From Dyadobacter fermentans DSM 18053 (GTDB taxonomy: Bacteria; Bacteroidota; Bacteroidia; Cytophagales; Spirosomataceae): 64,000 bases of DNA. The DNA lies in contig NC_013037.1 in the NCBI RefSeq assembly GCF_000023125.1, positions 2,604,001 through 2,668,000 on the forward strand, read 5' to 3'. Position numbers and translations under genes: made by a program. Below the pieces are notes generated by a model, which was not told the DNA's origin, ran no database searches, and worked only from the letters and a program-made list of their open reading frames with translations. Position 1 is the stretch's first letter, and every line of letters begins with the position of its first letter. This document shows, one piece after another, positions 1 through 64,000 of the stretch.

Positions 1-486
1 AGCCAGCGTGAGCAATCGGTTGCTTTTGGAAACATAAAAGCCCATTCGCTGGTGCATGACCGCGTACAGGTCCTTCGCTACACCGGGATGACCATCCTTT
101 TTGGTGCCGTCGGGAATTTTGTAAGGCGGAAAAATCGCGACCGGTTTGGTCCAGGTTTGCCCGTCTTTCGATGTTTGCAGCAACGTCTGCCCCGGCGGAA
201 TGTGCTCTCCAACGGGATTCGCGAGGTAGTTCAGGTAAAATGTGCCATTCCAATACGCCAGCATCGGCGCGTGGTTGTAGGTCCAGGTAATGGCCGAATC
301 CTTGCTGGCGTCGGTACGGTTGGCGCGCAATGTCTGGTACGAATGCACGCCGATGGCCGGGCTCAGTTGCCCGTGATGGTAGTCGACATTCACGAGCGTT
401 TTGCCCGTGTAGCGGATCGTGTCCTGCGCATTTGCCGCGCCCACAGCCAGGCACAAGGCCAGCATTCCGGTTAATTCTTTTTGCAT
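1..486 (-). CDS. Secreted BNR/sialidase-fold glycosidase, N-terminal part (runs off the window)
   Basis: About 162 residues are visible before the window edge. The ATG at 486 begins a clear signal peptide (MQKELTGMLALCLAVGAANA, then QDT). The mature part carries NHAPMLAYWNG and an Asp-box-like SKDGQTW followed by TKP, typical of secreted beta-propeller proteins annotated as exo-alpha-sialidase-like in Bacteroidota. The gene starts 4 bp after the stop of the GH140-like gene, so it belongs to the same leftward operon as the SusC/SusD pair. Substrate is not readable from the sequence; in pectin loci such propellers need not act on sialic acid. The family call is fairly safe, the specificity is unknown, and the catalytic residues further on are outside the window. 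Confidence 0.7.
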   Translation of the reverse strand, partial: MQKELTGMLALCLAVGAANAQDTIRYTGKTLVNVDYHHGQLSPAIGVHSYQTLRANRTDASKDSAITWTYNHAPMLAYWNGTFYLNYLANPVGEHIPPGQTLLQTSKDGQTWTKPVAIFPPYKIPDGTKKDGHPGVAKDLYAVMHQRMGFYVSKSNRLLTLA

Positions 487-490
487 AGCG

Positions 491-1948
491 TTATTTTTCC
501 AACACCAAAACCCAATCATTCCCGTTTCTAACCTCCCCGGGCGGGTTAAATGTGCGGATTCCTTTGTTTTGAATTTTTCCTAAAATCTTCGTTTCGCCGG
601 TTCGCGGATCAAACCAGCTCGCATTCAGCACTTTCCCTTGAATTTTACCCATATTGATCCTCATCTCACGCCCCGTCCAGGTGTAAATGAATGCATAATC
701 CTTGCCGCGGGTAGCAATGAGCCGGTCGTACCGCTCACCATTTTCGGCGATCAGCGATTGGTCGGGCACGCGTTCGAAATAGGGTTTCGAGCGCATTAAG
801 TTCTTTAAATGGGCCATCTGCCCTGCGCCGGGATCGTTAATCGCCTCTTCCCAGGAGGGCAGTTTGGCTGATCCTGCGGCTGGGACCGCATTTTGGTTGC
901 TTGCACTTGCCTGCACGTTCGACTGTGCGCCGCTGGTGCTTTCCGGTCGTCGCGAGTGCCGCATTTGCATGACCGCATTGTTGCCATAAGTAAACCCGCA
1001 GGCACCGGCAAAAACCGACCAGTAGGCATACCGCCGCACATCTGCCGCCGTCCAAACCGGCAGCGTTTTGTCGTGCAGGCCGTGCCAGATGTTTTCATAC
1101 GAAGGCTCGCCGTCGAGCACCGGCTTCACGGGCTCGCGCGCATAGTCGGCCTCCACGTAGCGCCAGTTGTCCTCGCCGTAACGAAGGTCTTTGGCCTCAT
1201 TATCCTGCGCATAAGTGCGGTGACCGGATTGGAACATATTGAAATCCAGCCAGTCGCGGTCATGAAACCATTTGGAAGACTGCATTCGGCCGAACGGGTG
1301 AAAAGTGATGAGATGGTTCGGATCTTCGGCGCGCAATGTGCTGCCGATGGCCTCCCATACCTCCGGGACGACATCTCCCTGGATGTCTCCACCATTGAGC
1401 CACACGATATTCGGGCGGTTGCGGTACCGCCGCGCGAGGAATTGCGCATCGGCCTTAGCCTGCGCCGCGCTCGTTTTCCCGTTCTTCACCGCATTGCCCC
1501 AAATAGGCACCATCCCGATTTTAATGCCCTTTTCCGCGGCTAGATCGACGATGTAATCGACATGGTCCCAATAATCGTATTCCGCCGCATTGTCGAAAGC
1601 CGCGCCCTCGGTCACTTTCGGCGAGCCCAGATCGCGGTTCGTCAATGCGGAATCGCCATACACATTTACCGAGCGCAATGCCTGCACTACCATCACCTGC
1701 ACCACATTAAAACCCTTTTGCTGCCGGTCGGCCAGGTACCGGGCGGCATCCTCGCGCGTGAGCCGTGTAAAAAGCAGCCAGCCGGTATCCGCCAGCCAGA
1801 AGAACGGCTTGCCGTTTTGATCCGTAAAAAACCGCCGGTTTTCCGATACTTTCAAGGTTTGCGATTGGCTATAAACAGGCTTTGTGCCGGCAATGAAGCC
1901 GGCACAAAGGAGCATGATCAATTTCAGGTTCATGCGTTTACTAACCAT
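491..1948 (-). CDS. Secreted GH140-like (DUF4038) glycosidase, apiosidase-like
   Basis: Signal peptide (MNLKLIMLLCAGFIAG) followed by an apiosidase-like TIM barrel. The opening FFTDQNGKPFFWLADTGW and the block GFNVVQVMVVQ are DUF4038 hallmarks. Candidate acid/base is Asp188 in WLNGGD and candidate nucleophile is Glu281 in VLDGEPSYE, matching the Asp/Glu arrangement known for GH140. The last about 90 residues form the 'putative collagen-binding' beta-sandwich usually attached to this family. I start at ATG 1948 (MVSKRMNLK); ATG 1933 is equally plausible. A longer reading from 2020 would overlap SusD and hide the signal peptide. The gene lies 40 bp after SusD in the same operon. Known GH140 enzymes release apiose from rhamnogalacturonan II; activity here is inferred. 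Confidence 0.82.
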   Translation of the reverse strand: MVSKRMNLKLIMLLCAGFIAGTKPVYSQSQTLKVSENRRFFTDQNGKPFFWLADTGWLLFTRLTREDAARYLADRQQKGFNVVQVMVVQALRSVNVYGDSALTNRDLGSPKVTEGAAFDNAAEYDYWDHVDYIVDLAAEKGIKIGMVPIWGNAVKNGKTSAAQAKADAQFLARRYRNRPNIVWLNGGDIQGDVVPEVWEAIGSTLRAEDPNHLITFHPFGRMQSSKWFHDRDWLDFNMFQSGHRTYAQDNEAKDLRYGEDNWRYVEADYAREPVKPVLDGEPSYENIWHGLHDKTLPVWTAADVRRYAYWSVFAGACGFTYGNNAVMQMRHSRRPESTSGAQSNVQASASNQNAVPAAGSAKLPSWEEAINDPGAGQMAHLKNLMRSKPYFERVPDQSLIAENGERYDRLIATRGKDYAFIYTWTGREMRINMGKIQGKVLNASWFDPRTGETKILGKIQNKGIRTFNPPGEVRNGNDWVLVLEK

Positions 1949-1988
1949 AAGTAATGCTTTCGATTGTACGTAAACACTTTGTAAACTA

Positions 1989-3401
1989 TTAATATCCAGC
2001 ATTCTGTGTAATCTTCGCATTCTGGTCCCGCACGATATTCGGGATCGGGAACACCAATTTGTTTTGCGTTACCGGCTTTCCTTTCGCGGTCAGCACGTCG
2101 ATGACGCGGCCGGTACGTTTCAGGTCGAACCAACGGTGGAATTCGAATGCCAGCTCCACGCGGCGCTCATGTTCGACGGCCAACGCGATCGTATTGTACT
2201 GGGCAGGATAGCCCGCGGCACCGTACAATGGCAATCCGGCCCGTTTGCGGACCTCGTTCAGGTAAACCGGGTCGCCGGTCGCTTCCGAGAGCAGCAGGAG
2301 CAGGTCGGCATAGCGCAATACCATGAAATTGTTGTTTGCCGCAATGTTCTGGTTGATCAGCGGGGCCGACTTATCCTGCCATTTTTTCGGAAATTTGGCT
2401 TTGGTAAAGTTGCCTTTCGCGTCGGTGAAGCCCGTATCGATGGAAGCCTCGCGGCGGTTGTCGCCTTTTTCGTACTCATTCCAAATGTCCTCCACGACCT
2501 GGTTCATGCCCGCGCCATAGAAGCCCAATGCATTGGAATTAGGGAAAAATTCGAGGTAATAATTGCTGTAAGGCAATGTGGCGGAGCCACCAAGGAATTG
2601 TATTTCGAAGATCGACTCTTTTGTATTCTTCGTTTTAGGGTCCCAAAGCGATGCGTACGAGGGCAACAGTTCATATTGTTTGCTATCATACACTTCTTTT
2701 AACTCCTTCACGCCATTGGCTTTATCACCCACAGCCAGGTACACTTTACCGAGCAGCGTTTGCGCGGCGCCTTTGGTGGCCCGGCCGGCGATGGCAGAAG
2801 ATGCCGGCAGTTTAGACTTCGCATCGGCCAAATCCTTGGTAATCTGCGCATAAATCTGCGCGGCGGGCGTGCGAAGGATTTCATAAGCTTCTGCGGCACT
2901 CACCGGACGCGTCACCAGCGGCACATCCCCCCAAAGCTGCACCATATTATAGTAGTACAATGAGCGCAGGAACAGCATTTCGCCTTGTGTTTGAGCCTTG
3001 TACGTCGCGTCGAGATCGGCATTCTCAATCTTTTCGAGGATGATATTGATGTTGTAAAGCGACCGGTAGAAATCCTGCCAGAACTGGTACACCATCGTGT
3101 TTGCAGGCGCCAGCGTGTAGTCGCGGAACTGCCATTTATCGGCCTGGTTACCCGAAATGTTGAAGATCGTCACGTTGTCGGACATCAGCTCGCCGGCATA
3201 GGAAACCGGCCCCTGCGGATGATACACGGTGTAAAGCGTGTTGTAGGCTGCATTGGCAGCAATGTCGAAATCCGACTTCGTTTTGTAAAAATTCTCCGCA
3301 CTGGGGTTTGAAACCGGCGCCAGTTCGAGGAATGAATCCTTGCAGCCCCAACTGGTGGCGATGAGCGCGGCAAGTGTGATTGATTTTATGATTCTTTTCA
3401 T
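1989..3401 (-). CDS. SusD/RagB-family glycan-binding lipoprotein
   Basis: Outer-membrane, surface-exposed partner of the SusC channel just upstream; it captures the oligosaccharide. The N-terminus has a lipobox (SITLAALIATSWGC, Cys at about residue 20) followed by the typical SusD opening FLELAPVSNPSAENFYKTKSD. A TPR-like helical core follows, with MLFLRSLYYYNMVQLWGDVPLV, and the C-terminal RagB signature HERRVELAFEFHRWFDLKRTG. Its 470 residues are normal for the smaller SusD type. It sits 65 bp after SusC in the same direction and is followed by the GH140-like gene, so binding of a pectic oligosaccharide is inferred from context only. Confidence 0.96.
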   Translation of the reverse strand: MKRIIKSITLAALIATSWGCKDSFLELAPVSNPSAENFYKTKSDFDIAANAAYNTLYTVYHPQGPVSYAGELMSDNVTIFNISGNQADKWQFRDYTLAPANTMVYQFWQDFYRSLYNINIILEKIENADLDATYKAQTQGEMLFLRSLYYYNMVQLWGDVPLVTRPVSAAEAYEILRTPAAQIYAQITKDLADAKSKLPASSAIAGRATKGAAQTLLGKVYLAVGDKANGVKELKEVYDSKQYELLPSYASLWDPKTKNTKESIFEIQFLGGSATLPYSNYYLEFFPNSNALGFYGAGMNQVVEDIWNEYEKGDNRREASIDTGFTDAKGNFTKAKFPKKWQDKSAPLINQNIAANNNFMVLRYADLLLLLSEATGDPVYLNEVRKRAGLPLYGAAGYPAQYNTIALAVEHERRVELAFEFHRWFDLKRTGRVIDVLTAKGKPVTQNKLVFPIPNIVRDQNAKITQNAGY

Positions 3402-3466
3402 TTGTCTTCGCTTTTTTGAGTTGCCTCAAAAGCATGGCAGCGGCCGTGCCTTCGCAGCATAAAACC

Positions 3467-6400
3467 TTAAAAATCAGCTTTAATCCCAACAGTAATCACA
3501 CGGGGCAGAGGATACGATCCATAATCAACCCCCTGAAAAGCGCCCGGCACCGGTGCATTGCCACTGCTGTACGAGCTGGAAGTTTCCATGCTCGAAGAAT
3601 AGGAAGTTGTTCCGTAAGTCGTGTTCTCAGGATCGTAGCCGATGTATTTGCTCCACAAATGCACGTTTTCCGCATTCACATAAATTCGCGCGCTGCTCAT
3701 TTTCAGCTTCGCAGCCCATTTCTGAGGCATTGCGTACGATACGCGCACATTGCGCAGGCGCAGGAACGAAGCATCTTCCACCCAGTACGACGAGAACTGC
3801 TTTTGCAACCCAAGGTAGTTCACCGATGGTTTGAAATGCTTGCCATCGCCCGGATTGCTCTCAGAGCGCCAGTAGTTATACATGCTCTCGAAAAAGTTGC
3901 GTCCATTGTCCCAGGTCCCGAGGTAGCGCACGTTGTTGTTGGCGATCTCGCCGCCGTACGAGCCCTGGAACAGGAACGATAGCTCAAAGCCTTTGTAGCC
4001 AACGGTGTTGGTAATGCCCGCCGTGAAATTCGGCTGATAGTTTCCGAGAATGGTGCGGTCGGCATCGCTGATCTTGCCGTCGCCATTCACGTCACGTACT
4101 TTCGGGTCGCCCGGCGTGGTGCTGGCATGGTGCGGGTAAGCGTCGATTTCCGCCTGATTTTTGAATACGCCGTCGAAAATGTAGCCGTAGAAGTTCGAAA
4201 CAGGCTGGCCCACTTCCGTGCGCACGGTCACCACGTTGTCGACATACTGGATCGGCGCGTTGCCCGGGCCGAGTTGCAGCACTTTGTTCCGGTTCCTTGA
4301 AAAGTTGAAATCCGTCGTCCATGTGAATGCGCCAGTGAGGTTTTTGGTAGAAATATTCAATTCCACGCCGCGGTTGCGCATTTTACCGATATTGGTCAGC
4401 TGGGTCGAGAATCCGGTAATGTCGGGCACCGGCACGAAAAGCAGCATGTCACGGGTAAGCGAGTTGTAGTATTCCGCCGAAAGGTTGATCCGGTTGTTAA
4501 ATAGCCCCACATCCACGCCCACGTTGAACTGATTGGTCTTCTCCCATTTCAGATTAGGATTTGCCAGGCTGTTCACTTTCAGTCCATTGGCCAGGTTCTG
4601 ACCATTTACATATTGCGCCGCAGCCAGCAAACTGATCGCGCCGTAGTTAGGGATCTGGTTGTTACCCGTCACGCCATAGCTCGCGCGGAGTTTCAGGTTG
4701 TTCACCGCCGTCACACCCGACATGAATGCCTCATCCGAAATCAACCAACCCGCTGAAACAGAAGGAAAATAGCCCCATTTGTTGTTCTCGCCAAAGCGCG
4801 ACATTCCATCGCGGCGCATCGCTCCCGTCAGGAAGTAGCGGTTTTTGAAATTATACTGCACCCGCGCCAGGTACGACAGCAGCGACCATTCGCTGGCTGT
4901 GGTGTTCCCTGCGGTAACTGTTCCGGCATTGAGCGTGTGCACGAGGTCGTTCGGGAAGTTGTTGGCAGCCACGTACATCGTTTCGTCGCGCTGTTTTTGG
5001 CTGGTGTAACCCAGCAAACCGGTGAATGAGTGCTCACCGAGCTTCTTATCGTAGGTCAACGTATTCTCACTCAGCCAGTTCAACATGTACGCGTCGCTTG
5101 CATTGCCCTGCGCCGCGAGCACAGCCGAGTAGCCGTATTTTTGTTTATCGTTCCAATAAAAATGGTTGCGGGTATTGTACAAGTTGCCGCTGAGGCTGGT
5201 GCGGAACCGCAGGCCGTCGATGAGCTCGTATTCCAGGTAACCCGTCGCAAGGGTATTGAACGACTTCCGGCCCTTATCCACCTCCCGGGTGAGCGAGTAC
5301 GGATGCCAGAGGTTCATATCCGCATAGGGCGTAAAGCGGAACCAGGTCGAGTTGGGATCGCGGAAACCGAGGTTGCCGTTTTCATTGTAAACCGGGAAAA
5401 TCGGTGAGCTTTGCAGGCCGAGACTGATCACGTCGCTTTTACCCTGCGTTCCTTCCGTGCGGTCGAAAATGGAGGTAATACCAATGTTCAAGCCCGCGGT
5501 GAGCCTTTTGGTAATTTGTGTTTTGAGGTTCGATCGAAGCGCGAGGCGTTTGTAGTAGTTCGCGTCGAGAACGGCCGTTTGGTCGAGGTAGGCGCCCGAA
5601 AACATATATTGCGTCTTGTCGGTGCCTCCGGTAACCGTCAGTTGCGCGTTGAACGACGGTGCCGTGCGGAACATCACATCTTGCCAGTCCGTACCTTTTC
5701 CAAACTGCTGCGGATTTTGTGTAAAATCATCCGGGATACGCAATGTGGCCGGGCGGGCGCTGTTCGGGTCGCTCGCATTGCCGCCCTGTGCTGTCCAGGC
5801 ATTGTTTTTAGCATCGGTGTAAGTTTCGATAAACTGCTGCGCGTCCATCATTTTCACGCGGCGCGTCACTTTTTGCGAGCCATATTCCACATTGGCGCTC
5901 ACATTCACCTTGCCGGGCTTGCCCGTTTTGGTGGTCACAATGATTACCCCGCTCGATCCGCGCGACCCGTAAATGGCTGCGGACGAAGCGTCTTTCAGCA
6001 CTTCTATCGACTCGATATCCTGCGGGTTGATAAGGTTCAGGTTAAAATTTTCCAGCGGCACACCGTCCACCACGATCAGCGGATTGGTACCGGCGGTAAT
6101 GGAACTGATCCCGCGGATCTTGATCACCGGCGATGAGCCCGGTGCACCCTGCGATTGCGAAATATTTACCCCGGGGAGCGTTCCGGCCAGCGACTGGGTA
6201 ACGTTACTGAATGAACGGTCTTTGAATTTATCGTAATTCACGGAAATCACCGCGCCGGTCACCGCCCGCTTGCTCTGCGTTCCGTAACCGACCACCACTA
6301 CCTCTTCCAGCGATTTGTTTTCCGGCACGAGCTTCACGCCGATGTCGGTGCGCGCGCCTACCGTTTCCTCTACGGATTTGTAACCTACAAAACTGAATAC

Positions 6401-6619
6401 CAGCACCGTAGCTTGATCCGGCACGTCGATCTGGAACGCACCGTCGGCATTGGTGGTCGTTCCGCGTTGCGTGCCTTTGATCACGACACTCACACCCGGC
6501 AGCGGGTCGGCGTCGCTCACACCCGTCACCCTGCCCTTCACGGACAGCGTCTGAGCATGCAATGCCGGAGCGACCAGCAGGCATACCAGAATGATGCGTA
6601 AGAGTTGTTTCATAAACAT
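3467..6619 (-). CDS. SusC/RagA-family TonB-dependent outer-membrane transporter
   Basis: 1,050 residues: signal peptide (MKQLLRIILVCLLVAPALHA), a CarboxypepD_reg-like domain (about 24-105, SVKGRVTGVSDADPLPGVSV), a plug with LEEVVVVGYGTQSKRAVTGA and IESIEVLKDASSAAIYGSRG, and a 22-strand-type barrel ending VITVGIKADF. ATG 6613 is an alternative start two codons in. There is no N-terminal STN/secretin domain, so it does not appear to signal to a cognate anti-sigma factor. It heads the leftward locus with SusD and GH140, and shares a 242-bp divergent promoter region with the RuBisCO-like gene, which suggests co-regulation. The transported glycan is inferred to be pectic. Confidence 0.96.
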   Translation of the reverse strand: MFMKQLLRIILVCLLVAPALHAQTLSVKGRVTGVSDADPLPGVSVVIKGTQRGTTTNADGAFQIDVPDQATVLVFSFVGYKSVEETVGARTDIGVKLVPENKSLEEVVVVGYGTQSKRAVTGAVISVNYDKFKDRSFSNVTQSLAGTLPGVNISQSQGAPGSSPVIKIRGISSITAGTNPLIVVDGVPLENFNLNLINPQDIESIEVLKDASSAAIYGSRGSSGVIIVTTKTGKPGKVNVSANVEYGSQKVTRRVKMMDAQQFIETYTDAKNNAWTAQGGNASDPNSARPATLRIPDDFTQNPQQFGKGTDWQDVMFRTAPSFNAQLTVTGGTDKTQYMFSGAYLDQTAVLDANYYKRLALRSNLKTQITKRLTAGLNIGITSIFDRTEGTQGKSDVISLGLQSSPIFPVYNENGNLGFRDPNSTWFRFTPYADMNLWHPYSLTREVDKGRKSFNTLATGYLEYELIDGLRFRTSLSGNLYNTRNHFYWNDKQKYGYSAVLAAQGNASDAYMLNWLSENTLTYDKKLGEHSFTGLLGYTSQKQRDETMYVAANNFPNDLVHTLNAGTVTAGNTTASEWSLLSYLARVQYNFKNRYFLTGAMRRDGMSRFGENNKWGYFPSVSAGWLISDEAFMSGVTAVNNLKLRASYGVTGNNQIPNYGAISLLAAAQYVNGQNLANGLKVNSLANPNLKWEKTNQFNVGVDVGLFNNRINLSAEYYNSLTRDMLLFVPVPDITGFSTQLTNIGKMRNRGVELNISTKNLTGAFTWTTDFNFSRNRNKVLQLGPGNAPIQYVDNVVTVRTEVGQPVSNFYGYIFDGVFKNQAEIDAYPHHASTTPGDPKVRDVNGDGKISDADRTILGNYQPNFTAGITNTVGYKGFELSFLFQGSYGGEIANNNVRYLGTWDNGRNFFESMYNYWRSESNPGDGKHFKPSVNYLGLQKQFSSYWVEDASFLRLRNVRVSYAMPQKWAAKLKMSSARIYVNAENVHLWSKYIGYDPENTTYGTTSYSSSMETSSSYSSGNAPVPGAFQGVDYGSYPLPRVITVGIKADF

Positions 6620-6637
6620 TCTAGCGATTAGAGAAAG

Positions 6638-6762
6638 AAGTGGTTTTCTTTTTATTTCTTTTATATTCTAATTTTTACGAAAAATAGGAACAATTTTACT
6701 TATAAAAAATATCCGCAAGTATTTTATGACTTATTTTTATAAAAAATTGTTGAAAACCACTT
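6638..6762. repeat. 11-bp inverted repeat in the divergent promoter region
   Basis: AAGTGGTTTTC at 6638-6648 and its exact reverse complement GAAAACCACTT at 6752-6762 flank about 103 bp of very AT-rich DNA between SusC and the RuBisCO-like gene. The spacing is too long for a terminator hairpin; a looped regulatory pair or chance are both possible. Confidence 0.4.
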
Positions 6763-6794
6763 TTTGTCACTAGTCGGTGCATAAATAATCGGAG

Positions 6795-6808
6795 TTTGGT
6801 ATACCAAA
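6795..6808. promoter_or_regulatory. GntR-type (UxuR/ExuR-like) operator palindrome
   Basis: TTTGGTATACCAAA is a perfect 14-bp palindrome, 53 bp before the ATG of the RuBisCO-like gene and 175 bp before SusC on the other strand. The core TTGGTATACCAA equals the binding core known for hexuronate regulators of the GntR/FadR group. No GntR gene is in the window, so the regulator would be elsewhere. Its position between two divergent catabolic units suggests it controls one or both. Confidence 0.6.
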
Positions 6809-6823
6809 TCGAACTAAAAAGCA

Positions 6824-6848
6824 ATACATTCGTAAGCATACATTAGTA
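6824..6848 (+). repeat. Direct repeats upstream of the RuBisCO-like gene
   Basis: ATACATTCGTA (6824-6834) and ATACATTAGTA (6838-6848) are two 11-mers with one mismatch, 14 bp apart, ending 13 bp before the ATG at 6862. They may be a regulator site or leader feature; nothing else in the region explains them. Confidence 0.35.
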
Positions 6849-6861
6849 TATCAGGAAACAA

Positions 6862-8124
6862 ATGGAAAGAATAACAGCGAGATATTACATCGAAACCCCA
6901 TACGCAGTTGAAAAAGCAGCCGCTGTGCTCGCAGGCGAACAGTCCTCGGGGACGTTTGTGGCAGTCCCGGGCGAAACGGAAGAACTCAAAAACCGCTTCG
7001 CGGCGCGGGTGGAGCTTATCGAACTCCTGGAAACCGTTTCCGAACCGGCCATTCCGGGCGCATCCTCGCCCGACGGACAATACCGGCGCGCCCATGTGGA
7101 AGTTTCCTGGTCGGTCGAAAACTTCGGCCATAACCTGCCCATGCTCGTTTCTACCTTACAAGGCAACCTCTACGAAATCACCCAGTTCACGGGCCTGAAA
7201 CTCCTGGACATTCATTTCCCCGAAACCTATGCGAGCCATTACCGCGGTCCGCGTTTCGGCATCGGAGGCTGCCGTTCGCTCACTGGTGTGGACTCCGGCC
7301 GCCCGCTCATCGGCACGATCATCAAGCCTAGCGTAGGCCTCACGCCCGCACAAACGGCCGAAACTGTGGGAATTCTCGCCCAGGCAGGTATTGATTTCGT
7401 AAAAGATGACGAGTTGATGGCCTCCACGGCCAACTCACTATTCGAAGAGCGGGTGGACGCGGTGATGCAGGTAATCAACCGCCACGCCGACCGTACGGGC
7501 AAAAAAGTGATGTATGCGTTCAATATCAGTGATGAAATGGACGAAATGCTTCGGAAATACGAACATATCGTCCGGTCCGGCGGCACTTGCGCGATGATCA
7601 GCATCAACAGCACGGGACTTGCGGCGGCGAAACGCATTTGCGACATCGGCGAGCTCGCGATACATGGCCACCGCAACGGCTGGGGAATGCTCAACCGCCA
7701 TCCCCTGCTCGGCATCGAATTCCCGGCTTACCAGAAACTCTGGCGCCTTGCGGGCGTGGACCAGCTGCACGTGAACGGCATCCGGAACAAATTCTGGGAA
7801 TCGGACGACTCCGTGGTGCGCTCGATCGCATCTTGCCTGCATCACGCACCGCTGGATAAGCCGGTATTGCCGGTGGTATCTTCCGGACAATGGGGCGGAC
7901 AGGCATTCGAAACCTACCGCCGCACGCAAACCACCAACCTGCTCTACATGGCCGGCGGGGGCATTATGGCCCATCCCGGCGGCCCCGCCGCAGGCGTAAC
8001 CGCATTGCAGCAAGCCTGGGAAGCGGCCGTAGGCGGGCTAACCCTCGCCGAAGCGGCCCGCGACTATCCCGAATTCGGAAAATCGGTAGAAAAATTCGGC
8101 CAACTCCACTTCGACCGGGCATGA
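6862..8124 (+). CDS. RuBisCO-like protein (form IV), candidate sugar-acid phosphate decarboxylase/hydrolase
   Basis: 420 residues with the full RuBisCO large-subunit layout. The metal/carbamate motif is intact (Lys181, Asp183, Glu184 in FVKDDE). Also kept are Lys155 in GTIIKP, the His-Arg pair at 270-271, His303, a loop-6 lysine at 310 spaced exactly seven residues after His303, Ser340, the AGGG loop (364-367) and Asn102. The second lysine of the KPK motif is Ser157, and the Trp of the N-terminal TW motif is Phe32, so CO2 fixation is unlikely. The stop overlaps the start of a DUF1537 kinase by 4 bp. RuBisCO-like proteins paired with DUF1537 kinases include enzymes acting on 3-oxo-isoapionate 4-phosphate in apiose catabolism; that assignment is inference supported by neighbouring apiosidase-like genes. 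Other phosphorylated 3-oxo sugar acids remain possible. Confidence 0.9.
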   Translation: MERITARYYIETPYAVEKAAAVLAGEQSSGTFVAVPGETEELKNRFAARVELIELLETVSEPAIPGASSPDGQYRRAHVEVSWSVENFGHNLPMLVSTLQGNLYEITQFTGLKLLDIHFPETYASHYRGPRFGIGGCRSLTGVDSGRPLIGTIIKPSVGLTPAQTAETVGILAQAGIDFVKDDELMASTANSLFEERVDAVMQVINRHADRTGKKVMYAFNISDEMDEMLRKYEHIVRSGGTCAMISINSTGLAAAKRICDIGELAIHGHRNGWGMLNRHPLLGIEFPAYQKLWRLAGVDQLHVNGIRNKFWESDDSVVRSIASCLHHAPLDKPVLPVVSSGQWGGQAFETYRRTQTTNLLYMAGGGIMAHPGGPAAGVTALQQAWEAAVGGLTLAEAARDYPEFGKSVEKFGQLHFDRA

Positions 8125-9506
8125 GCGCAAAAAATCTGCTTTTGGCCTTCTATGGCGACGATTTTACCGGCTCAACCGACGTCCTGGAAACCCTCGAACG
8201 CGCCGGCATCCGCACGGCGCTATTCATGGCGCCGCCCACGCCGGAAGACCTGGTCCGCTTTCCCGACATCCGGGCATTCGGCATTGCAGGCATGACGCGC
8301 GCCATGACGCCCCCGCAAATGGAGAAAACGCTTATGCCGGCATTCGCGGCGCTCAAAAAATCCGGCGCGCGGCATATTCATTATAAGGTTTGCTCCACAT
8401 TCGATTCTTCACCTGCCATCGGCAGCATTGGCAAGGCCATTGAGGTGGGGATTGAAATGTTTAATCCGCGCTTCGTGTCGCTGATCGTCGCGGCGCCCGC
8501 ACTGGGGCGGTACTGCGCGTTCGGGAACCTGTTTGCACGGATGGGCATCGGCAGCAACGGCCACATCCACCGGCTCGACCGCCATCCAAGCATGAGCAAG
8601 CACCCCACCACACCAGCCGACGAGGCCGATCTGCGGCTGCATTTGAGCAAACAAACCTCAAAAACCTGCGGATTGCTCGATATTCTGCAAATTGAAGGCG
8701 AGCCGCGGGAAGCGGCCGCTGCGCTCGAAAACACGGTTCGGGAGAACGATATTGTGCTTTTCGACGCGCTATACCCGCACCAGATGTTACGCATCGGCGA
8801 GCTGATCGATCCTTTCGGTAGTCCGAACGCACCGCAGTTTTCCGTCGGCTCATCGGGCGTTGAAATGGCGCTTACGGCCTGCTGGAATAATGCCGGCATC
8901 GCACGAAACCGCACCGAATGGCCCGAACCCGGCGAAGTGTCGCCGCTGCTTGTCGTATCGGGCAGCTGCTCCCCCGTCACATCCCGCCAAATCACCTACG
9001 CACTGGCGCGGGGTTTTGAAGAAATTGCGCTGGACACCCCCGCTATCGCAACCGGAATGCATGATCCGACCTTCGCTGATGATACACAAAAGGTCGTCGA
9101 ATTCTTGCGTCGCGGGCGGAGCGTGATCATACACACCAGCAAAAGCACGAAGGATGAACGTTTCACGGCATCCAATAATATCCTCAAAAACAAGGGATTA
9201 TCTGCAACTGAAATTCAAACCCGCACTTCTTCCCTTTACGGCGAAGCGCTCGGCCGCATTGCCCGCGCGGCAATGGCCAGCATTTCAGTCCGACGGCTGG
9301 TCATCGCCGGGGGCGACACATCCGGTGCCGTCGCCAAAACATTGGGTATCAACGCCCTTTCGATGATTGCCCCCCTATCGCCCGGAGCACCACTATGCCG
9401 CGCACACGCCCCCGGCTCCCCGGCAGACGGCCTGGAAATAAATTTCAAAGGCGGACAAGTTGGCGGCGAGGACTATTTTGAAGTGCTGAGAAGAGGGAAG
9501 TTTTGA
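8121..9506 (+). CDS. DUF1537 four-carbon acid sugar kinase family protein
   Basis: 461 residues, starting at the ATG that overlaps the previous stop (ATGA), a sign of translational coupling; a longer in-frame reading from 7890 lies inside the RuBisCO-like gene and is not real. The N-terminal domain opens with LLAFYGDDFTGSTDVLETLE, the family signature. The C-terminal nucleotide-binding domain has VVSGSCSPVTSRQ and the glycine-rich LVIAGGDTSGAVAKTLG near residues 395-412. The family phosphorylates 3-oxo-tetronate-type or branched sugar acids; paired with a RuBisCO-like protein the likely order is phosphorylation first, then C-C cleavage or decarboxylation. It is convergent with the permease gene, with a 3-bp gap. 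Confidence 0.92.
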   Translation: MSAKNLLLAFYGDDFTGSTDVLETLERAGIRTALFMAPPTPEDLVRFPDIRAFGIAGMTRAMTPPQMEKTLMPAFAALKKSGARHIHYKVCSTFDSSPAIGSIGKAIEVGIEMFNPRFVSLIVAAPALGRYCAFGNLFARMGIGSNGHIHRLDRHPSMSKHPTTPADEADLRLHLSKQTSKTCGLLDILQIEGEPREAAAALENTVRENDIVLFDALYPHQMLRIGELIDPFGSPNAPQFSVGSSGVEMALTACWNNAGIARNRTEWPEPGEVSPLLVVSGSCSPVTSRQITYALARGFEEIALDTPAIATGMHDPTFADDTQKVVEFLRRGRSVIIHTSKSTKDERFTASNNILKNKGLSATEIQTRTSSLYGEALGRIARAAMASISVRRLVIAGGDTSGAVAKTLGINALSMIAPLSPGAPLCRAHAPGSPADGLEINFKGGQVGGEDYFEVLRRGKF

Positions 9507-9509
9507 ATT

Positions 9510-10826
9510 TCACATTGATTGCTCCTTAATACCTTCAATTTCAGTCTCTTTTTCCGGCTCTGAGTTCGTTTTCCTTCGCCAGTAGTTAGCCAGAATGGAG
9601 CCGGAGATGTTCATCCATGGGCTGAAAACGGCTGCGGCTAGCCCAACGGTGCCTAGTTTACCCATCGTACCGGCCAGGCCGGAGGCCATGCCGCCGTTTT
9701 GCAAACCTACTTCAAATGCCATCGTTCGCGCGGAGGCCTTGTCGAGGCCCAGGAGCCTGCTCAGCCAATAGCCGAAGAAATAACCGGCCGAATTGTGGAC
9801 CACGGAGACGAAAAAGAGCAGAAACCCGACCTGCATCAGGTTATCGCGCCCGGCGGCGGTGGTTACAGTGGTGAAGTAAATGATGCCGAACATAGAAACG
9901 TAAGGCATGTGTTTATCGAGATTTTTAAATGATAATGTGATTAAATGATAGCCCAGCCCCACCAGCACGGCGCCTGCGAAGAATGACAATACTTCGAGCG
10001 ATTGCAAAACCGGCTCGGACACCGCCTGCGCAAACCACGCCCACAAGCCTAATGTCAGCGCGCCTAGCCAGGCCAAACACGCGAACGCTAAGCCATAAAC
10101 GTTTCGCCGCGCGCGACTGGTTGCGGTTTTGAGGAAGTCATGGATGAGCGCCGCTCCGATGGGCACAATCACGATTTTGATAATCTCCATCATCATGTCC
10201 AGAAACCGGATATGGATGAGCGTTCCTGCGAGCATTTTCATGAGGAACGGCGTCAGAAACGGGGCAGCCAGGGTGGTCATGGCCGTCACCGCGACGGACA
10301 GCACGAGGTTTGCCCGGGCAATGAATACCATCACGTTTGAAGCCAGACCGCTCGAACAGGAGCCGAGCAAAATGATCCCGGCCGCGATCTCGGGATCGAA
10401 ATGGAAGATTTTGGTCAATGCAAAACCGGTTAGCGGCATAATGGTGAAATGGCTGCAAAGCCCGATGAGCACGCCCTTACCGGACGTGGCCAGCTCGGAG
10501 AAGTCCCGCAGGCTCATTTGAATGCCCATTCCGAACATTACAAACTGCACCACGATAAGTATCAGCCATTTGTTGCGCAGGTCGAAGTCGCCTGCATGAA
10601 GAAAAGATTCCGGGTATGTCATTCCCGCCACCACCGCGGCGACGATCCAGGCTGTGTATTGATACCCTTGTAAAAACGGGATAGCCCCAATACCGATAGC
10701 GCATGCCACTGCCGTTCCCAATGCCGCGGCCGCGATTAAATCGCCGGCGTTTGTCAGCCATGCAAATAGCAGGAATGCGAAGCCAATTCCCGCAAGCAGC
10801 AAGCAAATCTTCCTGATTATCAACAT
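9510..10826 (-). CDS. BASS-family (bile acid:sodium symporter-like) permease
   Basis: 438 residues with about ten hydrophobic segments. The motif ILLGSCSSGLASNVMVFIAR and the later RTMAFEVGLQNGGMASGLAG are the paired conserved crossover regions of the BASS/SBF family. It starts 2 bp after the racemase-fold gene stop, so the two form one leftward unit. BASS members take up organic anions with sodium; together with a sugar-acid kinase and RuBisCO-like protein next door, uptake of a sugar acid or its precursor into the cytoplasm is plausible. The charged C-terminal tail (EPEKETEIEGIKEQ) is probably cytoplasmic. Substrate is unknown. Confidence 0.85.
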   Translation of the reverse strand: MLIIRKICLLLAGIGFAFLLFAWLTNAGDLIAAAALGTAVACAIGIGAIPFLQGYQYTAWIVAAVVAGMTYPESFLHAGDFDLRNKWLILIVVQFVMFGMGIQMSLRDFSELATSGKGVLIGLCSHFTIMPLTGFALTKIFHFDPEIAAGIILLGSCSSGLASNVMVFIARANLVLSVAVTAMTTLAAPFLTPFLMKMLAGTLIHIRFLDMMMEIIKIVIVPIGAALIHDFLKTATSRARRNVYGLAFACLAWLGALTLGLWAWFAQAVSEPVLQSLEVLSFFAGAVLVGLGYHLITLSFKNLDKHMPYVSMFGIIYFTTVTTAAGRDNLMQVGFLLFFVSVVHNSAGYFFGYWLSRLLGLDKASARTMAFEVGLQNGGMASGLAGTMGKLGTVGLAAAVFSPWMNISGSILANYWRRKTNSEPEKETEIEGIKEQSM

Positions 10827-10828
10827 AA

Positions 10829-11497
10829 TTACACCTGATTAATCACCGATGCCAGGTACCGGACCGCCTCCGGTGGACTGGCCAGGATCGGAACGGTCCG
10901 CTCCGCCTCTGAAAGCGTATCCACCACCCGGGCCATGGACGCCTGCGCGAGCAGGATCACATCTACCTGGGCCGAAAGTTCGCGCAGCGCCTGGGCGACC
11001 ATTTGATCGTGCAATGCGGGATTTCCACCCATCAACGCCTCGAAAGCGCCTTCGCACAACCGGCTCGTTAGTACGATTTCCTTGCCGGCTATCCGGGCGC
11101 GGCGCTGTACAAGGTCCGCCGTGGGTTCGAGCGTGGTCGGCAGAGTGGCCACTACGCCTATCCGCCTGCCTTTCGACACCGCCATATCCGCCATCGGCTG
11201 ATCCACGCGCAACACCGGCACCGACACGAGTGCCGCAGCCGCTTCCACCGCCCGACCGATGGACGAGCATGTCACCAGAATCCGGTCAGCCCCGGCCTCC
11301 TCCGCCGACGCTACATGGTCGACAACACGCCGGGCCGTCGCCGGCAGCAGTTTACCATTGGCAATTACATCCTTAATCAAGCTGTCGTCTACGATATTGA
11401 ACACGTTTACACCCGGCAGATGCTCATTACACAATTGCTGAAAAATCGGCACGAGCGTAGCCGAGGTGTGGATCAGGCCTAATTTCGCTGGTTTCAT
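10829..11497 (-). CDS. Aspartate/glutamate/hydantoin racemase-superfamily protein with one catalytic Cys
   Basis: 222 residues from ATG 11497 (MKPAKLGLIHTSATLVP). A GTG at 11542 would add 15 residues with no family resemblance. The N-terminal half keeps the Cys in ILVTCSSIGRAV. The C-terminal counterpart, normally a Cys after a run of small hydrophobics, reads ILLAQASMARV, with Ala. Racemases of this fold use both cysteines; single-Cys members such as arylmalonate decarboxylase do other chemistry. I therefore expect an isomerase, decarboxylase or tautomerase-like role rather than amino-acid racemisation. It is co-transcribed with the permease and faces the RuBisCO-like/kinase pair, so a step in the same sugar-acid route is inferred. 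Confidence 0.8.
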   Translation of the reverse strand: MKPAKLGLIHTSATLVPIFQQLCNEHLPGVNVFNIVDDSLIKDVIANGKLLPATARRVVDHVASAEEAGADRILVTCSSIGRAVEAAAALVSVPVLRVDQPMADMAVSKGRRIGVVATLPTTLEPTADLVQRRARIAGKEIVLTSRLCEGAFEALMGGNPALHDQMVAQALRELSAQVDVILLAQASMARVVDTLSEAERTVPILASPPEAVRYLASVINQV

Positions 11498-11615
11498 GTA
11501 GGAAGTTTTCGGAAAAGTCGGGATTGAACTTTCGGTTGACACAAATGAATGATTTTCGTTTGCATTCTAATTCTTTCGAAAATTAACTAAATCAAATCGC
11601 ATTAAAAAGCAAAAC

Positions 11616-11648
11616 CCAAAAAAAGACCGGACATGATCCGGTCTTTTT
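11616..11648 (-). terminator. Intrinsic terminator for the FGGY kinase/DUF5060 operon
   Basis: Perfect 11-bp stem (AAAAGACCGGA at 11621-11631 with TCCGGTCTTTT at 11637-11647) around a 5-nt loop. On the minus strand it is followed by a run of seven T. It lies 40 bp past the stop of the glycosidase gene. Confidence 0.85.
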
Positions 11649-11687
11649 AATCCTTTACTATCTATGTTAACCAATCAAAAGTCGTGA

Positions 11688-13274
11688 TCACTCCCGGTAC
11701 TCTTTAATCCGCAAGGCCAGGTATGGCGTCATCGGCAGGCGGATCGACGTTCGCTTTTTATCAAATATGCGATAGTCGGTTGTTTCGGCGATTTCGAATA
11801 TCTCCGGCCGCTCATCGATGGTCATATTCCAGGTATCGATCACCTCCACCTTGAACTTTCGCCCCGTTTTCGGTCCGCCTTTGCGCGGCAGGCTGAATTC
11901 CCATTCCGGCTGCATGTTTTTACCAAAATAAACGAGGTAATAGCTGCTATCGGCACGGGAGGTGTGATGGTCTTTCCAAGGGTCGGACAGTTCGAGCGGC
12001 CCCGGCGCTTCTTCCAGGATTTTCTTCAAAAATCCTATTCGCTTCGGACTGCTGCCGATCAGCCTTCCTCCTTTTGCCCAAAAAATCGTGTCGCCTGCAT
12101 TCTTGTAGGTTTCCCCGTGCGTCACATACGTGCCCGCAATCACGCCTTGCCAGAATGCCTCCGTCATTTCCTCGCCGCTCAAATGCCCCCATCGCTGCTG
12201 CAAATCGCCTTCGTAACACACCTCATCGTACACCATCGGTTTGAAAAACACATCCCTCAGCAAGGTAGCGCGGCCAAAATCTTCGACCGTGGAGCCGTTT
12301 TGAATGCTTACGTGCGTGTATTCGGGCTTCCAGTTGTCATAATAAACGCTCCCGTTATGGATCGAACAAAGATGGCCGTACGGATCGGCGCTAACGACAG
12401 CCTTCGTGTAATCATCCCAGTCGGCGCGCGGCTTCGTTTTCACATAGTCGAACTCGTTCGCCAACGACCACCACACGTTGCGGAACGATGCCAGCCGGGC
12501 GGTGAGATAGCGGATGTATTTTATATCGTTCTCTTTACCAAGACTGTCAAATCCCCAATGACCCTTATCGTAGGGATGGAAAATGATCACATCGGCTTCA
12601 ATTCCCAGTTTTTTAAGGTCGTCTATCCGCTTTTCTAGGTGTTGAAAAAATGCCGGCTCGAACCGTGAGAGGTCCCATTGAAACTTCGGTTTTCCCTTCA
12701 CATCCTTTGTTTCCGACTTTTTCACGTACGGATAAAACGGCGGCTCGTTTTCGACGTGCGAGTAATATTTTGGAAACACACACATTCTCACCTTGTTAAA
12801 AGGCGCATCGGTGAGGGTTTTCAATGTAATTTCTTCTAATCCTTCCGGCTGGTGCGTCCACGCGTAAAGTGTTGTACCAAAGGGATAATAGCGTTTTCCA
12901 TCCGCATACTTAAAATGATATGTATCAGCCACTTGTACAGGACCATGATTATCCGGGCCTGGCTCAATGCAGGTAAACGAGCCGGTTTTGCCATTCAATG
13001 GCTTACTGTTACTCGTGGTTTTGTATTTCCATTCGCCCGTTTGCTTCGGCATGAAACGAATTTTGTACAGTCCGTTCCCGTCGTAAAAACCAGCCACTTT
13101 CACTTTTTCTTTACCGCTGGAAAACTCCGCCGATAAATTTACGTCGGCAAACGGGTTGCCCGTTTGTGGCCCGGGGAGTGTCAGTTCGAAGCGCTCCCAA
13201 CGTTCTACGCGTTCCTGCGCAAAAGCGGAAACCGCAGCCCAAAGAAAAACAAAAAGGAAATAACCGTATTTCAT
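11688..13274 (-). CDS. Secreted DUF5060-DUF4038 glycoside hydrolase
   Basis: 528 residues from ATG 13274, chosen because it begins the signal peptide (MKYGYFLFVFLWAAVSAFA) and leaves a 2-bp gap to the upstream kinase. Residues 22-110 are a DUF5060 beta-sandwich (ERWERFELTLPGPQTGNPF). A DUF4038-type TIM barrel follows with YYPFGTTLYAW, and a C-terminal DUF5605-like beta domain ends the protein. Candidate catalytic residues are Glu274 in SLANEF (acid/base) and Glu351 in VYDEVCYEGD (nucleophile). The architecture differs from the GH140-like enzyme at 491-1948, although both have the apiosidase-like barrel. It is coupled to a polyol-type kinase, so it may release the sugar or polyol that the kinase phosphorylates; this is inference. 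Confidence 0.85.
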   Translation of the reverse strand: MKYGYFLFVFLWAAVSAFAQERVERWERFELTLPGPQTGNPFADVNLSAEFSSGKEKVKVAGFYDGNGLYKIRFMPKQTGEWKYKTTSNSKPLNGKTGSFTCIEPGPDNHGPVQVADTYHFKYADGKRYYPFGTTLYAWTHQPEGLEEITLKTLTDAPFNKVRMCVFPKYYSHVENEPPFYPYVKKSETKDVKGKPKFQWDLSRFEPAFFQHLEKRIDDLKKLGIEADVIIFHPYDKGHWGFDSLGKENDIKYIRYLTARLASFRNVWWSLANEFDYVKTKPRADWDDYTKAVVSADPYGHLCSIHNGSVYYDNWKPEYTHVSIQNGSTVEDFGRATLLRDVFFKPMVYDEVCYEGDLQQRWGHLSGEEMTEAFWQGVIAGTYVTHGETYKNAGDTIFWAKGGRLIGSSPKRIGFLKKILEEAPGPLELSDPWKDHHTSRADSSYYLVYFGKNMQPEWEFSLPRKGGPKTGRKFKVEVIDTWNMTIDERPEIFEIAETTDYRIFDKKRTSIRLPMTPYLALRIKEYRE

Positions 13275-13276
13275 AA

Positions 13277-14788
13277 TCAATGTGTTACACAAATTTGAGG
13301 CGCACTACTCACCGCTTCCTGCCAGCCGCGGTAAGCCGCCTTCACCGCCTCGTTGTTCACTTTCGGTGCTACCGAAGAATGGTTTTCACTTAATTTTTGC
13401 AAATATTCAATGCCTGGATAAACGCCGGAATACAAGCCCGAAAGATAAGCCGCACCGAGAGCGGAAACTTCGGGAAAACCAAGGTTCACGACCGGCTTTT
13501 CAAGCAGATCGGCCAGCATCTGTACGACGAAATTATTGGAGGTCAACCCTCCGTCGATCTTCAATTCACGCAACGCAATGCCGGTATCCGACTCCATGGC
13601 CACGATCACGTCCTTGATCTGGAAAGGGATGGATTCGAGGGCAGCGCGCACAATATGATTCTTGTTTGAATTGAATGTCAGACCGGTAATGGACGCCTTG
13701 CGGTTCATATCCCAGTGCGGCGCGCCAAGTCCGCTAAACGCCGGCACCAGGTACACCCCGCCGCTGTCTTTCACCGATCGCGCCATTGCCTCCGTCTCCC
13801 GAATGTCGCTGAACAGTTCGAGATGGGTTTTGAGCCATTCGATTGTCGCTCCGCACGTTACGATCACGCCTTCCAGCGCGTATTCTACCCTTTCGCCTGC
13901 ACTCCAACCGATCGTTGTGACCATTCCCTGCTGCGATGGCTTCGGCTCAGGACCGATGTTCATCAGAATGGACGAACCGGTGCCCAAGGTCGCCTTGGCA
14001 ATTCCCGGCCCAAAGCACCCCTCGCCAAAAGCGGCGGCATGCGAGTCGCCGATCATCGCGGTGATAGGTATTGCCTCTGGAAACAGACCGTTAAAATCCG
14101 TTTCACCAAAATGCGACGATGACGACTGAATATCAGGCAAATGCAATCCTTCCAGCCCAAATACACTGATCAATTCCGCGTCCCACGAAAGCGTTTCCAG
14201 GTTAAAAAACAGCGTCCGCGACGCGTTGGTATGATCCGTGAGATATGCTTTCCCATTGGTGAGTTTATGCAGCAGCCATGTATCGACGGTCCCAAAAAAC
14301 GCATTTCCCCCCGCAACCGCCGTTTTCACGCGTTCATTATGAAGGTTCAGCCATATCACCTTGGACCCTGAAAAATAAGGGTCGGCCAGAAGGCCCGTTT
14401 TCTGCCGGATCATTTCTTCCAGACCCTCCGCACGCAACTGCTCGCAGACGGCCGTCGACCGTTTACATTGCCAAACCACCGCATTGTGCAGCGGCGCGCC
14501 CTTGTTATCCCAAAGCACAAAAGTTTCCCGCTGATTTGAAATACCGCACGAACGGATATCCTCTATACGTCCTTCTTTGGACGTGAAATCCGCCACGCAT
14601 TTGGCAACCGACTTCAATACATTCTCATAAATCTCTTGCGGGTCCTGCTCTACCAGCCCGCCATCGAGGTACATGGTGTGCAGCGGCTCGCTGCCGCGCG
14701 CCACAACCTTTCCCTTATCATTAAAAATGACGGTTTTGGTACTACTCGTACCCTGATCGATCGCCAGCACAAATGGGCCGTTCAACAT
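13277..14788 (-). CDS. FGGY carbohydrate kinase, glycerol-kinase-like with altered substrate pocket
   Basis: 503 residues, full-length FGGY kinase: AIDQGTSSTKTVIF at the N-terminus (ATP phosphate loop), ISNQRETFVLWD, DPYFSGSK, GDSHAAAFGEG and the C-terminal DGGLTSNNFVVQMLADLL. By alignment to E. coli GlpK, Arg87, Glu88, Tyr138 and Asp248 match the glycerol-binding set. The Gln after the catalytic Asp is Ser249, and the Phe lining the pocket is Ser273 (GTGSS instead of GTGCF). A larger or more polar polyol or branched sugar is therefore likelier than glycerol. Automatic naming as glpK would be risky: no glycerol facilitator or dehydrogenase is adjacent, and the downstream partner is a secreted glycosidase. 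Confidence 0.85.
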   Translation of the reverse strand: MLNGPFVLAIDQGTSSTKTVIFNDKGKVVARGSEPLHTMYLDGGLVEQDPQEIYENVLKSVAKCVADFTSKEGRIEDIRSCGISNQRETFVLWDNKGAPLHNAVVWQCKRSTAVCEQLRAEGLEEMIRQKTGLLADPYFSGSKVIWLNLHNERVKTAVAGGNAFFGTVDTWLLHKLTNGKAYLTDHTNASRTLFFNLETLSWDAELISVFGLEGLHLPDIQSSSSHFGETDFNGLFPEAIPITAMIGDSHAAAFGEGCFGPGIAKATLGTGSSILMNIGPEPKPSQQGMVTTIGWSAGERVEYALEGVIVTCGATIEWLKTHLELFSDIRETEAMARSVKDSGGVYLVPAFSGLGAPHWDMNRKASITGLTFNSNKNHIVRAALESIPFQIKDVIVAMESDTGIALRELKIDGGLTSNNFVVQMLADLLEKPVVNLGFPEVSALGAAYLSGLYSGVYPGIEYLQKLSENHSSVAPKVNNEAVKAAYRGWQEAVSSAPQICVTH

Positions 14789-14862
14789 TCCCGAAGCCTT
14801 GTTTTGAACTCGTTAAACTCTCCTTACTTTATAAAAACAAAGAAAAGAAAAACAATCGAAAA

Positions 14863-14870
14863 CAAAGCTA
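14863..14870 (-). promoter_or_regulatory. Candidate -7 element upstream of the FGGY kinase
   Basis: The minus strand reads TAGCTTTG, an exact match to the Bacteroidota -7 consensus TAnnTTTG, about 75 nt before the kinase ATG. No TTG at the usual distance was found, so support is partial. Confidence 0.4.
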
Positions 14871-14918
14871 AAAAATATTGATTTATTTATGTGATATATT
14901 GCCTTGGGTGCAATTTCT

Positions 14919-15227
14919 CTACTTTGAGCACATTACTTTAAACTTAGAGACGATATTCTTCAACGCCACCACAACCATCATTAAACCTCCTAAGGCCAGA
15001 AAGGCCAGGTCGGTCTTCAAGTCCGGGCGACAAATTGTGACGTCGAACGACATGTAGACAATTTTTACAGCTGAGCAAATCGCGATGAAATCGAAAAACA
15101 CAACGGCTATCTCCCGTTCCTGCAAGCTCTGAACGCCTCGCTTTATTGCTGTAAAAATGATATATGACAAGCAGCCAATTAAACTAATAGCCATTGAAAT
15201 GACATACTGATTGAAATACTTTTCCAT
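14919..15227 (-). CDS. Small multi-pass membrane protein, unknown
   Basis: 102 residues from ATG 15227 (MEKYFNQYVISMAISLIG). A TTG directly abutting the previous stop would add ten residues. Hydrophobic segments lie at about 8-27, 37-58 and 70-90, separated by charged loops (KRGVQSLQERE), so three membrane passes are likely. I recognise no family. It lies 30 bp after the glycine-rich gene at 15258 and probably shares its promoter. The pair sits between a glycosidase gene and a kinase gene but shows no link to carbohydrate use. Confidence 0.6.
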   Translation of the reverse strand: MEKYFNQYVISMAISLIGCLSYIIFTAIKRGVQSLQEREIAVVFFDFIAICSAVKIVYMSFDVTICRPDLKTDLAFLALGGLMMVVVALKNIVSKFKVMCSK

Positions 15228-15257
15228 ACAATCATCAGATAGTAACGATGATTGCAA

Positions 15258-15479
15258 TCAATGGCAAAGCGTCCTTTTGGACGATTTATCAAGCCCCCCT
15301 GCGTTTTTAGTTTCCTCAGGAGCCGATGACGATTTTTCAAGGCCTATACCTAGCCCAGCGCCCAACACGAAGCCTGTAATGGCGCCCACGGGGCCAAATA
15401 TTGTACCGAAACTGCCGATAGCCATCCCTACAATGAGCGGCAACGTCAATTCACTTTTCCTTTCTGATTTTGTGTTCAT
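15258..15479 (-). CDS. Small glycine-zipper membrane protein, unknown
   Basis: 73 residues. The hydrophobic stretch from about 14 to 47 is packed with small residues (VGMAIGSFGTIFGPVGAITG, then FVLGAGLGIGLE), a glycine-zipper pattern that favours helix packing or oligomerisation in membranes. Charged ends (MNTKSERKSE and KSSKRTLCH) flank it. Such patterns occur in membrane-anchor proteins, holin-like proteins and some bacteriocins; nothing here decides between them. A well-placed promoter lies upstream and the 102-residue membrane protein follows. Confidence 0.6.
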   Translation of the reverse strand: MNTKSERKSELTLPLIVGMAIGSFGTIFGPVGAITGFVLGAGLGIGLEKSSSAPEETKNAGGLDKSSKRTLCH

Positions 15480-15492
15480 TATTAAGTGCGCG

Positions 15493-15573
15493 GTTTAAGT
15501 TGACGAAATACTTTGTTGTTGCCAAAGCTACCATCATTCCAAAATCTTATCAAGTCACCAGGCCAACTTAAAC
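15493..15573. repeat. Nested inverted repeats between the DUF5703 gene and the small membrane genes
   Basis: GTTTAAGTTG (15493-15502) and CAACTTAAAC (15564-15573) form a perfect 10-bp pair around 61 nt. Inside is a second small stem, CTTTG (15511-15515) with CAAAG (15523-15527). The structure fills most of the 99-bp gap and overlaps a candidate promoter for the small gene pair. Confidence 0.5.
15523..15553 (-). promoter_or_regulatory. Promoter of the small membrane gene pair
   Basis: Read on the minus strand: TTG (15553-15551), 20-nt spacer, TAGCTTTG (15530-15523). Both elements and the spacing fit the Bacteroidota primary-sigma consensus. Expected start of transcription is about 35 nt before the ATG at 15479. 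The two small genes therefore need not be part of the upstream polysaccharide locus. Confidence 0.55.
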
Positions 15574-15578
15574 GTTTG

Positions 15579-17933
15579 TTACCGTTTGATGTCGGATAAC
15601 CCACATTTAGAGCATATTAAATCGCCCCGGCGCTCCACCGGCGTCACTTTCAGATTCACCATTTTACCGCCTTTCCATTCGCCTTCCACTACCGTATTTT
15701 TAGGCGCGTGAAGTTTGAAGCGGACGTCCCAGCTATCTGGCCATGCGGGAAGGATGTAAATCGAATCGCCGTGCGTTTGCATGAGCATTTCCTGCAAACC
15801 GATCATGCCGGAGCCGCCCCAGTTGTGGTCGGGCACCCAATCGTGGCCGGGGCCCCAAAAGGCGGGAAAGCGGCGGCCTGAGTCCTGAAGTTTCTTGATC
15901 GTCAGCGCGGCGGCTTCATCGGTAAGGCCCAGGCGTGCGCAAAAAATGCCGTCCTGATGCCAGCTGGTGTGGTTGCGGTTTTTGATGGCTTCGGTGTCGT
16001 ATTTCCAGGTGTTGACCGCCGTTTCGAGGTCGGGCTTGCCGATTCCGTACATTCCGTAGGGATATACCGGGTAAAGCTGCGGGATTTCGGTGTTCTGGAT
16101 GCGTTCCCACGCCTGCGCGGGCGCAATCGTGCGATGCCCCTGCATTTCGCGGAAGCTGATCGGCGGTATCCGCCGCTGCATTTCCTTCCAGCGTGTCCGT
16201 TGCGCCTCGCTGCCGTATGGCGCCGGCAATGCAAGCATTCTTTCGAGCACGGTTTTCAGGCCGGCCACGGTCGTTACCGAATTGTAGGCCATTTTATAGG
16301 TTTCGGCCGCACTGCCGGGGAATAGCACCAGATGGCCGTTCTGATCGAGCTTGGCGGCGCTGCGGCGGGCGGCGAGGTACTGGTAATGTTCGTCGAAAAA
16401 CACCACGCAGCTTTCAATGAGGGGCAAATAAGCCGAAATGTCCGCGCCGGTGAAATGCTGCTGATCGAGGATCATCAGGCAAAATTCCAGCGACGTATCC
16501 CACAGGTATTCCAGCCATTTATTGTATTCGAGTCCCGGATCGAAACCTTCCGGACGCTTGGAGCTGTATTCCGCATAGTTGGGCAAACCAAAATTCTCGA
16601 TTTGCTCGGTAAAGGAGGCGCCATTGTGGCCCCAGTAGTGCTGTGTGCGCGTTTCGGCGTTTCCTAAAATGCGTTGGTAAAATTCGAATTGCGGCTTCAT
16701 CATATCAAAATCGCCGCTTTTGAGCATTGGCCAATATACAAGCCGCTGATTCTGAGCCGTGAATATCCCGCCGCCCCAGTTCCGGTGATCGGCGCTGAAA
16801 TGGTAAGAAGTGTCGACAAAAACCGGGTCGTATGTGAACAGTCCGCCATTGAATTTCGTAGGATAACTGCCAAACGCGTTGCAACCGAGCATGTAACGGA
16901 ATAGCTGATAGTTCCGGCCGACCTGCCAAACCGCCGACGCGCTGTCTTTTTTATCGGCATTCAATGCAATATGGCTCCGCTGCCAGTATTGCTTCCACCA
17001 TTCGATCGTTTTAGTATGCGCCAGCTTTTCAACTTTGCGAGCTTTTACGACAGTCGTCCAAAGCGCCTTTTTCCAAACGGCCACATTGGGCTGTTGATCG
17101 GTATGCAGATAAATGCTCAACCGGATGTTTTTGGAGGTCGATTTTGTCTTCAACCCAAATCCCCTGAACGCAGCATCCGCATATTTGCCATTCGCCACCG
17201 TCGGATCGGCTACCATGTTCGGACCGCCCATCCAGCCGCCATAAGTCAGGTTTTTGAGCGGGTTCCAAAGCGTCGGCTTCACTGCATCAAGCTTCTGCTG
17301 ACTCACGATGACATCAAAAATCGTCGAATCGCGGTTCTGGTGATAGAACAGCACCCCGTTGTCCTCGTGCCGGACGCTGTCGGGAAAAACGGCGATTTTC
17401 GGTGCGGCCCATTTATAGGAACTCGCACTTCTCGCATTGCCTTTCAGCTCGCCAGGGCCCGTCCGCCAGCTTTCGTACCACGCCTGCGCCGCCACCGGGG
17501 CGCTGCTTTCCGCTTCGACATGGATAACCGGACTGAAAACATCCACCCAAACTTTTAACTTGGCGGTCAGTTTGCCCTTTTTACCGGTTATTGCTACATA
17601 TCCTTCGTTCAGCTTCAACTCTTGCTGAAAGCTCTCGCCATTATCGAACGGATTCGGTGAAAGCCTCACCCGCACGCGGCCAAGCTTAGGCATGACATTA
17701 TTTTCATCAAAAATGCCGCTGCGCGAAACGTAGAATAGCAAATCGCCATTTTCCACCCACACATTCAGCCCGACATCGCCGCCTCCGCAAGGCATCGATT
17801 CGCCGGAATTCTTACTTTGGGTATCCCATTTCAAATTGTACTGTTCAGGCGAAAAGTCCTGTGTAAAGGCATTTGAATGGCCTATTAATAGCAATAAAAC
17901 GAGAACAAACCGGTAAAAGCGAATCAAGGGCAT
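15579..17933 (-). CDS. Secreted DUF5703-family glycoside hydrolase (GH95-like fold)
   Basis: 784 residues with a signal peptide (MPLIRFYRFVLVLLLLIGHS). The N-terminal beta-sandwich has YNLKWDTQSKNSGESMPCGG and GDVGLNVWVENGDLLFYVSR, the DUF5703 signature. A long (alpha/alpha)6-type region follows, with FNGGLFTYDP, HFSADHRNWGGG and GPGHDWVPDHNWGGSGMIGL near the end. The arrangement resembles GH95 fucosidase/galactosidase relatives. It is the last gene of the leftward pectin locus, 29 bp after the isomerase-like gene. Activity is not known to me for this subgroup; an exo-acting enzyme on a pectin side chain is the working guess. Confidence 0.85.
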   Translation of the reverse strand: MPLIRFYRFVLVLLLLIGHSNAFTQDFSPEQYNLKWDTQSKNSGESMPCGGGDVGLNVWVENGDLLFYVSRSGIFDENNVMPKLGRVRVRLSPNPFDNGESFQQELKLNEGYVAITGKKGKLTAKLKVWVDVFSPVIHVEAESSAPVAAQAWYESWRTGPGELKGNARSASSYKWAAPKIAVFPDSVRHEDNGVLFYHQNRDSTIFDVIVSQQKLDAVKPTLWNPLKNLTYGGWMGGPNMVADPTVANGKYADAAFRGFGLKTKSTSKNIRLSIYLHTDQQPNVAVWKKALWTTVVKARKVEKLAHTKTIEWWKQYWQRSHIALNADKKDSASAVWQVGRNYQLFRYMLGCNAFGSYPTKFNGGLFTYDPVFVDTSYHFSADHRNWGGGIFTAQNQRLVYWPMLKSGDFDMMKPQFEFYQRILGNAETRTQHYWGHNGASFTEQIENFGLPNYAEYSSKRPEGFDPGLEYNKWLEYLWDTSLEFCLMILDQQHFTGADISAYLPLIESCVVFFDEHYQYLAARRSAAKLDQNGHLVLFPGSAAETYKMAYNSVTTVAGLKTVLERMLALPAPYGSEAQRTRWKEMQRRIPPISFREMQGHRTIAPAQAWERIQNTEIPQLYPVYPYGMYGIGKPDLETAVNTWKYDTEAIKNRNHTSWHQDGIFCARLGLTDEAAALTIKKLQDSGRRFPAFWGPGHDWVPDHNWGGSGMIGLQEMLMQTHGDSIYILPAWPDSWDVRFKLHAPKNTVVEGEWKGGKMVNLKVTPVERRGDLICSKCGLSDIKR

Positions 17934-17962
17934 GGACGATCAGATAAATATTCAGCACGTTA

Positions 17963-18847
17963 TCACGACTGAAATACGGTCTTCATAAAAGCGGTATTCG
18001 CGCTGAAATTACCTTTTACATCGCGCGGCTTGCTGGCATCGCGCGACCGTTCGATCACTAGCCAGCCTTTCCAGCCCATTTTATCGAGCGTCGCCTTTAC
18101 CTTTTTCATGTCCAGCCGCGTGTTGTTTTGCAGCCACACGCCGTCCTCATCGGTGCAATGGATCTGGCAAATGCGTTTTTTACCCAAAATGCGCAGCTCT
18201 TCGCAAAGGTCGCGGCCTTCTTTGAGCGGGTTCGAGAAGTTGAAATAGATCCGGATGTTTTTAGAGCCGATCTCTCTCAGTAATTCCACCTCTCCTTTCG
18301 CGTCGAGCGCGGTCTCAATCCCGATTACTACGTCCGCTTTTTCAGCCATTTTGCCCACAGCTTTAAGCCGCTCCACGATCGCGGGCCGCAATTCCGGGTT
18401 TTTGACCAGATCTCCCTGAATACCGAGCGGCAAAAATGCAGTTTTAATGCCCATTGCCTTCATGGTTTCGATGCAGTCGCCGACCATTTTCTCGGCGCCG
18501 TCCCGTTTCGCGAACGATTGGGCATAAAATCCCGTCATAGCCAGCGAGCAGATTTCCAGGTTCAGTTCTTTGGCTTTATCGAGGTATTGCTGGCGCACGG
18601 CGGGGTCGGCGAGCCTGTTGTCGAACGTCGGCCGGTTGCCCAGGCCGCCCATATCCACTTCCAGCCCGTCGGCACCGATCTCGCCGGCGAGCGGTAATGC
18701 GCTCAGTTTCTGTCTTTTCAGGATCATCAGGTCGATCACGGCAATCTTATACCGCGACTTTTGGGAAGGGCTCAGCGCCGCCCACGACGAAAACGGCAGC
18801 GTGGCCATTGCGGCAGCGCATGCACTTAAAAAGCTTCTTCTTTTCAT
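17963..18847 (-). CDS. Tat-exported sugar phosphate isomerase/epimerase-like protein (xylose isomerase-like TIM barrel)
   Basis: 294 residues. The N-terminus MKRRSFLSACAAAMATLPF carries a twin-arginine motif (KRRSFL) and a hydrophobic stretch, so the folded protein is probably exported by Tat. The body is an AP-endonuclease-2/xylose-isomerase-type barrel: GADGLEVDMGG, VIGIETALDAKGEVELL (likely metal-binding Glu), IRIYFNFSNP, and CQIHCTDEDG (His/Asp ligands). The C-terminal GWLVIERSRDAS supplies the last metal-ligand Glu. Secreted members are common in Bacteroidota carbohydrate loci. It lies 10 bp after the BNR gene. Substrate is unknown; epimerisation or oxidation-isomerisation of a released sugar in the periplasm is inferred. 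Confidence 0.85.
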   Translation of the reverse strand: MKRRSFLSACAAAMATLPFSSWAALSPSQKSRYKIAVIDLMILKRQKLSALPLAGEIGADGLEVDMGGLGNRPTFDNRLADPAVRQQYLDKAKELNLEICSLAMTGFYAQSFAKRDGAEKMVGDCIETMKAMGIKTAFLPLGIQGDLVKNPELRPAIVERLKAVGKMAEKADVVIGIETALDAKGEVELLREIGSKNIRIYFNFSNPLKEGRDLCEELRILGKKRICQIHCTDEDGVWLQNNTRLDMKKVKATLDKMGWKGWLVIERSRDASKPRDVKGNFSANTAFMKTVFQS

Positions 18848-18857
18848 GATTTCAAAC

Positions 18858-19943
18858 TCAAATAGGCCACTGTTCTTCCACGATCGCCTTGCCTTTCAGC
18901 TTCGACGGGTCGATTTTCACGTGCTTGATCCGCTGGCGGCGCCACGTGTACACAATGTGCACCATACCGTCAGTAGACTGAATCACAGACGGATACGAAT
19001 ACTGACTGATCGGTGAATCCTCCAAAATCAGCACGGCTTCCCAGTTCTTCCCGTCTTTGGAAACCGCCACATTCAAAGGCGTACGCGGTCCTTTCGGCTG
19101 ACCTGCCGGCGGCTTTACGTGATTGTACACCAGTAGTTGCCGGCCATCTTTCAATGTCACGGCATCGGTGCCCGAGTTATTATTCGGCAATGCAGAAGGT
19201 CCCACTTCCGACCATGTTTTCCCACCGTCTTTCGACCACGATTCGACGATCGAACGGCTCTGGCTCCGGCATAGGATCTGCATATCTCCGTTAGCGTAGG
19301 TCAGCAAACTTGGCTGAATGGCCTTGATCGTCTTTCCATCGTTCAGCGGGCCTACCTTCCGCCAGGTTTTGCCAAAATCCGGTGTTACCTCGAAATGCAA
19401 GCGCCAGCCGCCTTCCCCCTCGGTGCTCGACGGGCACCAAAGCTCGCCGTTCGCTAACAGCACCGGCTTATTTTTCACCGGTCCCAAATAGCCTTCCTGC
19501 AACGCCGTTGGCTTCGACCACGTTTTACCATTGTCTTTGGAAGTGATCAAAAAGCCCTTCCAGCCGGCCACATTGGGCCCTACCTTGTAAAAAAGCATGA
19601 GTTCTCCCTTCGGAATCTGGTACAAAACCGGGTTCCAGCACGCGTAGCGGAGCTTTTCGTTCACTACGCCATTCGCTACCTCCACGGGCGCCGTCCATTT
19701 ATCATTTTCCAAACGGCTCACCCAAATGCCTACGTCCGGATTACGCTCTTTCGTGCCGCCAAACCACGCCGCAACGAGCCCTGCGGGCGTTTCTGCGATG
19801 GTCGACGCGTGGCTTTCGGGGAATGGGGCCGTTTCAAAAATGTTCTCGTCGACGAGAATGCCCTCCTTGAAAGTCTGTGCATGTACGGGCAATGTGAACA
19901 GCGCCGCGCCGCAGAAAAGCCATTTTATTAAAGTTTTTCGCAT
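18858..19943 (-). CDS. Secreted BNR-repeat sialidase-like glycosidase
   Basis: 361 residues with a signal peptide (MRKTLIKWLFCGAALFTLPV). The beta-propeller has clear Asp boxes: SKDNGKTWS, TPDFGKTWR, SKDGGKTWS and a fourth degenerate SKDGKNWEA. FPESHASTIAETPAGLVAAW at the start and SQYSYPSVIQSTDGMVHIVY at the end match the BNR_2/exo-alpha-sialidase family. In rhamnogalacturonan-II loci, sialidase-fold enzymes can act on Kdo or Dha, acidic keto sugars resembling sialic acid; that role fits the pectic setting but is inference. It lies within the leftward locus, 78 bp after the MGH1-like gene. Confidence 0.85.
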   Translation of the reverse strand: MRKTLIKWLFCGAALFTLPVHAQTFKEGILVDENIFETAPFPESHASTIAETPAGLVAAWFGGTKERNPDVGIWVSRLENDKWTAPVEVANGVVNEKLRYACWNPVLYQIPKGELMLFYKVGPNVAGWKGFLITSKDNGKTWSKPTALQEGYLGPVKNKPVLLANGELWCPSSTEGEGGWRLHFEVTPDFGKTWRKVGPLNDGKTIKAIQPSLLTYANGDMQILCRSQSRSIVESWSKDGGKTWSEVGPSALPNNNSGTDAVTLKDGRQLLVYNHVKPPAGQPKGPRTPLNVAVSKDGKNWEAVLILEDSPISQYSYPSVIQSTDGMVHIVYTWRRQRIKHVKIDPSKLKGKAIVEEQWPI

Positions 19944-20021
19944 TTGAATGTAGGTTAATGCTGGTTTTGGATTGATTTAAGTGCTGAATATCGAATGCGG
20001 ATTTGAACGGAAATACAGCCG

Positions 20022-21572
20022 CTAAGGCTCGATTAAAATCTTCGAAATCCGTTCGGACGAGCCGGCTTTTTTACCGTTTACAAATACCTGCAAGCCTTTG
20101 CCTTTTTTGTAATGGCTGCCGTCGCGGTCCCAGAGGATCGTGAGGCGCTTGCCGTGGTAAAGCACGTCGTCGAGGCAAAACCAGTCCCATTTATCCTGCG
20201 GTATGAGCGGGTTTACCTCGATCACCTCGTCCGCACGCGGGCGCAGCCCCACAAGTCCGGTGATAATCAGGTCGTTGAACGTCGAGTGGTTGTAGTACCG
20301 GCTCCGCTCCTGGTCGCCTTTGAGCCAGTAACCGGTTTTTTCGTCCAGGTATTCGCCGATGTAGGGCTTCCCTCGGTAATACTGCGACTCCACGTATTTT
20401 TCCAGCAGGCCAAAATACGTCGTGTCCGCAACTACTTCCGGCTTTGGCGCATTGAGGCGGTTGGCGAGGCCGGTCAGCGTTTGCGCCGTTGCAAATGGCC
20501 ACACCGCCCCGTCCCATTCGCATTGGCAGCAGCCGTGCGTGCGGAACCCGGGGTGGCGTCGCTCGGCGGTTGTTAGCCCGAATGGCGCATTAAAACCCGT
20601 TGGATCAGCCACTTGCTTCCAGGCTCCATCATATTTTTCATCGGGGATATCGAAATACCACGGAATAAACCCGGTCGCCTCTTTCACACCCGCAAAAGGG
20701 CCTTTGCCCCGCTTCTTTACTGTTTCGAAGAAACTGCTATCCGCATTCCATAACTTACTATCAATGAGCCTTTTCAAGGTATCCGCCTTGGCCGCGTACA
20801 GCTTCGACATTCCATCGTCACCTTTCAATGCGGCCATCGCCGACAGCGCCTTCGCGTTGCCGTACATATAACTGTTGATCGTCGGACGCGCATTCTGCTC
20901 CCGCCGGCCGCCGCTCAGCGACTCTTCCATGCCGTCCTTTACGTCGGTTTGCCAGAAAAGGCCGCTTTCCGTGCGCCGGTCTTTCTCCCACGCCTTGTAT
21001 TCCGAATCCAAATCAGGCAGCATATCGAGCAGGTACGCCTTATCCTGGGTCACTTTGTAGCGGTTGTATAATGCGTCGGCGGTCCAGCTGCTGAAATTGA
21101 GCAGCTTTTTCATGCGCCCGCCTTCGTTCCCGCGGAACCACACGTGCACATTGTCGTTCAGATAACGCTGATCGTGCAGCCAACGGCCTTCGTAAATGTG
21201 ATGGCCGAGGGCGCAACTGATCATATTATATTTATCTGCATAATTCCTGTTGACAATAAATTCGGTGATCACAAAGCCCTGCGGCGTGTTGTGAATGTGC
21301 TTCCGGTAGGTCCACCAGCGGTAGTAATATATTTCGCGGAAATTATCCTGCGGACAGTCGAACAGCGGCACATTGGCTTTCATCCATTCCCACGACTGCG
21401 CGTTAGGGATCGCATTTACCTTGTTTTCATCCTCCATCCGGTTGAAATACGTCACATGGTGCTTGTAATCCTCCGCTTTCAGCACCGCCGGTCCGGCCGC
21501 TTTTCGTGAACAACCGGTTAAGCCGAGTAATCCGGCGCAAATTATTGCAAAACCAATTTTTAAATACCCCAT
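20022..21572 (-). CDS. MGH1-like glycoside hydrolase lipoprotein
   Basis: 516 residues from ATG 21572, which overlaps the previous stop by one base (TAATG), so it is translationally coupled to the beta-helix gene. Lipobox LLGLTGC. The body is an (alpha/alpha)-barrel hydrolase of the mannosylglycerate-hydrolase-like group: YYYRWWTYRKHIHNTPQGFV, SWTADALYNRY, LFWQTDVKDGMEESLSG, CEWDGAVWPFATAQTLTGLA, and NHSTFNDLIITGLVGLRPR. The acidic residues in DVKDGMEES and CEWDG are candidates for catalysis. Likely an inner-facing outer-membrane enzyme trimming oligosaccharides after import. The bond cleaved is unknown. Confidence 0.82.
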   Translation of the reverse strand: MGYLKIGFAIICAGLLGLTGCSRKAAGPAVLKAEDYKHHVTYFNRMEDENKVNAIPNAQSWEWMKANVPLFDCPQDNFREIYYYRWWTYRKHIHNTPQGFVITEFIVNRNYADKYNMISCALGHHIYEGRWLHDQRYLNDNVHVWFRGNEGGRMKKLLNFSSWTADALYNRYKVTQDKAYLLDMLPDLDSEYKAWEKDRRTESGLFWQTDVKDGMEESLSGGRREQNARPTINSYMYGNAKALSAMAALKGDDGMSKLYAAKADTLKRLIDSKLWNADSSFFETVKKRGKGPFAGVKEATGFIPWYFDIPDEKYDGAWKQVADPTGFNAPFGLTTAERRHPGFRTHGCCQCEWDGAVWPFATAQTLTGLANRLNAPKPEVVADTTYFGLLEKYVESQYYRGKPYIGEYLDEKTGYWLKGDQERSRYYNHSTFNDLIITGLVGLRPRADEVIEVNPLIPQDKWDWFCLDDVLYHGKRLTILWDRDGSHYKKGKGLQVFVNGKKAGSSERISKILIEP

Positions 21573-24500
21573 TACTTTTTCGAAAACCAATAGATAACCG
21601 GATCACTCCCCTGGGAAGTCAATGACATTACTTTTCCACCTTTAATTCGCTCAGCTTTTCCTAAAACCGCCCCCGTTCGTGCATTGATACGCTGCAATTG
21701 ATAATTACCAGTGAATCGCGTCAGGTCCGCTTGCAAAGCCGCATTAGCCGACTGATAAATGACCAACCCCTCGCCTGCTTTGGCCAGGACATAATGCTGA
21801 TTATCCTGCGGTTCCGTTTTCAGCTGAAAAGGCTCCATTCCTGAAACCGCTTCCAAAAACCCTTTCGGCAATGCCGGCACCGCGCTCACGGAACCGCCCG
21901 CAAGCAGCACTGCCCAGGCATGCTGCTCCGCGCCGTTTGCATTGTAAAGCACCGCTTTTCCAGGAAATTTTTGCCTGTATTCCAAAACCGCGTCATACAC
22001 TGAGCCGAACGACACCTTACCCGTTTTCTGAATGCGCGCATGCTGGCGCGGCGCGAGGTTTTTACCGCCTTCCGGCGCATATTCGGTGCCGTTTTCGCGA
22101 CGGAACCAGTAGCGGATATCAATGATATCCACTAACGCCGCATATTTGGGATCAGCCAGGATCGCATCCTGAACGTCCTTCGTCGTGCTCAACGCCACCC
22201 ATGCATTTTTGCCCTTTTCCCGCTCCCATTCCCCGATCACATCCAGCCAGAACTGCACGAAATGCAGCGGGCCGGTATACTCAGCACTCACAAACTGGAT
22301 GACACTGCTTTGTCCGGCGAAATTATCGAGGCATTGGCGGATGTAGGCCCGGTGCAATGCCTTCCGCTGCGGGTGGCTGATGTCATAAAACTGATCGGCG
22401 ATAAAAATCCGCTTGTCGCCGGCATAAGGCGGCGGTTCGGGAAAGCCCACCTGATTGATATTGTTGGCCGTCCGCCACGGAAAATCCGCATAATGCGCAC
22501 CGGCTTCGAGGATATTGTGCTGGAAATAGTTCTGATGGTACAGCAACAGCCCCTTTTGGTCGGCCAGCGTCGCAAATTCGCGCAGGCGCGACCAGTACCA
22601 TTCATTATAATGCTGCAAATCGTACTGGCTGAGGTCGTCCCAGGCCGCGCCCCGGCCGCTTCTCGCAAACGGCTGCTCGTAAAATGGCGGCCACGTCTCG
22701 CCGTCAATGCGGCGGATGCGCTCATGATCGTCGCGGCGGCGGTCGTACCAGAGGCCGTAATTGTGGTCCACCACGGCAATATGCTGCGCTTGAAGCGTGT
22801 CGGTCATCACCGGCAAATCGTCCGTAAAACCCTTGCCCACGCGCCCGGGCACGTAGCGGGTAATGTGCGGCTTGGCGGCGCCCACGTCGTGCGGACGGAT
22901 GCTTCCGCGCCACCACGGAACCTCATGGCGCGCGCCGGTAACAAGTTCATTTCCATGCACGAGCCAGCCATTCCGGATCGCTAATGCAGGCGGTGTGTTA
23001 GTGTTTTTAGTTTGTACAAAACCGATTTCGTCAATGGATTTGACCGTCGGGGAAGCCACTGTAAGCGGGGTGCGCTCCGCGGCCTGATCGATCCATTCTG
23101 TCAATAAAATGGCGGGTTTGTGCGAGCCTTCCACGAGCGCTGCCGCCTGGTCGAGGCTGGGACTGCTGGATGCCTCCGTTTCTTTGGGCACCAGAAATGC
23201 GCCAGCCAAAACCTGCTTGCCCAGGCGCCCGGCCAATTGGGCAAAATACAGGCTGCGCGGCTGGATATGCTCATTCACATTCTCCCAAAAACCGTCCCCC
23301 GCAAAGGCCGCCCAGGCCCCGAATGCAAAGTTTTGCGCCCCCGGCGGTGCAAAATTCTCGATCCGTGACGCGTAACATTGCCAGAAAACGGAATTAGCGG
23401 CGGTCCATCCGGCACCCTGTCCGTCCTGACCCCTGTTGTTGAAACTCAATGCATGCCCATCCACATTCACAATATCAAACAGCACACCGGAAGCCCAGCT
23501 ATCCGTGGCCCCGCTGAAACCGTTCGGTAACCTAGACTCGCATTGCACGAATGCATTCGGACCGGGCGCTACGTAACCTGTGGCAAAATCATGCAAGCCG
23601 TTTTCGGCGTAGCAACGCAAAAAAAGCGTCTGCCCGCCCTGGGTGAAAAACGTATTCCGCCGCTGCCCGGCAATCTCGGAAACCGGTTCCAGCGACTTGC
23701 AATCCTCCACGGTCACCTTCGACGCCGATTCATACACCGCCACGGCCGAGCCCGCCAAATGTTTAAATGTAACCTGCCTTACCCAGGCATTTTCAATGTT
23801 TTCGAACGTGACGCCCATCCAGCGATGGTTTTCGTCTTTCAGGTTTTTGGTGTCAAATGTCGATTCAATGCGGATGTTTTCAATCCCTACATGACTACTG
23901 CGGCCCGCCCATTGATAAGGCACGACAAAACCGCCGCCGAACTTTGCGTCCAGGGCCGTCGTGATGGGCGCGTCGATGGTAATGCTATTGCCGGAAACCG
24001 CCGTCACCGTCCGGTCCCAGGTAATATCGCGCTGCCCAGGTTTCCAGCCCAGCCAGCCCGTTTCCCCGCCGAATTCCTCCATTTTCAAGCTTTTGATCCA
24101 CTCGGCAGTAGAAGGCCGCACCACGCGAATGCGGTCGCCAGTTTTGAGCGAACCTGCATTTTCAACCTCGAAATGCATGGCATTCACAGGCACATAACTA
24201 TCCGTGACGCGCAGTTTAGGTTTTAAAACCACATTATTACCCCCTAAAACCCGGATCACCGTTTCCCGCGTCCGCCCGTCGCCCAGCAGCACCGTGCCGC
24301 CTACGCCGGAACCACGCAAAATCACACCTGACTTTTTAATGACGATACCTGACAAAATCCGATGCGTACCGGCACCCAGCAACACCGCGCCCCGCAAACC
24401 GTTCGGGTCCAACGGCAACGAACCCACATAGTCGATCGCCGCCTGAATGCGTGCCGTGGCGTCGCCTTCCCGGGCAGGCACCGTCACGCGGATGGGCGCG

Positions 24501-24703
24501 TCGGGGATTGCCTGCGCGCCGGCCATGTAGCCTGCGTACGAGAAATCGACGATGCGGTTGCCGAGCGAATCGGGGGTGTATGCCAGCCGCCCGTCTTCGG
24601 CCAATGCTATTGGAGAAGGCTTTTTCGGCTTTTTTTGCCCGAATGCAAGGGGCGCAAAAAGAAAATACAATCCTGCCAGCGACAGGATCGTATCGAATTT
24701 CAT
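21572..24703 (-). CDS. Large secreted beta-helix plus DUF6298 (TIM-barrel-like) protein, candidate pectin-active enzyme
   Basis: 1,043 residues from ATG 24703 (MKFDTILSLAGLYFLFAPLA signal peptide); an in-frame ATG ten codons upstream only lengthens the leader. Residues about 60-510 form a parallel beta-helix of the pectate-lyase superfamily (GDATARIQAAIDYVGSLPLD, SGIVIKKSGVILRGSGVGGT, HVGIENIRIES). Residues about 600-930 look like a second catalytic domain, probably a TIM barrel: ITRYVPGRVG, DHNYGLWYDRR, LLLYHQNYFQHNILEAGAHY, and QFVSAEYTGPLHFVQFWLD, where Glu follows a beta-strand as in clan GH-A enzymes. A beta-rich tail closes the protein. It lies between the PL1 lyase and MGH1 genes. A two-domain lyase/hydrolase is inferred; the activity is not established. 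Confidence 0.78.
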   Translation of the reverse strand: MKFDTILSLAGLYFLFAPLAFGQKKPKKPSPIALAEDGRLAYTPDSLGNRIVDFSYAGYMAGAQAIPDAPIRVTVPAREGDATARIQAAIDYVGSLPLDPNGLRGAVLLGAGTHRILSGIVIKKSGVILRGSGVGGTVLLGDGRTRETVIRVLGGNNVVLKPKLRVTDSYVPVNAMHFEVENAGSLKTGDRIRVVRPSTAEWIKSLKMEEFGGETGWLGWKPGQRDITWDRTVTAVSGNSITIDAPITTALDAKFGGGFVVPYQWAGRSSHVGIENIRIESTFDTKNLKDENHRWMGVTFENIENAWVRQVTFKHLAGSAVAVYESASKVTVEDCKSLEPVSEIAGQRRNTFFTQGGQTLFLRCYAENGLHDFATGYVAPGPNAFVQCESRLPNGFSGATDSWASGVLFDIVNVDGHALSFNNRGQDGQGAGWTAANSVFWQCYASRIENFAPPGAQNFAFGAWAAFAGDGFWENVNEHIQPRSLYFAQLAGRLGKQVLAGAFLVPKETEASSSPSLDQAAALVEGSHKPAILLTEWIDQAAERTPLTVASPTVKSIDEIGFVQTKNTNTPPALAIRNGWLVHGNELVTGARHEVPWWRGSIRPHDVGAAKPHITRYVPGRVGKGFTDDLPVMTDTLQAQHIAVVDHNYGLWYDRRRDDHERIRRIDGETWPPFYEQPFARSGRGAAWDDLSQYDLQHYNEWYWSRLREFATLADQKGLLLYHQNYFQHNILEAGAHYADFPWRTANNINQVGFPEPPPYAGDKRIFIADQFYDISHPQRKALHRAYIRQCLDNFAGQSSVIQFVSAEYTGPLHFVQFWLDVIGEWEREKGKNAWVALSTTKDVQDAILADPKYAALVDIIDIRYWFRRENGTEYAPEGGKNLAPRQHARIQKTGKVSFGSVYDAVLEYRQKFPGKAVLYNANGAEQHAWAVLLAGGSVSAVPALPKGFLEAVSGMEPFQLKTEPQDNQHYVLAKAGEGLVIYQSANAALQADLTRFTGNYQLQRINARTGAVLGKAERIKGGKVMSLTSQGSDPVIYWFSKK

Positions 24704-24740
24704 CACCTTAACCAAGTATCTCAGTCTTTCCAAAGCAATA

Positions 24741-26438
24741 CTATTTTTGATTCGGCGCGCCTTTCAGCGAAGCCAGCGTGTCGTGGTTGTTTTTGGGATT
24801 TTTCCAGTCCATTTTCTTCTTCGGATCAATGCCGTTGATGAACTTCTCGATGTTGGAATACCCGTCGCCGCTCATGTCTTTCCGCGCGTCCGATGGATCG
24901 TTCGGGTTGAGGCCGTATTTCGTTTCCCAGTCATTCGGCATGCCGTCGTCGTCCGAGTCCGCGTAAGGCGTGCCCTTGTATTCAGGGTAACCTCCTACCT
25001 GCGAGATGTCTGTGATAATGCCGTTTTTGTAAGAATCGATCGGCAGGCGGCGGTGTTCGAATTGCTTCTCCGGCAATTTTACGTTATCCAGCGGATTGAT
25101 CTTTCCTGTACGTACCTGCGTGGTCACGCGCGCATCCACGGGGTCGCGGCGCGGGAGCGTGGCACCTGCATTCGCGATCACGTAATCGAACGACTCCTTA
25201 GCGCTCATGATCGGGAATGCCGGCATCGGCAGCGGCTCATGCCAGCGGATGTTGTCGGTGTATTTGCCGGCATCGGGCCGGTCTTCCACCTGCACACCAC
25301 CGGCCCAGTTGTTTTTGGTGACCTTGTCGTGGCCCTCCACGATGTTGCCATTCACGTAGGCACGACCGTACACCTGGTATTTCAGCTTGCTGCGGCCTGC
25401 TTCCGGTTTCAGGATGCGGTAGCCGATCGGTTCGTTTTTGGGTGTTTCGGGACCGGGCTTGAAGTAGTTGTTCACAATGTTGTACATCGCGCGGTAGTCG
25501 CCGCCATCTATCGATCGGTGCACCCAGTTGAACACCACATTGTTTACAAAATTAAATATCCCGTACCAGCCGATCGACGGGTTACGGCCCGCATTGTTGG
25601 CCCAGAGGTTGCGCATGAATGTGCAGTTCTCGCCGCCCAGCGTGCTGCCGAAGGAGTGGTTCCAGGTATCGAGTGTTTCGGAAAATATCGAATTCTGAAT
25701 GGTAATGTTGACAGTCGGGAGTTTTTGTTCCTGCGCGCCGGTGCTGTCGTTGTACATATGGCGGTACATCGACATGTTTTCGTCCAGCCCCCAGCTCGCC
25801 GACACGTGGTCGATCATGATATTGCCGATCGGGTTGCCGCCGATGGAATCGTCGCGGCGGCCTACGAATGTCTCTCCGCGGCGGAAACGCATGTGCCGGA
25901 TCACGACGTCGTGCGTATTGATCCACACGCTTTCGCCCGCCACGCACACGCCGTCGCCGGGGGCCGTCTGGCCAGCAATGGTTATGTAAGGCGCGCGGAT
26001 GATGAGCGGCGTTTTCAAACGGATAATACCCGCCACGTTGAAGACGATAATGCGTGCACCACCCTGCTCACAGGCATCCCGTAAGGTACCGGGACCGCTG
26101 TCCGCCAGGCTTTTTACCACATACACCTTACCTCCCCGGCCGCCGAAACTGAATGCCCCACCGCCCTCGGCGCCCGGAAACGCGGGAATGTCCGACTGCG
26201 GCAGATCCACCGGCCGTGCCGCCCAGGGAATGTAGGGCTTGCCCTTTTTAGCCTCCGCTTCGATGATCGGCAATGCCTTCTGCCACGCGATTTCCGACTT
26301 GCGTTCGGCCTCAGCGAGGAGCGAATCGCTTGTTTTCTTCGCTGCCGAAGGGATTTTCGGGTACTGCGCGAATGCGGCGGAGCCGAATAAAAGGCCGGCT
26401 AATGCCAGTTGGAGTGAATGTTTGGGGATAGGATTCAT
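24741..26438 (-). CDS. Secreted PL1-type pectate lyase with C-terminal calcium-binding repeats
   Basis: 565 residues with a signal peptide (LALAGLLFGSAAFAQYPKIP). After an about 75-residue helical linker comes the lyase domain: FPGAEGGGAFSFGGRGGKVY, TLRDACEQGGARIIVFNVAG, ITIAGQTAPGDGV, VVIRHMRFRRGE, and DHVSASWGLDENMSMYR, the right-handed beta-helix order of PL1/PL9-like enzymes. The C-terminus (about 490-535) has DSDDDGMPNDWETKYGLNPN and DMSGDGYSNIEKFI, type-3-repeat/dockerin-like calcium loops. It cleaves de-esterified homogalacturonan by beta-elimination if typical. It is the gene that best fixes the locus as pectin-directed. It follows SusD by 25 bp. Confidence 0.9.
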   Translation of the reverse strand: MNPIPKHSLQLALAGLLFGSAAFAQYPKIPSAAKKTSDSLLAEAERKSEIAWQKALPIIEAEAKKGKPYIPWAARPVDLPQSDIPAFPGAEGGGAFSFGGRGGKVYVVKSLADSGPGTLRDACEQGGARIIVFNVAGIIRLKTPLIIRAPYITIAGQTAPGDGVCVAGESVWINTHDVVIRHMRFRRGETFVGRRDDSIGGNPIGNIMIDHVSASWGLDENMSMYRHMYNDSTGAQEQKLPTVNITIQNSIFSETLDTWNHSFGSTLGGENCTFMRNLWANNAGRNPSIGWYGIFNFVNNVVFNWVHRSIDGGDYRAMYNIVNNYFKPGPETPKNEPIGYRILKPEAGRSKLKYQVYGRAYVNGNIVEGHDKVTKNNWAGGVQVEDRPDAGKYTDNIRWHEPLPMPAFPIMSAKESFDYVIANAGATLPRRDPVDARVTTQVRTGKINPLDNVKLPEKQFEHRRLPIDSYKNGIITDISQVGGYPEYKGTPYADSDDDGMPNDWETKYGLNPNDPSDARKDMSGDGYSNIEKFINGIDPKKKMDWKNPKNNHDTLASLKGAPNQK

Positions 26439-26463
26439 TTGTGTATGCTTTGATTTAAAAAAC

Positions 26464-28212
26464 TTATTTCAACGGATCGAATGTGCCGGATGGCCAGCCT
26501 ATGTTTTGTTCGAGCCTTGGGTTATTCGTCAATGCCTGCTGCGGGATGGCGAAGAAGTAGTACTCCGGCTTCCAGTTCACCAAAAACTTAGTATCCAGCT
26601 TTTTAGGTACAATTTCGAAGTAGTTTTTGTAAACAGAATCGAGGTTCATGCCGTCGCGGCGGGTTGCAAAATCTTCCGGTGCATTGGCTTTCAGGTTGAT
26701 GGTGACGCCGTTGCGGCTTTTGCCATTGAGCAATGTTTCAAATTTTTTCCAGCGGCGCAGGTCGTAAAAACGCTTGCCTTCGAAGGCGAGCTCCACCTGG
26801 CGTTCGTGCAGAATGGCTTCGAACATTTGCGCACGGGTCATCTTGGGATTTAAACCGTAGTAGCCATCCGCGCCCGGCTCGATGCCGGCGCGTTTGCGGA
26901 GCTCGGTAAGCTGGGTATAGGCTTCGTCGAGCCTGTTCACGCCGCACGCCGCTTCGGCGAAATTAAGCATTACTTCGGCATACCGCATCTCGATCCAGTC
27001 GGTACCGGCGTTCGCAACCGCGCCTGCTGCCAGGTTCGGGTCGATGGCCTTGCGGACGTAGAAGCCCGTGTTGGTCGCTTTTTGCTCGATCGTTTTGTTG
27101 TTCACAAAATAGGTCCATAAGCGGTAGTTCGGATTGCCGTTAATGGTCCAGGTCGCGCCGTTGAATGCGATGGTCTGGTTAAAGCGCGGGTCGCGGTTTT
27201 TGTAGAACAGTTGCGCATCGTAGCCCGAGCCCTTTTCTTCGATATTCTTGCCGTTTTTCATCGGAAATGCCTGTACTACTTCCCAGGTCGGCTGGTTGGA
27301 ACCGCCGGCCGTACCGAGGTAAGAAGGCCGCGTATTGTTGTCCCAGGTCATATTTTTGTTGATCTGGTCGCCTACCTTGTTGTTGTAGCACGTCACCCAC
27401 ACGGCTTCGGGATTATTCACTTCCTGGAACCACAGGTCACTAAAACTGCTATGCAGCTTGAAACCGTTCGCCGACAGGACCTCCATGGCCTTTTTGTTGG
27501 CATCGTATGCGGCCTGCCAGCGTTCGGGAAGGTCGCTCGGGTTATGCTGCGGGCTGGCATAATGCAGGAGAATGCGCCCTTTGAAGCCCGCCGCGGCACC
27601 GCTGGTAATGCGGCCCCAGTCGTTGGTATTGCTCCACCGGCCCGGCAGGTTGGCAATGCTGAAATCCAGGTCTTTCACGATCAGCGCCACGCTTTCGGAC
27701 GTGCTGCTGCGCGGGATGGCCGCTTCTTCCTTGGCCTCCTCGCCTACGCCTTCCAGCGGCGCGAGCACCATTGGCACACCGCCGTAGAGCTGCACCAGGT
27801 CCCAGTAACGAAATGCGCGGAAGAACGTTACCTGCGCCATCAGGCGGTTTTTAACGTCTTCACTCAGCCCGCCTGTTGGCAGCTTGGCCAGGAATTGGTT
27901 GATCGAACGGAGCTTGCCGTAGTTGTTGGTCGCATTCACACCGATCCCGAAATCCTGCACGGTGTTCACCTGTACAGTGCCTTCGAAAAACCGGCTTTCG
28001 CCTCCGATCTCGTCGGTACATTTCAGGAAGTCGCCGGTGGGCCAGGTGGGCAGGTTTTGGTCGTATACGTAATCCACATAGCCTTTGGCTAGGAGCGTGT
28101 CGTTGAAAACCTGCTCTTCATTGAATGCGGAAAGGTCTGTTTTATCGAGCACGTTTTCGCAGCTTGTCAATGCAAGGCCGAGAAGTGCTGCTATTATCCA
28201 ATGCTTTTTCAT
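26464..28212 (-). CDS. SusD/RagB-family glycan-binding lipoprotein
   Basis: 582 residues; lipobox in IIAALLGLALTSCENVLDKT (Cys 18). SusD landmarks are RLMAQVTFFRAFRYWDLVQL, YGGVPMVLAPLEG, and the C-terminal HERQVELAFEGKRFYDLRRW. Only 14 bp separate it from SusC. Binding partner and receptor for the second transporter; pectic substrate inferred from the pectate lyase 25 bp downstream. Confidence 0.96.
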   Translation of the reverse strand: MKKHWIIAALLGLALTSCENVLDKTDLSAFNEEQVFNDTLLAKGYVDYVYDQNLPTWPTGDFLKCTDEIGGESRFFEGTVQVNTVQDFGIGVNATNNYGKLRSINQFLAKLPTGGLSEDVKNRLMAQVTFFRAFRYWDLVQLYGGVPMVLAPLEGVGEEAKEEAAIPRSSTSESVALIVKDLDFSIANLPGRWSNTNDWGRITSGAAAGFKGRILLHYASPQHNPSDLPERWQAAYDANKKAMEVLSANGFKLHSSFSDLWFQEVNNPEAVWVTCYNNKVGDQINKNMTWDNNTRPSYLGTAGGSNQPTWEVVQAFPMKNGKNIEEKGSGYDAQLFYKNRDPRFNQTIAFNGATWTINGNPNYRLWTYFVNNKTIEQKATNTGFYVRKAIDPNLAAGAVANAGTDWIEMRYAEVMLNFAEAACGVNRLDEAYTQLTELRKRAGIEPGADGYYGLNPKMTRAQMFEAILHERQVELAFEGKRFYDLRRWKKFETLLNGKSRNGVTINLKANAPEDFATRRDGMNLDSVYKNYFEIVPKKLDTKFLVNWKPEYYFFAIPQQALTNNPRLEQNIGWPSGTFDPLK

Positions 28213-28226
28213 CGCTGTACCGATTT

Positions 28227-31200
28227 TTAGAGTGTAAGGTTTAATCCCAATGACCAGGTGCGCATTTGCGGGTACACATTGTAATCGCCCGAAGCTGCCT
28301 TATAGTCGTAAGGATTGAAGAATGTGATCGGGTTCATACCCACGCCGATGATCCGGGCAGAGCTGATCCCCAGCTTTTTTGCTACGTTCTGGTTCAGTTG
28401 GTACGACAAGTTCAGGCTACGCATGTTGAATGCGAATGCGCTGCGGAACCAGAATGCCGAGTTGATCGAGTACGTTTCTTCATAGAAAGGATCGGGATAT
28501 TTGGCATTCGGGTTTTCGGGCGTATAGTGATCGGCCCAGAAAACGGGGCGGGAAATATCCTTCCCTGCTTTTTTGCGCGCATCACCATCCACAAGTCCCT
28601 GCCCGCCGAACGATCCGGCCGTCACCACATCCACTCTGAAACCTTTAAACCCTAATCCGAACGACAGACCAAATGTGTAATGGTTATTCTGCTTGTTTGT
28701 TAGAAACTCCTGGTCGTCCTCGGTAATTTTGCCATCCGGGGCTGCATAGCTGCCGTCGGTCTGGCGTGGGCCGCGGATATCCTGGTAATAGAGCATGCCC
28801 GGTTTCGGTGCGTACCCCATGATCGTGTAGTCGGGGTTGGTTTCGAGGAAGCGGTCCACCTCTTCCTGCGTGCGGAACATGCCCAGGTAGCGGTAGCCCT
28901 GCACGCCGCGGTCGCTCGACCGGCCCGTAGGATCGAGCCAGGTGCCGCGGTTGGTAGCGGCCACGTCCACAAGAACATTCTTATTGTCGCTCCAAGCGAG
29001 GAATGCGCCGATGTTATAGTCGATGTTTTTTCCAATGCGGTCGCTCCACCCGGTCGCGAATTCCAGACCGAACGAGTTTACCGTCTCGAAATTCTCTGCC
29101 GGCATCACCGAACCGATCGTCAGCGGCACGGACGATGCCATGGTCGTCAGCAAGTTGTAGCCATGATCGTGGTACGCATCGATAGTCGTCGTAAGGCGGT
29201 TGTTGAGGAATGCCGCGTCGATACCGAAGTTTTTCTTGGTAACATCGTCCCAGCGGCCATAGTAGTTAGGCAGTTTTTCGAGCTTGATACCCACCGTGCG
29301 GTCGCTGTTGCCGCCAAACACAGCGCCGTTCGAAGCTTGCGGCGTGTAGCGCTGCATCCATTGCCAGGCCGCCGTGCGATCGCCGCCGAGGAAACCGATG
29401 GACGCACGCAGTTTCAGGTTGTTGATGAAGGGTAATTTTTCACGGAAAAAGCGCTCTTCGGACATGACCCAGCCAGCAGAAAGCTGCGGGAATGTACCCC
29501 AGCGATATTCCGGCGCAAATTTCGTGGATGCATCGCGGCGGAATGATACTTCAAACAGGTAGCGGTCGGCAAAAGAGTAGTTCAAACGTCCCACATAAGA
29601 AAGGATACCGCTCTCGTTGGCCGCATTCGGACCAATGTCCTTCGCACCGAATGCCGACATCAGATAGTCGTTCCCCCCTTCGAAAATGCCCTCTTTCATG
29701 GTGGCAATGCTCTCCGTATAAATCTCCGACTGCTCCACAAGTGCCAGCGCACTCACCGAATGGCGGCCAAAATCGCGGGCGTAGCTGAGGTTAAAGTTCA
29801 GCTGGTAGCCGTCGGTATACCCAGGATTGAAGCGCAAGCGGTCGCCGTTGTTGAGGCGTGTGGGCGCATTGGGCGTGCCGCCATAAATGTGCCGGTTGTC
29901 GCCCAGCATCGAGAAACCGTAGGTTTTGTAATAAGTACCAAACTGCTTGCCCCAGTCGTTGCCGAGGTTCTTGTTGTACACGGTGCGGAGTTTGAGGCCG
30001 GGTACAAATGGCACATTGTATTCCAGGTATGCATTCACATTCAGCACCACATTGCGGGCGCGGGTGTAGTTGTTGAGCTTTTGCGCTTCGAAGAAATGGA
30101 AGCCGGTAGTTCCCGAGCCGCCCGGCAGCAGAACCGGCAGGCCGTCCACATAAGGCGGGATGAACTGGGGTGTGTTCAAAAGGTTGGTGACGTCCTTCTC
30201 CACGTTCTCGCCGCCTTGTTTGAGGTAAAACAGCTTGTTGTCGGACAGGTTACCGCTCACGCCTAGACCTACCTTAATATGCTTGGTCACATTCACGTCC
30301 GTGCTGGCGCGGAAGTTCCATTTTTTGTAGCTGATGTTATCGACATTCCCGTTCTGATAAAAATAGGTAGCGCCGGCAAAGAATGTGGCCCGCTCGGTAC
30401 CGCCGCTGATGTTCACCGCGTGGCGGGTATTGAGCGAAGGTTTCCAGGCCATATCGAACCAGTTATAGTTGTTTTTTCTGAAATGCTCCAGTTCATCCGC
30501 CGAGTAATATTCGGGATCGTTCGGGGCGAGACCGCGGCTGCGGTTGAAATCGTTCAGATACGTGGCGAGCTGCACGCCGTCCATCATTTTGGAGCGGTAC
30601 GAGGCGTCGGACACACCTACGGTGGTGGTGTAGTTGACGGTAGGCTTACCCGCTTTCCCGCGTTTGGTACGCACTACCACCACGCCCAATGCCGCCCGAG
30701 CGCCGTAAACTGCGGCTGCACCGTCTTTCAGGATGGAAAGGTTTTCGATTTCGGAAGCATCGAGCAACTGAAAATCAGCCTCGGAGCGGATCACGTCGTC
30801 TATAATATAAAGCGGTGAGTTGCTGCCGCCGTCTTTGGAAGCCTTCGTCGGGTTACGGATCGTGATCGACGCCGGTGCTCCGGGGCGGGCGGTACCGCCG
30901 CTGACATTTACACCCGGCAGCTTGCCCACCAATGCGGACGAGATGTCGCCCACGGGCAATTCGTCGAGTTCCTTCATTTTAACGGTCGCCACGGCGCCGG
31001 TGAGGTGCGAGCGCTTTTGCTCGCCGTAACCTACCACCACCACATCTTCGAGCGCCTTCACGTCCGGTTCGAGCACCACCGTGAGCGAGCCGCGGTTAGC
31101 CACTTCGATCTCCTGTTTCACAAAACCTACATAGCTGATAATCACCTTCGCGCCGCTTTCCGGCACATTCAACGTAAACTTTCCCTCGACATCAGTGGCC

Positions 31201-31355
31201 GTTCCCGAGTTGGTACCCGAAACCAGGATCGAAACGCCAGGCATCGGTTCCTTCGAGACGCCATCGATCACAACCCCTTTCAGTACGCGGTTCTGCGCAT
31301 GAGCAGCCAAAGCCGCCAGCAGCAGGGTGAAGATGAGTAGAAGTGGTTTTCTCAT
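28227..31355 (-). CDS. SusC/RagA-family TonB-dependent outer-membrane transporter
   Basis: 1,042 residues: signal peptide (MRKPLLLIFTLLLAALAAHA), CarboxypepD_reg-like domain (RVLKGVVIDGVSKEPMPGVS), TonB-box/plug region (LEDVVVVGYGEQKRSHLTGA; ENLSILKDGAAAVYGARAAL), and a barrel ending QMRTWSLGLNLTL. As with the other SusC there is no STN domain. In the plug the usual SAAIYGSRG is replaced by AAAVYGARA. It is the first gene of the eight-gene leftward pectin locus. Confidence 0.96.
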   Translation of the reverse strand: MRKPLLLIFTLLLAALAAHAQNRVLKGVVIDGVSKEPMPGVSILVSGTNSGTATDVEGKFTLNVPESGAKVIISYVGFVKQEIEVANRGSLTVVLEPDVKALEDVVVVGYGEQKRSHLTGAVATVKMKELDELPVGDISSALVGKLPGVNVSGGTARPGAPASITIRNPTKASKDGGSNSPLYIIDDVIRSEADFQLLDASEIENLSILKDGAAAVYGARAALGVVVVRTKRGKAGKPTVNYTTTVGVSDASYRSKMMDGVQLATYLNDFNRSRGLAPNDPEYYSADELEHFRKNNYNWFDMAWKPSLNTRHAVNISGGTERATFFAGATYFYQNGNVDNISYKKWNFRASTDVNVTKHIKVGLGVSGNLSDNKLFYLKQGGENVEKDVTNLLNTPQFIPPYVDGLPVLLPGGSGTTGFHFFEAQKLNNYTRARNVVLNVNAYLEYNVPFVPGLKLRTVYNKNLGNDWGKQFGTYYKTYGFSMLGDNRHIYGGTPNAPTRLNNGDRLRFNPGYTDGYQLNFNLSYARDFGRHSVSALALVEQSEIYTESIATMKEGIFEGGNDYLMSAFGAKDIGPNAANESGILSYVGRLNYSFADRYLFEVSFRRDASTKFAPEYRWGTFPQLSAGWVMSEERFFREKLPFINNLKLRASIGFLGGDRTAAWQWMQRYTPQASNGAVFGGNSDRTVGIKLEKLPNYYGRWDDVTKKNFGIDAAFLNNRLTTTIDAYHDHGYNLLTTMASSVPLTIGSVMPAENFETVNSFGLEFATGWSDRIGKNIDYNIGAFLAWSDNKNVLVDVAATNRGTWLDPTGRSSDRGVQGYRYLGMFRTQEEVDRFLETNPDYTIMGYAPKPGMLYYQDIRGPRQTDGSYAAPDGKITEDDQEFLTNKQNNHYTFGLSFGLGFKGFRVDVVTAGSFGGQGLVDGDARKKAGKDISRPVFWADHYTPENPNAKYPDPFYEETYSINSAFWFRSAFAFNMRSLNLSYQLNQNVAKKLGISSARIIGVGMNPITFFNPYDYKAASGDYNVYPQMRTWSLGLNLTL

Positions 31356-31712
31356 GTAATTGAGTCATTTAGAATATAACTATTTCAAGACAATGGCCGG
31401 TTTTCATTGATAAAGTCCAATTGAAACCACGATCAAGTCTATTTGCGCCCTACGATTCCCCCAAACATTTTGCCGAATTTATTTCTGCACACGATACCGG
31501 GAACGTTTGCAGAGGGTCGCAGAAGTGCTACACCCAACTAGGTTAGTGTAAAATCGACACATTTTCGATTATTTGTTTTTATACAGTAATACCAAGTAAA
31601 ACGAAATCACTATTGCACTATTCGAATAATAATCTTAGAAAAAAGGTGCGCCGCTTTCCTTGTTGCGACACACCTTCCAGACCGATCGGGCAACTTTCGG
31701 CCCGCCGGGAAT
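31356..31712. other. 357-bp intergenic region: SusC promoter side plus phosphatase terminator
   Basis: No coding potential seen. The right end holds the intrinsic terminator of the phosphatase gene (31639-31676). The left about 280 bp must carry the promoter of the second SusC locus. I find no TAnnTTTG match on the minus strand. A half-site resembling the GntR palindrome (minus-strand TTGGTAT near 31590) is present but the second half is missing. Confidence 0.5.
31639..31676 (-). terminator. Intrinsic terminator of the metallophosphoesterase gene
   Basis: On the minus strand AAGGTGTGTCGC pairs with GCGGCGCACCTT over 12 bp, two of them G-U, followed by TTTTTT. The G-U pairs only form in the minus-strand transcript, so the direction is clear. 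It lies 37 bp past the stop at 31713. Confidence 0.85.
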
Positions 31713-34700
31713 TTACTTTTTGATGATTTTATACCGGACCACTTTTTCTTCGTCCCAGGCAACGAGTATCAGCATTCCCAAGGGCAAAGCCGAAATGTCC
31801 AGCTCGCTCACGATCCCCGGCTGTTCCTCCTTGCGGTACAAAACGCCTTTTTGATCACTCACATACAATTTATTGTAAACCAATGGCTTATCCAGGTAAA
31901 CTATGGGACCTTCCGAAGGATTGGGGTACAAAGTGGTGGCCGGCCCGGATAACAGCGCTTCGGTAATGCCCGTCCGCACAGGCGAGGTAAGTACATCCGG
32001 ACTGAGCACAATTTCCATATCGAAATAAGCATCTGAGCTAGTGGCGCTGTTTTGGTGGAGCTCCACGGCGATGATGTTGAGGCCCGGCCTAAGGTACTGG
32101 TTATCGTTTGGCACCACAATCGTGTACCATTGATGCTCCTGTGCCGCCGCGTTGGACGCAAAAGTAGCGTCCGTAATGGCCCCCGCCGGCATATTCGCGT
32201 CGCGAGGGAGCAGCTCCTTGCCATTGATGTAGATGATCACGCCGTCGTCGCGCCGGTAGCTGATCATTACCGACTTGAAGAATGAGTCATAACCCCAGTA
32301 GTTGAACAATGCCCTGCGGAAATAGGTGGTCGTCCAGCGCGTAGTGCAAGGCGTGAACTGGCAACCGGGAATGAAACGGGCGCCGTCTTCATCGGCTTCG
32401 TAGCAGTTCCGCTCCGACTGGCAGGCTGGTAGCACCCGCTTTTCACCGTCTTCTCCGCCCGGTGAGTAGCCTAGCGGGGCCCCACCCTCTTCCCAGGCCG
32501 AGAGGTCGTAATACCGGTCGACGGCAAAGCTGGCATCCTTCCAGGTGTAAACGCCCTTCTCGGGGGGAACGCCTTTGGCCATGTACGACCAGCGGTCGCC
32601 CGCCCGCAGCACGGTGATCGCTCCCGCCGGGTTGATCCAGCCGCCCTGGCCGCCTATGCCGCCGCTACCAGCCAGTTTCCCCACCACGATCTCGCCGTAA
32701 AACGAATCCGTCCGGGGATAAAATCCGCCCTTGCCCAGGAAGCCGGCCTTCCATTGGTTGAGCGAGGGAACGAACGATCCTTCGTAGATCCACAAACCAT
32801 TCTGATTGTAGGTCAGGGCGCCGGGCAATGCGCTATGGCTCCCGCTTCGCGGATCGGGGTCGTAAGTGGTGGTACCGGTTTGGTTAATCTTATAAAATTT
32901 GAGCATCTGGCCGTGGACCTGGTCGTCGAGGTTGGTCGAGCTGAGCGACACTTCATCGGCAAATTTGAAATAATGCCGCACCGTCACCTGGTTGTTTCCG
33001 GTGAGCTCCACGGCCGGTTTCACCGTCCAGTAGCGGTTCATTACCCGCCAGCCTGAGCTGAAAGTCCGCATTTGCGAAGCTCTTACGTAATTCCCGGGAT
33101 AGAATGCGCCCACATTGGTGCGGCCCGGCGCCCCTACGAGCTTCACCTCAAACGGCGCCACCCCTACCTTTCCGATGTTGGTGCCGTGCCGGTTGATGGA
33201 GAGCAGCAGATTGGCTTTGTTATCCAGGTAATGGGTAAAACTTCTGTTAGGTCCGAGGTCCTCCGTGCATTCGCAGGTGGCTATACGCGCCGTTCCGTCG
33301 GTGACAGGAACTGTGAAATTATCCAGGTCTTTATAGATCACAAATTCATCAAGCACCTTCTTGTTGGCACCGATATACCGGGCGATGAGCTTTTTGTTTT
33401 CCACCTCTACATACACCGAGCCGCCCGTGGTGGAGGCCATGTACATGACCGAGTCGATGAGCGGGCGGTTGCGCTGGAAATACTCCCCGCGTCCGCCTCC
33501 GCCGTTCACGACGTGGATAATGCCTTCGTTGGTAGCTGAGCCGCTCGTTTTGTAGTAGAAACAGGAATTAGGCGTGCCGTCGTACTTCCCGCTCGATTTG
33601 GCATTGCTGCCATCCGCGGGGTTATGGATTACCTTCCGGAACGTGGTGGAGCCTTCGTAATGCCCGCGCATCAGCCGCGAACGCTCATAGTTGTGGCTGT
33701 GGCCGGTAAAGAGCAGATCCACCTTATAGGTATCCAGCAGCGGCACCAGGTTGCGGCGGATGGCGGCAAGTTCCGGCTCCGAATCGGAATTGTGCGTTCC
33801 GCCCGTGTACGGGGGCATATGCGTGAACACGATGATCCAGTTGATCGCCGGATTGGCCCGCGCTTGCTGCAAATCGGCGATCAGCCATTTGTGCTGAACG
33901 CTTTCGGGGGCCAGTATGCTGGCGTCGGTATCACCGGCTTTCTCAAAACCATACGAATCCAGGCTGATGAAATGGATATTGCTGTAATCAAACGAGTAAT
34001 ATTCTTCCTTGCCCGAAGGGACGCCGCCTGCCTCTCCGTTCTTAAAATTATCCACCACGCTGAAATAGTGGATCTGATGGGTGAGCCGGCTCGATGGCCC
34101 GCCGTCGCGGTAGTCGTGGTTGCCCGGGGTGGCGTAAAAGGGCGTCTGGCGGAATGCCCAGTCGTACCGGGCCCTGGTTTTATCGAAGATATTCTGCTGA
34201 AAATCATTGTCCGAGCCGATGTCGTAGGCATTGTCGCCCAGCCAGAGCCAAAGGTCCATCGGGCCGGTGTTGTTGAGCCGCATATATTCCTGGATAGCGT
34301 CGATGGTGCTGTCCTGGCGGGTGTTAAACTTTGTAGGCGGGTCGGTTCCGAAATCCCCCAGCACCCATATTTTGGTCTTTTTCTGAACTCCTTTTTTGGG
34401 AGGGGTCGTGAAGAAATGGTACTCGGTGGATTCGACCTTCCAGAATGGATCGTAAGCCTCCACCGAATAATAGTAACGGGTGTCGGATTCGAGGCCGGTG
34501 ATCTGCACCGAATGGTCGGTCACCGCGGCCGGCTCCCGCACTACCTTGTTGGTCCGGAAATCGGGATCGGTTGAATACATGACGGCCCCTTTGGAAGCGA
34601 TGGCCGTTCGCCAGCGGACGGTAATGCCTGCTGATACATAAGGCTTTCCGGGTTCATCTTGTTCTGGAATGGCCATTTGAAGGTAGGGGCCGCGTGTCAG

Positions 34701-34772
34701 TCCGGGGTTCTGTGCGGATGCGCCGATAGCACAAAAAACACACACGAATGTGAGAGTCAGAATTGTTTTCAT
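31713..34772 (-). CDS. T9SS-exported calcineurin-like/purple-acid-type phosphatase
   Basis: 1,019 residues from ATG 34772 (MKTILTLTFVCVFCAIGASA); an upstream in-frame ATG gives no signal peptide. A purple-acid-phosphatase-type fibronectin III domain (VRWRTAIASKGAVMYSTDPD) precedes a calcineurin-like phosphoesterase with WVLGDFGTD, WLWLGDNAYD, YATPGNHDYRD, IVFTHMPPY and LLFTGHSHNYERS, which supply the full metal-ligand set. Long beta-rich domains follow. The last about 75 residues are a type IX secretion sorting domain (TLYPNPSEGPIVYLD to VVRYKIIKK). It is a cell-surface or released phosphoesterase. It stands alone with its own terminator; phosphate acquisition is the likely role. Confidence 0.88.
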   Translation of the reverse strand: MKTILTLTFVCVFCAIGASAQNPGLTRGPYLQMAIPEQDEPGKPYVSAGITVRWRTAIASKGAVMYSTDPDFRTNKVVREPAAVTDHSVQITGLESDTRYYYSVEAYDPFWKVESTEYHFFTTPPKKGVQKKTKIWVLGDFGTDPPTKFNTRQDSTIDAIQEYMRLNNTGPMDLWLWLGDNAYDIGSDNDFQQNIFDKTRARYDWAFRQTPFYATPGNHDYRDGGPSSRLTHQIHYFSVVDNFKNGEAGGVPSGKEEYYSFDYSNIHFISLDSYGFEKAGDTDASILAPESVQHKWLIADLQQARANPAINWIIVFTHMPPYTGGTHNSDSEPELAAIRRNLVPLLDTYKVDLLFTGHSHNYERSRLMRGHYEGSTTFRKVIHNPADGSNAKSSGKYDGTPNSCFYYKTSGSATNEGIIHVVNGGGGRGEYFQRNRPLIDSVMYMASTTGGSVYVEVENKKLIARYIGANKKVLDEFVIYKDLDNFTVPVTDGTARIATCECTEDLGPNRSFTHYLDNKANLLLSINRHGTNIGKVGVAPFEVKLVGAPGRTNVGAFYPGNYVRASQMRTFSSGWRVMNRYWTVKPAVELTGNNQVTVRHYFKFADEVSLSSTNLDDQVHGQMLKFYKINQTGTTTYDPDPRSGSHSALPGALTYNQNGLWIYEGSFVPSLNQWKAGFLGKGGFYPRTDSFYGEIVVGKLAGSGGIGGQGGWINPAGAITVLRAGDRWSYMAKGVPPEKGVYTWKDASFAVDRYYDLSAWEEGGAPLGYSPGGEDGEKRVLPACQSERNCYEADEDGARFIPGCQFTPCTTRWTTTYFRRALFNYWGYDSFFKSVMISYRRDDGVIIYINGKELLPRDANMPAGAITDATFASNAAAQEHQWYTIVVPNDNQYLRPGLNIIAVELHQNSATSSDAYFDMEIVLSPDVLTSPVRTGITEALLSGPATTLYPNPSEGPIVYLDKPLVYNKLYVSDQKGVLYRKEEQPGIVSELDISALPLGMLILVAWDEEKVVRYKIIKK

Positions 34773-34938
34773 AGGCGGGATGTGAGAAGGTCTACAATAC
34801 GCATTACGAGCCGGAAAACCACGGCAGGAAGCATGAGAAAATTTAGGAGATTTTATGGAATTATACAAATTTTTATTGGTATATTTATATGTCACCTGTT
34901 TTGAATTAATTGTATTCCACCCCTAACTATCAAATCCT

Positions 34939-35502
34939 ATGAAAAAGAAACTACCTCCTCTTATCTGGCTCATTATCATTATTTTATGTGCCATTATTTG
35001 TGCTTGCGAAGGTCCCGATGGCGAAACCGGCGCGACTGGCCCGGCAGGGCCTCAGGGGCCACAGGGCACCCAGGGTGTGCAAGGAGTGCCGGGCGCAGCC
35101 AATGTGATCGTTTCGCCCTGGGTGAAAGTGGCCGATTCCGCCTGGACGCCCAACCGCGACTCGACCTATTTCCTGGTTTCGCTCAAAGACGAGCGCATTA
35201 CGCGCAAGGTGCTCGACAGTTGCCTGGTGGTGGCCTATTACCGCAATTTCGGGCGGACGGCCGTCGTGTTCCAGCTCCCGTCGGTGACCGCCGAGCTCAG
35301 TCTGGGCTTCTACATGCAGTTTTTGAACAATGAGGGCACGGCCAACTTCGACCTGACGTATTTTGAACCGCGGAAAGAGCCCATTGACTTCGACCTGGAA
35401 TTCCGCTGGATCATTGTCCCACCGGGCACCGGCGGACGCACGAAAGCGACCGACTGGCGGGATTACGAAAAAGTGCGTTCGGAGCTCGGATTGGGGGATT
35501 AA
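34939..35502 (+). CDS. Lipoprotein with short collagen-like repeat
   Basis: 187 residues. Signal peptide with lipobox (IILCAIICAC, Cys 23) followed immediately by about nine Gly-X-Y triplets (GPDGETGATGPAGPQGPQ, then GTQGVQGVPG). Then comes a beta-rich domain of about 130 residues (VIVSPWVKVADSAWT to DWRDYEKVRSELGL). This architecture is common in Bacteroidota surface lipoproteins. The triplets are too few for a long triple helix but could trimerise the protein. It is divergent from the phosphatase gene; function unknown. Confidence 0.8.
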   Translation: MKKKLPPLIWLIIIILCAIICACEGPDGETGATGPAGPQGPQGTQGVQGVPGAANVIVSPWVKVADSAWTPNRDSTYFLVSLKDERITRKVLDSCLVVAYYRNFGRTAVVFQLPSVTAELSLGFYMQFLNNEGTANFDLTYFEPRKEPIDFDLEFRWIIVPPGTGGRTKATDWRDYEKVRSELGLGD

Positions 35503-35577
35503 TGGGCCATACCGGCTTATCAAGAATCGGTATAAATCCAAATTTCTATCCTTGGAGCACAAAAAGACGACGACCCG

Positions 35578-35608
35578 TTGAATCCTTCTCAGAAGCTGCG
35601 TATGTTTG
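35578..35608 (+). promoter_or_regulatory. Promoter of the 160-residue RHH-like gene
   Basis: TTG (35578-35580), 20-nt spacer, TATGTTTG (35601-35608): a consensus Bacteroidota promoter, with the start of transcription expected 15-20 nt before the ATG at 35634. Confidence 0.6.
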
Positions 35609-35633
35609 ACTGGACGCTATCTGGAACGGGTTT

Positions 35634-36116
35634 ATGGTGAAGCAAAAAGTCTATCGGAAACACATACAACTTACTGAATTTCAAATTAAAAGACTTTACG
35701 AACTAAGTGAGTTCGACGGCGTCGACCCGGCGGAGCATGCTATGCGCGCCATTGACGCCTATCTGAAAAATAAAAAGACGGAAGTCCCTTCGAAAGGCCA
35801 GGCCCAGATCCGCACGAAGGTGAGGGACCAAAGCAAGGATCCGCAGATCGAAGGCGCCGTGTGGCTATCCGGCACCGTAAACCAGTACGAGTTTTCGGCA
35901 CTGATCCTTAAAACACCGGCCAAAACGGCCATGGAAAAGGGGCGGATCTCCAAACTGTCGATCTGGGACCCGGCTGTGCGAAAGGCTACCAACAACTTCA
36001 TCGGAGCGTGCATCGTGAATTACGATCGCGGCTGGGACATCCGGCCAAGCCGCCGCGCCGAGATTTACTACCACCCTGTAAAGGCAATGCTCGACGATTT
36101 CATCAATCAGCACTGA
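35634..36116 (+). CDS. Unknown protein, RHH-like N-terminus plus phage-type small domain
   Basis: 160 residues. The first about 45 (HIQLTEFQIKRLYELSEF, then an amphipathic helix AEHAMRAIDAYLK) resemble a ribbon-helix-helix DNA-binding unit. After a basic linker, residues 75-130 (VWLSGTVNQYEFSALILK, MEKGRISKLSIWD, NYDRGWDI) resemble a small domain seen in phage and mobile-element proteins of unknown function (I believe DUF7678; not checked). It has its own consensus promoter and is convergent with a small membrane protein gene. Possible DNA-binding regulator or domesticated phage protein. Confidence 0.6.
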   Translation: MVKQKVYRKHIQLTEFQIKRLYELSEFDGVDPAEHAMRAIDAYLKNKKTEVPSKGQAQIRTKVRDQSKDPQIEGAVWLSGTVNQYEFSALILKTPAKTAMEKGRISKLSIWDPAVRKATNNFIGACIVNYDRGWDIRPSRRAEIYYHPVKAMLDDFINQH

Positions 36117-36126
36117 CCGTCAGTGC
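36110..36126. repeat. Inverted repeat over convergent stop codons
   Basis: GCACTGAC (36110-36117), one base, GTCAGTGC (36119-36126). The two stop codons of the convergent genes lie within the arms. No T-run follows on either strand, so a terminator role is uncertain. Confidence 0.35.
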
Positions 36127-36323
36127 GCACGTAGCGTGAGGTAAGCCACAATGAACGCGAGGAGGGCCACAATAGGCCCCAGGATGAACGCGCTCGTCAT
36201 AGTGGCTTCCATCGACCTGTCGTGCTGGTTGGACGACCATTTCATGATCAGAAAATAACCGCCGACTGCGGCAATCAGGTACGCCGCAAACGCAATCAGG
36301 AGGGAGAGCAGGAAAACTTTCAT
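36120..36323 (-). CDS. Small two-pass membrane protein, unknown
   Basis: 67 residues from ATG 36323 (MKVFLLSLLIAFAAYLIAAV). Two hydrophobic helices (about 2-24 and 42-64) are separated by a polar loop (KWSSNQHDRSMEATM). A longer in-frame reading to 36431 overlaps the divergent kinase start and has no resemblance to a leader. No family recognised. It faces away from the histidine kinase with a 73-bp gap. Confidence 0.6.
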   Translation of the reverse strand: MKVFLLSLLIAFAAYLIAAVGGYFLIMKWSSNQHDRSMEATMTSAFILGPIVALLAFIVAYLTLRAH

Positions 36324-36396
36324 GAAGCGGAAGTTTAGGTTATCCGGAACCCGGCACCTAAATTTACTCATCCACCTGCTACTTCGCGCTGAAAAA

Positions 36397-37641
36397 ATGG
36401 TACAACAGGACGACTTTTTATTTGCCGACATTGAACGGGTAAATCAAATACCCATTGTCAAAACCATGTTGGAAGTAATTTGTCGATCCACCGGCATGGG
36501 CTTCGCGGCGGTGGCACGGGTAACGGAAGACCGCTGGATCGCATGCAGCGTGCAGGACGAAATCGGATTTGGCCTCACACCGGGCGACGAACTGGAAATC
36601 GGTACGACGATCTGCAATGAGATCCGCGCCAGCGGCGAGGCCGTGGTGATCGACCATGTGGATGAAAGCGAATCTTACTGCGGCCATCCCACCCCGCGGA
36701 TGTACGGTTTCAAAAGCTACATCTCCCTCCCAATAAGGCTCAAAAGCGGTGAATTTTTCGGCACACTCTGCGCGATAGACCCCAAGCCCAACCAGCTTCA
36801 AAACCCGCGCGTGATGGGCATGTTCCACCTTTTTGCGGAGCTGCTCGCATTCCATCTCGACAACATCCGGCTCATGGAACGCACGCACACCGCCATGCAG
36901 GACCTGGCCGCTCAACTGGTTGCTTCCAATGATGAAAACCGGCAGTACCGTCATATTTCGAGCCATAATTTGCAGGAACCGCTCCGTAAGCTACGGGTTT
37001 TCAGCGATATGCTCGTTAACGCCACCGATCGCAACGAGGCTGAAAAAGCGAAGGAGTTCGCGGTGAAAATCCGCACGAGCGCACAGCAGTTTTCCATGAT
37101 GATCAAAGACTTGTCCGATTTTTCCGGATTGACCAGCAAGAGCAGTTTTGCCGACGTCCGCCTGGATCGTGTAGTCGCCGACGTTATGGCCCAGCTCAGC
37201 CCGCAGATCGAACACCGTAGCATTGAAATAGAAACCCTTCGCCTGCCCACGGTGATGGCTGTTCCCGAGCAAATGGAGCAGCTTTTTTACCAGTTGCTGC
37301 ACAATGCGGTCAAATTTGCGGGGCACGACGAGCCGCCGCGCATCCGCATTTCGAGCCGGGAAATGGCGCTGCACGAAATCGAAGACCTGCTGCGCGAGCC
37401 GCTACAAATGGCTTATGCCGAGATCCGGGTGGAGGACAATGGCGTCGGAATCGAAGATTCACAGCTCGAAAAGGTGTTCGATATATTCGCAAGGCTTCCC
37501 ACGGGGGCATTCGGGCAGGGCGAAGGCGTAGGCCTGGCCTATTGCCGCAAGATCGTCCGCAATCACAAGGGCATTATCAAAGCCGAGGCGAACCCGGGGA
37601 AAGGCACGACATTTGTGATTACGCTCCCATTGTTCAACTGA
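36397..37641 (+). CDS. Orphan GAF-domain sensor histidine kinase
   Basis: 414 residues from ATG 36397 (MVQQDDFLFADIERVNQIPI). Residues about 15-155 are a GAF domain (FAAVARVTEDRWIACSVQDE, SYISLPIRLKSGEFFGTLCA) with no visible chromophore Cys. A coiled linker leads to the dimerisation/phospho-acceptor helix (YRHISSHNLQEPLRKLRVFS), where the usual HDLQEPLR reads HNLQEPLR. The ATPase domain has LFYQLLHNAVKFAG (N box), VEDNGVGIED (G1), FARLPTGAFGQGEGVGLAYC (F/G2) and GKGTTFVITLPL. No transmembrane segment, so cytoplasmic. No response regulator is nearby; the next gene (6 bp on) is exonuclease III. Confidence 0.88.
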   Translation: MVQQDDFLFADIERVNQIPIVKTMLEVICRSTGMGFAAVARVTEDRWIACSVQDEIGFGLTPGDELEIGTTICNEIRASGEAVVIDHVDESESYCGHPTPRMYGFKSYISLPIRLKSGEFFGTLCAIDPKPNQLQNPRVMGMFHLFAELLAFHLDNIRLMERTHTAMQDLAAQLVASNDENRQYRHISSHNLQEPLRKLRVFSDMLVNATDRNEAEKAKEFAVKIRTSAQQFSMMIKDLSDFSGLTSKSSFADVRLDRVVADVMAQLSPQIEHRSIEIETLRLPTVMAVPEQMEQLFYQLLHNAVKFAGHDEPPRIRISSREMALHEIEDLLREPLQMAYAEIRVEDNGVGIEDSQLEKVFDIFARLPTGAFGQGEGVGLAYCRKIVRNHKGIIKAEANPGKGTTFVITLPLFN

Positions 37642-37647
37642 AAACCG

Positions 37648-38430
37648 ATGAATGCGATGAGGATTGCCACTTATAATGTGAATGGTGTAAACGGGCGCCT
37701 GCCGGTGCTGCTTCGCTGGCTGACAGAGACCACGCCCGACGTCGTTTGTTTGCAGGAGCTGAAAGCGCCGCAGGAAAAATTCCCCGAACAAGCCATCCTG
37801 GAAGCCGGCTACAAGGCAATATGGCATGGACAGAAGAGCTGGAACGGCGTTGCGATCCTTTCGCGCGGCGATATACCTGCCGAAATCCGGCGTGTGCTGC
37901 CCGGTGATCCTGAGGATGCCCACAGCCGCTATATCGAAGCCGAGATCGGCGGATTGACCGTCGGCGGGCTCTACCTGCCCAACGGCAACCCCGCGCCCGG
38001 GCCGAAATTCGACTACAAACTCCGCTGGTTCGACCGCCTGATCACCCACGCCCAGGGGCTGCTCGCTGCCGGGAAGCCCGTGCTGCTCACCGGCGATTTC
38101 AATGTAATGCCTACGGAGCTGGATGTTTACAAACCCGAAAGCTGGGTCGACGACGCCCTTTTTCGCCCCGAAACCCGCGCCGCATTTGCAAAACTGATGG
38201 ACCAGGGCTGGACCGACGCGATCAGAACCTTGTACCCGGACGAGAAGATCTACACGTTCTGGGATTATTTCCGCAATGCATTCGCCCGGAATGCCGGCCT
38301 GCGCATTGACCATTTTCTACTCAGCCCGAACCTCGCGCCGAGGCTCATCGCCGCCGGCGTGGACAAGCAGGTACGCGGCTGGGAGAAAACCAGCGACCAC
38401 GCGCCGGTTTGGATAGAATTAAAGGATTAG
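37648..38430 (+). CDS. xthA: Exodeoxyribonuclease III / AP endonuclease
   Basis: 260 residues, full-length member of the ExoIII group: RIATYNVNGVNGR, VVCLQELKAPQEKFP (metal Glu), WNGVAILSR, GLYLPNGNP, TGDFNVMPTELDVY (Asp/Asn), LRIDHFLLSPNLA, and KTSDHAPVW (catalytic His near the end). Repairs abasic sites and 3'-blocked ends. ATG 37657 (MRIATYN) is an alternative start, closer to the family's usual N-terminus. It follows the kinase by 6 bp, so the two may share a transcript. Confidence 0.93.
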   Translation: MNAMRIATYNVNGVNGRLPVLLRWLTETTPDVVCLQELKAPQEKFPEQAILEAGYKAIWHGQKSWNGVAILSRGDIPAEIRRVLPGDPEDAHSRYIEAEIGGLTVGGLYLPNGNPAPGPKFDYKLRWFDRLITHAQGLLAAGKPVLLTGDFNVMPTELDVYKPESWVDDALFRPETRAAFAKLMDQGWTDAIRTLYPDEKIYTFWDYFRNAFARNAGLRIDHFLLSPNLAPRLIAAGVDKQVRGWEKTSDHAPVWIELKD

Positions 38431-38532
38431 CGGCCGCTCGGCATTGCCGGTGTCAGGCTGATAATTTACAGCAAAATATGCGCGTAGATCGCAGCAGTTC
38501 GGGCCTTTTAGCTCAATACAAAACGTCCTCCC

Positions 38533-39252
38533 ATGAAAACCCAGCTCTTTCGGGCGATCTGCTCGCTACTCGTTGCATGCCCGGCCCTGGCCTGGTCGCA
38601 GACACCCAAGGTGTTCAGAGTGAAAGCGGGCGAATATCCCGACAAGGTCATTCCCTACGCCGACCGGTATCAGTTCAGCCAGTTCAAACCCGGTAAAGCC
38701 GAGTTTTCGAACGGGCGTGTGGCGCAGGCTAATTTCAATTACAACTATGTTGGCGGGCATATTTTCTTTGTCGACTATAAGCGCGATACCCTCGAAATCA
38801 TCGACAAAGAACTGCTTAAAAACCTTTCGATCGGCGATAAATCGTACCGGTTCGACAAGCGGTGGGGATATTGCGAAGTAGTGCAAACATTCAGCCGTGC
38901 AAGCCTCGGCAAGCGGGAGGTCTTGGCGAGGATCGGCACCGAAAAGGGCGGCCCCTACGGCATTTCCTACACGGCGTCTTCGGTCACAACTTATCGTTCG
39001 TATTCCAGCGATCAGGCGGCGACAAGCAAAAAGCTCAATGCCGATGCCGAAATCCTGCTCACCTACCGCTCCCTTTACTACCTGATCGACAATAACAACC
39101 GGTTTTACATCACCACTCCGGCAAACGTCCGAAAGCTGTACCCGGCCCATAAAAAGGAGATCGATCAATATCTGAAAACTCACCCTGTCGATTTTGCCAA
39201 AGAGCAGGACGTCCTACGCCTCCTGGCGCATTGTGACGCGATTTCAGGTTGA
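38533..39252 (+). CDS. Exported protein of unknown function
   Basis: 239 residues with a signal peptide (MKTQLFRAICSLLVACPALA, cleavage near WSQ). The mature part is mixed alpha/beta: DRYQFSQFKPGKAEFSNGRV, FNYNYVGGHIFFVDYKRDTL, SYRFDKRWGYCEVVQTFSRA, then RSLYYLIDNNNRFYITTPAN and a helical end with HKKEIDQYLKTHPVDFAKEQ. I recognise no family. The pattern of a small beta-barrel followed by helices recurs in uncharacterised Bacteroidota periplasmic proteins. Confidence 0.7.
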   Translation: MKTQLFRAICSLLVACPALAWSQTPKVFRVKAGEYPDKVIPYADRYQFSQFKPGKAEFSNGRVAQANFNYNYVGGHIFFVDYKRDTLEIIDKELLKNLSIGDKSYRFDKRWGYCEVVQTFSRASLGKREVLARIGTEKGGPYGISYTASSVTTYRSYSSDQAATSKKLNADAEILLTYRSLYYLIDNNNRFYITTPANVRKLYPAHKKEIDQYLKTHPVDFAKEQDVLRLLAHCDAISG

Positions 39253-39311
39253 TTTCGCAACGATCGGCGGCATTCATGTGTCTATGCGAATACAAACTTA
39301 AAATCGCCGAT

Positions 39312-40310
39312 ATGAGAAGGACCCTTCCTGCCATTATCCTGCTTCTGGTCGCCGGCTGCTGGCCTCCGGGAATGGACCCGGATAGAAAAGACGGCAAGTT
39401 TTTATCCGACGTCGTCAATCTGGAAGAGTTCAATTCCGAGTATGACGACTATAACTCCGATCTGCCGTCCAATCGGTATGGCGAAACGCATTTGGTATTT
39501 TCCTCCAAAAGAGAGAGGAAGGATTTGCTGAACCTCGTGTACTTCCCGGCATTCATGGAGTACGACAAAGGGCTTCAACTCAAAAAAGGCACCGAGCGCG
39601 CGGGCGGAGATTACCATGAAAGCTTTTCGGGTGCCGCGCAGCTGATCAACAAGGCAAACGGCAATTTTAATGTGTATGGCCCGCGCCTGATGTCGCACTA
39701 CCGCGATTACACATCCGTTGGAAACACAAAAAGTCTGTGGCTGTTTTATGCCGACGACGCGTCCGGCGATATGGACATCAAATACGTCCAAAAAGGAGAC
39801 GAAGCGCCCGCACCCGTGCAATACCTCAATTCCCCGGCCGACGATGCGTATCCGACGATTTCATTTATGGGAGATAAAATCTACTTCTGCTCCAACCGCG
39901 ACGGCAATTTCGATATTTTCGAAGTAACGATCCCGCGAGACGAACGTGAGGAAATTACGCTGGAAAGCCTGGTTAACCCTTCCAAATACGAAATCCGAAA
40001 GATGGACGAACTATCGGGGGCCTACAACGACAAGTGCCCTTACCTGTACGACAACGTAATGGTGTTTGTGTCCGACCGTCCCGGTGGGCAGGGCGGCGAG
40101 GACATTTACTACTCCGAATACATCGACGGCAAATGGTCGGCGCCGGTCAATGCGGGCCCGCGGATCAACACCGCCCACAATGAATACCGCCCCATTCTCC
40201 CCAGCTTGCCCAATTTCAATTACCACCTGATGATCTTCTCCTCCAACCGCCCTGGCGGCAAGGGTGGCTACGACCTCTATATGACCGGGTTGAAAGAACG
40301 ACGGTGGTAG
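39312..40310 (+). CDS. PD40/TolB-like beta-propeller lipoprotein
   Basis: 332 residues from ATG 39312; lipobox LLLVAGC (Cys about 17). Three clear PD40-type blades: IYFCSNRDGNFDIFEV, VMVFVSDRPGGQGGEDIYYS and LMIFSSNRPGGKGGYDLYMT, with an earlier weaker LWLFYADDASGDMDIKYV. It resembles periplasmic TolB/OmpA-associated propellers, but no OmpA or TPR gene is next to it. Probably binds a partner protein or cell-wall component. Confidence 0.8.
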   Translation: MRRTLPAIILLLVAGCWPPGMDPDRKDGKFLSDVVNLEEFNSEYDDYNSDLPSNRYGETHLVFSSKRERKDLLNLVYFPAFMEYDKGLQLKKGTERAGGDYHESFSGAAQLINKANGNFNVYGPRLMSHYRDYTSVGNTKSLWLFYADDASGDMDIKYVQKGDEAPAPVQYLNSPADDAYPTISFMGDKIYFCSNRDGNFDIFEVTIPRDEREEITLESLVNPSKYEIRKMDELSGAYNDKCPYLYDNVMVFVSDRPGGQGGEDIYYSEYIDGKWSAPVNAGPRINTAHNEYRPILPSLPNFNYHLMIFSSNRPGGKGGYDLYMTGLKERRW

Positions 40311-40356
40311 GTGTAAGTCAACACTTTTTGCATGTTGATACGAAATGCATTGGGAT

Positions 40357-40372
40357 TTTGTAAATTTGTAAA
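40357..40372 (+). promoter_or_regulatory. Candidate promoter and tandem repeat of the small ORF/GNAT pair
   Basis: TAAATTTG at 40361-40368 fits the -7 consensus, 52 nt before the ATG at 40420; a TTG lies 23 nt upstream, slightly far. The same bases form a perfect tandem repeat, TTTGTAAA twice (40357-40372), which could bind a regulator, for example an autoregulating antitoxin. Confidence 0.45.
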
Positions 40373-40419
40373 AACTCGCGTTCCAAAACACTGAATTCAT
40401 CTATCCAAAATCTTACAAG

Positions 40420-40587
40420 ATGAAATATTCAGGCGACACCGTTTCTAAACCGGTTACTGGGCGCGAGGCCGAAGCTCTCTCACAAGCCATCAAAACAGGC
40501 GGCTATCTGGCCAATGAGCAAGCCTGGGCCACGATTCACCGGATCACCAACCGTATCAAAAAACACAAGTCAGACAGCCGCAAGTAA
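40420..40587 (+). CDS. Small protein upstream of GNAT gene, possible antitoxin
   Basis: 55 residues: MKYSGDTVSKPVTGREAEAL, a helical middle (SQAIKTGGYLANEQAWATIH) and a basic tail (RITNRIKKHKSDSRK). The stop overlaps the ATG of the acetyltransferase (TAATG), so translation is coupled. Small size, basic character and coupling to a GNAT are what one expects of an antitoxin, but it shows no DUF1778/RHH resemblance. The coding call rests on frame, overlap and a promoter-like element. Confidence 0.6.
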   Translation: MKYSGDTVSKPVTGREAEALSQAIKTGGYLANEQAWATIHRITNRIKKHKSDSRK

Positions 40588-41180
40588 TGCCCTATCCCAA
40601 ATTTTCAGGGATAGATTTTTCCAAACACGATGTAATCGAATTCAACCCTGACCAACCCGACGTTGGAAAGGGTTTCCGTTGCGGTCGCGGGGAATTTGTA
40701 TCCTATATTAAAGGTGAAAAAATCCGGAACGAACTCAGGAGCTCGACCAGTAAATGCTGGCTTTTGAGTTGCCGGGACGGCCTTGCCGCTTACGTTACAC
40801 TACTGGCTGACAAGCTGACGATGGGAACGCCAATCCTGATCGACGAGGATGTCCGCTATACCACATTTCCTGCCGTCAAAGTGGGATGGCTGGCTGCCGA
40901 TCCCAGAGCAAAGGGCTCGGGAAGCCGCCTGATGGAATGGGCGATGGAATATGTCGTGTTGGAGCTGGTTCCAAGGCTGGGCATCAGATTTCTGACGGTG
41001 GATGCATTGTACGACGCAGACCTGCCGGGCCAGCCATACGACGCGTCCGGATTTTACTACAAACTCGGATTTCGCTTTACTAATCCCGACGAAGAAAATC
41101 CTCCGAGCGACGGTTTCAGAACTATGTATTTCGATCTGATGCCCCTCATTCAGCAAATAAATCAAGTCACGCAGCCCTAA
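40587..41180 (+). CDS. GNAT-family N-acetyltransferase
   Basis: 197 residues. The acetyl-CoA-binding core is visible: AVKVGWLAADPRAKGSGSRL (RxxGxG/A-type loop RAKGSGS), then MEWAMEYVVLELVPRLGIRF and the C-terminal SGFYYKLGFRF, the usual Tyr-containing GFYxxxGF end of the fold. The first about 75 residues are family-specific. Its coupling to a 55-residue basic protein resembles GNAT toxin-antitoxin loci, in which the enzyme acetylates charged tRNA; an ordinary small-molecule acetyltransferase is equally possible. Its stop overlaps the convergent ABC gene by 4 bp. Confidence 0.85.
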   Translation: MPYPKFSGIDFSKHDVIEFNPDQPDVGKGFRCGRGEFVSYIKGEKIRNELRSSTSKCWLLSCRDGLAAYVTLLADKLTMGTPILIDEDVRYTTFPAVKVGWLAADPRAKGSGSRLMEWAMEYVVLELVPRLGIRFLTVDALYDADLPGQPYDASGFYYKLGFRFTNPDEENPPSDGFRTMYFDLMPLIQQINQVTQP

Positions 41181-42934
41181 CTAGCCCGATTCCCTTTCAA
41201 CAGCATCCCCATCGCGTCGTCCAGCGAGCCGGCGCGGTTTACTTCGCCGGAGTTGACGAAGAAGATTTCGTCGGCGTTTTCGATGGTGTTCAGGCGGTGG
41301 GCGATGATTACCTGTGTGGTGGAAGCCGGAAGCTGTTTCAGGATGTCGCCGAGGAGCTTTTCGGTTACGGTGTCGATGTTGGCGGTGGCTTCGTCGAGGA
41401 TCAGGAGTTCGGGGCTGCGGAGGACGGCGCGCATGAATGCGATGAGCTGCTTTTGACCTAAACTGGTGCTGTCGCCTGTGGCGGAGACTTTGGTTTCCAG
41501 CCCGTTTTCGAAAAGGGCCAGTATTTCGCCCAGGTTCGCATTCCGGATCACCTGTTCGAGCTGGTCGTTGGAGTAATTTGTGAGATGCGCGTTGCCGTAA
41601 AGAATGTTTTCGCGGATGGTGCCGCTGAAAAGGAACGGTTCCTGCAATATGAAACCGATTTTCCGGCTGCGCTCTTCGGGGGTGTACGTGCGGATGTCGC
41701 GACCGTCGAGGAGGACGGTTCCTTCGCGCGGGTCGTACAGGCGGGCGATCAGCGAGGCGGTGGTCGTTTTGCCGCCACCCGTCGGGCCGATCAGTGCGTA
41801 TGTTTTGCCGCGTTCGAGCGTAAAATTGACGTCGTGCAGGATTTCGCGGCTGTCGTAACCGAACCGCACGTCGCGGAATTCCAGCAAAGCATTGCCCCGC
41901 CCATTGCCCGACCCGGATAGCGTCACCAGGTCTGTTTCCAGCGCGAGGATTTGCGAGACACGGTCCCAGCCGGCCATAGCCACCTGGAAGCTCGTCCACA
42001 ATGCCGCCAGCTGGCGCAATGGATTGTAAAAATTAACCGCATAGGCGAGGTAACTCACCAGCAACCCCACTGTAAACTCCCCGATACTGATCAGGTGAAT
42101 GCCATAGGCCAGCACCACAAGCTGCGCGAGATTGGAAAACAAAGAATAGGTTGGCAAAAAAACATTGTTCGCAAGGCCAGCCCGAATGGACGTGCGGTAA
42201 TTGTCGATGTTGGCAACCTGGAAACGCTGCCTGAAATAGTCGCGACGGTTGAATGCGATCACCACCTTAAAGTTGTTGAGGCTTTCCTGGATTTCGGCAC
42301 TCAACGCACCTGTGCTTTGAAGGTTCCGGGCATTCGTGGCCTTCACCCAGGGCGAGAGTATCAATGTAAAAACCAGGATCACCACCGCCGGCGCCAGCGT
42401 GGCCGAGCCTAGTTTGACATTAATCACCAGCAGAAAAATCCCCGCACCGAGCATCGTGAAAATGCTTCCCATAAACTGCATGAGCGATTGCGAGAAGAAT
42501 TGGTTCAGCTTATCGGTATCGTTGTTGACGCGCGAAATGAGGTCACCGGCTTTGTTTTGGTTAAAAAATGCGACCGGGAGCTGTTGTAGTTTGTTAAAAA
42601 TGGCGTTTCGGAGGGTAAAAAGAAGCCGCTGCCCTACTCCACCCATCAGCTTCGTCTGGGTGTAGGCCGTGGCCAGGCCGAGCAGGTACATAGCGAGCAA
42701 AATGCTGCCGAAAACCAGCAGACCGTGAAATTGCTTCGTGACCACATAGCGGTCGATCGCGTGGCCGATCAGGAATGGGCCGAACAGGTTCACGGCCGTA
42801 TTGAGCGTCATCGCGCACACGGCCAGTGCTAGGTTGCCCCTCTCGTGAGCAATCAGTTCCAGCAACTTGCCGAGCGCCTTCCAGGTGGAGGTTTTCTGCT
42901 GCTCCTCCGAAAGTTGGTTAAGATCGTACTTCAT
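41177..42934 (-). CDS. ABC exporter half-transporter, heterodimer subunit with catalytic Glu
   Basis: 585 residues from ATG 42934, overlapping the partner's stop by 17 bp. Six transmembrane helices (about 30-330), then the ATPase domain: Walker A GPTGGGKTT, Walker B LLILDEATANID with the catalytic Glu, H-loop IIAHRLNTIE. The signature motif is degenerate (TSLGQKQ in place of LSGGQ). This is the complement of the partner encoded just upstream, so together they make one consensus and one degenerate ATP site, as in heterodimeric multidrug or lipid exporters. Substrate unknown. Confidence 0.92.
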   Translation of the reverse strand: MKYDLNQLSEEQQKTSTWKALGKLLELIAHERGNLALAVCAMTLNTAVNLFGPFLIGHAIDRYVVTKQFHGLLVFGSILLAMYLLGLATAYTQTKLMGGVGQRLLFTLRNAIFNKLQQLPVAFFNQNKAGDLISRVNNDTDKLNQFFSQSLMQFMGSIFTMLGAGIFLLVINVKLGSATLAPAVVILVFTLILSPWVKATNARNLQSTGALSAEIQESLNNFKVVIAFNRRDYFRQRFQVANIDNYRTSIRAGLANNVFLPTYSLFSNLAQLVVLAYGIHLISIGEFTVGLLVSYLAYAVNFYNPLRQLAALWTSFQVAMAGWDRVSQILALETDLVTLSGSGNGRGNALLEFRDVRFGYDSREILHDVNFTLERGKTYALIGPTGGGKTTTASLIARLYDPREGTVLLDGRDIRTYTPEERSRKIGFILQEPFLFSGTIRENILYGNAHLTNYSNDQLEQVIRNANLGEILALFENGLETKVSATGDSTSLGQKQLIAFMRAVLRSPELLILDEATANIDTVTEKLLGDILKQLPASTTQVIIAHRLNTIENADEIFFVNSGEVNRAGSLDDAMGMLLKGNRAS

Positions 42935-44663
42935 AGTTGCTCGTGCTTTGTTGCGAATTAAAAATCTGCACATATTCCGGGCTCGTCCGCATCAGTTCCT
43001 CATGCGTGCCGCAGCCGATCAATTCGCCTTCCATGAGCACCACAATCTGATCGTAGTGGCCGATCGCGGCGATTTTCTGCGTCACCGAAAGCAGCGTAAT
43101 ACCCGGATAGTTCCGCTCTACATTGGCCAGTATCTTCTTTTCGGTCGCATTATCGACCCGCGCGGTAAAATCGTCGAGCAAAAGCACTTTCGGGTTCAAT
43201 GCGAGCGCCCGCGCGAGCATGATCCGCTGCTTCTGCCCGCCGGAAAGGCTTGCGCCTCGCTCCGACACGATGGTATCCAGACCGTCGGGCAATGTTCCGA
43301 TGAATGCCGTTAGCTCAGCCGTATCGATCGCTTTGCGGAGCGATTCATCCGTCACGGTCGCGCTGAATGCGATGTTTTCCCGGATACTCATATTAAAAAT
43401 GATACTGTCCTGAAAAACAAAGCCTACCTGGCGGTGAAACGATTCGCTGTCGTAATGGTCGATCGGCTGCCCGTCGAATGTAATGCGTCCCTCCTGCGGA
43501 CGGATCAGGCCGGTGAGCAGGTACAGCAACTGCGTTTTTCCGGCCGCAGTCGGCCCGATGACGGCGATTTTGGACCCGGCCTTTACGGTAAGACTGACGT
43601 CTTTCAGCGCCGGTTTCCCGTCGTACAGCACCGTTACCTGATCCAATGCGATATCCCCGCGCAGCAATGCCGTCGAAGCACCGGCTTCTACCGGATCGGG
43701 CATATTGATTACGCCGGAAATGCGCTGAAATGACGCGGTGGCCTGTGCGATGACGTTGCTCATGAAACCAATCACGAGGATCGGGAAGATCAGCAATGCG
43801 AGATAGCTGTTGAACGCGGCGAAATCTCCCAGCGTCATATCGCCTTCAATCACAAAATGCCCGCCCAGCACGAGGATCGTGAGCATGGAAAGGTTGGCGG
43901 TGAATGTGACCACGGGGATCAGCGCGGCAAACAGGTTCAGGATCGCCAGCCCGAAGCCCTTCGCTTTGGTATTCGCTTCAAGAAACCGGGCATATTCAAG
44001 CTGCTGCGAATTGACGACGCGGATCAGCGCAGCGCCCAAAATGCTTTCATTAATGATTCTATTGAGCCAATCGATTACCTCGCGGCTTTGAACAAATAGC
44101 GTGCGTACTTTTTTGAGGGTAATGGCGAACATCCCGCCGATGATCGGGATAATGGCCAGGACCGTCAACGCGAGCTTCCAGTTAATGCCCAGCAAAAGCA
44201 CCGCGCAGCCAATAATGATGAATACCGACGACACCATGGCCACAATGGCCTGGGAGACAAAGAGCTTGATCGAATCTACATCGGCGGTGAGGTTGGTCAG
44301 CAGCCTGGCGGCGGTTGTTTGTTCTATGAATGCATGGCTTTGTTTCGAAATCTTGTCGGACAACCTTGTACGGAGATCGCGGGCTACTTTTTCCGAGGCG
44401 TAGGTCTGGATTACGCTCTGGAGATAAGCGAAGACGAATATGAAAACCACCGCGCCGGTGAATTGGACAAGCGTATGATTGAGGTCGAAATGCCCGTGCG
44501 TGTAATCGTCGATCCCGTCGGCCACCAGCTTGGGTAGCCAGAGGTTGATACCGTTGCTGGCCAACGCAAACAGCAACAGCATGACGATCAACCCCTTGTA
44601 TGGAGCCAGTAAGCTGAACAGACCCGGCTGCCTGGCGGCTCCGGGGTTGGCTTTTTCAGACAT
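42918..44663 (-). CDS. ABC exporter half-transporter, heterodimer subunit with degenerate ATP site
   Basis: 581 residues: six-helix membrane domain, then an ATPase domain with Walker A GPTAAGKTQ and canonical signature LSGGQKQR. Walker B ends LLLDDFTARVD, with Asp where the catalytic Glu should be, and the H-loop His is Gln (SVTQKIAAI). Its own Walker B site should hydrolyse ATP poorly, while its LSGGQ serves the partner's good site. It is first in a two-gene leftward operon, divergent from a sulfatase gene. Confidence 0.92.
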   Translation of the reverse strand: MSEKANPGAARQPGLFSLLAPYKGLIVMLLLFALASNGINLWLPKLVADGIDDYTHGHFDLNHTLVQFTGAVVFIFVFAYLQSVIQTYASEKVARDLRTRLSDKISKQSHAFIEQTTAARLLTNLTADVDSIKLFVSQAIVAMVSSVFIIIGCAVLLLGINWKLALTVLAIIPIIGGMFAITLKKVRTLFVQSREVIDWLNRIINESILGAALIRVVNSQQLEYARFLEANTKAKGFGLAILNLFAALIPVVTFTANLSMLTILVLGGHFVIEGDMTLGDFAAFNSYLALLIFPILVIGFMSNVIAQATASFQRISGVINMPDPVEAGASTALLRGDIALDQVTVLYDGKPALKDVSLTVKAGSKIAVIGPTAAGKTQLLYLLTGLIRPQEGRITFDGQPIDHYDSESFHRQVGFVFQDSIIFNMSIRENIAFSATVTDESLRKAIDTAELTAFIGTLPDGLDTIVSERGASLSGGQKQRIMLARALALNPKVLLLDDFTARVDNATEKKILANVERNYPGITLLSVTQKIAAIGHYDQIVVLMEGELIGCGTHEELMRTSPEYVQIFNSQQSTSNYEVRS

Positions 44664-44688
44664 ATGGGTTTAGCATTAAATACGGCGA

Positions 44689-44696
44689 CAAATATA
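44689..44696 (-). promoter_or_regulatory. Candidate -7 element of the ABC exporter operon
   Basis: The minus strand reads TATATTTG, matching TAnnTTTG, 26 nt before the ATG at 44663. A clear -33 TTG was not found. Confidence 0.4.
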
Positions 44697-44704
44697 GCAA
44701 GGTA

Positions 44705-44751
44705 TATTTTTGGTTCACTGCCCGTTAGCGTGGTTAAATTTTGGTTAAATT
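44705..44751 (+). promoter_or_regulatory. Candidate sulfatase promoter with tandem repeats
   Basis: TATTTTTG at 44705-44712 fits the -7 consensus. Downstream, GGTTAAATT occurs twice (44732-44740 and 44743-44751), 11 bp apart, about one helical turn, ending 29 bp before the sulfatase ATG. Such spacing suits a dimeric regulator bound to one face of the DNA. Confidence 0.4.
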
Positions 44752-44780
44752 CCCCCTTTTCGAATTCCAGATCACACCCA

Positions 44781-46274
44781 ATGAAACTCCTGAACCTGTT
44801 TTTACTGACGATATCGATCACCTGCACCGCGCAGGCGCAAAAAGCGCCCGACAAGCTTCCGAACATCGTTTACATTTACGCCGACGACCTCGGCTACGGC
44901 GAGCTCGGCTGCTACGGCCAGCAGAAGATCAAAACGCCGAACCTCGACCGGCTCGCGAAAGAAGGCATCCGGTTCACGCAGCACTACACGGGCACGCCTG
45001 TATGCGCGCCTGCCCGTGCCATGCTCATGACGGGCAAGCATGCGGGACATTCCGCCATCCGCGGCAATTTCGAACTCGGCGGCTTCCGGGATGAGGAGGA
45101 ACGCGGGCAAATGCCCCTGCCGGCCAACGAGTTGACCGTCGCCGAGCTGCTCAAACAAAAAGGCTACGCCACCGCGCTCACGGGCAAATGGGGCATGGGA
45201 ATGAACAACACCGAAGGCACGCCTACCCGGCAGGGCTTCGACTACTATTACGGCTACCTCGATCAGAAGCAGGCGCACAACCTCTACCCGTCGCATTTGT
45301 GGGAGAACGATCGCTGGGATACGCTCGCGCAGCCCTGGCAGGACATCCATCGGAAGCTCGATCCGGCCAAAGCCACCGACGCCGATTTCGAATCTTTCAA
45401 AGGAAAAGAATATGCGCCGGCAAAAATGACCGAAAAGGCATTAGCATTTATCGACCGGAGCAAGGCCGGCCCGTTCTTCCTGTATATGCCCTACACGCTC
45501 CCGCACGTATCGTTGCAGGCCCCCGATGAATATGTCAAAAAATACATCGGACAGTTTGATGAGAAGCCTTATTACGGTGAGAAGAATTATGCGTCCACCA
45601 AATATCCGCTATCGACTTACGCGTCCATGATCACATTCCTGGACGACCAGGTCGGTATCATTTTGGACAAACTGAAAGCGCTCGGTTTGGACGATAACAC
45701 CATCGTGATGTTCAGCAGCGACAATGGGGCCACTTTCAATGGCGGTGTAAACCCGCAATTCTTCAACAGCGTGGCAGGGCTGCGCGGATTGAAAATGGAC
45801 GTTTACGAAGGCGGGATCCGCGAGCCGTTTATCGTCCGGTGGCCGGGGAAAATCAAACCAGGGCGGGTGAGCGACCACGTTTCGGCCCAATTCGACCTCA
45901 TGCCTACCCTGGCCGAGCTCACCGGACAAGCCTCGCCGCCCACCGACGGCATTTCGTTCCTCCCGGAACTGCTAGGACAAACCAACCGGCAGAAAAAACA
46001 CGAATTCCTCTATTTTGAATACCCCGAAAAAGGCGGCCAGATTGCCGTCCGAATGGGTGACTGGAAGGGCGTTAAAACCGATTTACGGAAAAACCCCGGC
46101 AACCCGTGGCAGCTTTTCAACCTCAAAACCGACCGCAGCGAAAGCACCGACGTCGCCGCCAGCCACCCCGATATTTTGAAAAAACTCGACCAGATCGTCA
46201 AAAGAGAGCATGAAGAACCGGCGAATGCGGCGTGGCAGTTTGTGATGCCGGTGATCGCGGCGAGCAGGAAATAG
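44781..46274 (+). CDS. Secreted formylglycine-dependent sulfatase (arylsulfatase family)
   Basis: 497 residues from ATG 44781 (signal peptide MKLLNLFLLTISITCTAQAQ). Metal ligands in YIYADDLGYGELGCYG; the modification site is Cys75 in CAPARAMLMTGK (CxPxR), to be converted to formylglycine. Further landmarks are LTGKWGMGMNNTEGTPTRQG, MFSSDNGATFNGG and GGIREPFIVRWPGKI. Cleaves sulfate esters, probably from a carbohydrate. No maturation enzyme gene is in the window. It ends 3 bp before the convergent epimerase gene. A second in-frame ATG upstream at 44664 would bury the signal peptide. Confidence 0.93.
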   Translation: MKLLNLFLLTISITCTAQAQKAPDKLPNIVYIYADDLGYGELGCYGQQKIKTPNLDRLAKEGIRFTQHYTGTPVCAPARAMLMTGKHAGHSAIRGNFELGGFRDEEERGQMPLPANELTVAELLKQKGYATALTGKWGMGMNNTEGTPTRQGFDYYYGYLDQKQAHNLYPSHLWENDRWDTLAQPWQDIHRKLDPAKATDADFESFKGKEYAPAKMTEKALAFIDRSKAGPFFLYMPYTLPHVSLQAPDEYVKKYIGQFDEKPYYGEKNYASTKYPLSTYASMITFLDDQVGIILDKLKALGLDDNTIVMFSSDNGATFNGGVNPQFFNSVAGLRGLKMDVYEGGIREPFIVRWPGKIKPGRVSDHVSAQFDLMPTLAELTGQASPPTDGISFLPELLGQTNRQKKHEFLYFEYPEKGGQIAVRMGDWKGVKTDLRKNPGNPWQLFNLKTDRSESTDVAASHPDILKKLDQIVKREHEEPANAAWQFVMPVIAASRK

Positions 46275-46277
46275 CGG

Positions 46278-47261
46278 CTATTCCACCGGGAACGGCCCTT
46301 CATCGAACTGCTCGTCGTGGTAGCCCTTGCTTCCGACCTGCACCGCAAGCGGGCTGCGGAAATCGGTATCTTCACGCAGGCAGCGCAACACGTGCGCGAA
46401 GTCATAAACCGGCGCCCATCCCAGCTCGCGCCGCGCGCGCTCATTCACATACACGCGATCCATCTCCGGGAAGAACTTCCAGCCGTGGGCAGTGAACAGC
46501 GACTCACTTTCCCGGTACAACGAGCGGATGACCGCCGGGGCATCGGTATGCAGTTGCGCCAGATGCGCCTGCGTGAACGGCGTGGTTGCCGAGATTATGT
46601 ACTTGCCGAAACCGATCGTTCCGGCTTTTTCCATGGCTAACAGATGCGCGGAAACGGCGTCGGCGATATCCACACGCCGGTAGAGCAATTCAAGCGCCTG
46701 CACATTGGGAGTGTTGTAAAGACGGCGCGTTTCGGCATTGTCGTCGTCCTCGGGAAAGAAGCGCGAGGTGCGCAGGATCAGCACCGGCAGGCGTGTTTTA
46801 CGGTGAAACAGCTCGCAGAGACTTTCGGCGGCCAGCTTGGTTACGCTGTAAATGTTTTTGGGCTGCGGCACCACCTCTTCGGTGATCCACGCGGCCGGGG
46901 CACCTTTCGCCGGGTTCATGGCCGCTCCGAATGTGCTGGTGGTGCTTGTGAAAACGAATGACGATACGCCGCTTCCTACCGCTTCTTCCAGCAGGTTGAG
47001 CGTACCGGTAATGTTGGTATCTACAAAATCCTGCTTGGTGTGCGTCGCTACGTGCGGTTTATGCAGGGTAGCGGTATGAATGACGGTGCGAATGCCGCGC
47101 ATGGCGGCTTTGACAAAATCCCTGTCGGCAATGTTCCCTACCCGGTCGGTGTATTCGGAATGCTTGATGTCCACACCGATGGCCGGTGTTCCCTGCGCCC
47201 GGAATGTCCGCATCAGCGCCTCGCCCAAATGCCCCGCGCTGCCAGTTACTAAAATACTCAT
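46278..47261 (-). CDS. NAD(P)-dependent epimerase/dehydratase (extended SDR)
   Basis: 327 residues. Rossmann motif VTGSAGHLGEALM (GxxGxxG type), DVNT-like VDTNITGTLNLLEEA, the Ser-Thr-Thr segment FTSTTSTFGAA, and catalytic YSVTK (YxxxK). The C-terminal half has VYVNERARRELGWAPVYDFA, a sugar-nucleotide-epimerase-like ending. Substrate unclear. Divergent from an AraC-type regulator gene with an 88-bp gap, so it may be that regulator's target. Confidence 0.88.
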   Translation of the reverse strand: MSILVTGSAGHLGEALMRTFRAQGTPAIGVDIKHSEYTDRVGNIADRDFVKAAMRGIRTVIHTATLHKPHVATHTKQDFVDTNITGTLNLLEEAVGSGVSSFVFTSTTSTFGAAMNPAKGAPAAWITEEVVPQPKNIYSVTKLAAESLCELFHRKTRLPVLILRTSRFFPEDDDNAETRRLYNTPNVQALELLYRRVDIADAVSAHLLAMEKAGTIGFGKYIISATTPFTQAHLAQLHTDAPAVIRSLYRESESLFTAHGWKFFPEMDRVYVNERARRELGWAPVYDFAHVLRCLREDTDFRSPLAVQVGSKGYHDEQFDEGPFPVE

Positions 47262-47284
47262 GACTATCAGAATGCAATTTCGGG

Positions 47285-47292
47285 CAAAGGTA
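47285..47292 (-). promoter_or_regulatory. Candidate -7 element of the epimerase gene
   Basis: The minus strand reads TACCTTTG (TAnnTTTG), 24 nt before the ATG at 47261. No convincing -33 element. Confidence 0.35.
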
Positions 47293-47349
47293 TGAGCGAC
47301 CGGCCCGGGAAAGTATTGGGATAGCCGATAAAAACATTGAATTTTGTAT

Positions 47350-48327
47350 ATGGCCTATATCATTGACAATGAATCGTACAGGGAGATCGCGGGCAGGAAG
47401 TTTCTTACCAAACCTTCGGTAGATACTTTCGAGCACGATGCGCCGCGGCTGCCGTTCGTGAATCACCGGGTGAGGAATACTTATGCCCGCAATTTCGGGA
47501 TTATCCGGTTCCAGGCGGATTTTTTGGAGGATATGCAAATACGCGGAATGACGAGCGACCCGCATATCAGCCTGCATTTTCAATTAAAAGGCTTTTCCAA
47601 CGCCCGCTTCCGGGACATACCAGGAGATCATCCGCTGCGCCCCGCAGAATATGACATTTATTATTCCGAAAACTTCCACTCGGACATTTTCTACAATCGC
47701 CAGAATGGCTTTGAATACCTTGCATTGATCCTCAAAAAAGAGCATTTGCTGCAATTCCTGCAACAAAACGGCAACCCTGCGAGCAAGCTCGCCCACGCAT
47801 TGGAAAGCAGCCAGCCTGTGGCGCTTTTCGGGAAAGGCGCGCCGGTGACGCCGGAAATGCATTCGATATTGCACCGCATCCTGCACCCGCCCGTGGCCGA
47901 GGACCTGTGGGAAATGTATGTAAATGGCAAAATCCTCGAACTGCTGGGACTGCAATTGCACCAGCACCGCAATGAGCATTCCCCATCGCACGCAGACCGT
48001 GAAACGACCCGGCAACTCGCGGAAGTTTACGATTACCTCTGCTCCGAATTCCTCTCGGTGGATTCCGTGGAAGCTGTTGCAAAGCATTCGCCGCTCTCGG
48101 AACACCAGATCCGCGAGGGGTTCAGGCGGGAGTATAACACGAGCGTGTATGAACTCGTGCACGAAAAGCGCATGCTGCACGCCCGGCAGCTCCTGCTCGA
48201 TGCGGGCATGTCGGTGGAAGCCGTGGCGGAGGTGGCTGGCTACACGACGGCAAGCAATTTTATTCAGGCATTTAAAAGAAAATTCGGGGTGACGCCCAAA
48301 CAAATGCAGCTGGGCCGCAGGCGCTGA
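47350..48327 (+). CDS. AraC-family transcriptional regulator
   Basis: 325 residues from ATG 47350 (MAYIIDNESYREIAG); a TTG two codons earlier is possible. The N-terminal about 215 residues are a variable sensing domain (HISLHFQLKGFSNARF, YSENFHSDIFY). The C-terminal double helix-turn-helix is typical: VDSVEAVAKHSPLSEHQIRE, YNTSVYELVHEKRMLHARQL, MSVEAVAEVAGYTTASNFIQ and FKRKFGVTPKQMQ. Probably controls itself and the divergent epimerase gene. Confidence 0.92.
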   Translation: MAYIIDNESYREIAGRKFLTKPSVDTFEHDAPRLPFVNHRVRNTYARNFGIIRFQADFLEDMQIRGMTSDPHISLHFQLKGFSNARFRDIPGDHPLRPAEYDIYYSENFHSDIFYNRQNGFEYLALILKKEHLLQFLQQNGNPASKLAHALESSQPVALFGKGAPVTPEMHSILHRILHPPVAEDLWEMYVNGKILELLGLQLHQHRNEHSPSHADRETTRQLAEVYDYLCSEFLSVDSVEAVAKHSPLSEHQIREGFRREYNTSVYELVHEKRMLHARQLLLDAGMSVEAVAEVAGYTTASNFIQAFKRKFGVTPKQMQLGRRR

Positions 48328-48333
48328 TTTTCG

Positions 48334-49251
48334 TCAGATCATCCATTTACGCTCCGTGGTGAACGAGATCGTAAGCCACATTTTATAGTCGCCGCGGATT
48401 CGTCCATACAGTTCCTGCCGGATGGCGTCCAGTTCTTTCACCTGCGTATGCGCGAGCGCTTCGGGCAGGAGGAAGTCTATTTCAATGGTGTAGCTGCTGC
48501 CGGTTTTGGCCACACGCACGTATTCATCGATAAAACCATAGCGCTGCGAAATCCCTTCCGCCTCGCGGTGGATCATTTCCTCCACCTCGTCGTCGGGCGC
48601 GAATTGCAGCAATTCCCGGATGTTTTTCCGGAATGTCCGCACCGGAATGCGCAGGAAGAGGATCGAAATGAGGATGACCATCCCGGGGTCGAGGTACGGA
48701 ATGAGAAACGCCAGCGAAGTATCGCGCAGGAAATAGCCCAGCGACAGCACCACGAGCACACCCGTACTCAGCAGGGCATCGAGCTGCCATTCGGTGGCTT
48801 CGATCCGCACGTATTCGGAGCGGATTTGCAATGCTTTTCTTTTGAAATACACCCAAAGAATAAAACATCCGATGATCGACGCGATGAGATAGGGCAATGC
48901 AATGTCCAGCTCCACGAACTTGCCGCCGCTGATGATGTCCATCACCGAGGTCGCCAGCGAGTAGAGGCACAGAAATATGATCACGGCCGACTGCAAGGTC
49001 ATCGAAAACGGCTCAAACTGCGCGCGTCCGAAGGGCAGATCGTCGTCGTCGGGCTTGCGGACGAAATTATTCACCAGCAGCGATACGCCCGACAGGCTGA
49101 TGCCCACCATCGAAAAGAGGGCGTCGAAAATAATGGATTTGGAGTCGCCGGCGATGCCGACGACGATGGCCCAGACCGTAAAAGCCGAGCCGGTGACGAT
49201 GGAAAGCTTGATCAGTCGTCGCTCCCTCAGCCGCTTTTGTCTCTCATTCAT
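48334..49251 (-). CDS. CDF-family cation efflux transporter
   Basis: 305 residues from ATG 49251 (MNERQKRLRERRLIKLSIVT), chosen because the upstream extension has no family resemblance. Six hydrophobic segments: VTGSAFTVWAIVVGIAG, FDALFSMVGISLSGVSLLVN, SVIIFLCLYSLATSVMDII-like, and later helices. The loop DDLPFGRAQFEPF corresponds to the CDF PxGxxxxE loop. The C-terminal cytoplasmic domain is ferredoxin-like (VAKTGSSYTIEIDFLLPEAL). Several usual metal-site His are absent, so the transported cation is uncertain. Confidence 0.85.
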   Translation of the reverse strand: MNERQKRLRERRLIKLSIVTGSAFTVWAIVVGIAGDSKSIIFDALFSMVGISLSGVSLLVNNFVRKPDDDDLPFGRAQFEPFSMTLQSAVIIFLCLYSLATSVMDIISGGKFVELDIALPYLIASIIGCFILWVYFKRKALQIRSEYVRIEATEWQLDALLSTGVLVVLSLGYFLRDTSLAFLIPYLDPGMVILISILFLRIPVRTFRKNIRELLQFAPDDEVEEMIHREAEGISQRYGFIDEYVRVAKTGSSYTIEIDFLLPEALAHTQVKELDAIRQELYGRIRGDYKMWLTISFTTERKWMI

Positions 49252-49390
49252 AGCGTGCAGGCGATCGCAAAAGTGCCGGCGCGATCGCCCCGAATAAGTT
49301 ATAAAGTCCGGAGCCGGAAAGCAAGTTCCGGGGCGTGCATTACCAATTTGTGAAGTTTGGGGCGCGGCGCTGTGCAGCTGTGACGCGTGG

Positions 49391-49416
49391 GCCGTGAAGC
49401 GATGTCGCTTCACGGC
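49391..49416. repeat. Perfect REP-like hairpin
   Basis: GCCGTGAAGCGA (49391-49402) and its exact complement TCGCTTCACGGC (49405-49416) are separated by two bases. No T-run follows in either direction. It lies between the CDF gene and the small gene at 49430, both leftward. The form recalls REP-type palindromes; other copies would have to be sought outside the window. Confidence 0.6.
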
Positions 49417-49429
49417 TTGGCGAGAGGCA

Positions 49430-49594
49430 TTAGAGGAGGGTTCGCGGTGTTGTTACAATGCTATGAATCAGCCTGTCCAGCTCTTTTTCCATATCTTTCA
49501 GGCGGGCGAGGACGTTGATATCACGCGTGGCTGCGTAGGAATTTTGCAAATCCCTGACTTCCTTGATCCGAAGTGCAAAACTGAGGAGCGTCAT
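49430..49594 (-). CDS. Small helical protein, unknown
   Basis: 54 residues from ATG 49594 (MTLLSFALRIKEVRDLQNSY); a TTG at 49618 is an alternative. The C-terminal part (DINVLARLKDMEKELDRLIH) is an amphipathic helix with coiled-coil character. No family recognised. Coding status rests on the open frame and helix pattern, and a REP-like hairpin lies just beyond its stop. Confidence 0.45.
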   Translation of the reverse strand: MTLLSFALRIKEVRDLQNSYAATRDINVLARLKDMEKELDRLIHSIVTTPRTLL

Positions 49595-49743
49595 GAGTTT
49601 GTTGATTAGATGTATCAATTAATGCAGCAAAGAAAGCGCGAATCGGCCGCTCGTGTACGGGGTTTTACGGATTATAATAAAAATCTAATCCTTACTATAC
49701 GTAAAGGCACTATATTGGTACGATCCGCGACCTTGCCACAACT

Positions 49744-51366
49744 ATGAAGAAAATCGCATTGTTCATCGCCCTCGCACTTGTCGGGGCCGCATGCCGTACC
49801 GCATCCGAGAAGAAAACGGAGATCGCCGTGCGCGACACCACGATCACCGTCCAAAACTCATTCACCGAGCTGTTCATCGACACCACGGCATTCGCATCGT
49901 ACGTGGGCGCGCATGCGCCCGACGACAGCCTGACCGCCCGGATGCGCAGTTTCTACAACCACCGGAACTACCAGTACGCCTGGTTTTTCCCCGACGGCAT
50001 GGCCGAGTTCGTGCCCATTTTCCGAAGCCTGCGGAACGATTACGTGCATTATTCCGGCGACAGCTCCTTGTACAATGCCGCACTCGACAAGGCGATCGAC
50101 TCGCTTTCGCAGCTAAAAAAAATCCGCCCGGACAATCCGCTGGTGATCGAAACGGAACTCGCATTGACCGAACAATTTTTCCGCTACACCGACCTCGCTT
50201 ACTCCGGCGATAAGCGGATCAATACGCAGGAGCTCAACTGGTTCATTCCCCGCCGAAAGCTCAACCCGGAAGTTTTCCTGGATTCTTTGCTCAAAAACAA
50301 AGGTCAGAATGTGGCAGCCTACGAACCTGTGAACCGCCACTATAATTTACTGAAACAGAAAGTATTAGAATATTATACCATCACTAAAAACGGCGAACCG
50401 GCAGCCGTGGATACGGACAAAAAATTCCGCGAGGGCGACCGCGACACGCTGATCACGGCATTGAAAACCCGCCTGCATTTGCTCGGCGACCTGCCGGAGC
50501 CGGACAGCACACCGGTTTTCGATACCACGCTGACGGCCGCCGTGAAGCATTTCCAGCAGCGCGTAGGACAAAAGCAAACCGGCGTTACCGGCCCTGCGTT
50601 TTTCAAAGAACTGAATGTGCCGGTCACGGCGCGTATCCGCCAGATGCTCATCAATATGGAGCGCATTCGCTGGATGCCCGCCGCCCCGCCTACCGACTAC
50701 ATTCTGGTTAACATCCCGGAATTTACCTTGCACGCTTATGAGGATGGCAAATTGTCATTTGATATGGTGGTAGTGGTCGGTTCCGAGGCCAATAGTACTG
50801 TCATTTTTTCAGGCACTTTGAACCAGGTCGTATTCAGTCCTTACTGGAACGTGCCGACGAGCATTCTCAAAAAAGAAGTTTTACCGGGCATTAAGAAAAA
50901 CCCGAACTACCTGGCACGGCATAATATGGAATGGAATGGCGGCTCGGTGCGGCAGAAACCGGGCAAATCGAACTCGCTGGGGCTCGTTAAATTCCTCTTC
51001 CCGAATAGTTACAGCATTTATTTCCACGATACTCCGAGCAAAAGTTTGTTCAAAGAAAGCCAGCGGGCATTCAGCCACGGCTGCATCCGGCTTGCAGAGC
51101 CTAAAAAGATGGCCGAATGGCTGCTCCGCCGCGATAGCACGTGGACGAGTGAAAAAATCACGGCTGCCATGAATTCGGGCAAGGAAAAATATGTGCGGCT
51201 GCGCGGAAAGAACGAGGTGCCGGTATTCATCGGCTATTTCACGTCGTGGGTGGACCAGCACGGCAATTTGCAGTTCCGCAAGGATGTGTACGGCCACGAC
51301 CGTCGGATGGAAGAAAGGCTTTTTGGGAAAACTGAAATGCCTGTTGCCCAGGCGCTCCAACCGTGA
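49744..51366 (+). CDS. L,D-transpeptidase (YcbB/LdtD type) lipoprotein
   Basis: 540 residues; lipobox ALALVGAAC (Cys 17). N-terminal scaffold domain (MRSFYNHRNYQYAWFFPDGM; LLKNKGQNVAAYEPVNRHYN), a peptidoglycan-binding domain at about 230-290 (LKTRLHLLGDLPEPDS, LTAAVKHFQQRVGQKQTGVT), and a YkuD catalytic domain at about 315-490 with FSHGCIRLAEPKKMAEWLL, catalytic Cys447. It makes 3-3 cross-links in peptidoglycan or anchors proteins to it. It stands alone between the small gene and tetR. Confidence 0.93.
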   Translation: MKKIALFIALALVGAACRTASEKKTEIAVRDTTITVQNSFTELFIDTTAFASYVGAHAPDDSLTARMRSFYNHRNYQYAWFFPDGMAEFVPIFRSLRNDYVHYSGDSSLYNAALDKAIDSLSQLKKIRPDNPLVIETELALTEQFFRYTDLAYSGDKRINTQELNWFIPRRKLNPEVFLDSLLKNKGQNVAAYEPVNRHYNLLKQKVLEYYTITKNGEPAAVDTDKKFREGDRDTLITALKTRLHLLGDLPEPDSTPVFDTTLTAAVKHFQQRVGQKQTGVTGPAFFKELNVPVTARIRQMLINMERIRWMPAAPPTDYILVNIPEFTLHAYEDGKLSFDMVVVVGSEANSTVIFSGTLNQVVFSPYWNVPTSILKKEVLPGIKKNPNYLARHNMEWNGGSVRQKPGKSNSLGLVKFLFPNSYSIYFHDTPSKSLFKESQRAFSHGCIRLAEPKKMAEWLLRRDSTWTSEKITAAMNSGKEKYVRLRGKNEVPVFIGYFTSWVDQHGNLQFRKDVYGHDRRMEERLFGKTEMPVAQALQP

Positions 51367-51440
51367 CAATGCCCCACGGGCACGATTTTTAACATTTGTG
51401 CGGGAAAGGCAAAGGTAACCTGTGAGTTACCGGTCATCGG

Positions 51441-51471
51441 TTGGTATTTCAGAAAAGCCGCCGTACCTTTG
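51441..51471 (+). promoter_or_regulatory. tetR promoter
   Basis: TTG (51441-51443), 20-nt spacer, TACCTTTG (51464-51471): consensus Bacteroidota promoter. The inverted-repeat operator begins at the next base, so a bound repressor would cover the transcription start. A perfect 6-bp inverted repeat (GGTAAC/GTTACC, 51414-51431) lies 9 bp upstream. Confidence 0.7.
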
Positions 51472-51484
51472 CTAACATCGTTAG
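51472..51484. promoter_or_regulatory. TetR operator, site 1
   Basis: CTAAC-ATC-GTTAG, a perfect inverted repeat with a 3-bp centre, 18 bp before the tetR ATG and abutting the -7 element. A near-identical site precedes the adaptor gene, which argues that both are bound by this TetR. Confidence 0.65.
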
Positions 51485-51502
51485 GTAAATCTGAGAATTA
51501 CC

Positions 51503-52102
51503 ATGGGAATCCTCGAACGAAAAATACGGCAGAAAGAAAATATGCGCACCAATATCCTGGCGGTAGCCTTGCAATTGGTGAAGGAAGAAGGCTGGCAATC
51601 CCTGTCAATCAGGAAGATAGCTGATGCCATCGAATATAGCGTACCGGTGATCTACGATCACTTCGAAAATAAAGAAGCGATCCTCTTTGAACTTTCTATG
51701 GATGGTTTCCGGTTACTCGATAGATTATTGGAAAAAGACAAGCGTAAATACGCAGATCCGGAGGAGCGGCTAAGGGCCCACGCCGAAACTTACTGGACCT
51801 TCGCTTTCAAAAATCCCGAATACTATCAGCTCATGTACGGTTTGGGAATGCCCTGTTCCAGCCCGGGCAAAGCGAAACCGGAGTTCAACAGCTTCCGCGA
51901 TCACATAGGCGAGGCTATTGAAGGAATCGTAAAAGATAATAAATCTTCCGATGAGGAAACTTGCTTTAAAATTCATGCGTTCTGGTCAGTACTCCACGGC
52001 TTGATTTCGATCGTAATGATGCGCTGCTCGGATATCGACGACACTCAGATGAACAAAAAAGTAATGGACGACACTGTAAACGCATTCATCAAAAATCTCT
52101 AA
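51503..52102 (+). CDS. TetR/AcrR-family repressor of the RND operon
   Basis: 199 residues. The DNA-binding helices are clear at about 15-62: ILAVALQLVKEEGWQSLSIR, KIADAIEYSVPVIYDHFENK, EAILFELSMDGF. The C-terminal ligand domain (TYWTFAFKNPEYYQLMYGLG, IHAFWSVLHGLISIVM) is of the WHG/TetR_C_13 type. It lies 94 bp before the adaptor gene, same strand, with matching operators in front of both. It likely derepresses the pump when a toxic ligand binds. Confidence 0.93.
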   Translation: MGILERKIRQKENMRTNILAVALQLVKEEGWQSLSIRKIADAIEYSVPVIYDHFENKEAILFELSMDGFRLLDRLLEKDKRKYADPEERLRAHAETYWTFAFKNPEYYQLMYGLGMPCSSPGKAKPEFNSFRDHIGEAIEGIVKDNKSSDEETCFKIHAFWSVLHGLISIVMMRCSDIDDTQMNKKVMDDTVNAFIKNL

Positions 52103-52119
52103 ATTTTTTTTCTTTAAGG

Positions 52120-52132
52120 TTAACACCGTTAG
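52120..52132. promoter_or_regulatory. TetR operator, site 2
   Basis: TTAAC-ACC-GTTAG, the same inverted repeat with one arm mismatch, 64 bp before the adaptor ATG. A further half-site (TTAACACCG, 52169-52177) repeats nine bases of it 49 bp downstream. No consensus -7 element is seen beside it. Confidence 0.6.
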
Positions 52133-52196
52133 TAATAATAACTTCACTACCTATTCGCAAACAACTGATTAACACCGCAAAAAATCGTCCACATCC

Positions 52197-53378
52197 ATGA
52201 AAAAGAACCAAGTAAAAACAGTTAAAGGGCTAGCCGCACTTCTGTTACTAACCGCCGGTTCCGCACTGATATACAGCTGCGGTTCCTCCACCGCCAATGC
52301 CCCCGAGTCGGCACCGCCGGCACAGGCCCTGCCGGTTATCACTGTTAGCGATCACGAGGTCACCTCGCACCGCGAATTTACGGCGTCCATCCAGGGCAGC
52401 CGCGACATCGAGATCCGCCCGCAGGTGGATGGCTACCTCGACCGCATTTCGGTAGACGAGGGCGCCTATGTACACAAGGGCCAGGTGCTGTTCCATATCG
52501 ACGCCCGTCCTTACACCGAGCAGCTCAATACCGCCAAAGCCAGCCTCCAATCGGCCAAAGCCGCTTTGGAAAGTGCTTCGATCAATGTCGACAAACTGAC
52601 CCCGCTCGTCGCCAACAAGGTGGTTTCCGATGTTCAGGTGAAAAGCGCGAAAGCGGCCTATGACGCCGCCAAAGCGAATGTAGCCCAGGCGCAAGCGGCT
52701 GTCGACGCGGCGAAGATCAACCTCGGTTACACGTCCATCACCGCGCCGGCCGACGGCTATATCGGAACGATCCCGTATAAGACCGGCAGCCTCGTTGGAA
52801 AAGGCACGATGGAGGCCTTGACGGTCCTTTCGGAGACAAAAGATATCTACGTTTACTTTTCGATGAGCGAGCTCGACTTCCTCGATTTCAAGCAGGAATT
52901 TGAAGGAAATACGATCGAACAGAAGATCAAGCATATCCCGCCGGTTGAACTCGTGCTGGCCGACAACAGCATTTATCCCCAAAAAGGAAAAGTACAAGTC
53001 GTTGAAGGCCAATTTGATAAAACAATGGGAGCCATCAACTTCCGTGCGACTTTCCCGAACGGGAACGGGCTGCTGCGCTCGGGAAACACGGGCAGGGTCC
53101 GCATTCCGCGCCAGCTCGCGAAATCGGTGCTGATCCCGCAGGAAGCGACGTTCGAATTGCAGGACAAGGTGTTCGTATACACCGTACTTGACAGCAACAA
53201 GGTGGAAGGCCGCCCGGTGACGGTGGCGGACCGCAGCGGACGTTACTACCTCATTTCCAAAGGTTTAAAACCGGGTGAAAAGATCGTGTACGCCGGGCTC
53301 GACAGGCTGCGCGACGGTATGGCCATTGCACCGCAAAAAATGTCGATGGACAGCCTGTTGCACGCAAATCCGATCTAA
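52197..53378 (+). CDS. RND efflux periplasmic adaptor lipoprotein (AcrA/MexA type)
   Basis: 393 residues; lipobox near SALIYSCGSS. Lipoyl-like half motifs IEIRPQVDGYLDRISVDEGA and INLGYTSITAPADGYIGTIP flank an alpha-hairpin (about 105-170, rich in AKASLQSAKAALESA). Beta-barrel and membrane-proximal domains follow (TGRVRIPRQLAKSVLIPQEA). It links the pump to the outer-membrane factor. First structural gene of the operon. Confidence 0.95.
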   Translation: MKKNQVKTVKGLAALLLLTAGSALIYSCGSSTANAPESAPPAQALPVITVSDHEVTSHREFTASIQGSRDIEIRPQVDGYLDRISVDEGAYVHKGQVLFHIDARPYTEQLNTAKASLQSAKAALESASINVDKLTPLVANKVVSDVQVKSAKAAYDAAKANVAQAQAAVDAAKINLGYTSITAPADGYIGTIPYKTGSLVGKGTMEALTVLSETKDIYVYFSMSELDFLDFKQEFEGNTIEQKIKHIPPVELVLADNSIYPQKGKVQVVEGQFDKTMGAINFRATFPNGNGLLRSGNTGRVRIPRQLAKSVLIPQEATFELQDKVFVYTVLDSNKVEGRPVTVADRSGRYYLISKGLKPGEKIVYAGLDRLRDGMAIAPQKMSMDSLLHANPI

Positions 53379-53427
53379 GCCACTGGGTGTAAAAGGTTTA
53401 CCAGATTCCACACCAATTAGCAGAGCA

Positions 53428-53453
53428 CCATCGCATTGACTGAAATGCGATGG
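53428..53453 (+). other. Perfect hairpin between adaptor and pump genes
   Basis: CCATCGCATT (53428-53437) and AATGCGATGG (53444-53453) form a 10-bp stem with a 6-nt loop in the 139-bp gap. No T-run follows, so it is more likely a transcript-stability or processing element than a terminator. Confidence 0.6.
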
Positions 53454-53517
53454 ACCGCTCCCACTTTGCCAAAACACTCGATAATGCGCCCCGAGAACGG
53501 GGACAAATTCAAACTAT

Positions 53518-56500
53518 ATGTTTCAGAAATTTATAGAAAGGCCCGTCCTTTCGACAGTAATATCGATCCTGATATTACTGCTCGGGATCATATCGCTCAC
53601 CACGCTGCCGATAACGAAGTTTCCCGACATAGCCCCGCCGACGGTACAAGTAACCGCCGTATACCCGGGAGCGAACGCAGAAGTGGTTGCCCGCGCAGTG
53701 GCAACGCCCATCGAAGAAGCCGTGAACGGAGTTGAGAACATGACCTACATGACCTCGTCCTCCAACAACGACGGTACCATGGCCCTAAATGTGTATTTCA
53801 AACAGGGCACCGACCCGGATATCGCTGCCGTGAACGTTCAAAACCGCGTTTCCAAAGCGGTAAGCCAGATTCCCCAGGAGGTGGTGCAAGCCGGTATCTC
53901 CACGCAAAAACAGCAAAACTCGATCATCATGTTCGTAGCGCTTTCGAGCGAAGACAGCACTTACGACGAGACGTTCCTTTTGAACTACATTAAGATCAAC
54001 CTCGTGCCTCAGCTGCAACGTATACCGGGGGTCGGTCAGGCGCAGCCGTTCGGTACGCGGGATTATTCGATGCGGATCTGGCTCAAACCCGACCGTCTGG
54101 CAGCATTGGGACTGTCGCCGCAGGAAGTAACCGGCGCCATTCGTGAGCAAAGCCTTGAAGCAGCCCCGGGACGTCTCGGCGAAGCGAGCAAAGAGGTTTT
54201 TGAATATGTTTTGAAATACAAAGGAAAACTAACGCAAAACAAAGAGTACGAGGACATTATCATCAAAGCCAATAGCGATGGTTCCGTGATTCGCCTGAAA
54301 GATGTGGCGCGCGTCGAATTCGGTTCTTACACCTACTCTTCCAATGGTAAGCTGAACGGCAACGCATCGTCCGGTGTGGCGGTGTTCCAAACGGCCGGTA
54401 CCAATGCGAACGACATCCTGATCCAGGCAGAAAAGCTGATCGAAGATTTTTCCAAAACATTACCCAAAGGTCTGAAAACGACCATCATGTACAACTCGAA
54501 GGACTTCCTCGACGAGTCGATCAACCAGGTACGGTCCACACTTTTGGAAGCATTCATTCTCGTGTTTATCGTAGTGTTCATCTTCTTGCAGGACTTCCGC
54601 TCGACGCTCATCCCGGCCATTGCCGTGCCGGTGGCCATTGTGGGAACGTTCTTTTTCATGCAGCTCTTCGGGTTTACGATCAACTTCCTCACGCTCTTTG
54701 CATTGGTGCTCGCGATCGGGATCGTGGTGGATGACGCCATTGTGGTCGTGGAGGCGGTGCACTCGAAAATGGAGCGAACGAACCTGGCGGCCAAATCGGC
54801 TACCGTCGAGTCCATGAACGAGATTTCGGGCGCGATCATTTCCATTACCCTTGTAATGGCCGCGGTGTTTGTGCCGGTCGGATTCATGCAGGGCCCCGCC
54901 GGGGTATTTTATCGGCAGTTTGCATTTACATTAGCCATAGCCATTTTGATTTCCGCATTGAACGCGCTCACACTCAGTCCCGCGCTCTGTGCATTATTCC
55001 TGAAAAATCCGCATGCCGAAGAAGGGCATGGCGGTAAACGCAAAGGTTTCGCGGCCCGTTTCTTTGCGGCATTCAATGCAGGGTTCGAGTCGATGACCGG
55101 CCGGTATGTGAAAAGCCTTCAATTCCTGATCCGTCGTAAATGGGTGACTATCATAGGATTGCTGGTCATTTCAGGCACAACACTTTGGCTCACCAAAACC
55201 ACGCCTACGGGGTTCATCCCGACCGAAGACCAGGGCTTCCTGCTTTACGCCCTCAACACGCCTCCGGGCAGCTCCCTCGACCGTACCTCGAAAGCGATGG
55301 CGCAGGTGGATAGCATCGTGAAAAAGTCGCCCATCGCCGACCAGCGCTACATTGTGGAAGGTATGAACATCATTTCGAACTCCAACGCATCGCCTTACGG
55401 TGTGGGCTTCATCCGCATGAAACCGAAGGAAGAGCGGGGCGAAGTGCAGGATTTCAATGAGATCGTAGGCATGATGTCGCAGCAGGTACGCTCGGTGAAT
55501 GATGCCAATGCATTCTTCTTCACCTTCCCTACCGTGGATGGTTTCGGTAACGTCAGTGGCTTCGAGTTTATGCTGCAAGACCGCGGAAACGGTTCACTGG
55601 AAAAACTCAGCACCACTACCAACGCATTCATCGGCGCGCTGATGCAGCGTCCGGAGATCGCTTATGCATTCACCACCTTCGCAACGGGTAACCCGCAATT
55701 CCAGCTGGAAATCGACAATGCGAAAGCCAAACAGCTGAATGTACCCGTGAACGAATTGCTGCAAACGCTGCAAATTTATTACGGTTCGAGCTTTGTGTCG
55801 GATTTCAACCGGTTTGGTAAATATTACCGCGTGATGGCCCAGGCCGATCCGCTGTACCGCCAGAACCCGGCTTCGCTCGATGGTATTTATGTCAAAAACA
55901 CCGAGGGCGAAATGGTACCGGCCAACCAGCTGGTGAGCCTGAAACGCGTGTTCGGACCTGAAACGGTGACCCGCAACAACCTGTACAATGCCGTGATGAT
56001 CAACGGAACGCCTAAGCCGGGTTACAGCACCGGTGACGCCATCCGCGCCGTGCAGGAAACCGCCGAAAAGGTGCTGCCAAACAACTACAAAACCGAATGG
56101 ACCGGTATGACGCGTGAAGAAATTAACTCCGGCTCGCAGATCATCCTGATTTTCGTGCTCAGCCTGGTGTTCGTGTACTTCCTGCTCGCCGCGCAATATG
56201 AAAGCTACATCCTGCCGCTGGCCGTGATCCTCACCATTCCGCTGGGGGTGTTCGGCGTGATGCTGTTCATCAACTGGATGGGTATTGAAAACAATATATA
56301 TGTACAGGTCGGTTTGATCATGCTCATTGGCTTGCTCGCGAAGAACGCGATCCTGATCATCGAATATGCCGTGCAGCGCCGTAAAGCGGGCATGAGCATC
56401 GTAGAGTCGGCATTGGAAGCCTCGCGACTCCGCTTACGTCCGATCCTGATGACCTCGTTCGCATTCATCGTTGGGCTGTTACCGCTGATGCGCGCCACCG

Positions 56501-56676
56501 GTGGCTCAGCGCTTGGAAACCGTTCGATCGGTACCGGGGCGGTCGGCGGGATGCTTACAGGGGTGATTTTCGGGGTATTCGCGATCCCCGTGCTGTATGT
56601 GATCTTCCAGTATTTGCAGGAAAAAGTCGTCAAAAAACCGGTTGAACCGGAACTCGCCGAAGCCGAGGTGCACTAG
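53518..56676 (+). CDS. RND multidrug efflux pump (HAE1/AcrB type)
   Basis: 1,052 residues, full length. N-terminal FIERPVLSTVISILILLLGI, porter-domain PTVQVTAVYPGANAEVV, TM4 with the paired aspartates in LAIGIVVDDAIVVVEAVHSK (proton relay), LNALTLSPALCALFL, and the C-terminal repeat ending with LVFVYFLLAAQYESYILPLA, GLLAKNAILIIEYAVQRRKA and GTGAVGGMLTGVIFGVFAIP. Proton-driven inner-membrane pump of the tripartite complex. Nothing unusual in the core motifs. Confidence 0.96.
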   Translation: MFQKFIERPVLSTVISILILLLGIISLTTLPITKFPDIAPPTVQVTAVYPGANAEVVARAVATPIEEAVNGVENMTYMTSSSNNDGTMALNVYFKQGTDPDIAAVNVQNRVSKAVSQIPQEVVQAGISTQKQQNSIIMFVALSSEDSTYDETFLLNYIKINLVPQLQRIPGVGQAQPFGTRDYSMRIWLKPDRLAALGLSPQEVTGAIREQSLEAAPGRLGEASKEVFEYVLKYKGKLTQNKEYEDIIIKANSDGSVIRLKDVARVEFGSYTYSSNGKLNGNASSGVAVFQTAGTNANDILIQAEKLIEDFSKTLPKGLKTTIMYNSKDFLDESINQVRSTLLEAFILVFIVVFIFLQDFRSTLIPAIAVPVAIVGTFFFMQLFGFTINFLTLFALVLAIGIVVDDAIVVVEAVHSKMERTNLAAKSATVESMNEISGAIISITLVMAAVFVPVGFMQGPAGVFYRQFAFTLAIAILISALNALTLSPALCALFLKNPHAEEGHGGKRKGFAARFFAAFNAGFESMTGRYVKSLQFLIRRKWVTIIGLLVISGTTLWLTKTTPTGFIPTEDQGFLLYALNTPPGSSLDRTSKAMAQVDSIVKKSPIADQRYIVEGMNIISNSNASPYGVGFIRMKPKEERGEVQDFNEIVGMMSQQVRSVNDANAFFFTFPTVDGFGNVSGFEFMLQDRGNGSLEKLSTTTNAFIGALMQRPEIAYAFTTFATGNPQFQLEIDNAKAKQLNVPVNELLQTLQIYYGSSFVSDFNRFGKYYRVMAQADPLYRQNPASLDGIYVKNTEGEMVPANQLVSLKRVFGPETVTRNNLYNAVMINGTPKPGYSTGDAIRAVQETAEKVLPNNYKTEWTGMTREEINSGSQIILIFVLSLVFVYFLLAAQYESYILPLAVILTIPLGVFGVMLFINWMGIENNIYVQVGLIMLIGLLAKNAILIIEYAVQRRKAGMSIVESALEASRLRLRPILMTSFAFIVGLLPLMRATGGSALGNRSIGTGAVGGMLTGVIFGVFAIPVLYVIFQYLQEKVVKKPVEPELAEAEVH

Positions 56677-56730
56677 TGGCGCGCGGTTCGGAACCAGCAT
56701 GCGATGACTGTTTTATTTAGAATTAACATC

Positions 56731-58152
56731 ATGAAAAATACATTTAGATTAACGCAAATACCCGTTCTGATTCTGCTGGTAACTTTGCTCGCCTCTTGCA
56801 AGGTGAGCAAGGACTACCAGCGCCCGGAACTGGCCCTGCCCACCGAGTACCGCAATGTGCCTTACGGCGACACCGCCACCATCGCAGATATGGGCTTCAA
56901 GGAATTTTTCCCCGATACGACGCTGCAAAGGCTCATCGAGCGCGGCATTGCTTATAACTACGACCTGCAAATCGCGCTGAAGCGCATTGATATCGCACAG
57001 CAGCAGGTAAAACAGGCCAGGATGCTGCAACTTCCGCGCGTAGATTTGCGCATTGCGGGCACCTATAACCGGCCATCGAGCAACAGCTTGAACGGGATCA
57101 GCGCGAGTAGCTTCCTAAAATCGAGCCATATCGAGAACTATATCACCTCGGTGGACCTGTCGTGGGAAGCCGATATATGGGGTAAGATCCGCCGCCAGCA
57201 GCAGGCTACGTTGGGCCAATACCTGCAAACGGTGGAAGCCACCAAAGCCGTGCAAACGCGCCTCGTGGCCGACATCGCGAGAGGTTTTTTCAACCTGCTA
57301 ATGCTCGACAAACAGCTCGAAGTGGCGAAACACAACCTCGAACTGAGCAATAACACCTTGAAACTGACGAACCTGCTCAAAGATGCGGGCGAGGCAACGT
57401 CGCTATCGGTGCAGCAGGCGGAAGCACAGCGCGAGGCCATTGCATTGCTCATCCCGCAGCTCGAACAGGACATTACGATCCAGGAAAACGCACTGCAAAT
57501 CCTGACCGGCCAAATGCCGAATGCCGTCGATCGGAAGGTAAAACTGGCCGATTTCCAGGCAAACGACAGCCTTGCCACCGGCGTGCCGGCTGCATTGGTA
57601 AGTCGCCGTCCCGATGTGCGTGCGGCGGAAATGTCGGTGCTCATCGCGAATGCAGAGCTGGGCGTGGCGCAGGCGAGCATGTACCCGTCGCTGATCATTT
57701 CGGCGAGCGGCGGTATCGAATCGTTCAAATCGAGCAACTGGTTCAACATTCCCGGTTCGCTGTTCGGCATTGCGGCCGGTACGATTGCACGGCCGATTTT
57801 CGCCAGACGACAATTGAAAACGAACCTGGAAGTCGCCAAAATCGGGCGTGAACAATCGGTTCTGGAATTCCGCCAATCGGTGCTGAATGCCGTGGGTGAG
57901 GTTTCGAACTCGCTGGTTCAAACCCAGAAACTGAAAGAACAGGAAGCCATCGCGAACAATCAGGTGAACATTTTGCAGCAGGCCATTTCCAATGCGCAGC
58001 TGCTGTACCAAAGCGATATGGCTAATTACCTGGAAGTGATTACGGCGCAAGGCAATGCATTGCAGGCCGAACTGAACCTCGCATTCATCCGCAGCCAGTC
58101 GCTCGTAGCGCGCGTAGACCTCTACCGCAGCCTGGGCGGCGGCTGGAAATAG
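56731..58152 (+). CDS. RND outer-membrane factor (OprM/NodT family lipoprotein)
   Basis: 473 residues from ATG 56731; lipobox LVTLLASC (an ATG at 56704 adds nine non-leader residues). Two outer-membrane-efflux repeats: YNYDLQIALKRIDIAQQQVK with SVDLSWEADIWGKIRRQQQA in the first, and VSRRPDVRAAEMSVLIANAE with RPIFARRQLKTNLEVAKIGR in the second, which is the OprM/NodT signature. It forms the exit duct. Last gene of the operon, followed by a terminator. Confidence 0.95.
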   Translation: MKNTFRLTQIPVLILLVTLLASCKVSKDYQRPELALPTEYRNVPYGDTATIADMGFKEFFPDTTLQRLIERGIAYNYDLQIALKRIDIAQQQVKQARMLQLPRVDLRIAGTYNRPSSNSLNGISASSFLKSSHIENYITSVDLSWEADIWGKIRRQQQATLGQYLQTVEATKAVQTRLVADIARGFFNLLMLDKQLEVAKHNLELSNNTLKLTNLLKDAGEATSLSVQQAEAQREAIALLIPQLEQDITIQENALQILTGQMPNAVDRKVKLADFQANDSLATGVPAALVSRRPDVRAAEMSVLIANAELGVAQASMYPSLIISASGGIESFKSSNWFNIPGSLFGIAAGTIARPIFARRQLKTNLEVAKIGREQSVLEFRQSVLNAVGEVSNSLVQTQKLKEQEAIANNQVNILQQAISNAQLLYQSDMANYLEVITAQGNALQAELNLAFIRSQSLVARVDLYRSLGGGWK

Positions 58153-58211
58153 ATTCCATCAGACCTGCACACACTATCAATTAGCGTCTTTGTTAAGTGT
58201 AGTTAAGCGCA

Positions 58212-58242
58212 AAAAGCCGTCAGACTCGATCCGACGGCTTTT
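58212..58242. terminator. Bidirectional intrinsic terminator
   Basis: AAAAGCCGTC (58212-58221) and GACGGCTTTT (58233-58242) form a perfect 10-bp stem with an 11-nt loop and T-runs on both strands. It ends the RND operon from the left and the HD-protein gene from the right. Confidence 0.85.
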
Positions 58243-58268
58243 GTATTTTACTTAAAATCAAATAATTA

Positions 58269-58898
58269 TTAACCCAAAACACGGGTGCGTATTGCTACCG
58301 TGTCCGCGCCTGCCGCGCGCATTTTCTGGTCGGCCTGCGCTTCGATCAGGTCCTTTAACAGTTCCAGGTTGGCATCGAATGCCACGTGCCGGCCCATCAT
58401 GAACGACAGGTCATATTCAATATCCTCCCAGGTGCTGATGTCGGCCTCGTTGTGCTGCAACTGCACTTCTAGCTTGTCGAATGCATTCGCCACGCGGGCC
58501 GTATAGGTGATTTTTTCTTCAAATTCGAACCACAATTCATAGATCTCCTGTCCCAGCGGCTCGCCCAAACGCATGCGCAGGCTCTCGATCGCCTCGATTT
58601 CACGCTGCTGTTTGATCAGTTTCAAAGCGGGATTGCGCATCATTTCCGTCACCGGCACGTCACCTGCTTCGGCTTCGATGAGGTCGTGGATGATAATCAT
58701 TTTCAATAACTTGGCCATGTCGATCGACTTGTCCAGGTAAGGCTCCATGAGCACGGCCATGAGCGACATGCGCCAGGTATGCTCGGCCACGCTTTCCTGC
58801 CTGCCGCTGGAAGTGTAGCTATGACGAAGTTCAAATTTCAGCCGCTCCGCAAGGCGCAGGACGTCGAGAACGGCTTGGAGTTGTGGGATTGTAACCAT
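58269..58898 (-). CDS. HD-domain phosphohydrolase (YfbR/HDDC2-like)
   Basis: 209 residues from ATG 58898 (MVTIPQLQAVLDVLRLAERL); a longer frame to 58949 covers the promoter. Metal ligands of the HD fold: His in ESVAEHTWRMSL, the His-Asp pair in MIIIHDLIEAEAGD, and Asp in ANAFDKLEVQLQHNE. This order is that of nucleotide 5'-phosphatase-type HD proteins that act on (deoxy)nucleoside monophosphates; the substrate here is untested. It is 56 bp downstream of rpiA in the same direction. Confidence 0.88.
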   Translation of the reverse strand: MVTIPQLQAVLDVLRLAERLKFELRHSYTSSGRQESVAEHTWRMSLMAVLMEPYLDKSIDMAKLLKMIIIHDLIEAEAGDVPVTEMMRNPALKLIKQQREIEAIESLRMRLGEPLGQEIYELWFEFEEKITYTARVANAFDKLEVQLQHNEADISTWEDIEYDLSFMMGRHVAFDANLELLKDLIEAQADQKMRAAGADTVAIRTRVLG

Positions 58899-58923
58899 TT
58901 GCAACAGAATGTATTTACTTCCG

Positions 58924-58931
58924 CAAAGATA
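58924..58931 (-). promoter_or_regulatory. Candidate -7 element of the HD-protein gene
   Basis: The minus strand reads TATCTTTG, 26 nt before the ATG at 58898, in the gap after rpiA. The -33 side would fall inside rpiA; no TTG at 20 nt. Confidence 0.4.
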
Positions 58932-58953
58932 CGCAATGCGGGCGGGCAAGTCG

Positions 58954-59631
58954 CTATTTTTCGAACGTGATGGTCGTGTCGCCGACGCCCATGATCACCT
59001 TTTTGGCGATGTTGATAAACAGCCCATGTTCCACCACGCCCACGATCCGGATCAGCTGATCGGCCAGCAAAGCAGGGTCTTGTATCAGCCCGAAATCGCC
59101 GTCGATCAGCAGGTTGCCCTGCTCTGTAACGAGCGGTTTGCCATCCGCCAGGCGGATTTTACCCAAACCGTTCAGCTTTCCGATCTGCGCCAGCACGTAA
59201 TTCTGTGCATAGGGAATCACTTCGATCGGCACGGTGAACTTGCCGAGCAGTTCCACTTTTTTAGTTGAATCGGTAATGATGATTTCGGCCTTCGAGAGCG
59301 AAGCCACTACTTTTTCTTTCAGCAAAAAACTGCCGCCGCCCTTGATGAGCTGCAAATCGGGCGTGAATTCATCGGCACCGTCGATGGTAATGTCGATCGA
59401 ACCGACTTCCTCAATGCTGAGCAGCGGGATATTCAGCGATTCGGCCAGTGCACGCGTTTTTTCAGACGTAGGCACTCCCTGAATATCCAGGCCGTTTTTC
59501 ACCAGTTCCCCGATTTCCGCAATGGCAATGTACGCGGAGCTGCCGGAGCCCAGGCCCACAATCTGCCCGTTCGAGAGGTATTTGACCGCTTCTTTCGCGG
59601 CCAGTGCTTTTTCGCTTTTTAGGTCTTTCAT
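58954..59631 (-). CDS. rpiA: Ribose-5-phosphate isomerase A
   Basis: 225 residues, normal length. IVGLGSGSSAYIAIAEIG (phosphate/substrate loop), VPTSEKTRALA, the catalytic pair in DGADEFTPDLQLIKGGGSFL and LLKEKVVA, and the C-terminal GVVEHGLFINIAKKVIMG. Interconverts ribose 5-phosphate and ribulose 5-phosphate in the pentose phosphate pathway. All active-site residues are in place. Confidence 0.96.
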   Translation of the reverse strand: MKDLKSEKALAAKEAVKYLSNGQIVGLGSGSSAYIAIAEIGELVKNGLDIQGVPTSEKTRALAESLNIPLLSIEEVGSIDITIDGADEFTPDLQLIKGGGSFLLKEKVVASLSKAEIIITDSTKKVELLGKFTVPIEVIPYAQNYVLAQIGKLNGLGKIRLADGKPLVTEQGNLLIDGDFGLIQDPALLADQLIRIVGVVEHGLFINIAKKVIMGVGDTTITFEK

Positions 59632-59716
59632 TATTTCCTCCCCTTTTTGTGGTGTTCAAAAGTGATTGCAAATGCGCCGCATTCGGTTATGCTTCCGGCA
59701 CGCTCGCGCCCGGACA

Positions 59717-60781
59717 TTACCATTTGGCCCTTTCATATTGCACCGGCCACGCGACGTTTTCCTTCAAATCGTGCGCGGCTTCCAGCGGAAAGTACGGATT
59801 CCGCAAAATCTCCCGTGCCATGATGATCATATCTGCATCCCCATTGACGAGGATCGTTTCGGCTTGCAGGGAATTGGTGATCAGGCCTACGGTGCCGGTC
59901 AGAATGCCGGTTTCACGTTTAATGCGCGAGGCGAACGGCAGCTGATAAGCCGGTCCGACCGTAATCTGCTGATGCGCAGCCAGGCCACCCGACGACACGT
60001 CGATTAAGTCAATGCCTTTTTCTTTGAGAATGGCCGCCAGTTGCACGGATTCGTCGATGTTCCAGCCGCCTTCGGCCCAGTCGGTTGCCGAAATGCGCGT
60101 AAACAGCGGCAGGTCAGCGGGCCATACGGTTTGAATACCCTCGATCACGCGTAGCAGCAGGCGAATGCGATTCTCGAAGCTGCCGCCATATTCATCGGTG
60201 CGGTGGTTGCTGAGCGGCGACAGGAACTGGTGCAGCAGGTAACCGTGCGCGGCATGTATTTCGATCACTTTGAAACCGGCCTGCAAGGCACGTTTGGCGG
60301 CTTCGGTAAAATCGGAAACGACTTTTTCAATACCCGCTTCGTCTAGCGCAACCGGCTTGGGATAGGTATCCGAAAACGGAACATCGGAGGCCGAAACCGT
60401 TTGCCAGCCTCCCGCGCTCGCGGGCACTTCCGCCCGACCTTTCCACGGTACGGCCGTGCTGGCCTTCCTGCCCGCATGTGCGAGCTGCACACCCGGCACA
60501 CACCCCTGCTCGCTGATAAACGCGGTAATTTGCGAAAGCATTTCAATATGCTCGTCCTTCCATATTCCGAGATCTTCGGGCGAAATGCGCCCCTCGGGCG
60601 ACACGGCGGTGGCTTCGGAGATGATAAGCCCGGCGCCGCCTACGGCACGGCTCCCCAAATGAACCAGGTGCCAGTCGGTAGCAAAGCCGTCGATAGACGA
60701 ATACTGGCACATAGGAGAAACAACGATCCGGTTTTTGAACTGGACACTTTTAATAGTAACAGGAGAAAATAGCTTTGACAT
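59717..60781 (-). CDS. Old Yellow Enzyme-family NADH:flavin oxidoreductase (YqjM-like)
   Basis: 354 residues from ATG 60781 (MSKLFSPVTIKSVQFKNRIV). FMN-binding and active-site landmarks: VVSPMCQYSSIDGFATDWHL (the Cys of the YqjM subgroup), AVGGAGLIISEATAVSPEGR, EIHAAHGYLLHQFLSPLSNH, TDEYGGSFENRIRLLLRVIE, IDLIDVSSGG. It reduces activated C=C bonds such as those of enones; physiological substrate unknown. It lies 85 bp upstream of rpiA on the same strand. Confidence 0.93.
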   Translation of the reverse strand: MSKLFSPVTIKSVQFKNRIVVSPMCQYSSIDGFATDWHLVHLGSRAVGGAGLIISEATAVSPEGRISPEDLGIWKDEHIEMLSQITAFISEQGCVPGVQLAHAGRKASTAVPWKGRAEVPASAGGWQTVSASDVPFSDTYPKPVALDEAGIEKVVSDFTEAAKRALQAGFKVIEIHAAHGYLLHQFLSPLSNHRTDEYGGSFENRIRLLLRVIEGIQTVWPADLPLFTRISATDWAEGGWNIDESVQLAAILKEKGIDLIDVSSGGLAAHQQITVGPAYQLPFASRIKRETGILTGTVGLITNSLQAETILVNGDADMIIMAREILRNPYFPLEAAHDLKENVAWPVQYERAKW

Positions 60782-60921
60782 ATCGGAGACGTTAGATTTG
60801 GCTAATATAGAAACTATTCGCAAAGCCCGTCCGTTCCCGGCCGACGATCAAAGCAATGGCAGAAGGAGGGAAAGAATCTGATCACCGACGCGCATCAACC
60901 TGATCTTCCGGCAGATGCCAA

Positions 60922-62589
60922 TTACCTTTTAAGAATTACCCGGTTGATTTCCGAACCATCTTTCATACGGATTTTGACGATGTACCTGCCCGTCATCAGC
61001 TTTTTGGCATCATGGAGGTGCGCAACGCTATCCGCACGGTAAACGATTCGCCCTGCCAGGTCTGAAACTGTAATTTCCTTCACATTTGACTCGTCAACCG
61101 ACAGCCTCAATGACATTCGGTCGTCGATGGGATTAGGAAAAATAGTGATTTGCGCGTCAGCAAACTGCACGCGCCGGATTCGGCTGTATGCATAAGAGGA
61201 ATCCGAATCCATCATTTTCAATCGATAGTACGATATGCCCGGCAGGGGAAGCGAATCGACAAAAAGATAGTTCGAGACCGTTTCACCTTCATTCCTGGCT
61301 ACTACCTTATCAGTTACCTGCCAGTCGTGTCCGTCCGGACTTCGCATAATTTCGAACCAGGCACTGTTCGTCTCGTTGGCTGTCGTCCATGTTAGTACCG
61401 CTTTGCCCTCCGACGGGCGGGCATCGAAAGTCGCCAGCGTTACTGGCAATGCGCGGGGGTCGGTTTCAGCGAAACATAATGCATATTCTTCGAAAAGGTG
61501 GTTGGCCATCAGCACGGAGCGCGGCACAAATGCATCATCCTTTTCGAGCGTAGCATACAGGATATCATTTCCCAAGTGAGCAAAGGCATGTTTCGTAGTG
61601 TCGTTCTGAAACGTGAGCAGGTAGTCACCTTCCCAAAAGCCCTGGCAGTCAATGGGATTGAAGGAATTATTATCTCCAATGAGCGTCAGCAAATCCGGAC
61701 AATTGCTCACATTTACGGTTGCTGAGGCGGTCGACGTCAAATCGGGCCGCCCGGGATAACTTCGCTCACAGGTTACCCTGTATTGACCTGCGGTGTAGAC
61801 GTAAAATGTAAAACTCGTCTGATCACTCATCAGATAACCCTCCTGGGTTTCCAGCGAGCCGAGTTTTTCTATCAATAACGTTTGACGATAATCCTGCCCC
61901 GTAGCGGACACATTCACCGTTATAGGAAACGACTGATCCGTCCGAGTTTCGGTAAAAGGGAAACAATAGCTTTGGCTGAAATAAATGTTTGGTGTTGGCG
62001 GGATGGGAGCGGCGGGGCAGGAAGGGTCAGGCGTTAGGATTCCCTCGGCAATGCCCATGACTCGCCAGGGTAGAAGTTGAGGTGCTACATGAAATCCGTT
62101 GCGATCAGTGGCATGGCCATAAACTGCCGAAAAAGGCATTTGAATTGGTAGCACGTCATGGACGTTTAATATCTCTCGTTCGTCCTGTGTGTCCCGTGGT
62201 CCGGTGAAGTCAATTGAGCTAAAAGTTGGTACGAAACAAAAGTCAAATGTTTTTGTTGCCAAAAATTTCAACACCCTTACGCTTATTGAAGACTTACCAC
62301 CCGGCAGAAAATCGTCATTCAGCAGGCTGTCATACTTTACATCCTTCATCACAAATGTGGGAAACTTGGGAGGTATCTGCGTGATAAACAGCCTTGCAAT
62401 GGATTTCTCGTCATTCAAAGCATTGGTATGCACATCGAAATGCGTACTCCGCCTGAACCCGGGCAACCATCCCAGCATGATCCGGTCGCCATAGTTGAAT
62501 TCGTCAAAAAGGCTCCGGTCTTCCGCCGTCAGACTGCCCTCTATCATCGCGATATTATCGCATGTTGCAGGATATCCGCCGTGCCCCAT
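60922..62589 (-). CDS. C-terminal part of a T9SS-exported protein, probably split by a frameshift
   Basis: 555 residues. No signal peptide at its N-terminus (MGHGGYPATCDNIAMIEGSL), yet the last about 80 residues are a type IX secretion sorting domain (ITIFPNPIDDRMSLRLSVDE to GSEINRVILKR), which works only on proteins first exported by Sec. Upstream of that is a domain typical of T9SS proteins (VTLATFDARPSEGKAVLTWT, NETNSAWFEIMRSPDGHDW), and the middle has a beta-rich region with paired Cys. The first 46 bp overlap the end of the upstream frame, which has a signal peptide, so the two are most simply one gene broken by an indel. Function unknown. Confidence 0.75.
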   Translation of the reverse strand: MGHGGYPATCDNIAMIEGSLTAEDRSLFDEFNYGDRIMLGWLPGFRRSTHFDVHTNALNDEKSIARLFITQIPPKFPTFVMKDVKYDSLLNDDFLPGGKSSISVRVLKFLATKTFDFCFVPTFSSIDFTGPRDTQDEREILNVHDVLPIQMPFSAVYGHATDRNGFHVAPQLLPWRVMGIAEGILTPDPSCPAAPIPPTPNIYFSQSYCFPFTETRTDQSFPITVNVSATGQDYRQTLLIEKLGSLETQEGYLMSDQTSFTFYVYTAGQYRVTCERSYPGRPDLTSTASATVNVSNCPDLLTLIGDNNSFNPIDCQGFWEGDYLLTFQNDTTKHAFAHLGNDILYATLEKDDAFVPRSVLMANHLFEEYALCFAETDPRALPVTLATFDARPSEGKAVLTWTTANETNSAWFEIMRSPDGHDWQVTDKVVARNEGETVSNYLFVDSLPLPGISYYRLKMMDSDSSYAYSRIRRVQFADAQITIFPNPIDDRMSLRLSVDESNVKEITVSDLAGRIVYRADSVAHLHDAKKLMTGRYIVKIRMKDGSEINRVILKR

Positions 62590-63257
62590 TGCAGTAAGGG
62601 CGTCCTGAGCCTGATTTGAATGCTATGAGGTCCCGTTGCAGCAAACGAGTGGGTGATTACCTGCTCTTTCAAAGCATAACTCTTGTAACTCTTTCCATCG
62701 CCAAAATCGATTTCCAGTCCAATCAGGGACGGCTTATTGGATACTAGCAGTGCTTCGCCGATTTTGAAGCTGGCCTCAGCCTGATACAATGTTTCCTGTA
62801 ATACGGAGGCATCAAGGAAACGGATCTTCTCTGCTACCTTCCCGGATGCCCTATTCTCCGGCGCGTGTTCCCCTTCTATGTCCATTATGCCGATTGGAAT
62901 GATATCGGCCTCGCTATTGCTCCTCTCCTGGTCCCGCATCATCGACCGCCAGTCGGGGAACCGGCTCATCACACGCGGATGCGCGCCTTTGCGCAGGCGG
63001 TCGTACAGACTGAGCCATGCTTCGGGGTTGGTTTGTACCGGTTTGTCGTCGGCATGCGCTTTTCGATAGTAATCCAATTCACCGGGGGCAAACTCGACGC
63101 GGTTGAGCAAAATGTCAATTTCAGAACTTGCGGAATCGCTGGCTTCCGCAAAAGATATAGTCGATTCTGGCTGGGTATTTCCATAAACTGTTTCGCATAT
63201 GCCAAGCAATAATGCAGCTGCAAACAAACACTTTCCGGTAGATAAAATCTTGCTCAT
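62544..63257 (-). CDS. N-terminal part of the same T9SS-exported protein (signal peptide and PKD-like domain)
   Basis: 237 residues from ATG 63257 (MSKILSTGKCLFAAALLLGI signal peptide); ATG 63269 is four codons upstream. The end of the frame is PKD-like (SLIGLEIDFGDGKSYKSYAL, then ITHSFAATGPHSIQIRLRTP), after which it runs into residues with no domain character (LLQWGTADILQHAIISR) and stops. The frame needed to continue into the 62589 gene is -1 relative to this one. I see no canonical slippery heptamer, so a plain indel (real or sequencing) is likelier than programmed shifting. Confidence 0.7.
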   Translation of the reverse strand: MSKILSTGKCLFAAALLLGICETVYGNTQPESTISFAEASDSASSEIDILLNRVEFAPGELDYYRKAHADDKPVQTNPEAWLSLYDRLRKGAHPRVMSRFPDWRSMMRDQERSNSEADIIPIGIMDIEGEHAPENRASGKVAEKIRFLDASVLQETLYQAEASFKIGEALLVSNKPSLIGLEIDFGDGKSYKSYALKEQVITHSFAATGPHSIQIRLRTPLLQWGTADILQHAIISR

Positions 63258-63300
63258 TGGCCAATCCATTCAGATGAAATCCAAATAAAATGGCATCGGA
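63174..63300. repeat. Duplicated leader segment, copy 1
   Basis: About 127 bp covering the signal-peptide codons and upstream region of the T9SS protein. It matches 63867-63993 with about 13 differences (near 90% identity by eye), in the same orientation. Confidence 0.85.
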
Positions 63301-63407
63301 AGCCGCGCATTTAATCCGATGAGCAACCGGAAGGAATCAATAATCAACCGAAAAATAACGCTTGCCAACTAAGCAATAAACAGGGTTTACAATCTTTATC
63401 AGGGAAC

Positions 63408-63836
63408 TTATTTGAATAATTTAAAATCAAAATTAGCCTTCCAACCCGCTACTACGCTGCAACAGTTTTTTATTTTCTTTCCATCTTGCCATGCCTCTGC
63501 GACGCGATATTCTTTGGAGGAAACAGGGTCACTATCTAGTACAACAGAGCATTCAATTTGGCTATACCCCCGCGGCGCATCGACGGTCACCTCATATTTT
63601 CCTTCCTTGTCGGTATAGGCGTTGGTCAAAAACTTAGTTCTTACGAAGCCGTTCGAGGCAATGACCGAGATCCTCACACTATCCACCGGACCATACCCCG
63701 GCGCGGTAACAGTCCCGTAAATAGTAGTAATCCCTTTTAACCTGTCGCAACTCCCGAGCAACGTTCCAATTATCCAAAGGCAAAATGAAGCGCCGATGAA
63801 CCGGACATTTATATTGGCAAATGGCTTTCTTATCAT
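63408..63836 (-). CDS. Carboxypeptidase-regulatory-like lipoprotein, unknown
   Basis: 142 residues from ATG 63836 (MIRKPFANINVRFIGASFCL), lipobox IIGTLLGSC. The mature part has a small Ig-like/CarboxypepD_reg-type fold: ITTIYGTVTAPGYGPVDSVR and AYTDKEGKYEVTVDAPRGY, with Cys residues at IECSV and KNCCSVV. The open frame runs on upstream to 63962, where it encodes a second, different signal peptide that is a duplicate of the one at 63257. That upstream part is probably a remnant rather than the true start. Confidence 0.75.
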   Translation of the reverse strand: MIRKPFANINVRFIGASFCLWIIGTLLGSCDRLKGITTIYGTVTAPGYGPVDSVRISVIASNGFVRTKFLTNAYTDKEGKYEVTVDAPRGYSQIECSVVLDSDPVSSKEYRVAEAWQDGKKIKNCCSVVAGWKANFDFKLFK

Positions 63837-63866
63837 CTTCCATTCAGATTTAGTCAGTCTTAGCGG

Positions 63867-63993
63867 CGTATTTCCAAAAGCTGTTTCGCATATCCCAATC
63901 AATAACGCAGTTGTAATCAAACACTTTACGGTAGATAAAGTCTTGCTCATTGGCCAATCCATTTCAGATGAAATCCAAAAAAAATGGCAACGG
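63867..63993. repeat. Duplicated leader segment, copy 2
   Basis: Second copy of the 63174-63300 segment. It encodes MSKTLSTVKCLITTALLIGI, close to the signal peptide of copy 1, and its frame stays open into the lipoprotein gene at 63836. The similarity reaches nearly to the window edge, so its right limit is uncertain. Confidence 0.85.
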
Positions 63994-64000
63994 ACCCCGC

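Follow-up and report, generated by a model that had tools for sequence, protein, structure and literature searches.

The closest described relatives of the gene pair studied here belong to the apionate pathway, reportedly set out by Carter in 2018, in which OiaX is said to be the 3-oxo-isoapionate-4-phosphate decarboxylase and OiaK the 3-oxo-isoapionate kinase. OiaT is a 3-oxo-isoapionate-4-phosphate transcarboxylase/hydrolase, and we take PF16896-type proteins to be ApnO, the D-apionate oxidoisomerase, by elimination in annotated loci. ApnL, OiaX, OiaK and aceric acid hydrolase are named after NCBIfam models or the annotation of records, and ApnO, ApsD, LerI, EryI, OiaT and OiaC after general usage. 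Rhamnogalacturonan-II (RG-II) is found throughout the vascular plants, and its side chain B bears L-aceric acid (3-C-carboxy-5-deoxy-L-xylose), a branched acidic sugar. The reactions of RuBisCO-like proteins (RLPs) in the apionate pathway are quoted in an excerpt of PMC6302742. According to an excerpt of PMC10850190, a BT1003-type GH127 aceric acid hydrolase of Bacteroides thetaiotaomicron frees aceric acid. Our literature search, mostly at the level of titles and abstract openings, retrieved no catabolic route for free aceric acid, and at the same level no RLP tied to RG-II apart from a sentence on apiose in PMC6302742.

In Bacteroidota, we observed that an RLP, a DUF1537 kinase, a PF01177 protein and a BASS-family carrier form a conserved four-gene operon across many genera, which probably (at roughly two chances in three) constitutes a catabolic pathway for L-aceric acid. 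The window analyzed is a 64,000-nucleotide stretch of the Dyadobacter fermentans DSM 18053 genome. Together with the best 80 of 296 relatives and one additional locus (L082), it makes up a set of 82 loci, each fetched with at most 10 kb on either side of the RLP. Among these, the kinase family is present in 76, PF01177 in 75 and BASS in 74. In 57 of the 80 loci with an RLP ORF, the four genes stand on one strand in precisely the order RLP-kinase-PF01177-BASS; this count omits L046 and L061, whose RLP ORF was missed by the ORF caller. The operon encodes no oxidoreductase. Outside Bacteroidota, 12 RLP loci were hand-picked among the matches listed (50 of 366 plasmid records). A Croceibacterium plasmid encodes an RLP, a kinase and a PF01177 homologue; the GH127 protein beside its RLP reaches only 87 bits on the aceric acid hydrolase model NF049879 in a search of the plasmid, and was dropped as an independent case from Proteobacteria.

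The RLP gene (6862..8124, forward strand) encodes 420 residues with PF02788 (34.3 bits) and the RuBisCO large-subunit catalytic domain PF00016 (213.3 bits against a cut-off of 30.1). Residues K155, S157, K181, D183, E184, H270, R271, H303 and K310 are identical in all 80 RLP ORFs of the loci. This agrees with the original prediction that the protein keeps the carbamylated Lys, the metal Asp/Glu, K310, H270 and H303, and has Ser157 at the position of the second Lys of KPK. The RLP carries the active-site set of the RuBisCO superfamily (carbamylated Lys, metal Asp/Glu, loop-6 Lys and His), K181 being presumably the carbamylated Lys and the other roles likewise assumed from RuBisCO numbering. On the OiaX model NF042437 it scored 491.5 bits, under the curated 700, and neither the 296 class-sample nor the 242 order-sample genomes hold any protein above that cut-off. 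The methionine-salvage RLP (MtnW) was ruled out by score (TIGR03332, 114.2 vs 513.6; NF007095, 157.4 vs 409). Phylogenetic analysis revealed that type B RLPs, including the present one, form a single clade separate from the ApnO-linked RLPs, to which the present RLP is 51–54% identical. Residues specific to type B include Q100, V339 and M363, which adjoin the N102, S341 and GGG active-site segments, and position 339 is Phe in 11 of 14 other RLPs. The combination of H303 and S157 is common to other RLPs of the family, whereas the annotated OiaX compared (L083) has Gln and Ala. The RLP is predicted to be a decarboxylase or a transcarboxylase/hydrolase of phosphorylated keto-aceric acid.

The DUF1537 (four-carbon acid sugar) kinase gene (8121..9506, forward strand) encodes PF07005 (183.4 bits) and PF17042 (126.2 bits), and its product is a predicted C1-kinase of keto-aceric acid. 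Its ORF is listed from 7890, and the ATG at 8121 gives a protein of 461 residues; this ATG overlaps the RLP stop codon within ATGA at 8121-8124, exactly the 4-bp overlap noticed earlier. The kinase scored 427.7 bits on the OiaK model NF042436, again under a curated cut-off of 700. In L033, L049 and L058 the kinase lies outside the operon, and L013 gave a partial match only. Loss of the kinase was rejected as an explanation, as one full copy is found elsewhere in each of these four genomes; the kinase-less operons are therefore no evidence that the enzyme is dispensable.

On the opposite strand, the BASS-family carrier gene (9510..10826; PF01758, 107.6 bits) encodes a predicted inner-membrane importer of aceric acid. 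Its closest named family is the PanS ketopantoate/pantoate carrier (NF047939), on which it scored 205.7 bits, below the cut-off of 400. The adjacent gene (10829..11542, reverse strand) encodes a protein with the Asp/Glu-racemase fold and a family-level PF01177 score, which we propose as the aldose-ketose isomerase of aceric acid. Cys92 and Gln200 are invariant in all 38 alignment rows. Asp/Glu/hydantoin racemases of PF01177 (1jfl, 1b73) have a second catalytic Cys, whereas the present protein has C92 as its one catalytic Cys and the invariant Q200 at the second position, read by extension given that the 1b73 alignment stops just before the second Cys. The two-Cys racemase mechanism is accordingly unlikely. 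Structural comparison of the model gave mostly racemases, with maleate isomerase at rank 50 and no sugar isomerase among the matches listed; the 20 best matches are 12–19% identical. Homologues with 46–48% identity lie among amino-acid genes in both Rhizobium loci examined, which leaves the isomerase role unproven.

The flanking genes are glycosidases of RG-II type in general. Upstream of the pair, on the reverse strand, lie genes for an apiosidase-type island glycosidase (491..2020; PF13204, 388.8 bits, and PF12904), a SusD-like outer-membrane lipoprotein (1989..3401; PF14322 and PF07980) and a SusC-like TonB-dependent transporter (3467..6619; TIGR04056, 926 bits). Beyond the operon are a DUF5060/apiosidase-like/DUF5605 glycosidase (11688..13292, reverse; PF16586, PF13204 and PF18310) and a GlpK-like FGGY kinase (13277..14788, reverse), a candidate apulose kinase that passes NF000756 (556 bits, cut-off 498) and falls short of TIGR01311 (558.8 bits, cut-off 590). 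The two apiosidase-like proteins reported before are indeed recognized by PF13204, one strongly and the other weakly (53 bits), and their longest ORFs extend 72 and 18 bases past the earlier coordinates. At the left edge, positions 1..519 (reverse) encode the N-terminal end of a BT_1020-like protein, presumably of the RG-II Dha hydrolase type, which continues to the left of the window (L095:16654-18519(-); PF24067, 398.5 bits). The island further contains a protein with the L-fucose isomerase C-terminal domain (L095:10104-11564), a split transketolase and a DUF2291-type sugar importer. Together with the FGGY kinase, this set resembles a non-oxidative route for apiose in its own right, in which isomerase, kinase and transketolase would represent the apulose/transketolase pathway. 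In a Segetibacter locus (L051), a homologue of the FGGY kinase precedes the RLP at a distance of 65 bp and itself follows transketolase and importer genes.

Just left of the window, after the BT_1020-like gene, lies a gene for a GH127 aceric acid hydrolase (C1:2600590-2602644, corresponding to L095:14590-16644, reverse), which scored 1181.7 bits on NF049879 (cut-off 950) and 1181.6 bits in the genome-wide search. A protein above the curated cut-off is encoded in all 54 distinct operon genomes: 45 of 45 searched Bacteroidota (44 of them chosen from the 80 loci, mostly isolates and not at random), 5 of 5 in the class sample and 6 of 6 in the order sample, with the window's own genome counted in each. 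Genomes without the operon encode it in 6 of 291 (class) and 15 of 236 (order) cases, six of these 15 being in the window's own genus; the hydrolase therefore does not need the operon. The association has Fisher p values of 2.5e-8 (class) and 2.1e-7 (order), not corrected for phylogeny, the 296 and 242 genomes partly overlapping; three more class-sample genomes with weak RuBisCO-family matches (103–135 bits) were counted as non-operon. Pooling both RLP types in the order sample gave 6 of 8 against 15 of 234 (p = 5.2e-6, likewise uncorrected for phylogeny). Seen across whole genomes, such an association might be due to RG-II degradation as such. At the gene level, no other gene stands immediately ahead of the RLP in the same orientation as often as the hydrolase does (26/80, at distances from overlap to 127 bp), and it lies within the fetched stretch in 40 of 82 loci.

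For the substrate and the reactions, we infer the following scheme. Aceric acid would be released by the GH127 hydrolase and imported by the BASS carrier. The PF01177 protein would then shift the carbonyl from C1 to C2, yielding HOCH2-CO-C(OH)(COOH)-CH(OH)-CH3, that is, 3-oxo-isoapionate with CH(OH)CH3 replacing one CH2OH. As this ketose is a beta-keto acid, aceric acid is already at the right oxidation level and no oxidation would be needed. Subsequently, the DUF1537 kinase would phosphorylate the C1 hydroxyl, and the RLP would act on a beta-keto acid resembling the RuBisCO intermediate, most likely as a transcarboxylase/hydrolase producing 3-phosphoglycerate and lactate. Alternatively, it may act as a decarboxylase whose product, a 5-deoxypentulose 1-phosphate, would be cleaved by an aldolase into DHAP and acetaldehyde. 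The former chemistry is favored given H303 and S157 in place of the Gln and Ala of the L083 OiaX, and given that LerI/EryI matched in 0 of 81 loci (L002-L082; tblastn, E <= 1e-8, > 60 bits; some loci are short contigs). The full version, in which four proteins convert aceric acid to 3-phosphoglycerate and lactate, the RLP moves the carboxylate to the next carbon before hydrolysis and an Asp/Glu-racemase fold has been recruited as a single-Cys aldose-ketose isomerase, is tentative and stands somewhat below even odds.

The original prediction had assigned the pair to an apiose route. Part of it holds: the pair is nearest to the OiaX and OiaK families, which are the best NCBIfam matches, and sits in an RG-II-like island with apiosidase-like proteins; the proposal that the RLP serves apiose does not. 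For the pair to make up the final OiaX/OiaT-OiaK section of an apionate route, the upstream enzymes would have to be ones that escape recognition. Beyond the missed cut-offs of both models, the oxidation steps already found lacking in the window are also missing from the whole 6.97 Mb single-contig genome, where PF16896 (ApnO type) and NF049900 (ApnL) gave no matches in a search with no positive control genome. PF16896 detected ApnO in 5 of 6 plasmid records and 2 of 2 type A genomes used as positive controls. The ApnL test is weaker than the ApnO test, because it had no positive control genome and a Shinella protein of known context scored 312.8 bits, below the model's own cut-off of 750. Among the 54 operon genomes, 53 gave no PF16896 match (the window's own, 43 of 44 and all 9 others), and in the remaining one ApnO lies on another contig than the operon; nor was ApnO matched in the 296 class-sample genomes, with no control positive there. 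Queries for ApnO and ApnL likewise found nothing in the 81 loci, some truncated by contig ends. Bacteroidota do have clusters that combine an RLP with ApnO and ApnL-like genes (L172, L173). Conversely, in two genomes of the same order (G383 and G479) the RLP is a more distant one, ApnO lies about 2 kb from it and an ApnL-like gene about 2–6 kb; these genomes show no PF01177 or BASS gene in the fetched stretch, and none of their proteins passes the aceric acid hydrolase cut-off. The operon's partners are instead PF01177 and BASS, every operon genome examined has the aceric acid hydrolase, and only 7 of 81 loci, all from Dyadobacter, have apiosidase-like genes in the vicinity of the RLP. The same island also holds the separate candidate apiose route. 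The searches for ApnO and ApnL, together with the two converse genomes, led us to reject the apionate reading, which we consider very improbable.

Another branched hydroxy acid of RG-II or plants that RG-II degraders encounter as well, such as an aceric lactone or oxidized form or a 2-C-carboxy sugar acid, is also an improbable substrate. The BASS carrier suggests an acid, RLP chemistry requires a C-branched alpha-hydroxy beta-keto acid, and the flanking RG-II type glycosidases would fit any such compound; but isomerization alone turns aceric acid into an acid of this kind by general chemistry, and the aceric acid hydrolase is the gene most often adjoining the RLP. A variant of the aceric acid reading, whose odds overlap with it, keeps the substrate and assigns the isomerization to another enzyme, for instance the L-fucose isomerase type of the island, leaving the PF01177 protein, for example, to epimerize an intermediate. 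Such proteins occur in the island and near the hydrolase in Rufibacter, where an L-fucose isomerase is annotated, and the PF01177 fold is that of racemases. However, the isomerase gene lies outside the operon, of which PF01177 is a regular member, and the presence of an invariant Gln in place of the second Cys speaks against a two-Cys racemase mechanism; we regard this variant as unlikely, though worth serious consideration.

If the aceric acid reading is true, the operon provides a compact route for aceric acid use in many Bacteroidota genera, and RLPs gain another substrate. Apionate-type and aceric-acid-type RLPs of the same phylum would then offer a clean pair for studying a substrate switch in the RuBisCO fold. 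It would also mean that an RLP/DUF1537 pair lacking ApnO is no sufficient ground for an annotation as apiose catabolism.

Compared with the known systems, the pair resembles OiaX/OiaK in its tandem RLP and DUF1537 kinase, its active-site Lys/Asp/Glu set and the type of substrate expected, a phosphorylated branched beta-keto acid. It differs in scoring far under both cut-offs, in S157/H303 against the Ala/Gln of the L083 OiaX, in its surroundings without ApnO, ApnL, ApsD, LerI or EryI, and in its PF01177 and BASS partners and companion aceric acid hydrolase. OiaT, for which no NCBIfam model turned up, is approached in that S157/H303 are shared with ApnO-linked RLPs except the L083 OiaX and that no downstream isomerases were seen near the pair; the separate clade and the near-general lack of ApnO set the present RLP apart. 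Finally, the hydrolase next to the window parallels the BT1003-type enzyme, exceeding the same family cut-off; it would act as the upstream glycosidase, encoded outside the four operon genes.

The gene for the RuBisCO-like protein (RLP, 6862-8124) shares ATGA with the gene for the DUF1537 kinase (8121-9506). A family profile search and a sequence check thus confirmed the pair and its 4-bp overlap, as stated in the original prediction. The active-site residues it named are also correct, and they are identical in 80 of 80 RLP open reading frames (ORFs) of related loci. The genome, a single contig of 6.97 Mb in which the window spans C1:2604001-2668000, yields a single PF00016 match, and the closest named relatives of the RLP are Dyadobacter proteins, which places the host in or very near that genus. 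Of 296 relatives found by scanning species genomes, the best 80 were taken as loci; all carry Bacteroidota titles, and they were compared together with a Rufibacter plasmid and the window. Across these 82 loci we found the RLP ORF in 80, the kinase family in 76, a PF01177 racemase-fold protein in 75 and a BASS carrier in 74, with the exact same-strand order RLP-kinase-PF01177-BASS in 57 of 80 loci and some others cut by contig ends; in Dyadobacter, the BASS and PF01177 genes follow the kinase on the opposite strand. The pair is thus part of a conserved four-gene operon unit, whose flanks are highly variable. The titles of the best 80 of 296 include Dyadobacter, Pontibacter, Mucilaginibacter, Pedobacter, Spirosoma, Hymenobacter, Chitinophagaceae, Flavobacterium and Salegentibacter.

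Several loci depart from or extend this unit. In L033, L049 and L058, a BT_1020-like protein takes the place of the kinase (accompanied in L049 by a GH43-like one), and a single kinase copy lies elsewhere in each genome, in one case (G322) on the same contig. One strain of Pontibacter qinzhouensis has two RLP genes, one with the operon (L014) and one beside a partial kinase match only (L013). A second conserved module immediately or shortly precedes the RLP in L011 (2401-9994), L012, L015, L019, L036 and L055, and in part in L025, L026, L037, L060, L068 and L076. It consists of two solute-binding-protein-like proteins, two CaiB-type CoA-transferases, a Gfo/Idh protein, a MaoC dehydratase and an MFS carrier, with Pfam assignments from the L011 members; it may serve another rare acid of rhamnogalacturonan-II (RG-II). 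A DUF5703_N protein (15579-17933, 380 bits), whose family recurs in 17 of the 82 loci, is likely a further enzyme of the RG-II island.

The original prediction tied the RLP and kinase to a RuBisCO-like apiose route. Where such a pair occurs on annotated proteobacterial plasmids, it lies with a PGDH_C-type protein, a Gfo/Idh dehydrogenase and a long "hypothetical protein"; the one scanned, from Shinella, scored 312.8 bits on the D-apionate lactonase (ApnL) model, under the cut-off of 750. The PGDH_C-type protein belongs to PF16896, and by elimination we take it to be ApnO; of 12 hand-picked non-Bacteroidota RLP loci, 9 have an ApnO-type gene in the stretch that was fetched. By genome-wide search PF16896 was not found in the window's own genome, nor in 43 of 44 operon genomes, with 5 of 6 plasmid records matching as positive control, nor in 9 of 9 further operon genomes; it was likewise absent from all 296 genomes of a class sample, in a search in which no control matched. 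Queries with ApnO, ApnL, ApsD, LerI and EryI gave nothing above 60 bits in 81 Bacteroidota loci. These results speak against a role in the apionate pathway, and the RLP is very probably not an apionate enzyme. The sole exception among the 44, Spirosoma profusum, carries PF16896 on a different contig from the operon.

The converse case comes from the same order, in the genomes G383 and G479. Their RLPs score 407.5 and 469.6 on the OiaX model versus 491-521 for the operon type, and their best aceric acid hydrolase scores, 428.5 and 731.6, stay below the cut-off. In both, PF16896 lies about 2 kb from the RLP, and an ApnL-like gene, 28-36% identical to the queries, stands at about 2 and 6 kb; G479 additionally has two apiosidase-like proteins, one ApsD-like and one OiaC-like. 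PF01177 and BASS had no match in their fetched RLP stretches (15 and 19.5 kb). Within one phylum, therefore, the RLP/kinase pair accompanies either ApnO or the aceric acid hydrolase with PF01177 and BASS. In a midpoint-rooted tree, the RLPs of G383 and G479 fall with those linked to ApnO, and the operon RLPs make up a clade of their own (support 100/97 with 24 rows, 100/99 with 34); the annotated OiaX adjoins this clade on a long branch. Apionate-type clusters with ApnO, an apiosidase-like protein and an OiaC-like TIM barrel occur in Bacteroidota at the Spirosoma profusum PF16896 gene (L094), where the barrel is an AP_endonuc_2 protein, and in G479 (L173), the latter also with RLP, kinase, ApnL-like and ApsD-like genes. 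RLP-DUF1537 pairs in Azospirillum (L166) and Agrobacterium (L170) stand next to SDR-type dehydrogenases and to carriers of the TRAP or KDG-permease type, without an ApnO match in the stretch, and may represent a third front end to this module.

The commonest same-strand gene directly upstream of the RLP encodes a GH127 protein (26 of 80 loci; the neighbour is on the opposite strand in 20 and more than 300 bp away in 7), and GH127 is present in 40 of the 82 loci. BT1003 is described in PMC10850190 as a characterised GH127 aceric acid hydrolase. The GH127 protein of the own genome (C1:2600590-2602644, left of the window) scores 1181.7 bits on the aceric acid hydrolase model NF049879 (cut-off 950). 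All 45 operon genomes that were searched pass this cut-off, with scores from 1093.8 to 1208.7 bits. Eleven genomes of the class sample (296) pass, including 5 of 5 with operon-type RLP, and 21 of the order sample (242), including 6 of 6. Altogether the hydrolase was found in 54 of 54 distinct operon genomes, the own genome included, versus 6 of 291 (class) and 15 of 236 (order) others. Fisher p values are 2.5e-8 (class) and 2.1e-7 (order), uncorrected for phylogeny and with the own genome included; pooling two other-type RLP genomes with the operon type gives 5.2e-6 in the order sample, likewise uncorrected. The reverse association is loose, with 6 class-sample and 15 order-sample genomes having the hydrolase without operon-type RLP, 6 of the 15 in the window's genus. 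This is consistent with a catabolic operon that is accessory to the hydrolase and acts downstream of it, and it also leaves room for a tie to RG-II use in general. What the data show directly is the gene content, the genomic association, the residues and the tree; every functional step is an inference. We infer that the operon serves aceric acid, with a probability of about 0.68; given that substrate, the odds that the PF01177 protein is an isomerase are even or slightly better.

Other GH127 proteins score about 700-770 bits on NF049879, below the cut-off of 950, with two copies each in G366, G391, G403, G414, G436, G445, G454, G467 and G495, and also occur in other genomes; they possibly have a related specificity. 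On the Croceibacterium plasmid NZ_CP156083 (L088, L155), which has no PF16896, RLP and kinase follow a GH127-like protein that scores 87 bits on NF049879, and a 51% PF01177 homologue lies elsewhere on the plasmid beside a DUF5060 glycosidase, as in the window.

The island is a candidate for a separate, non-oxidative apiose route. Left of the window (L095, genome C1:2586001-2604600, at 2417-12466), the minus strand carries a DUF2291-type sugar ABC importer, a split transketolase, an L-fucose isomerase C-terminal domain protein and a DeoR regulator; an FGGY kinase at 13277-14788 is a further candidate member. The importer, transketolase, isomerase-type protein and kinase would match the non-oxidative apulose route reportedly described by Carter in 2018. 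The binding protein of the importer shares 44-46% identity with its counterparts in three ApnO loci (L083, L168, L169). No NCBIfam model names these proteins as apulose-route enzymes, and the closest for the isomerase-type protein is sulfoquinovose isomerase (95.8 bits versus a cut-off of 700). In L051, homologues stand just before the RLP, with the kinase at a distance of 65 bp; in L018 they are farther upstream, and in L020 and L077 they lie within the locus.

The 84 operon RLPs compared differ from 14 others at nine positions, which include Q100, V339 (where 11 of the 14 have Phe) and M363, near active-site segments; as a guess, having a smaller side chain at 339 could accommodate the extra methyl. 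Given aceric acid as substrate, a transcarboxylase/hydrolase reaction yielding 3-phosphoglycerate and lactate is narrowly favoured, because LerI and EryI have no match alongside the operon in the 81 Bacteroidota loci and because S157 and H303, which the operon RLP shares with other related RLPs, differ from the Ala and Gln of the annotated OiaX (L083, the only one compared).
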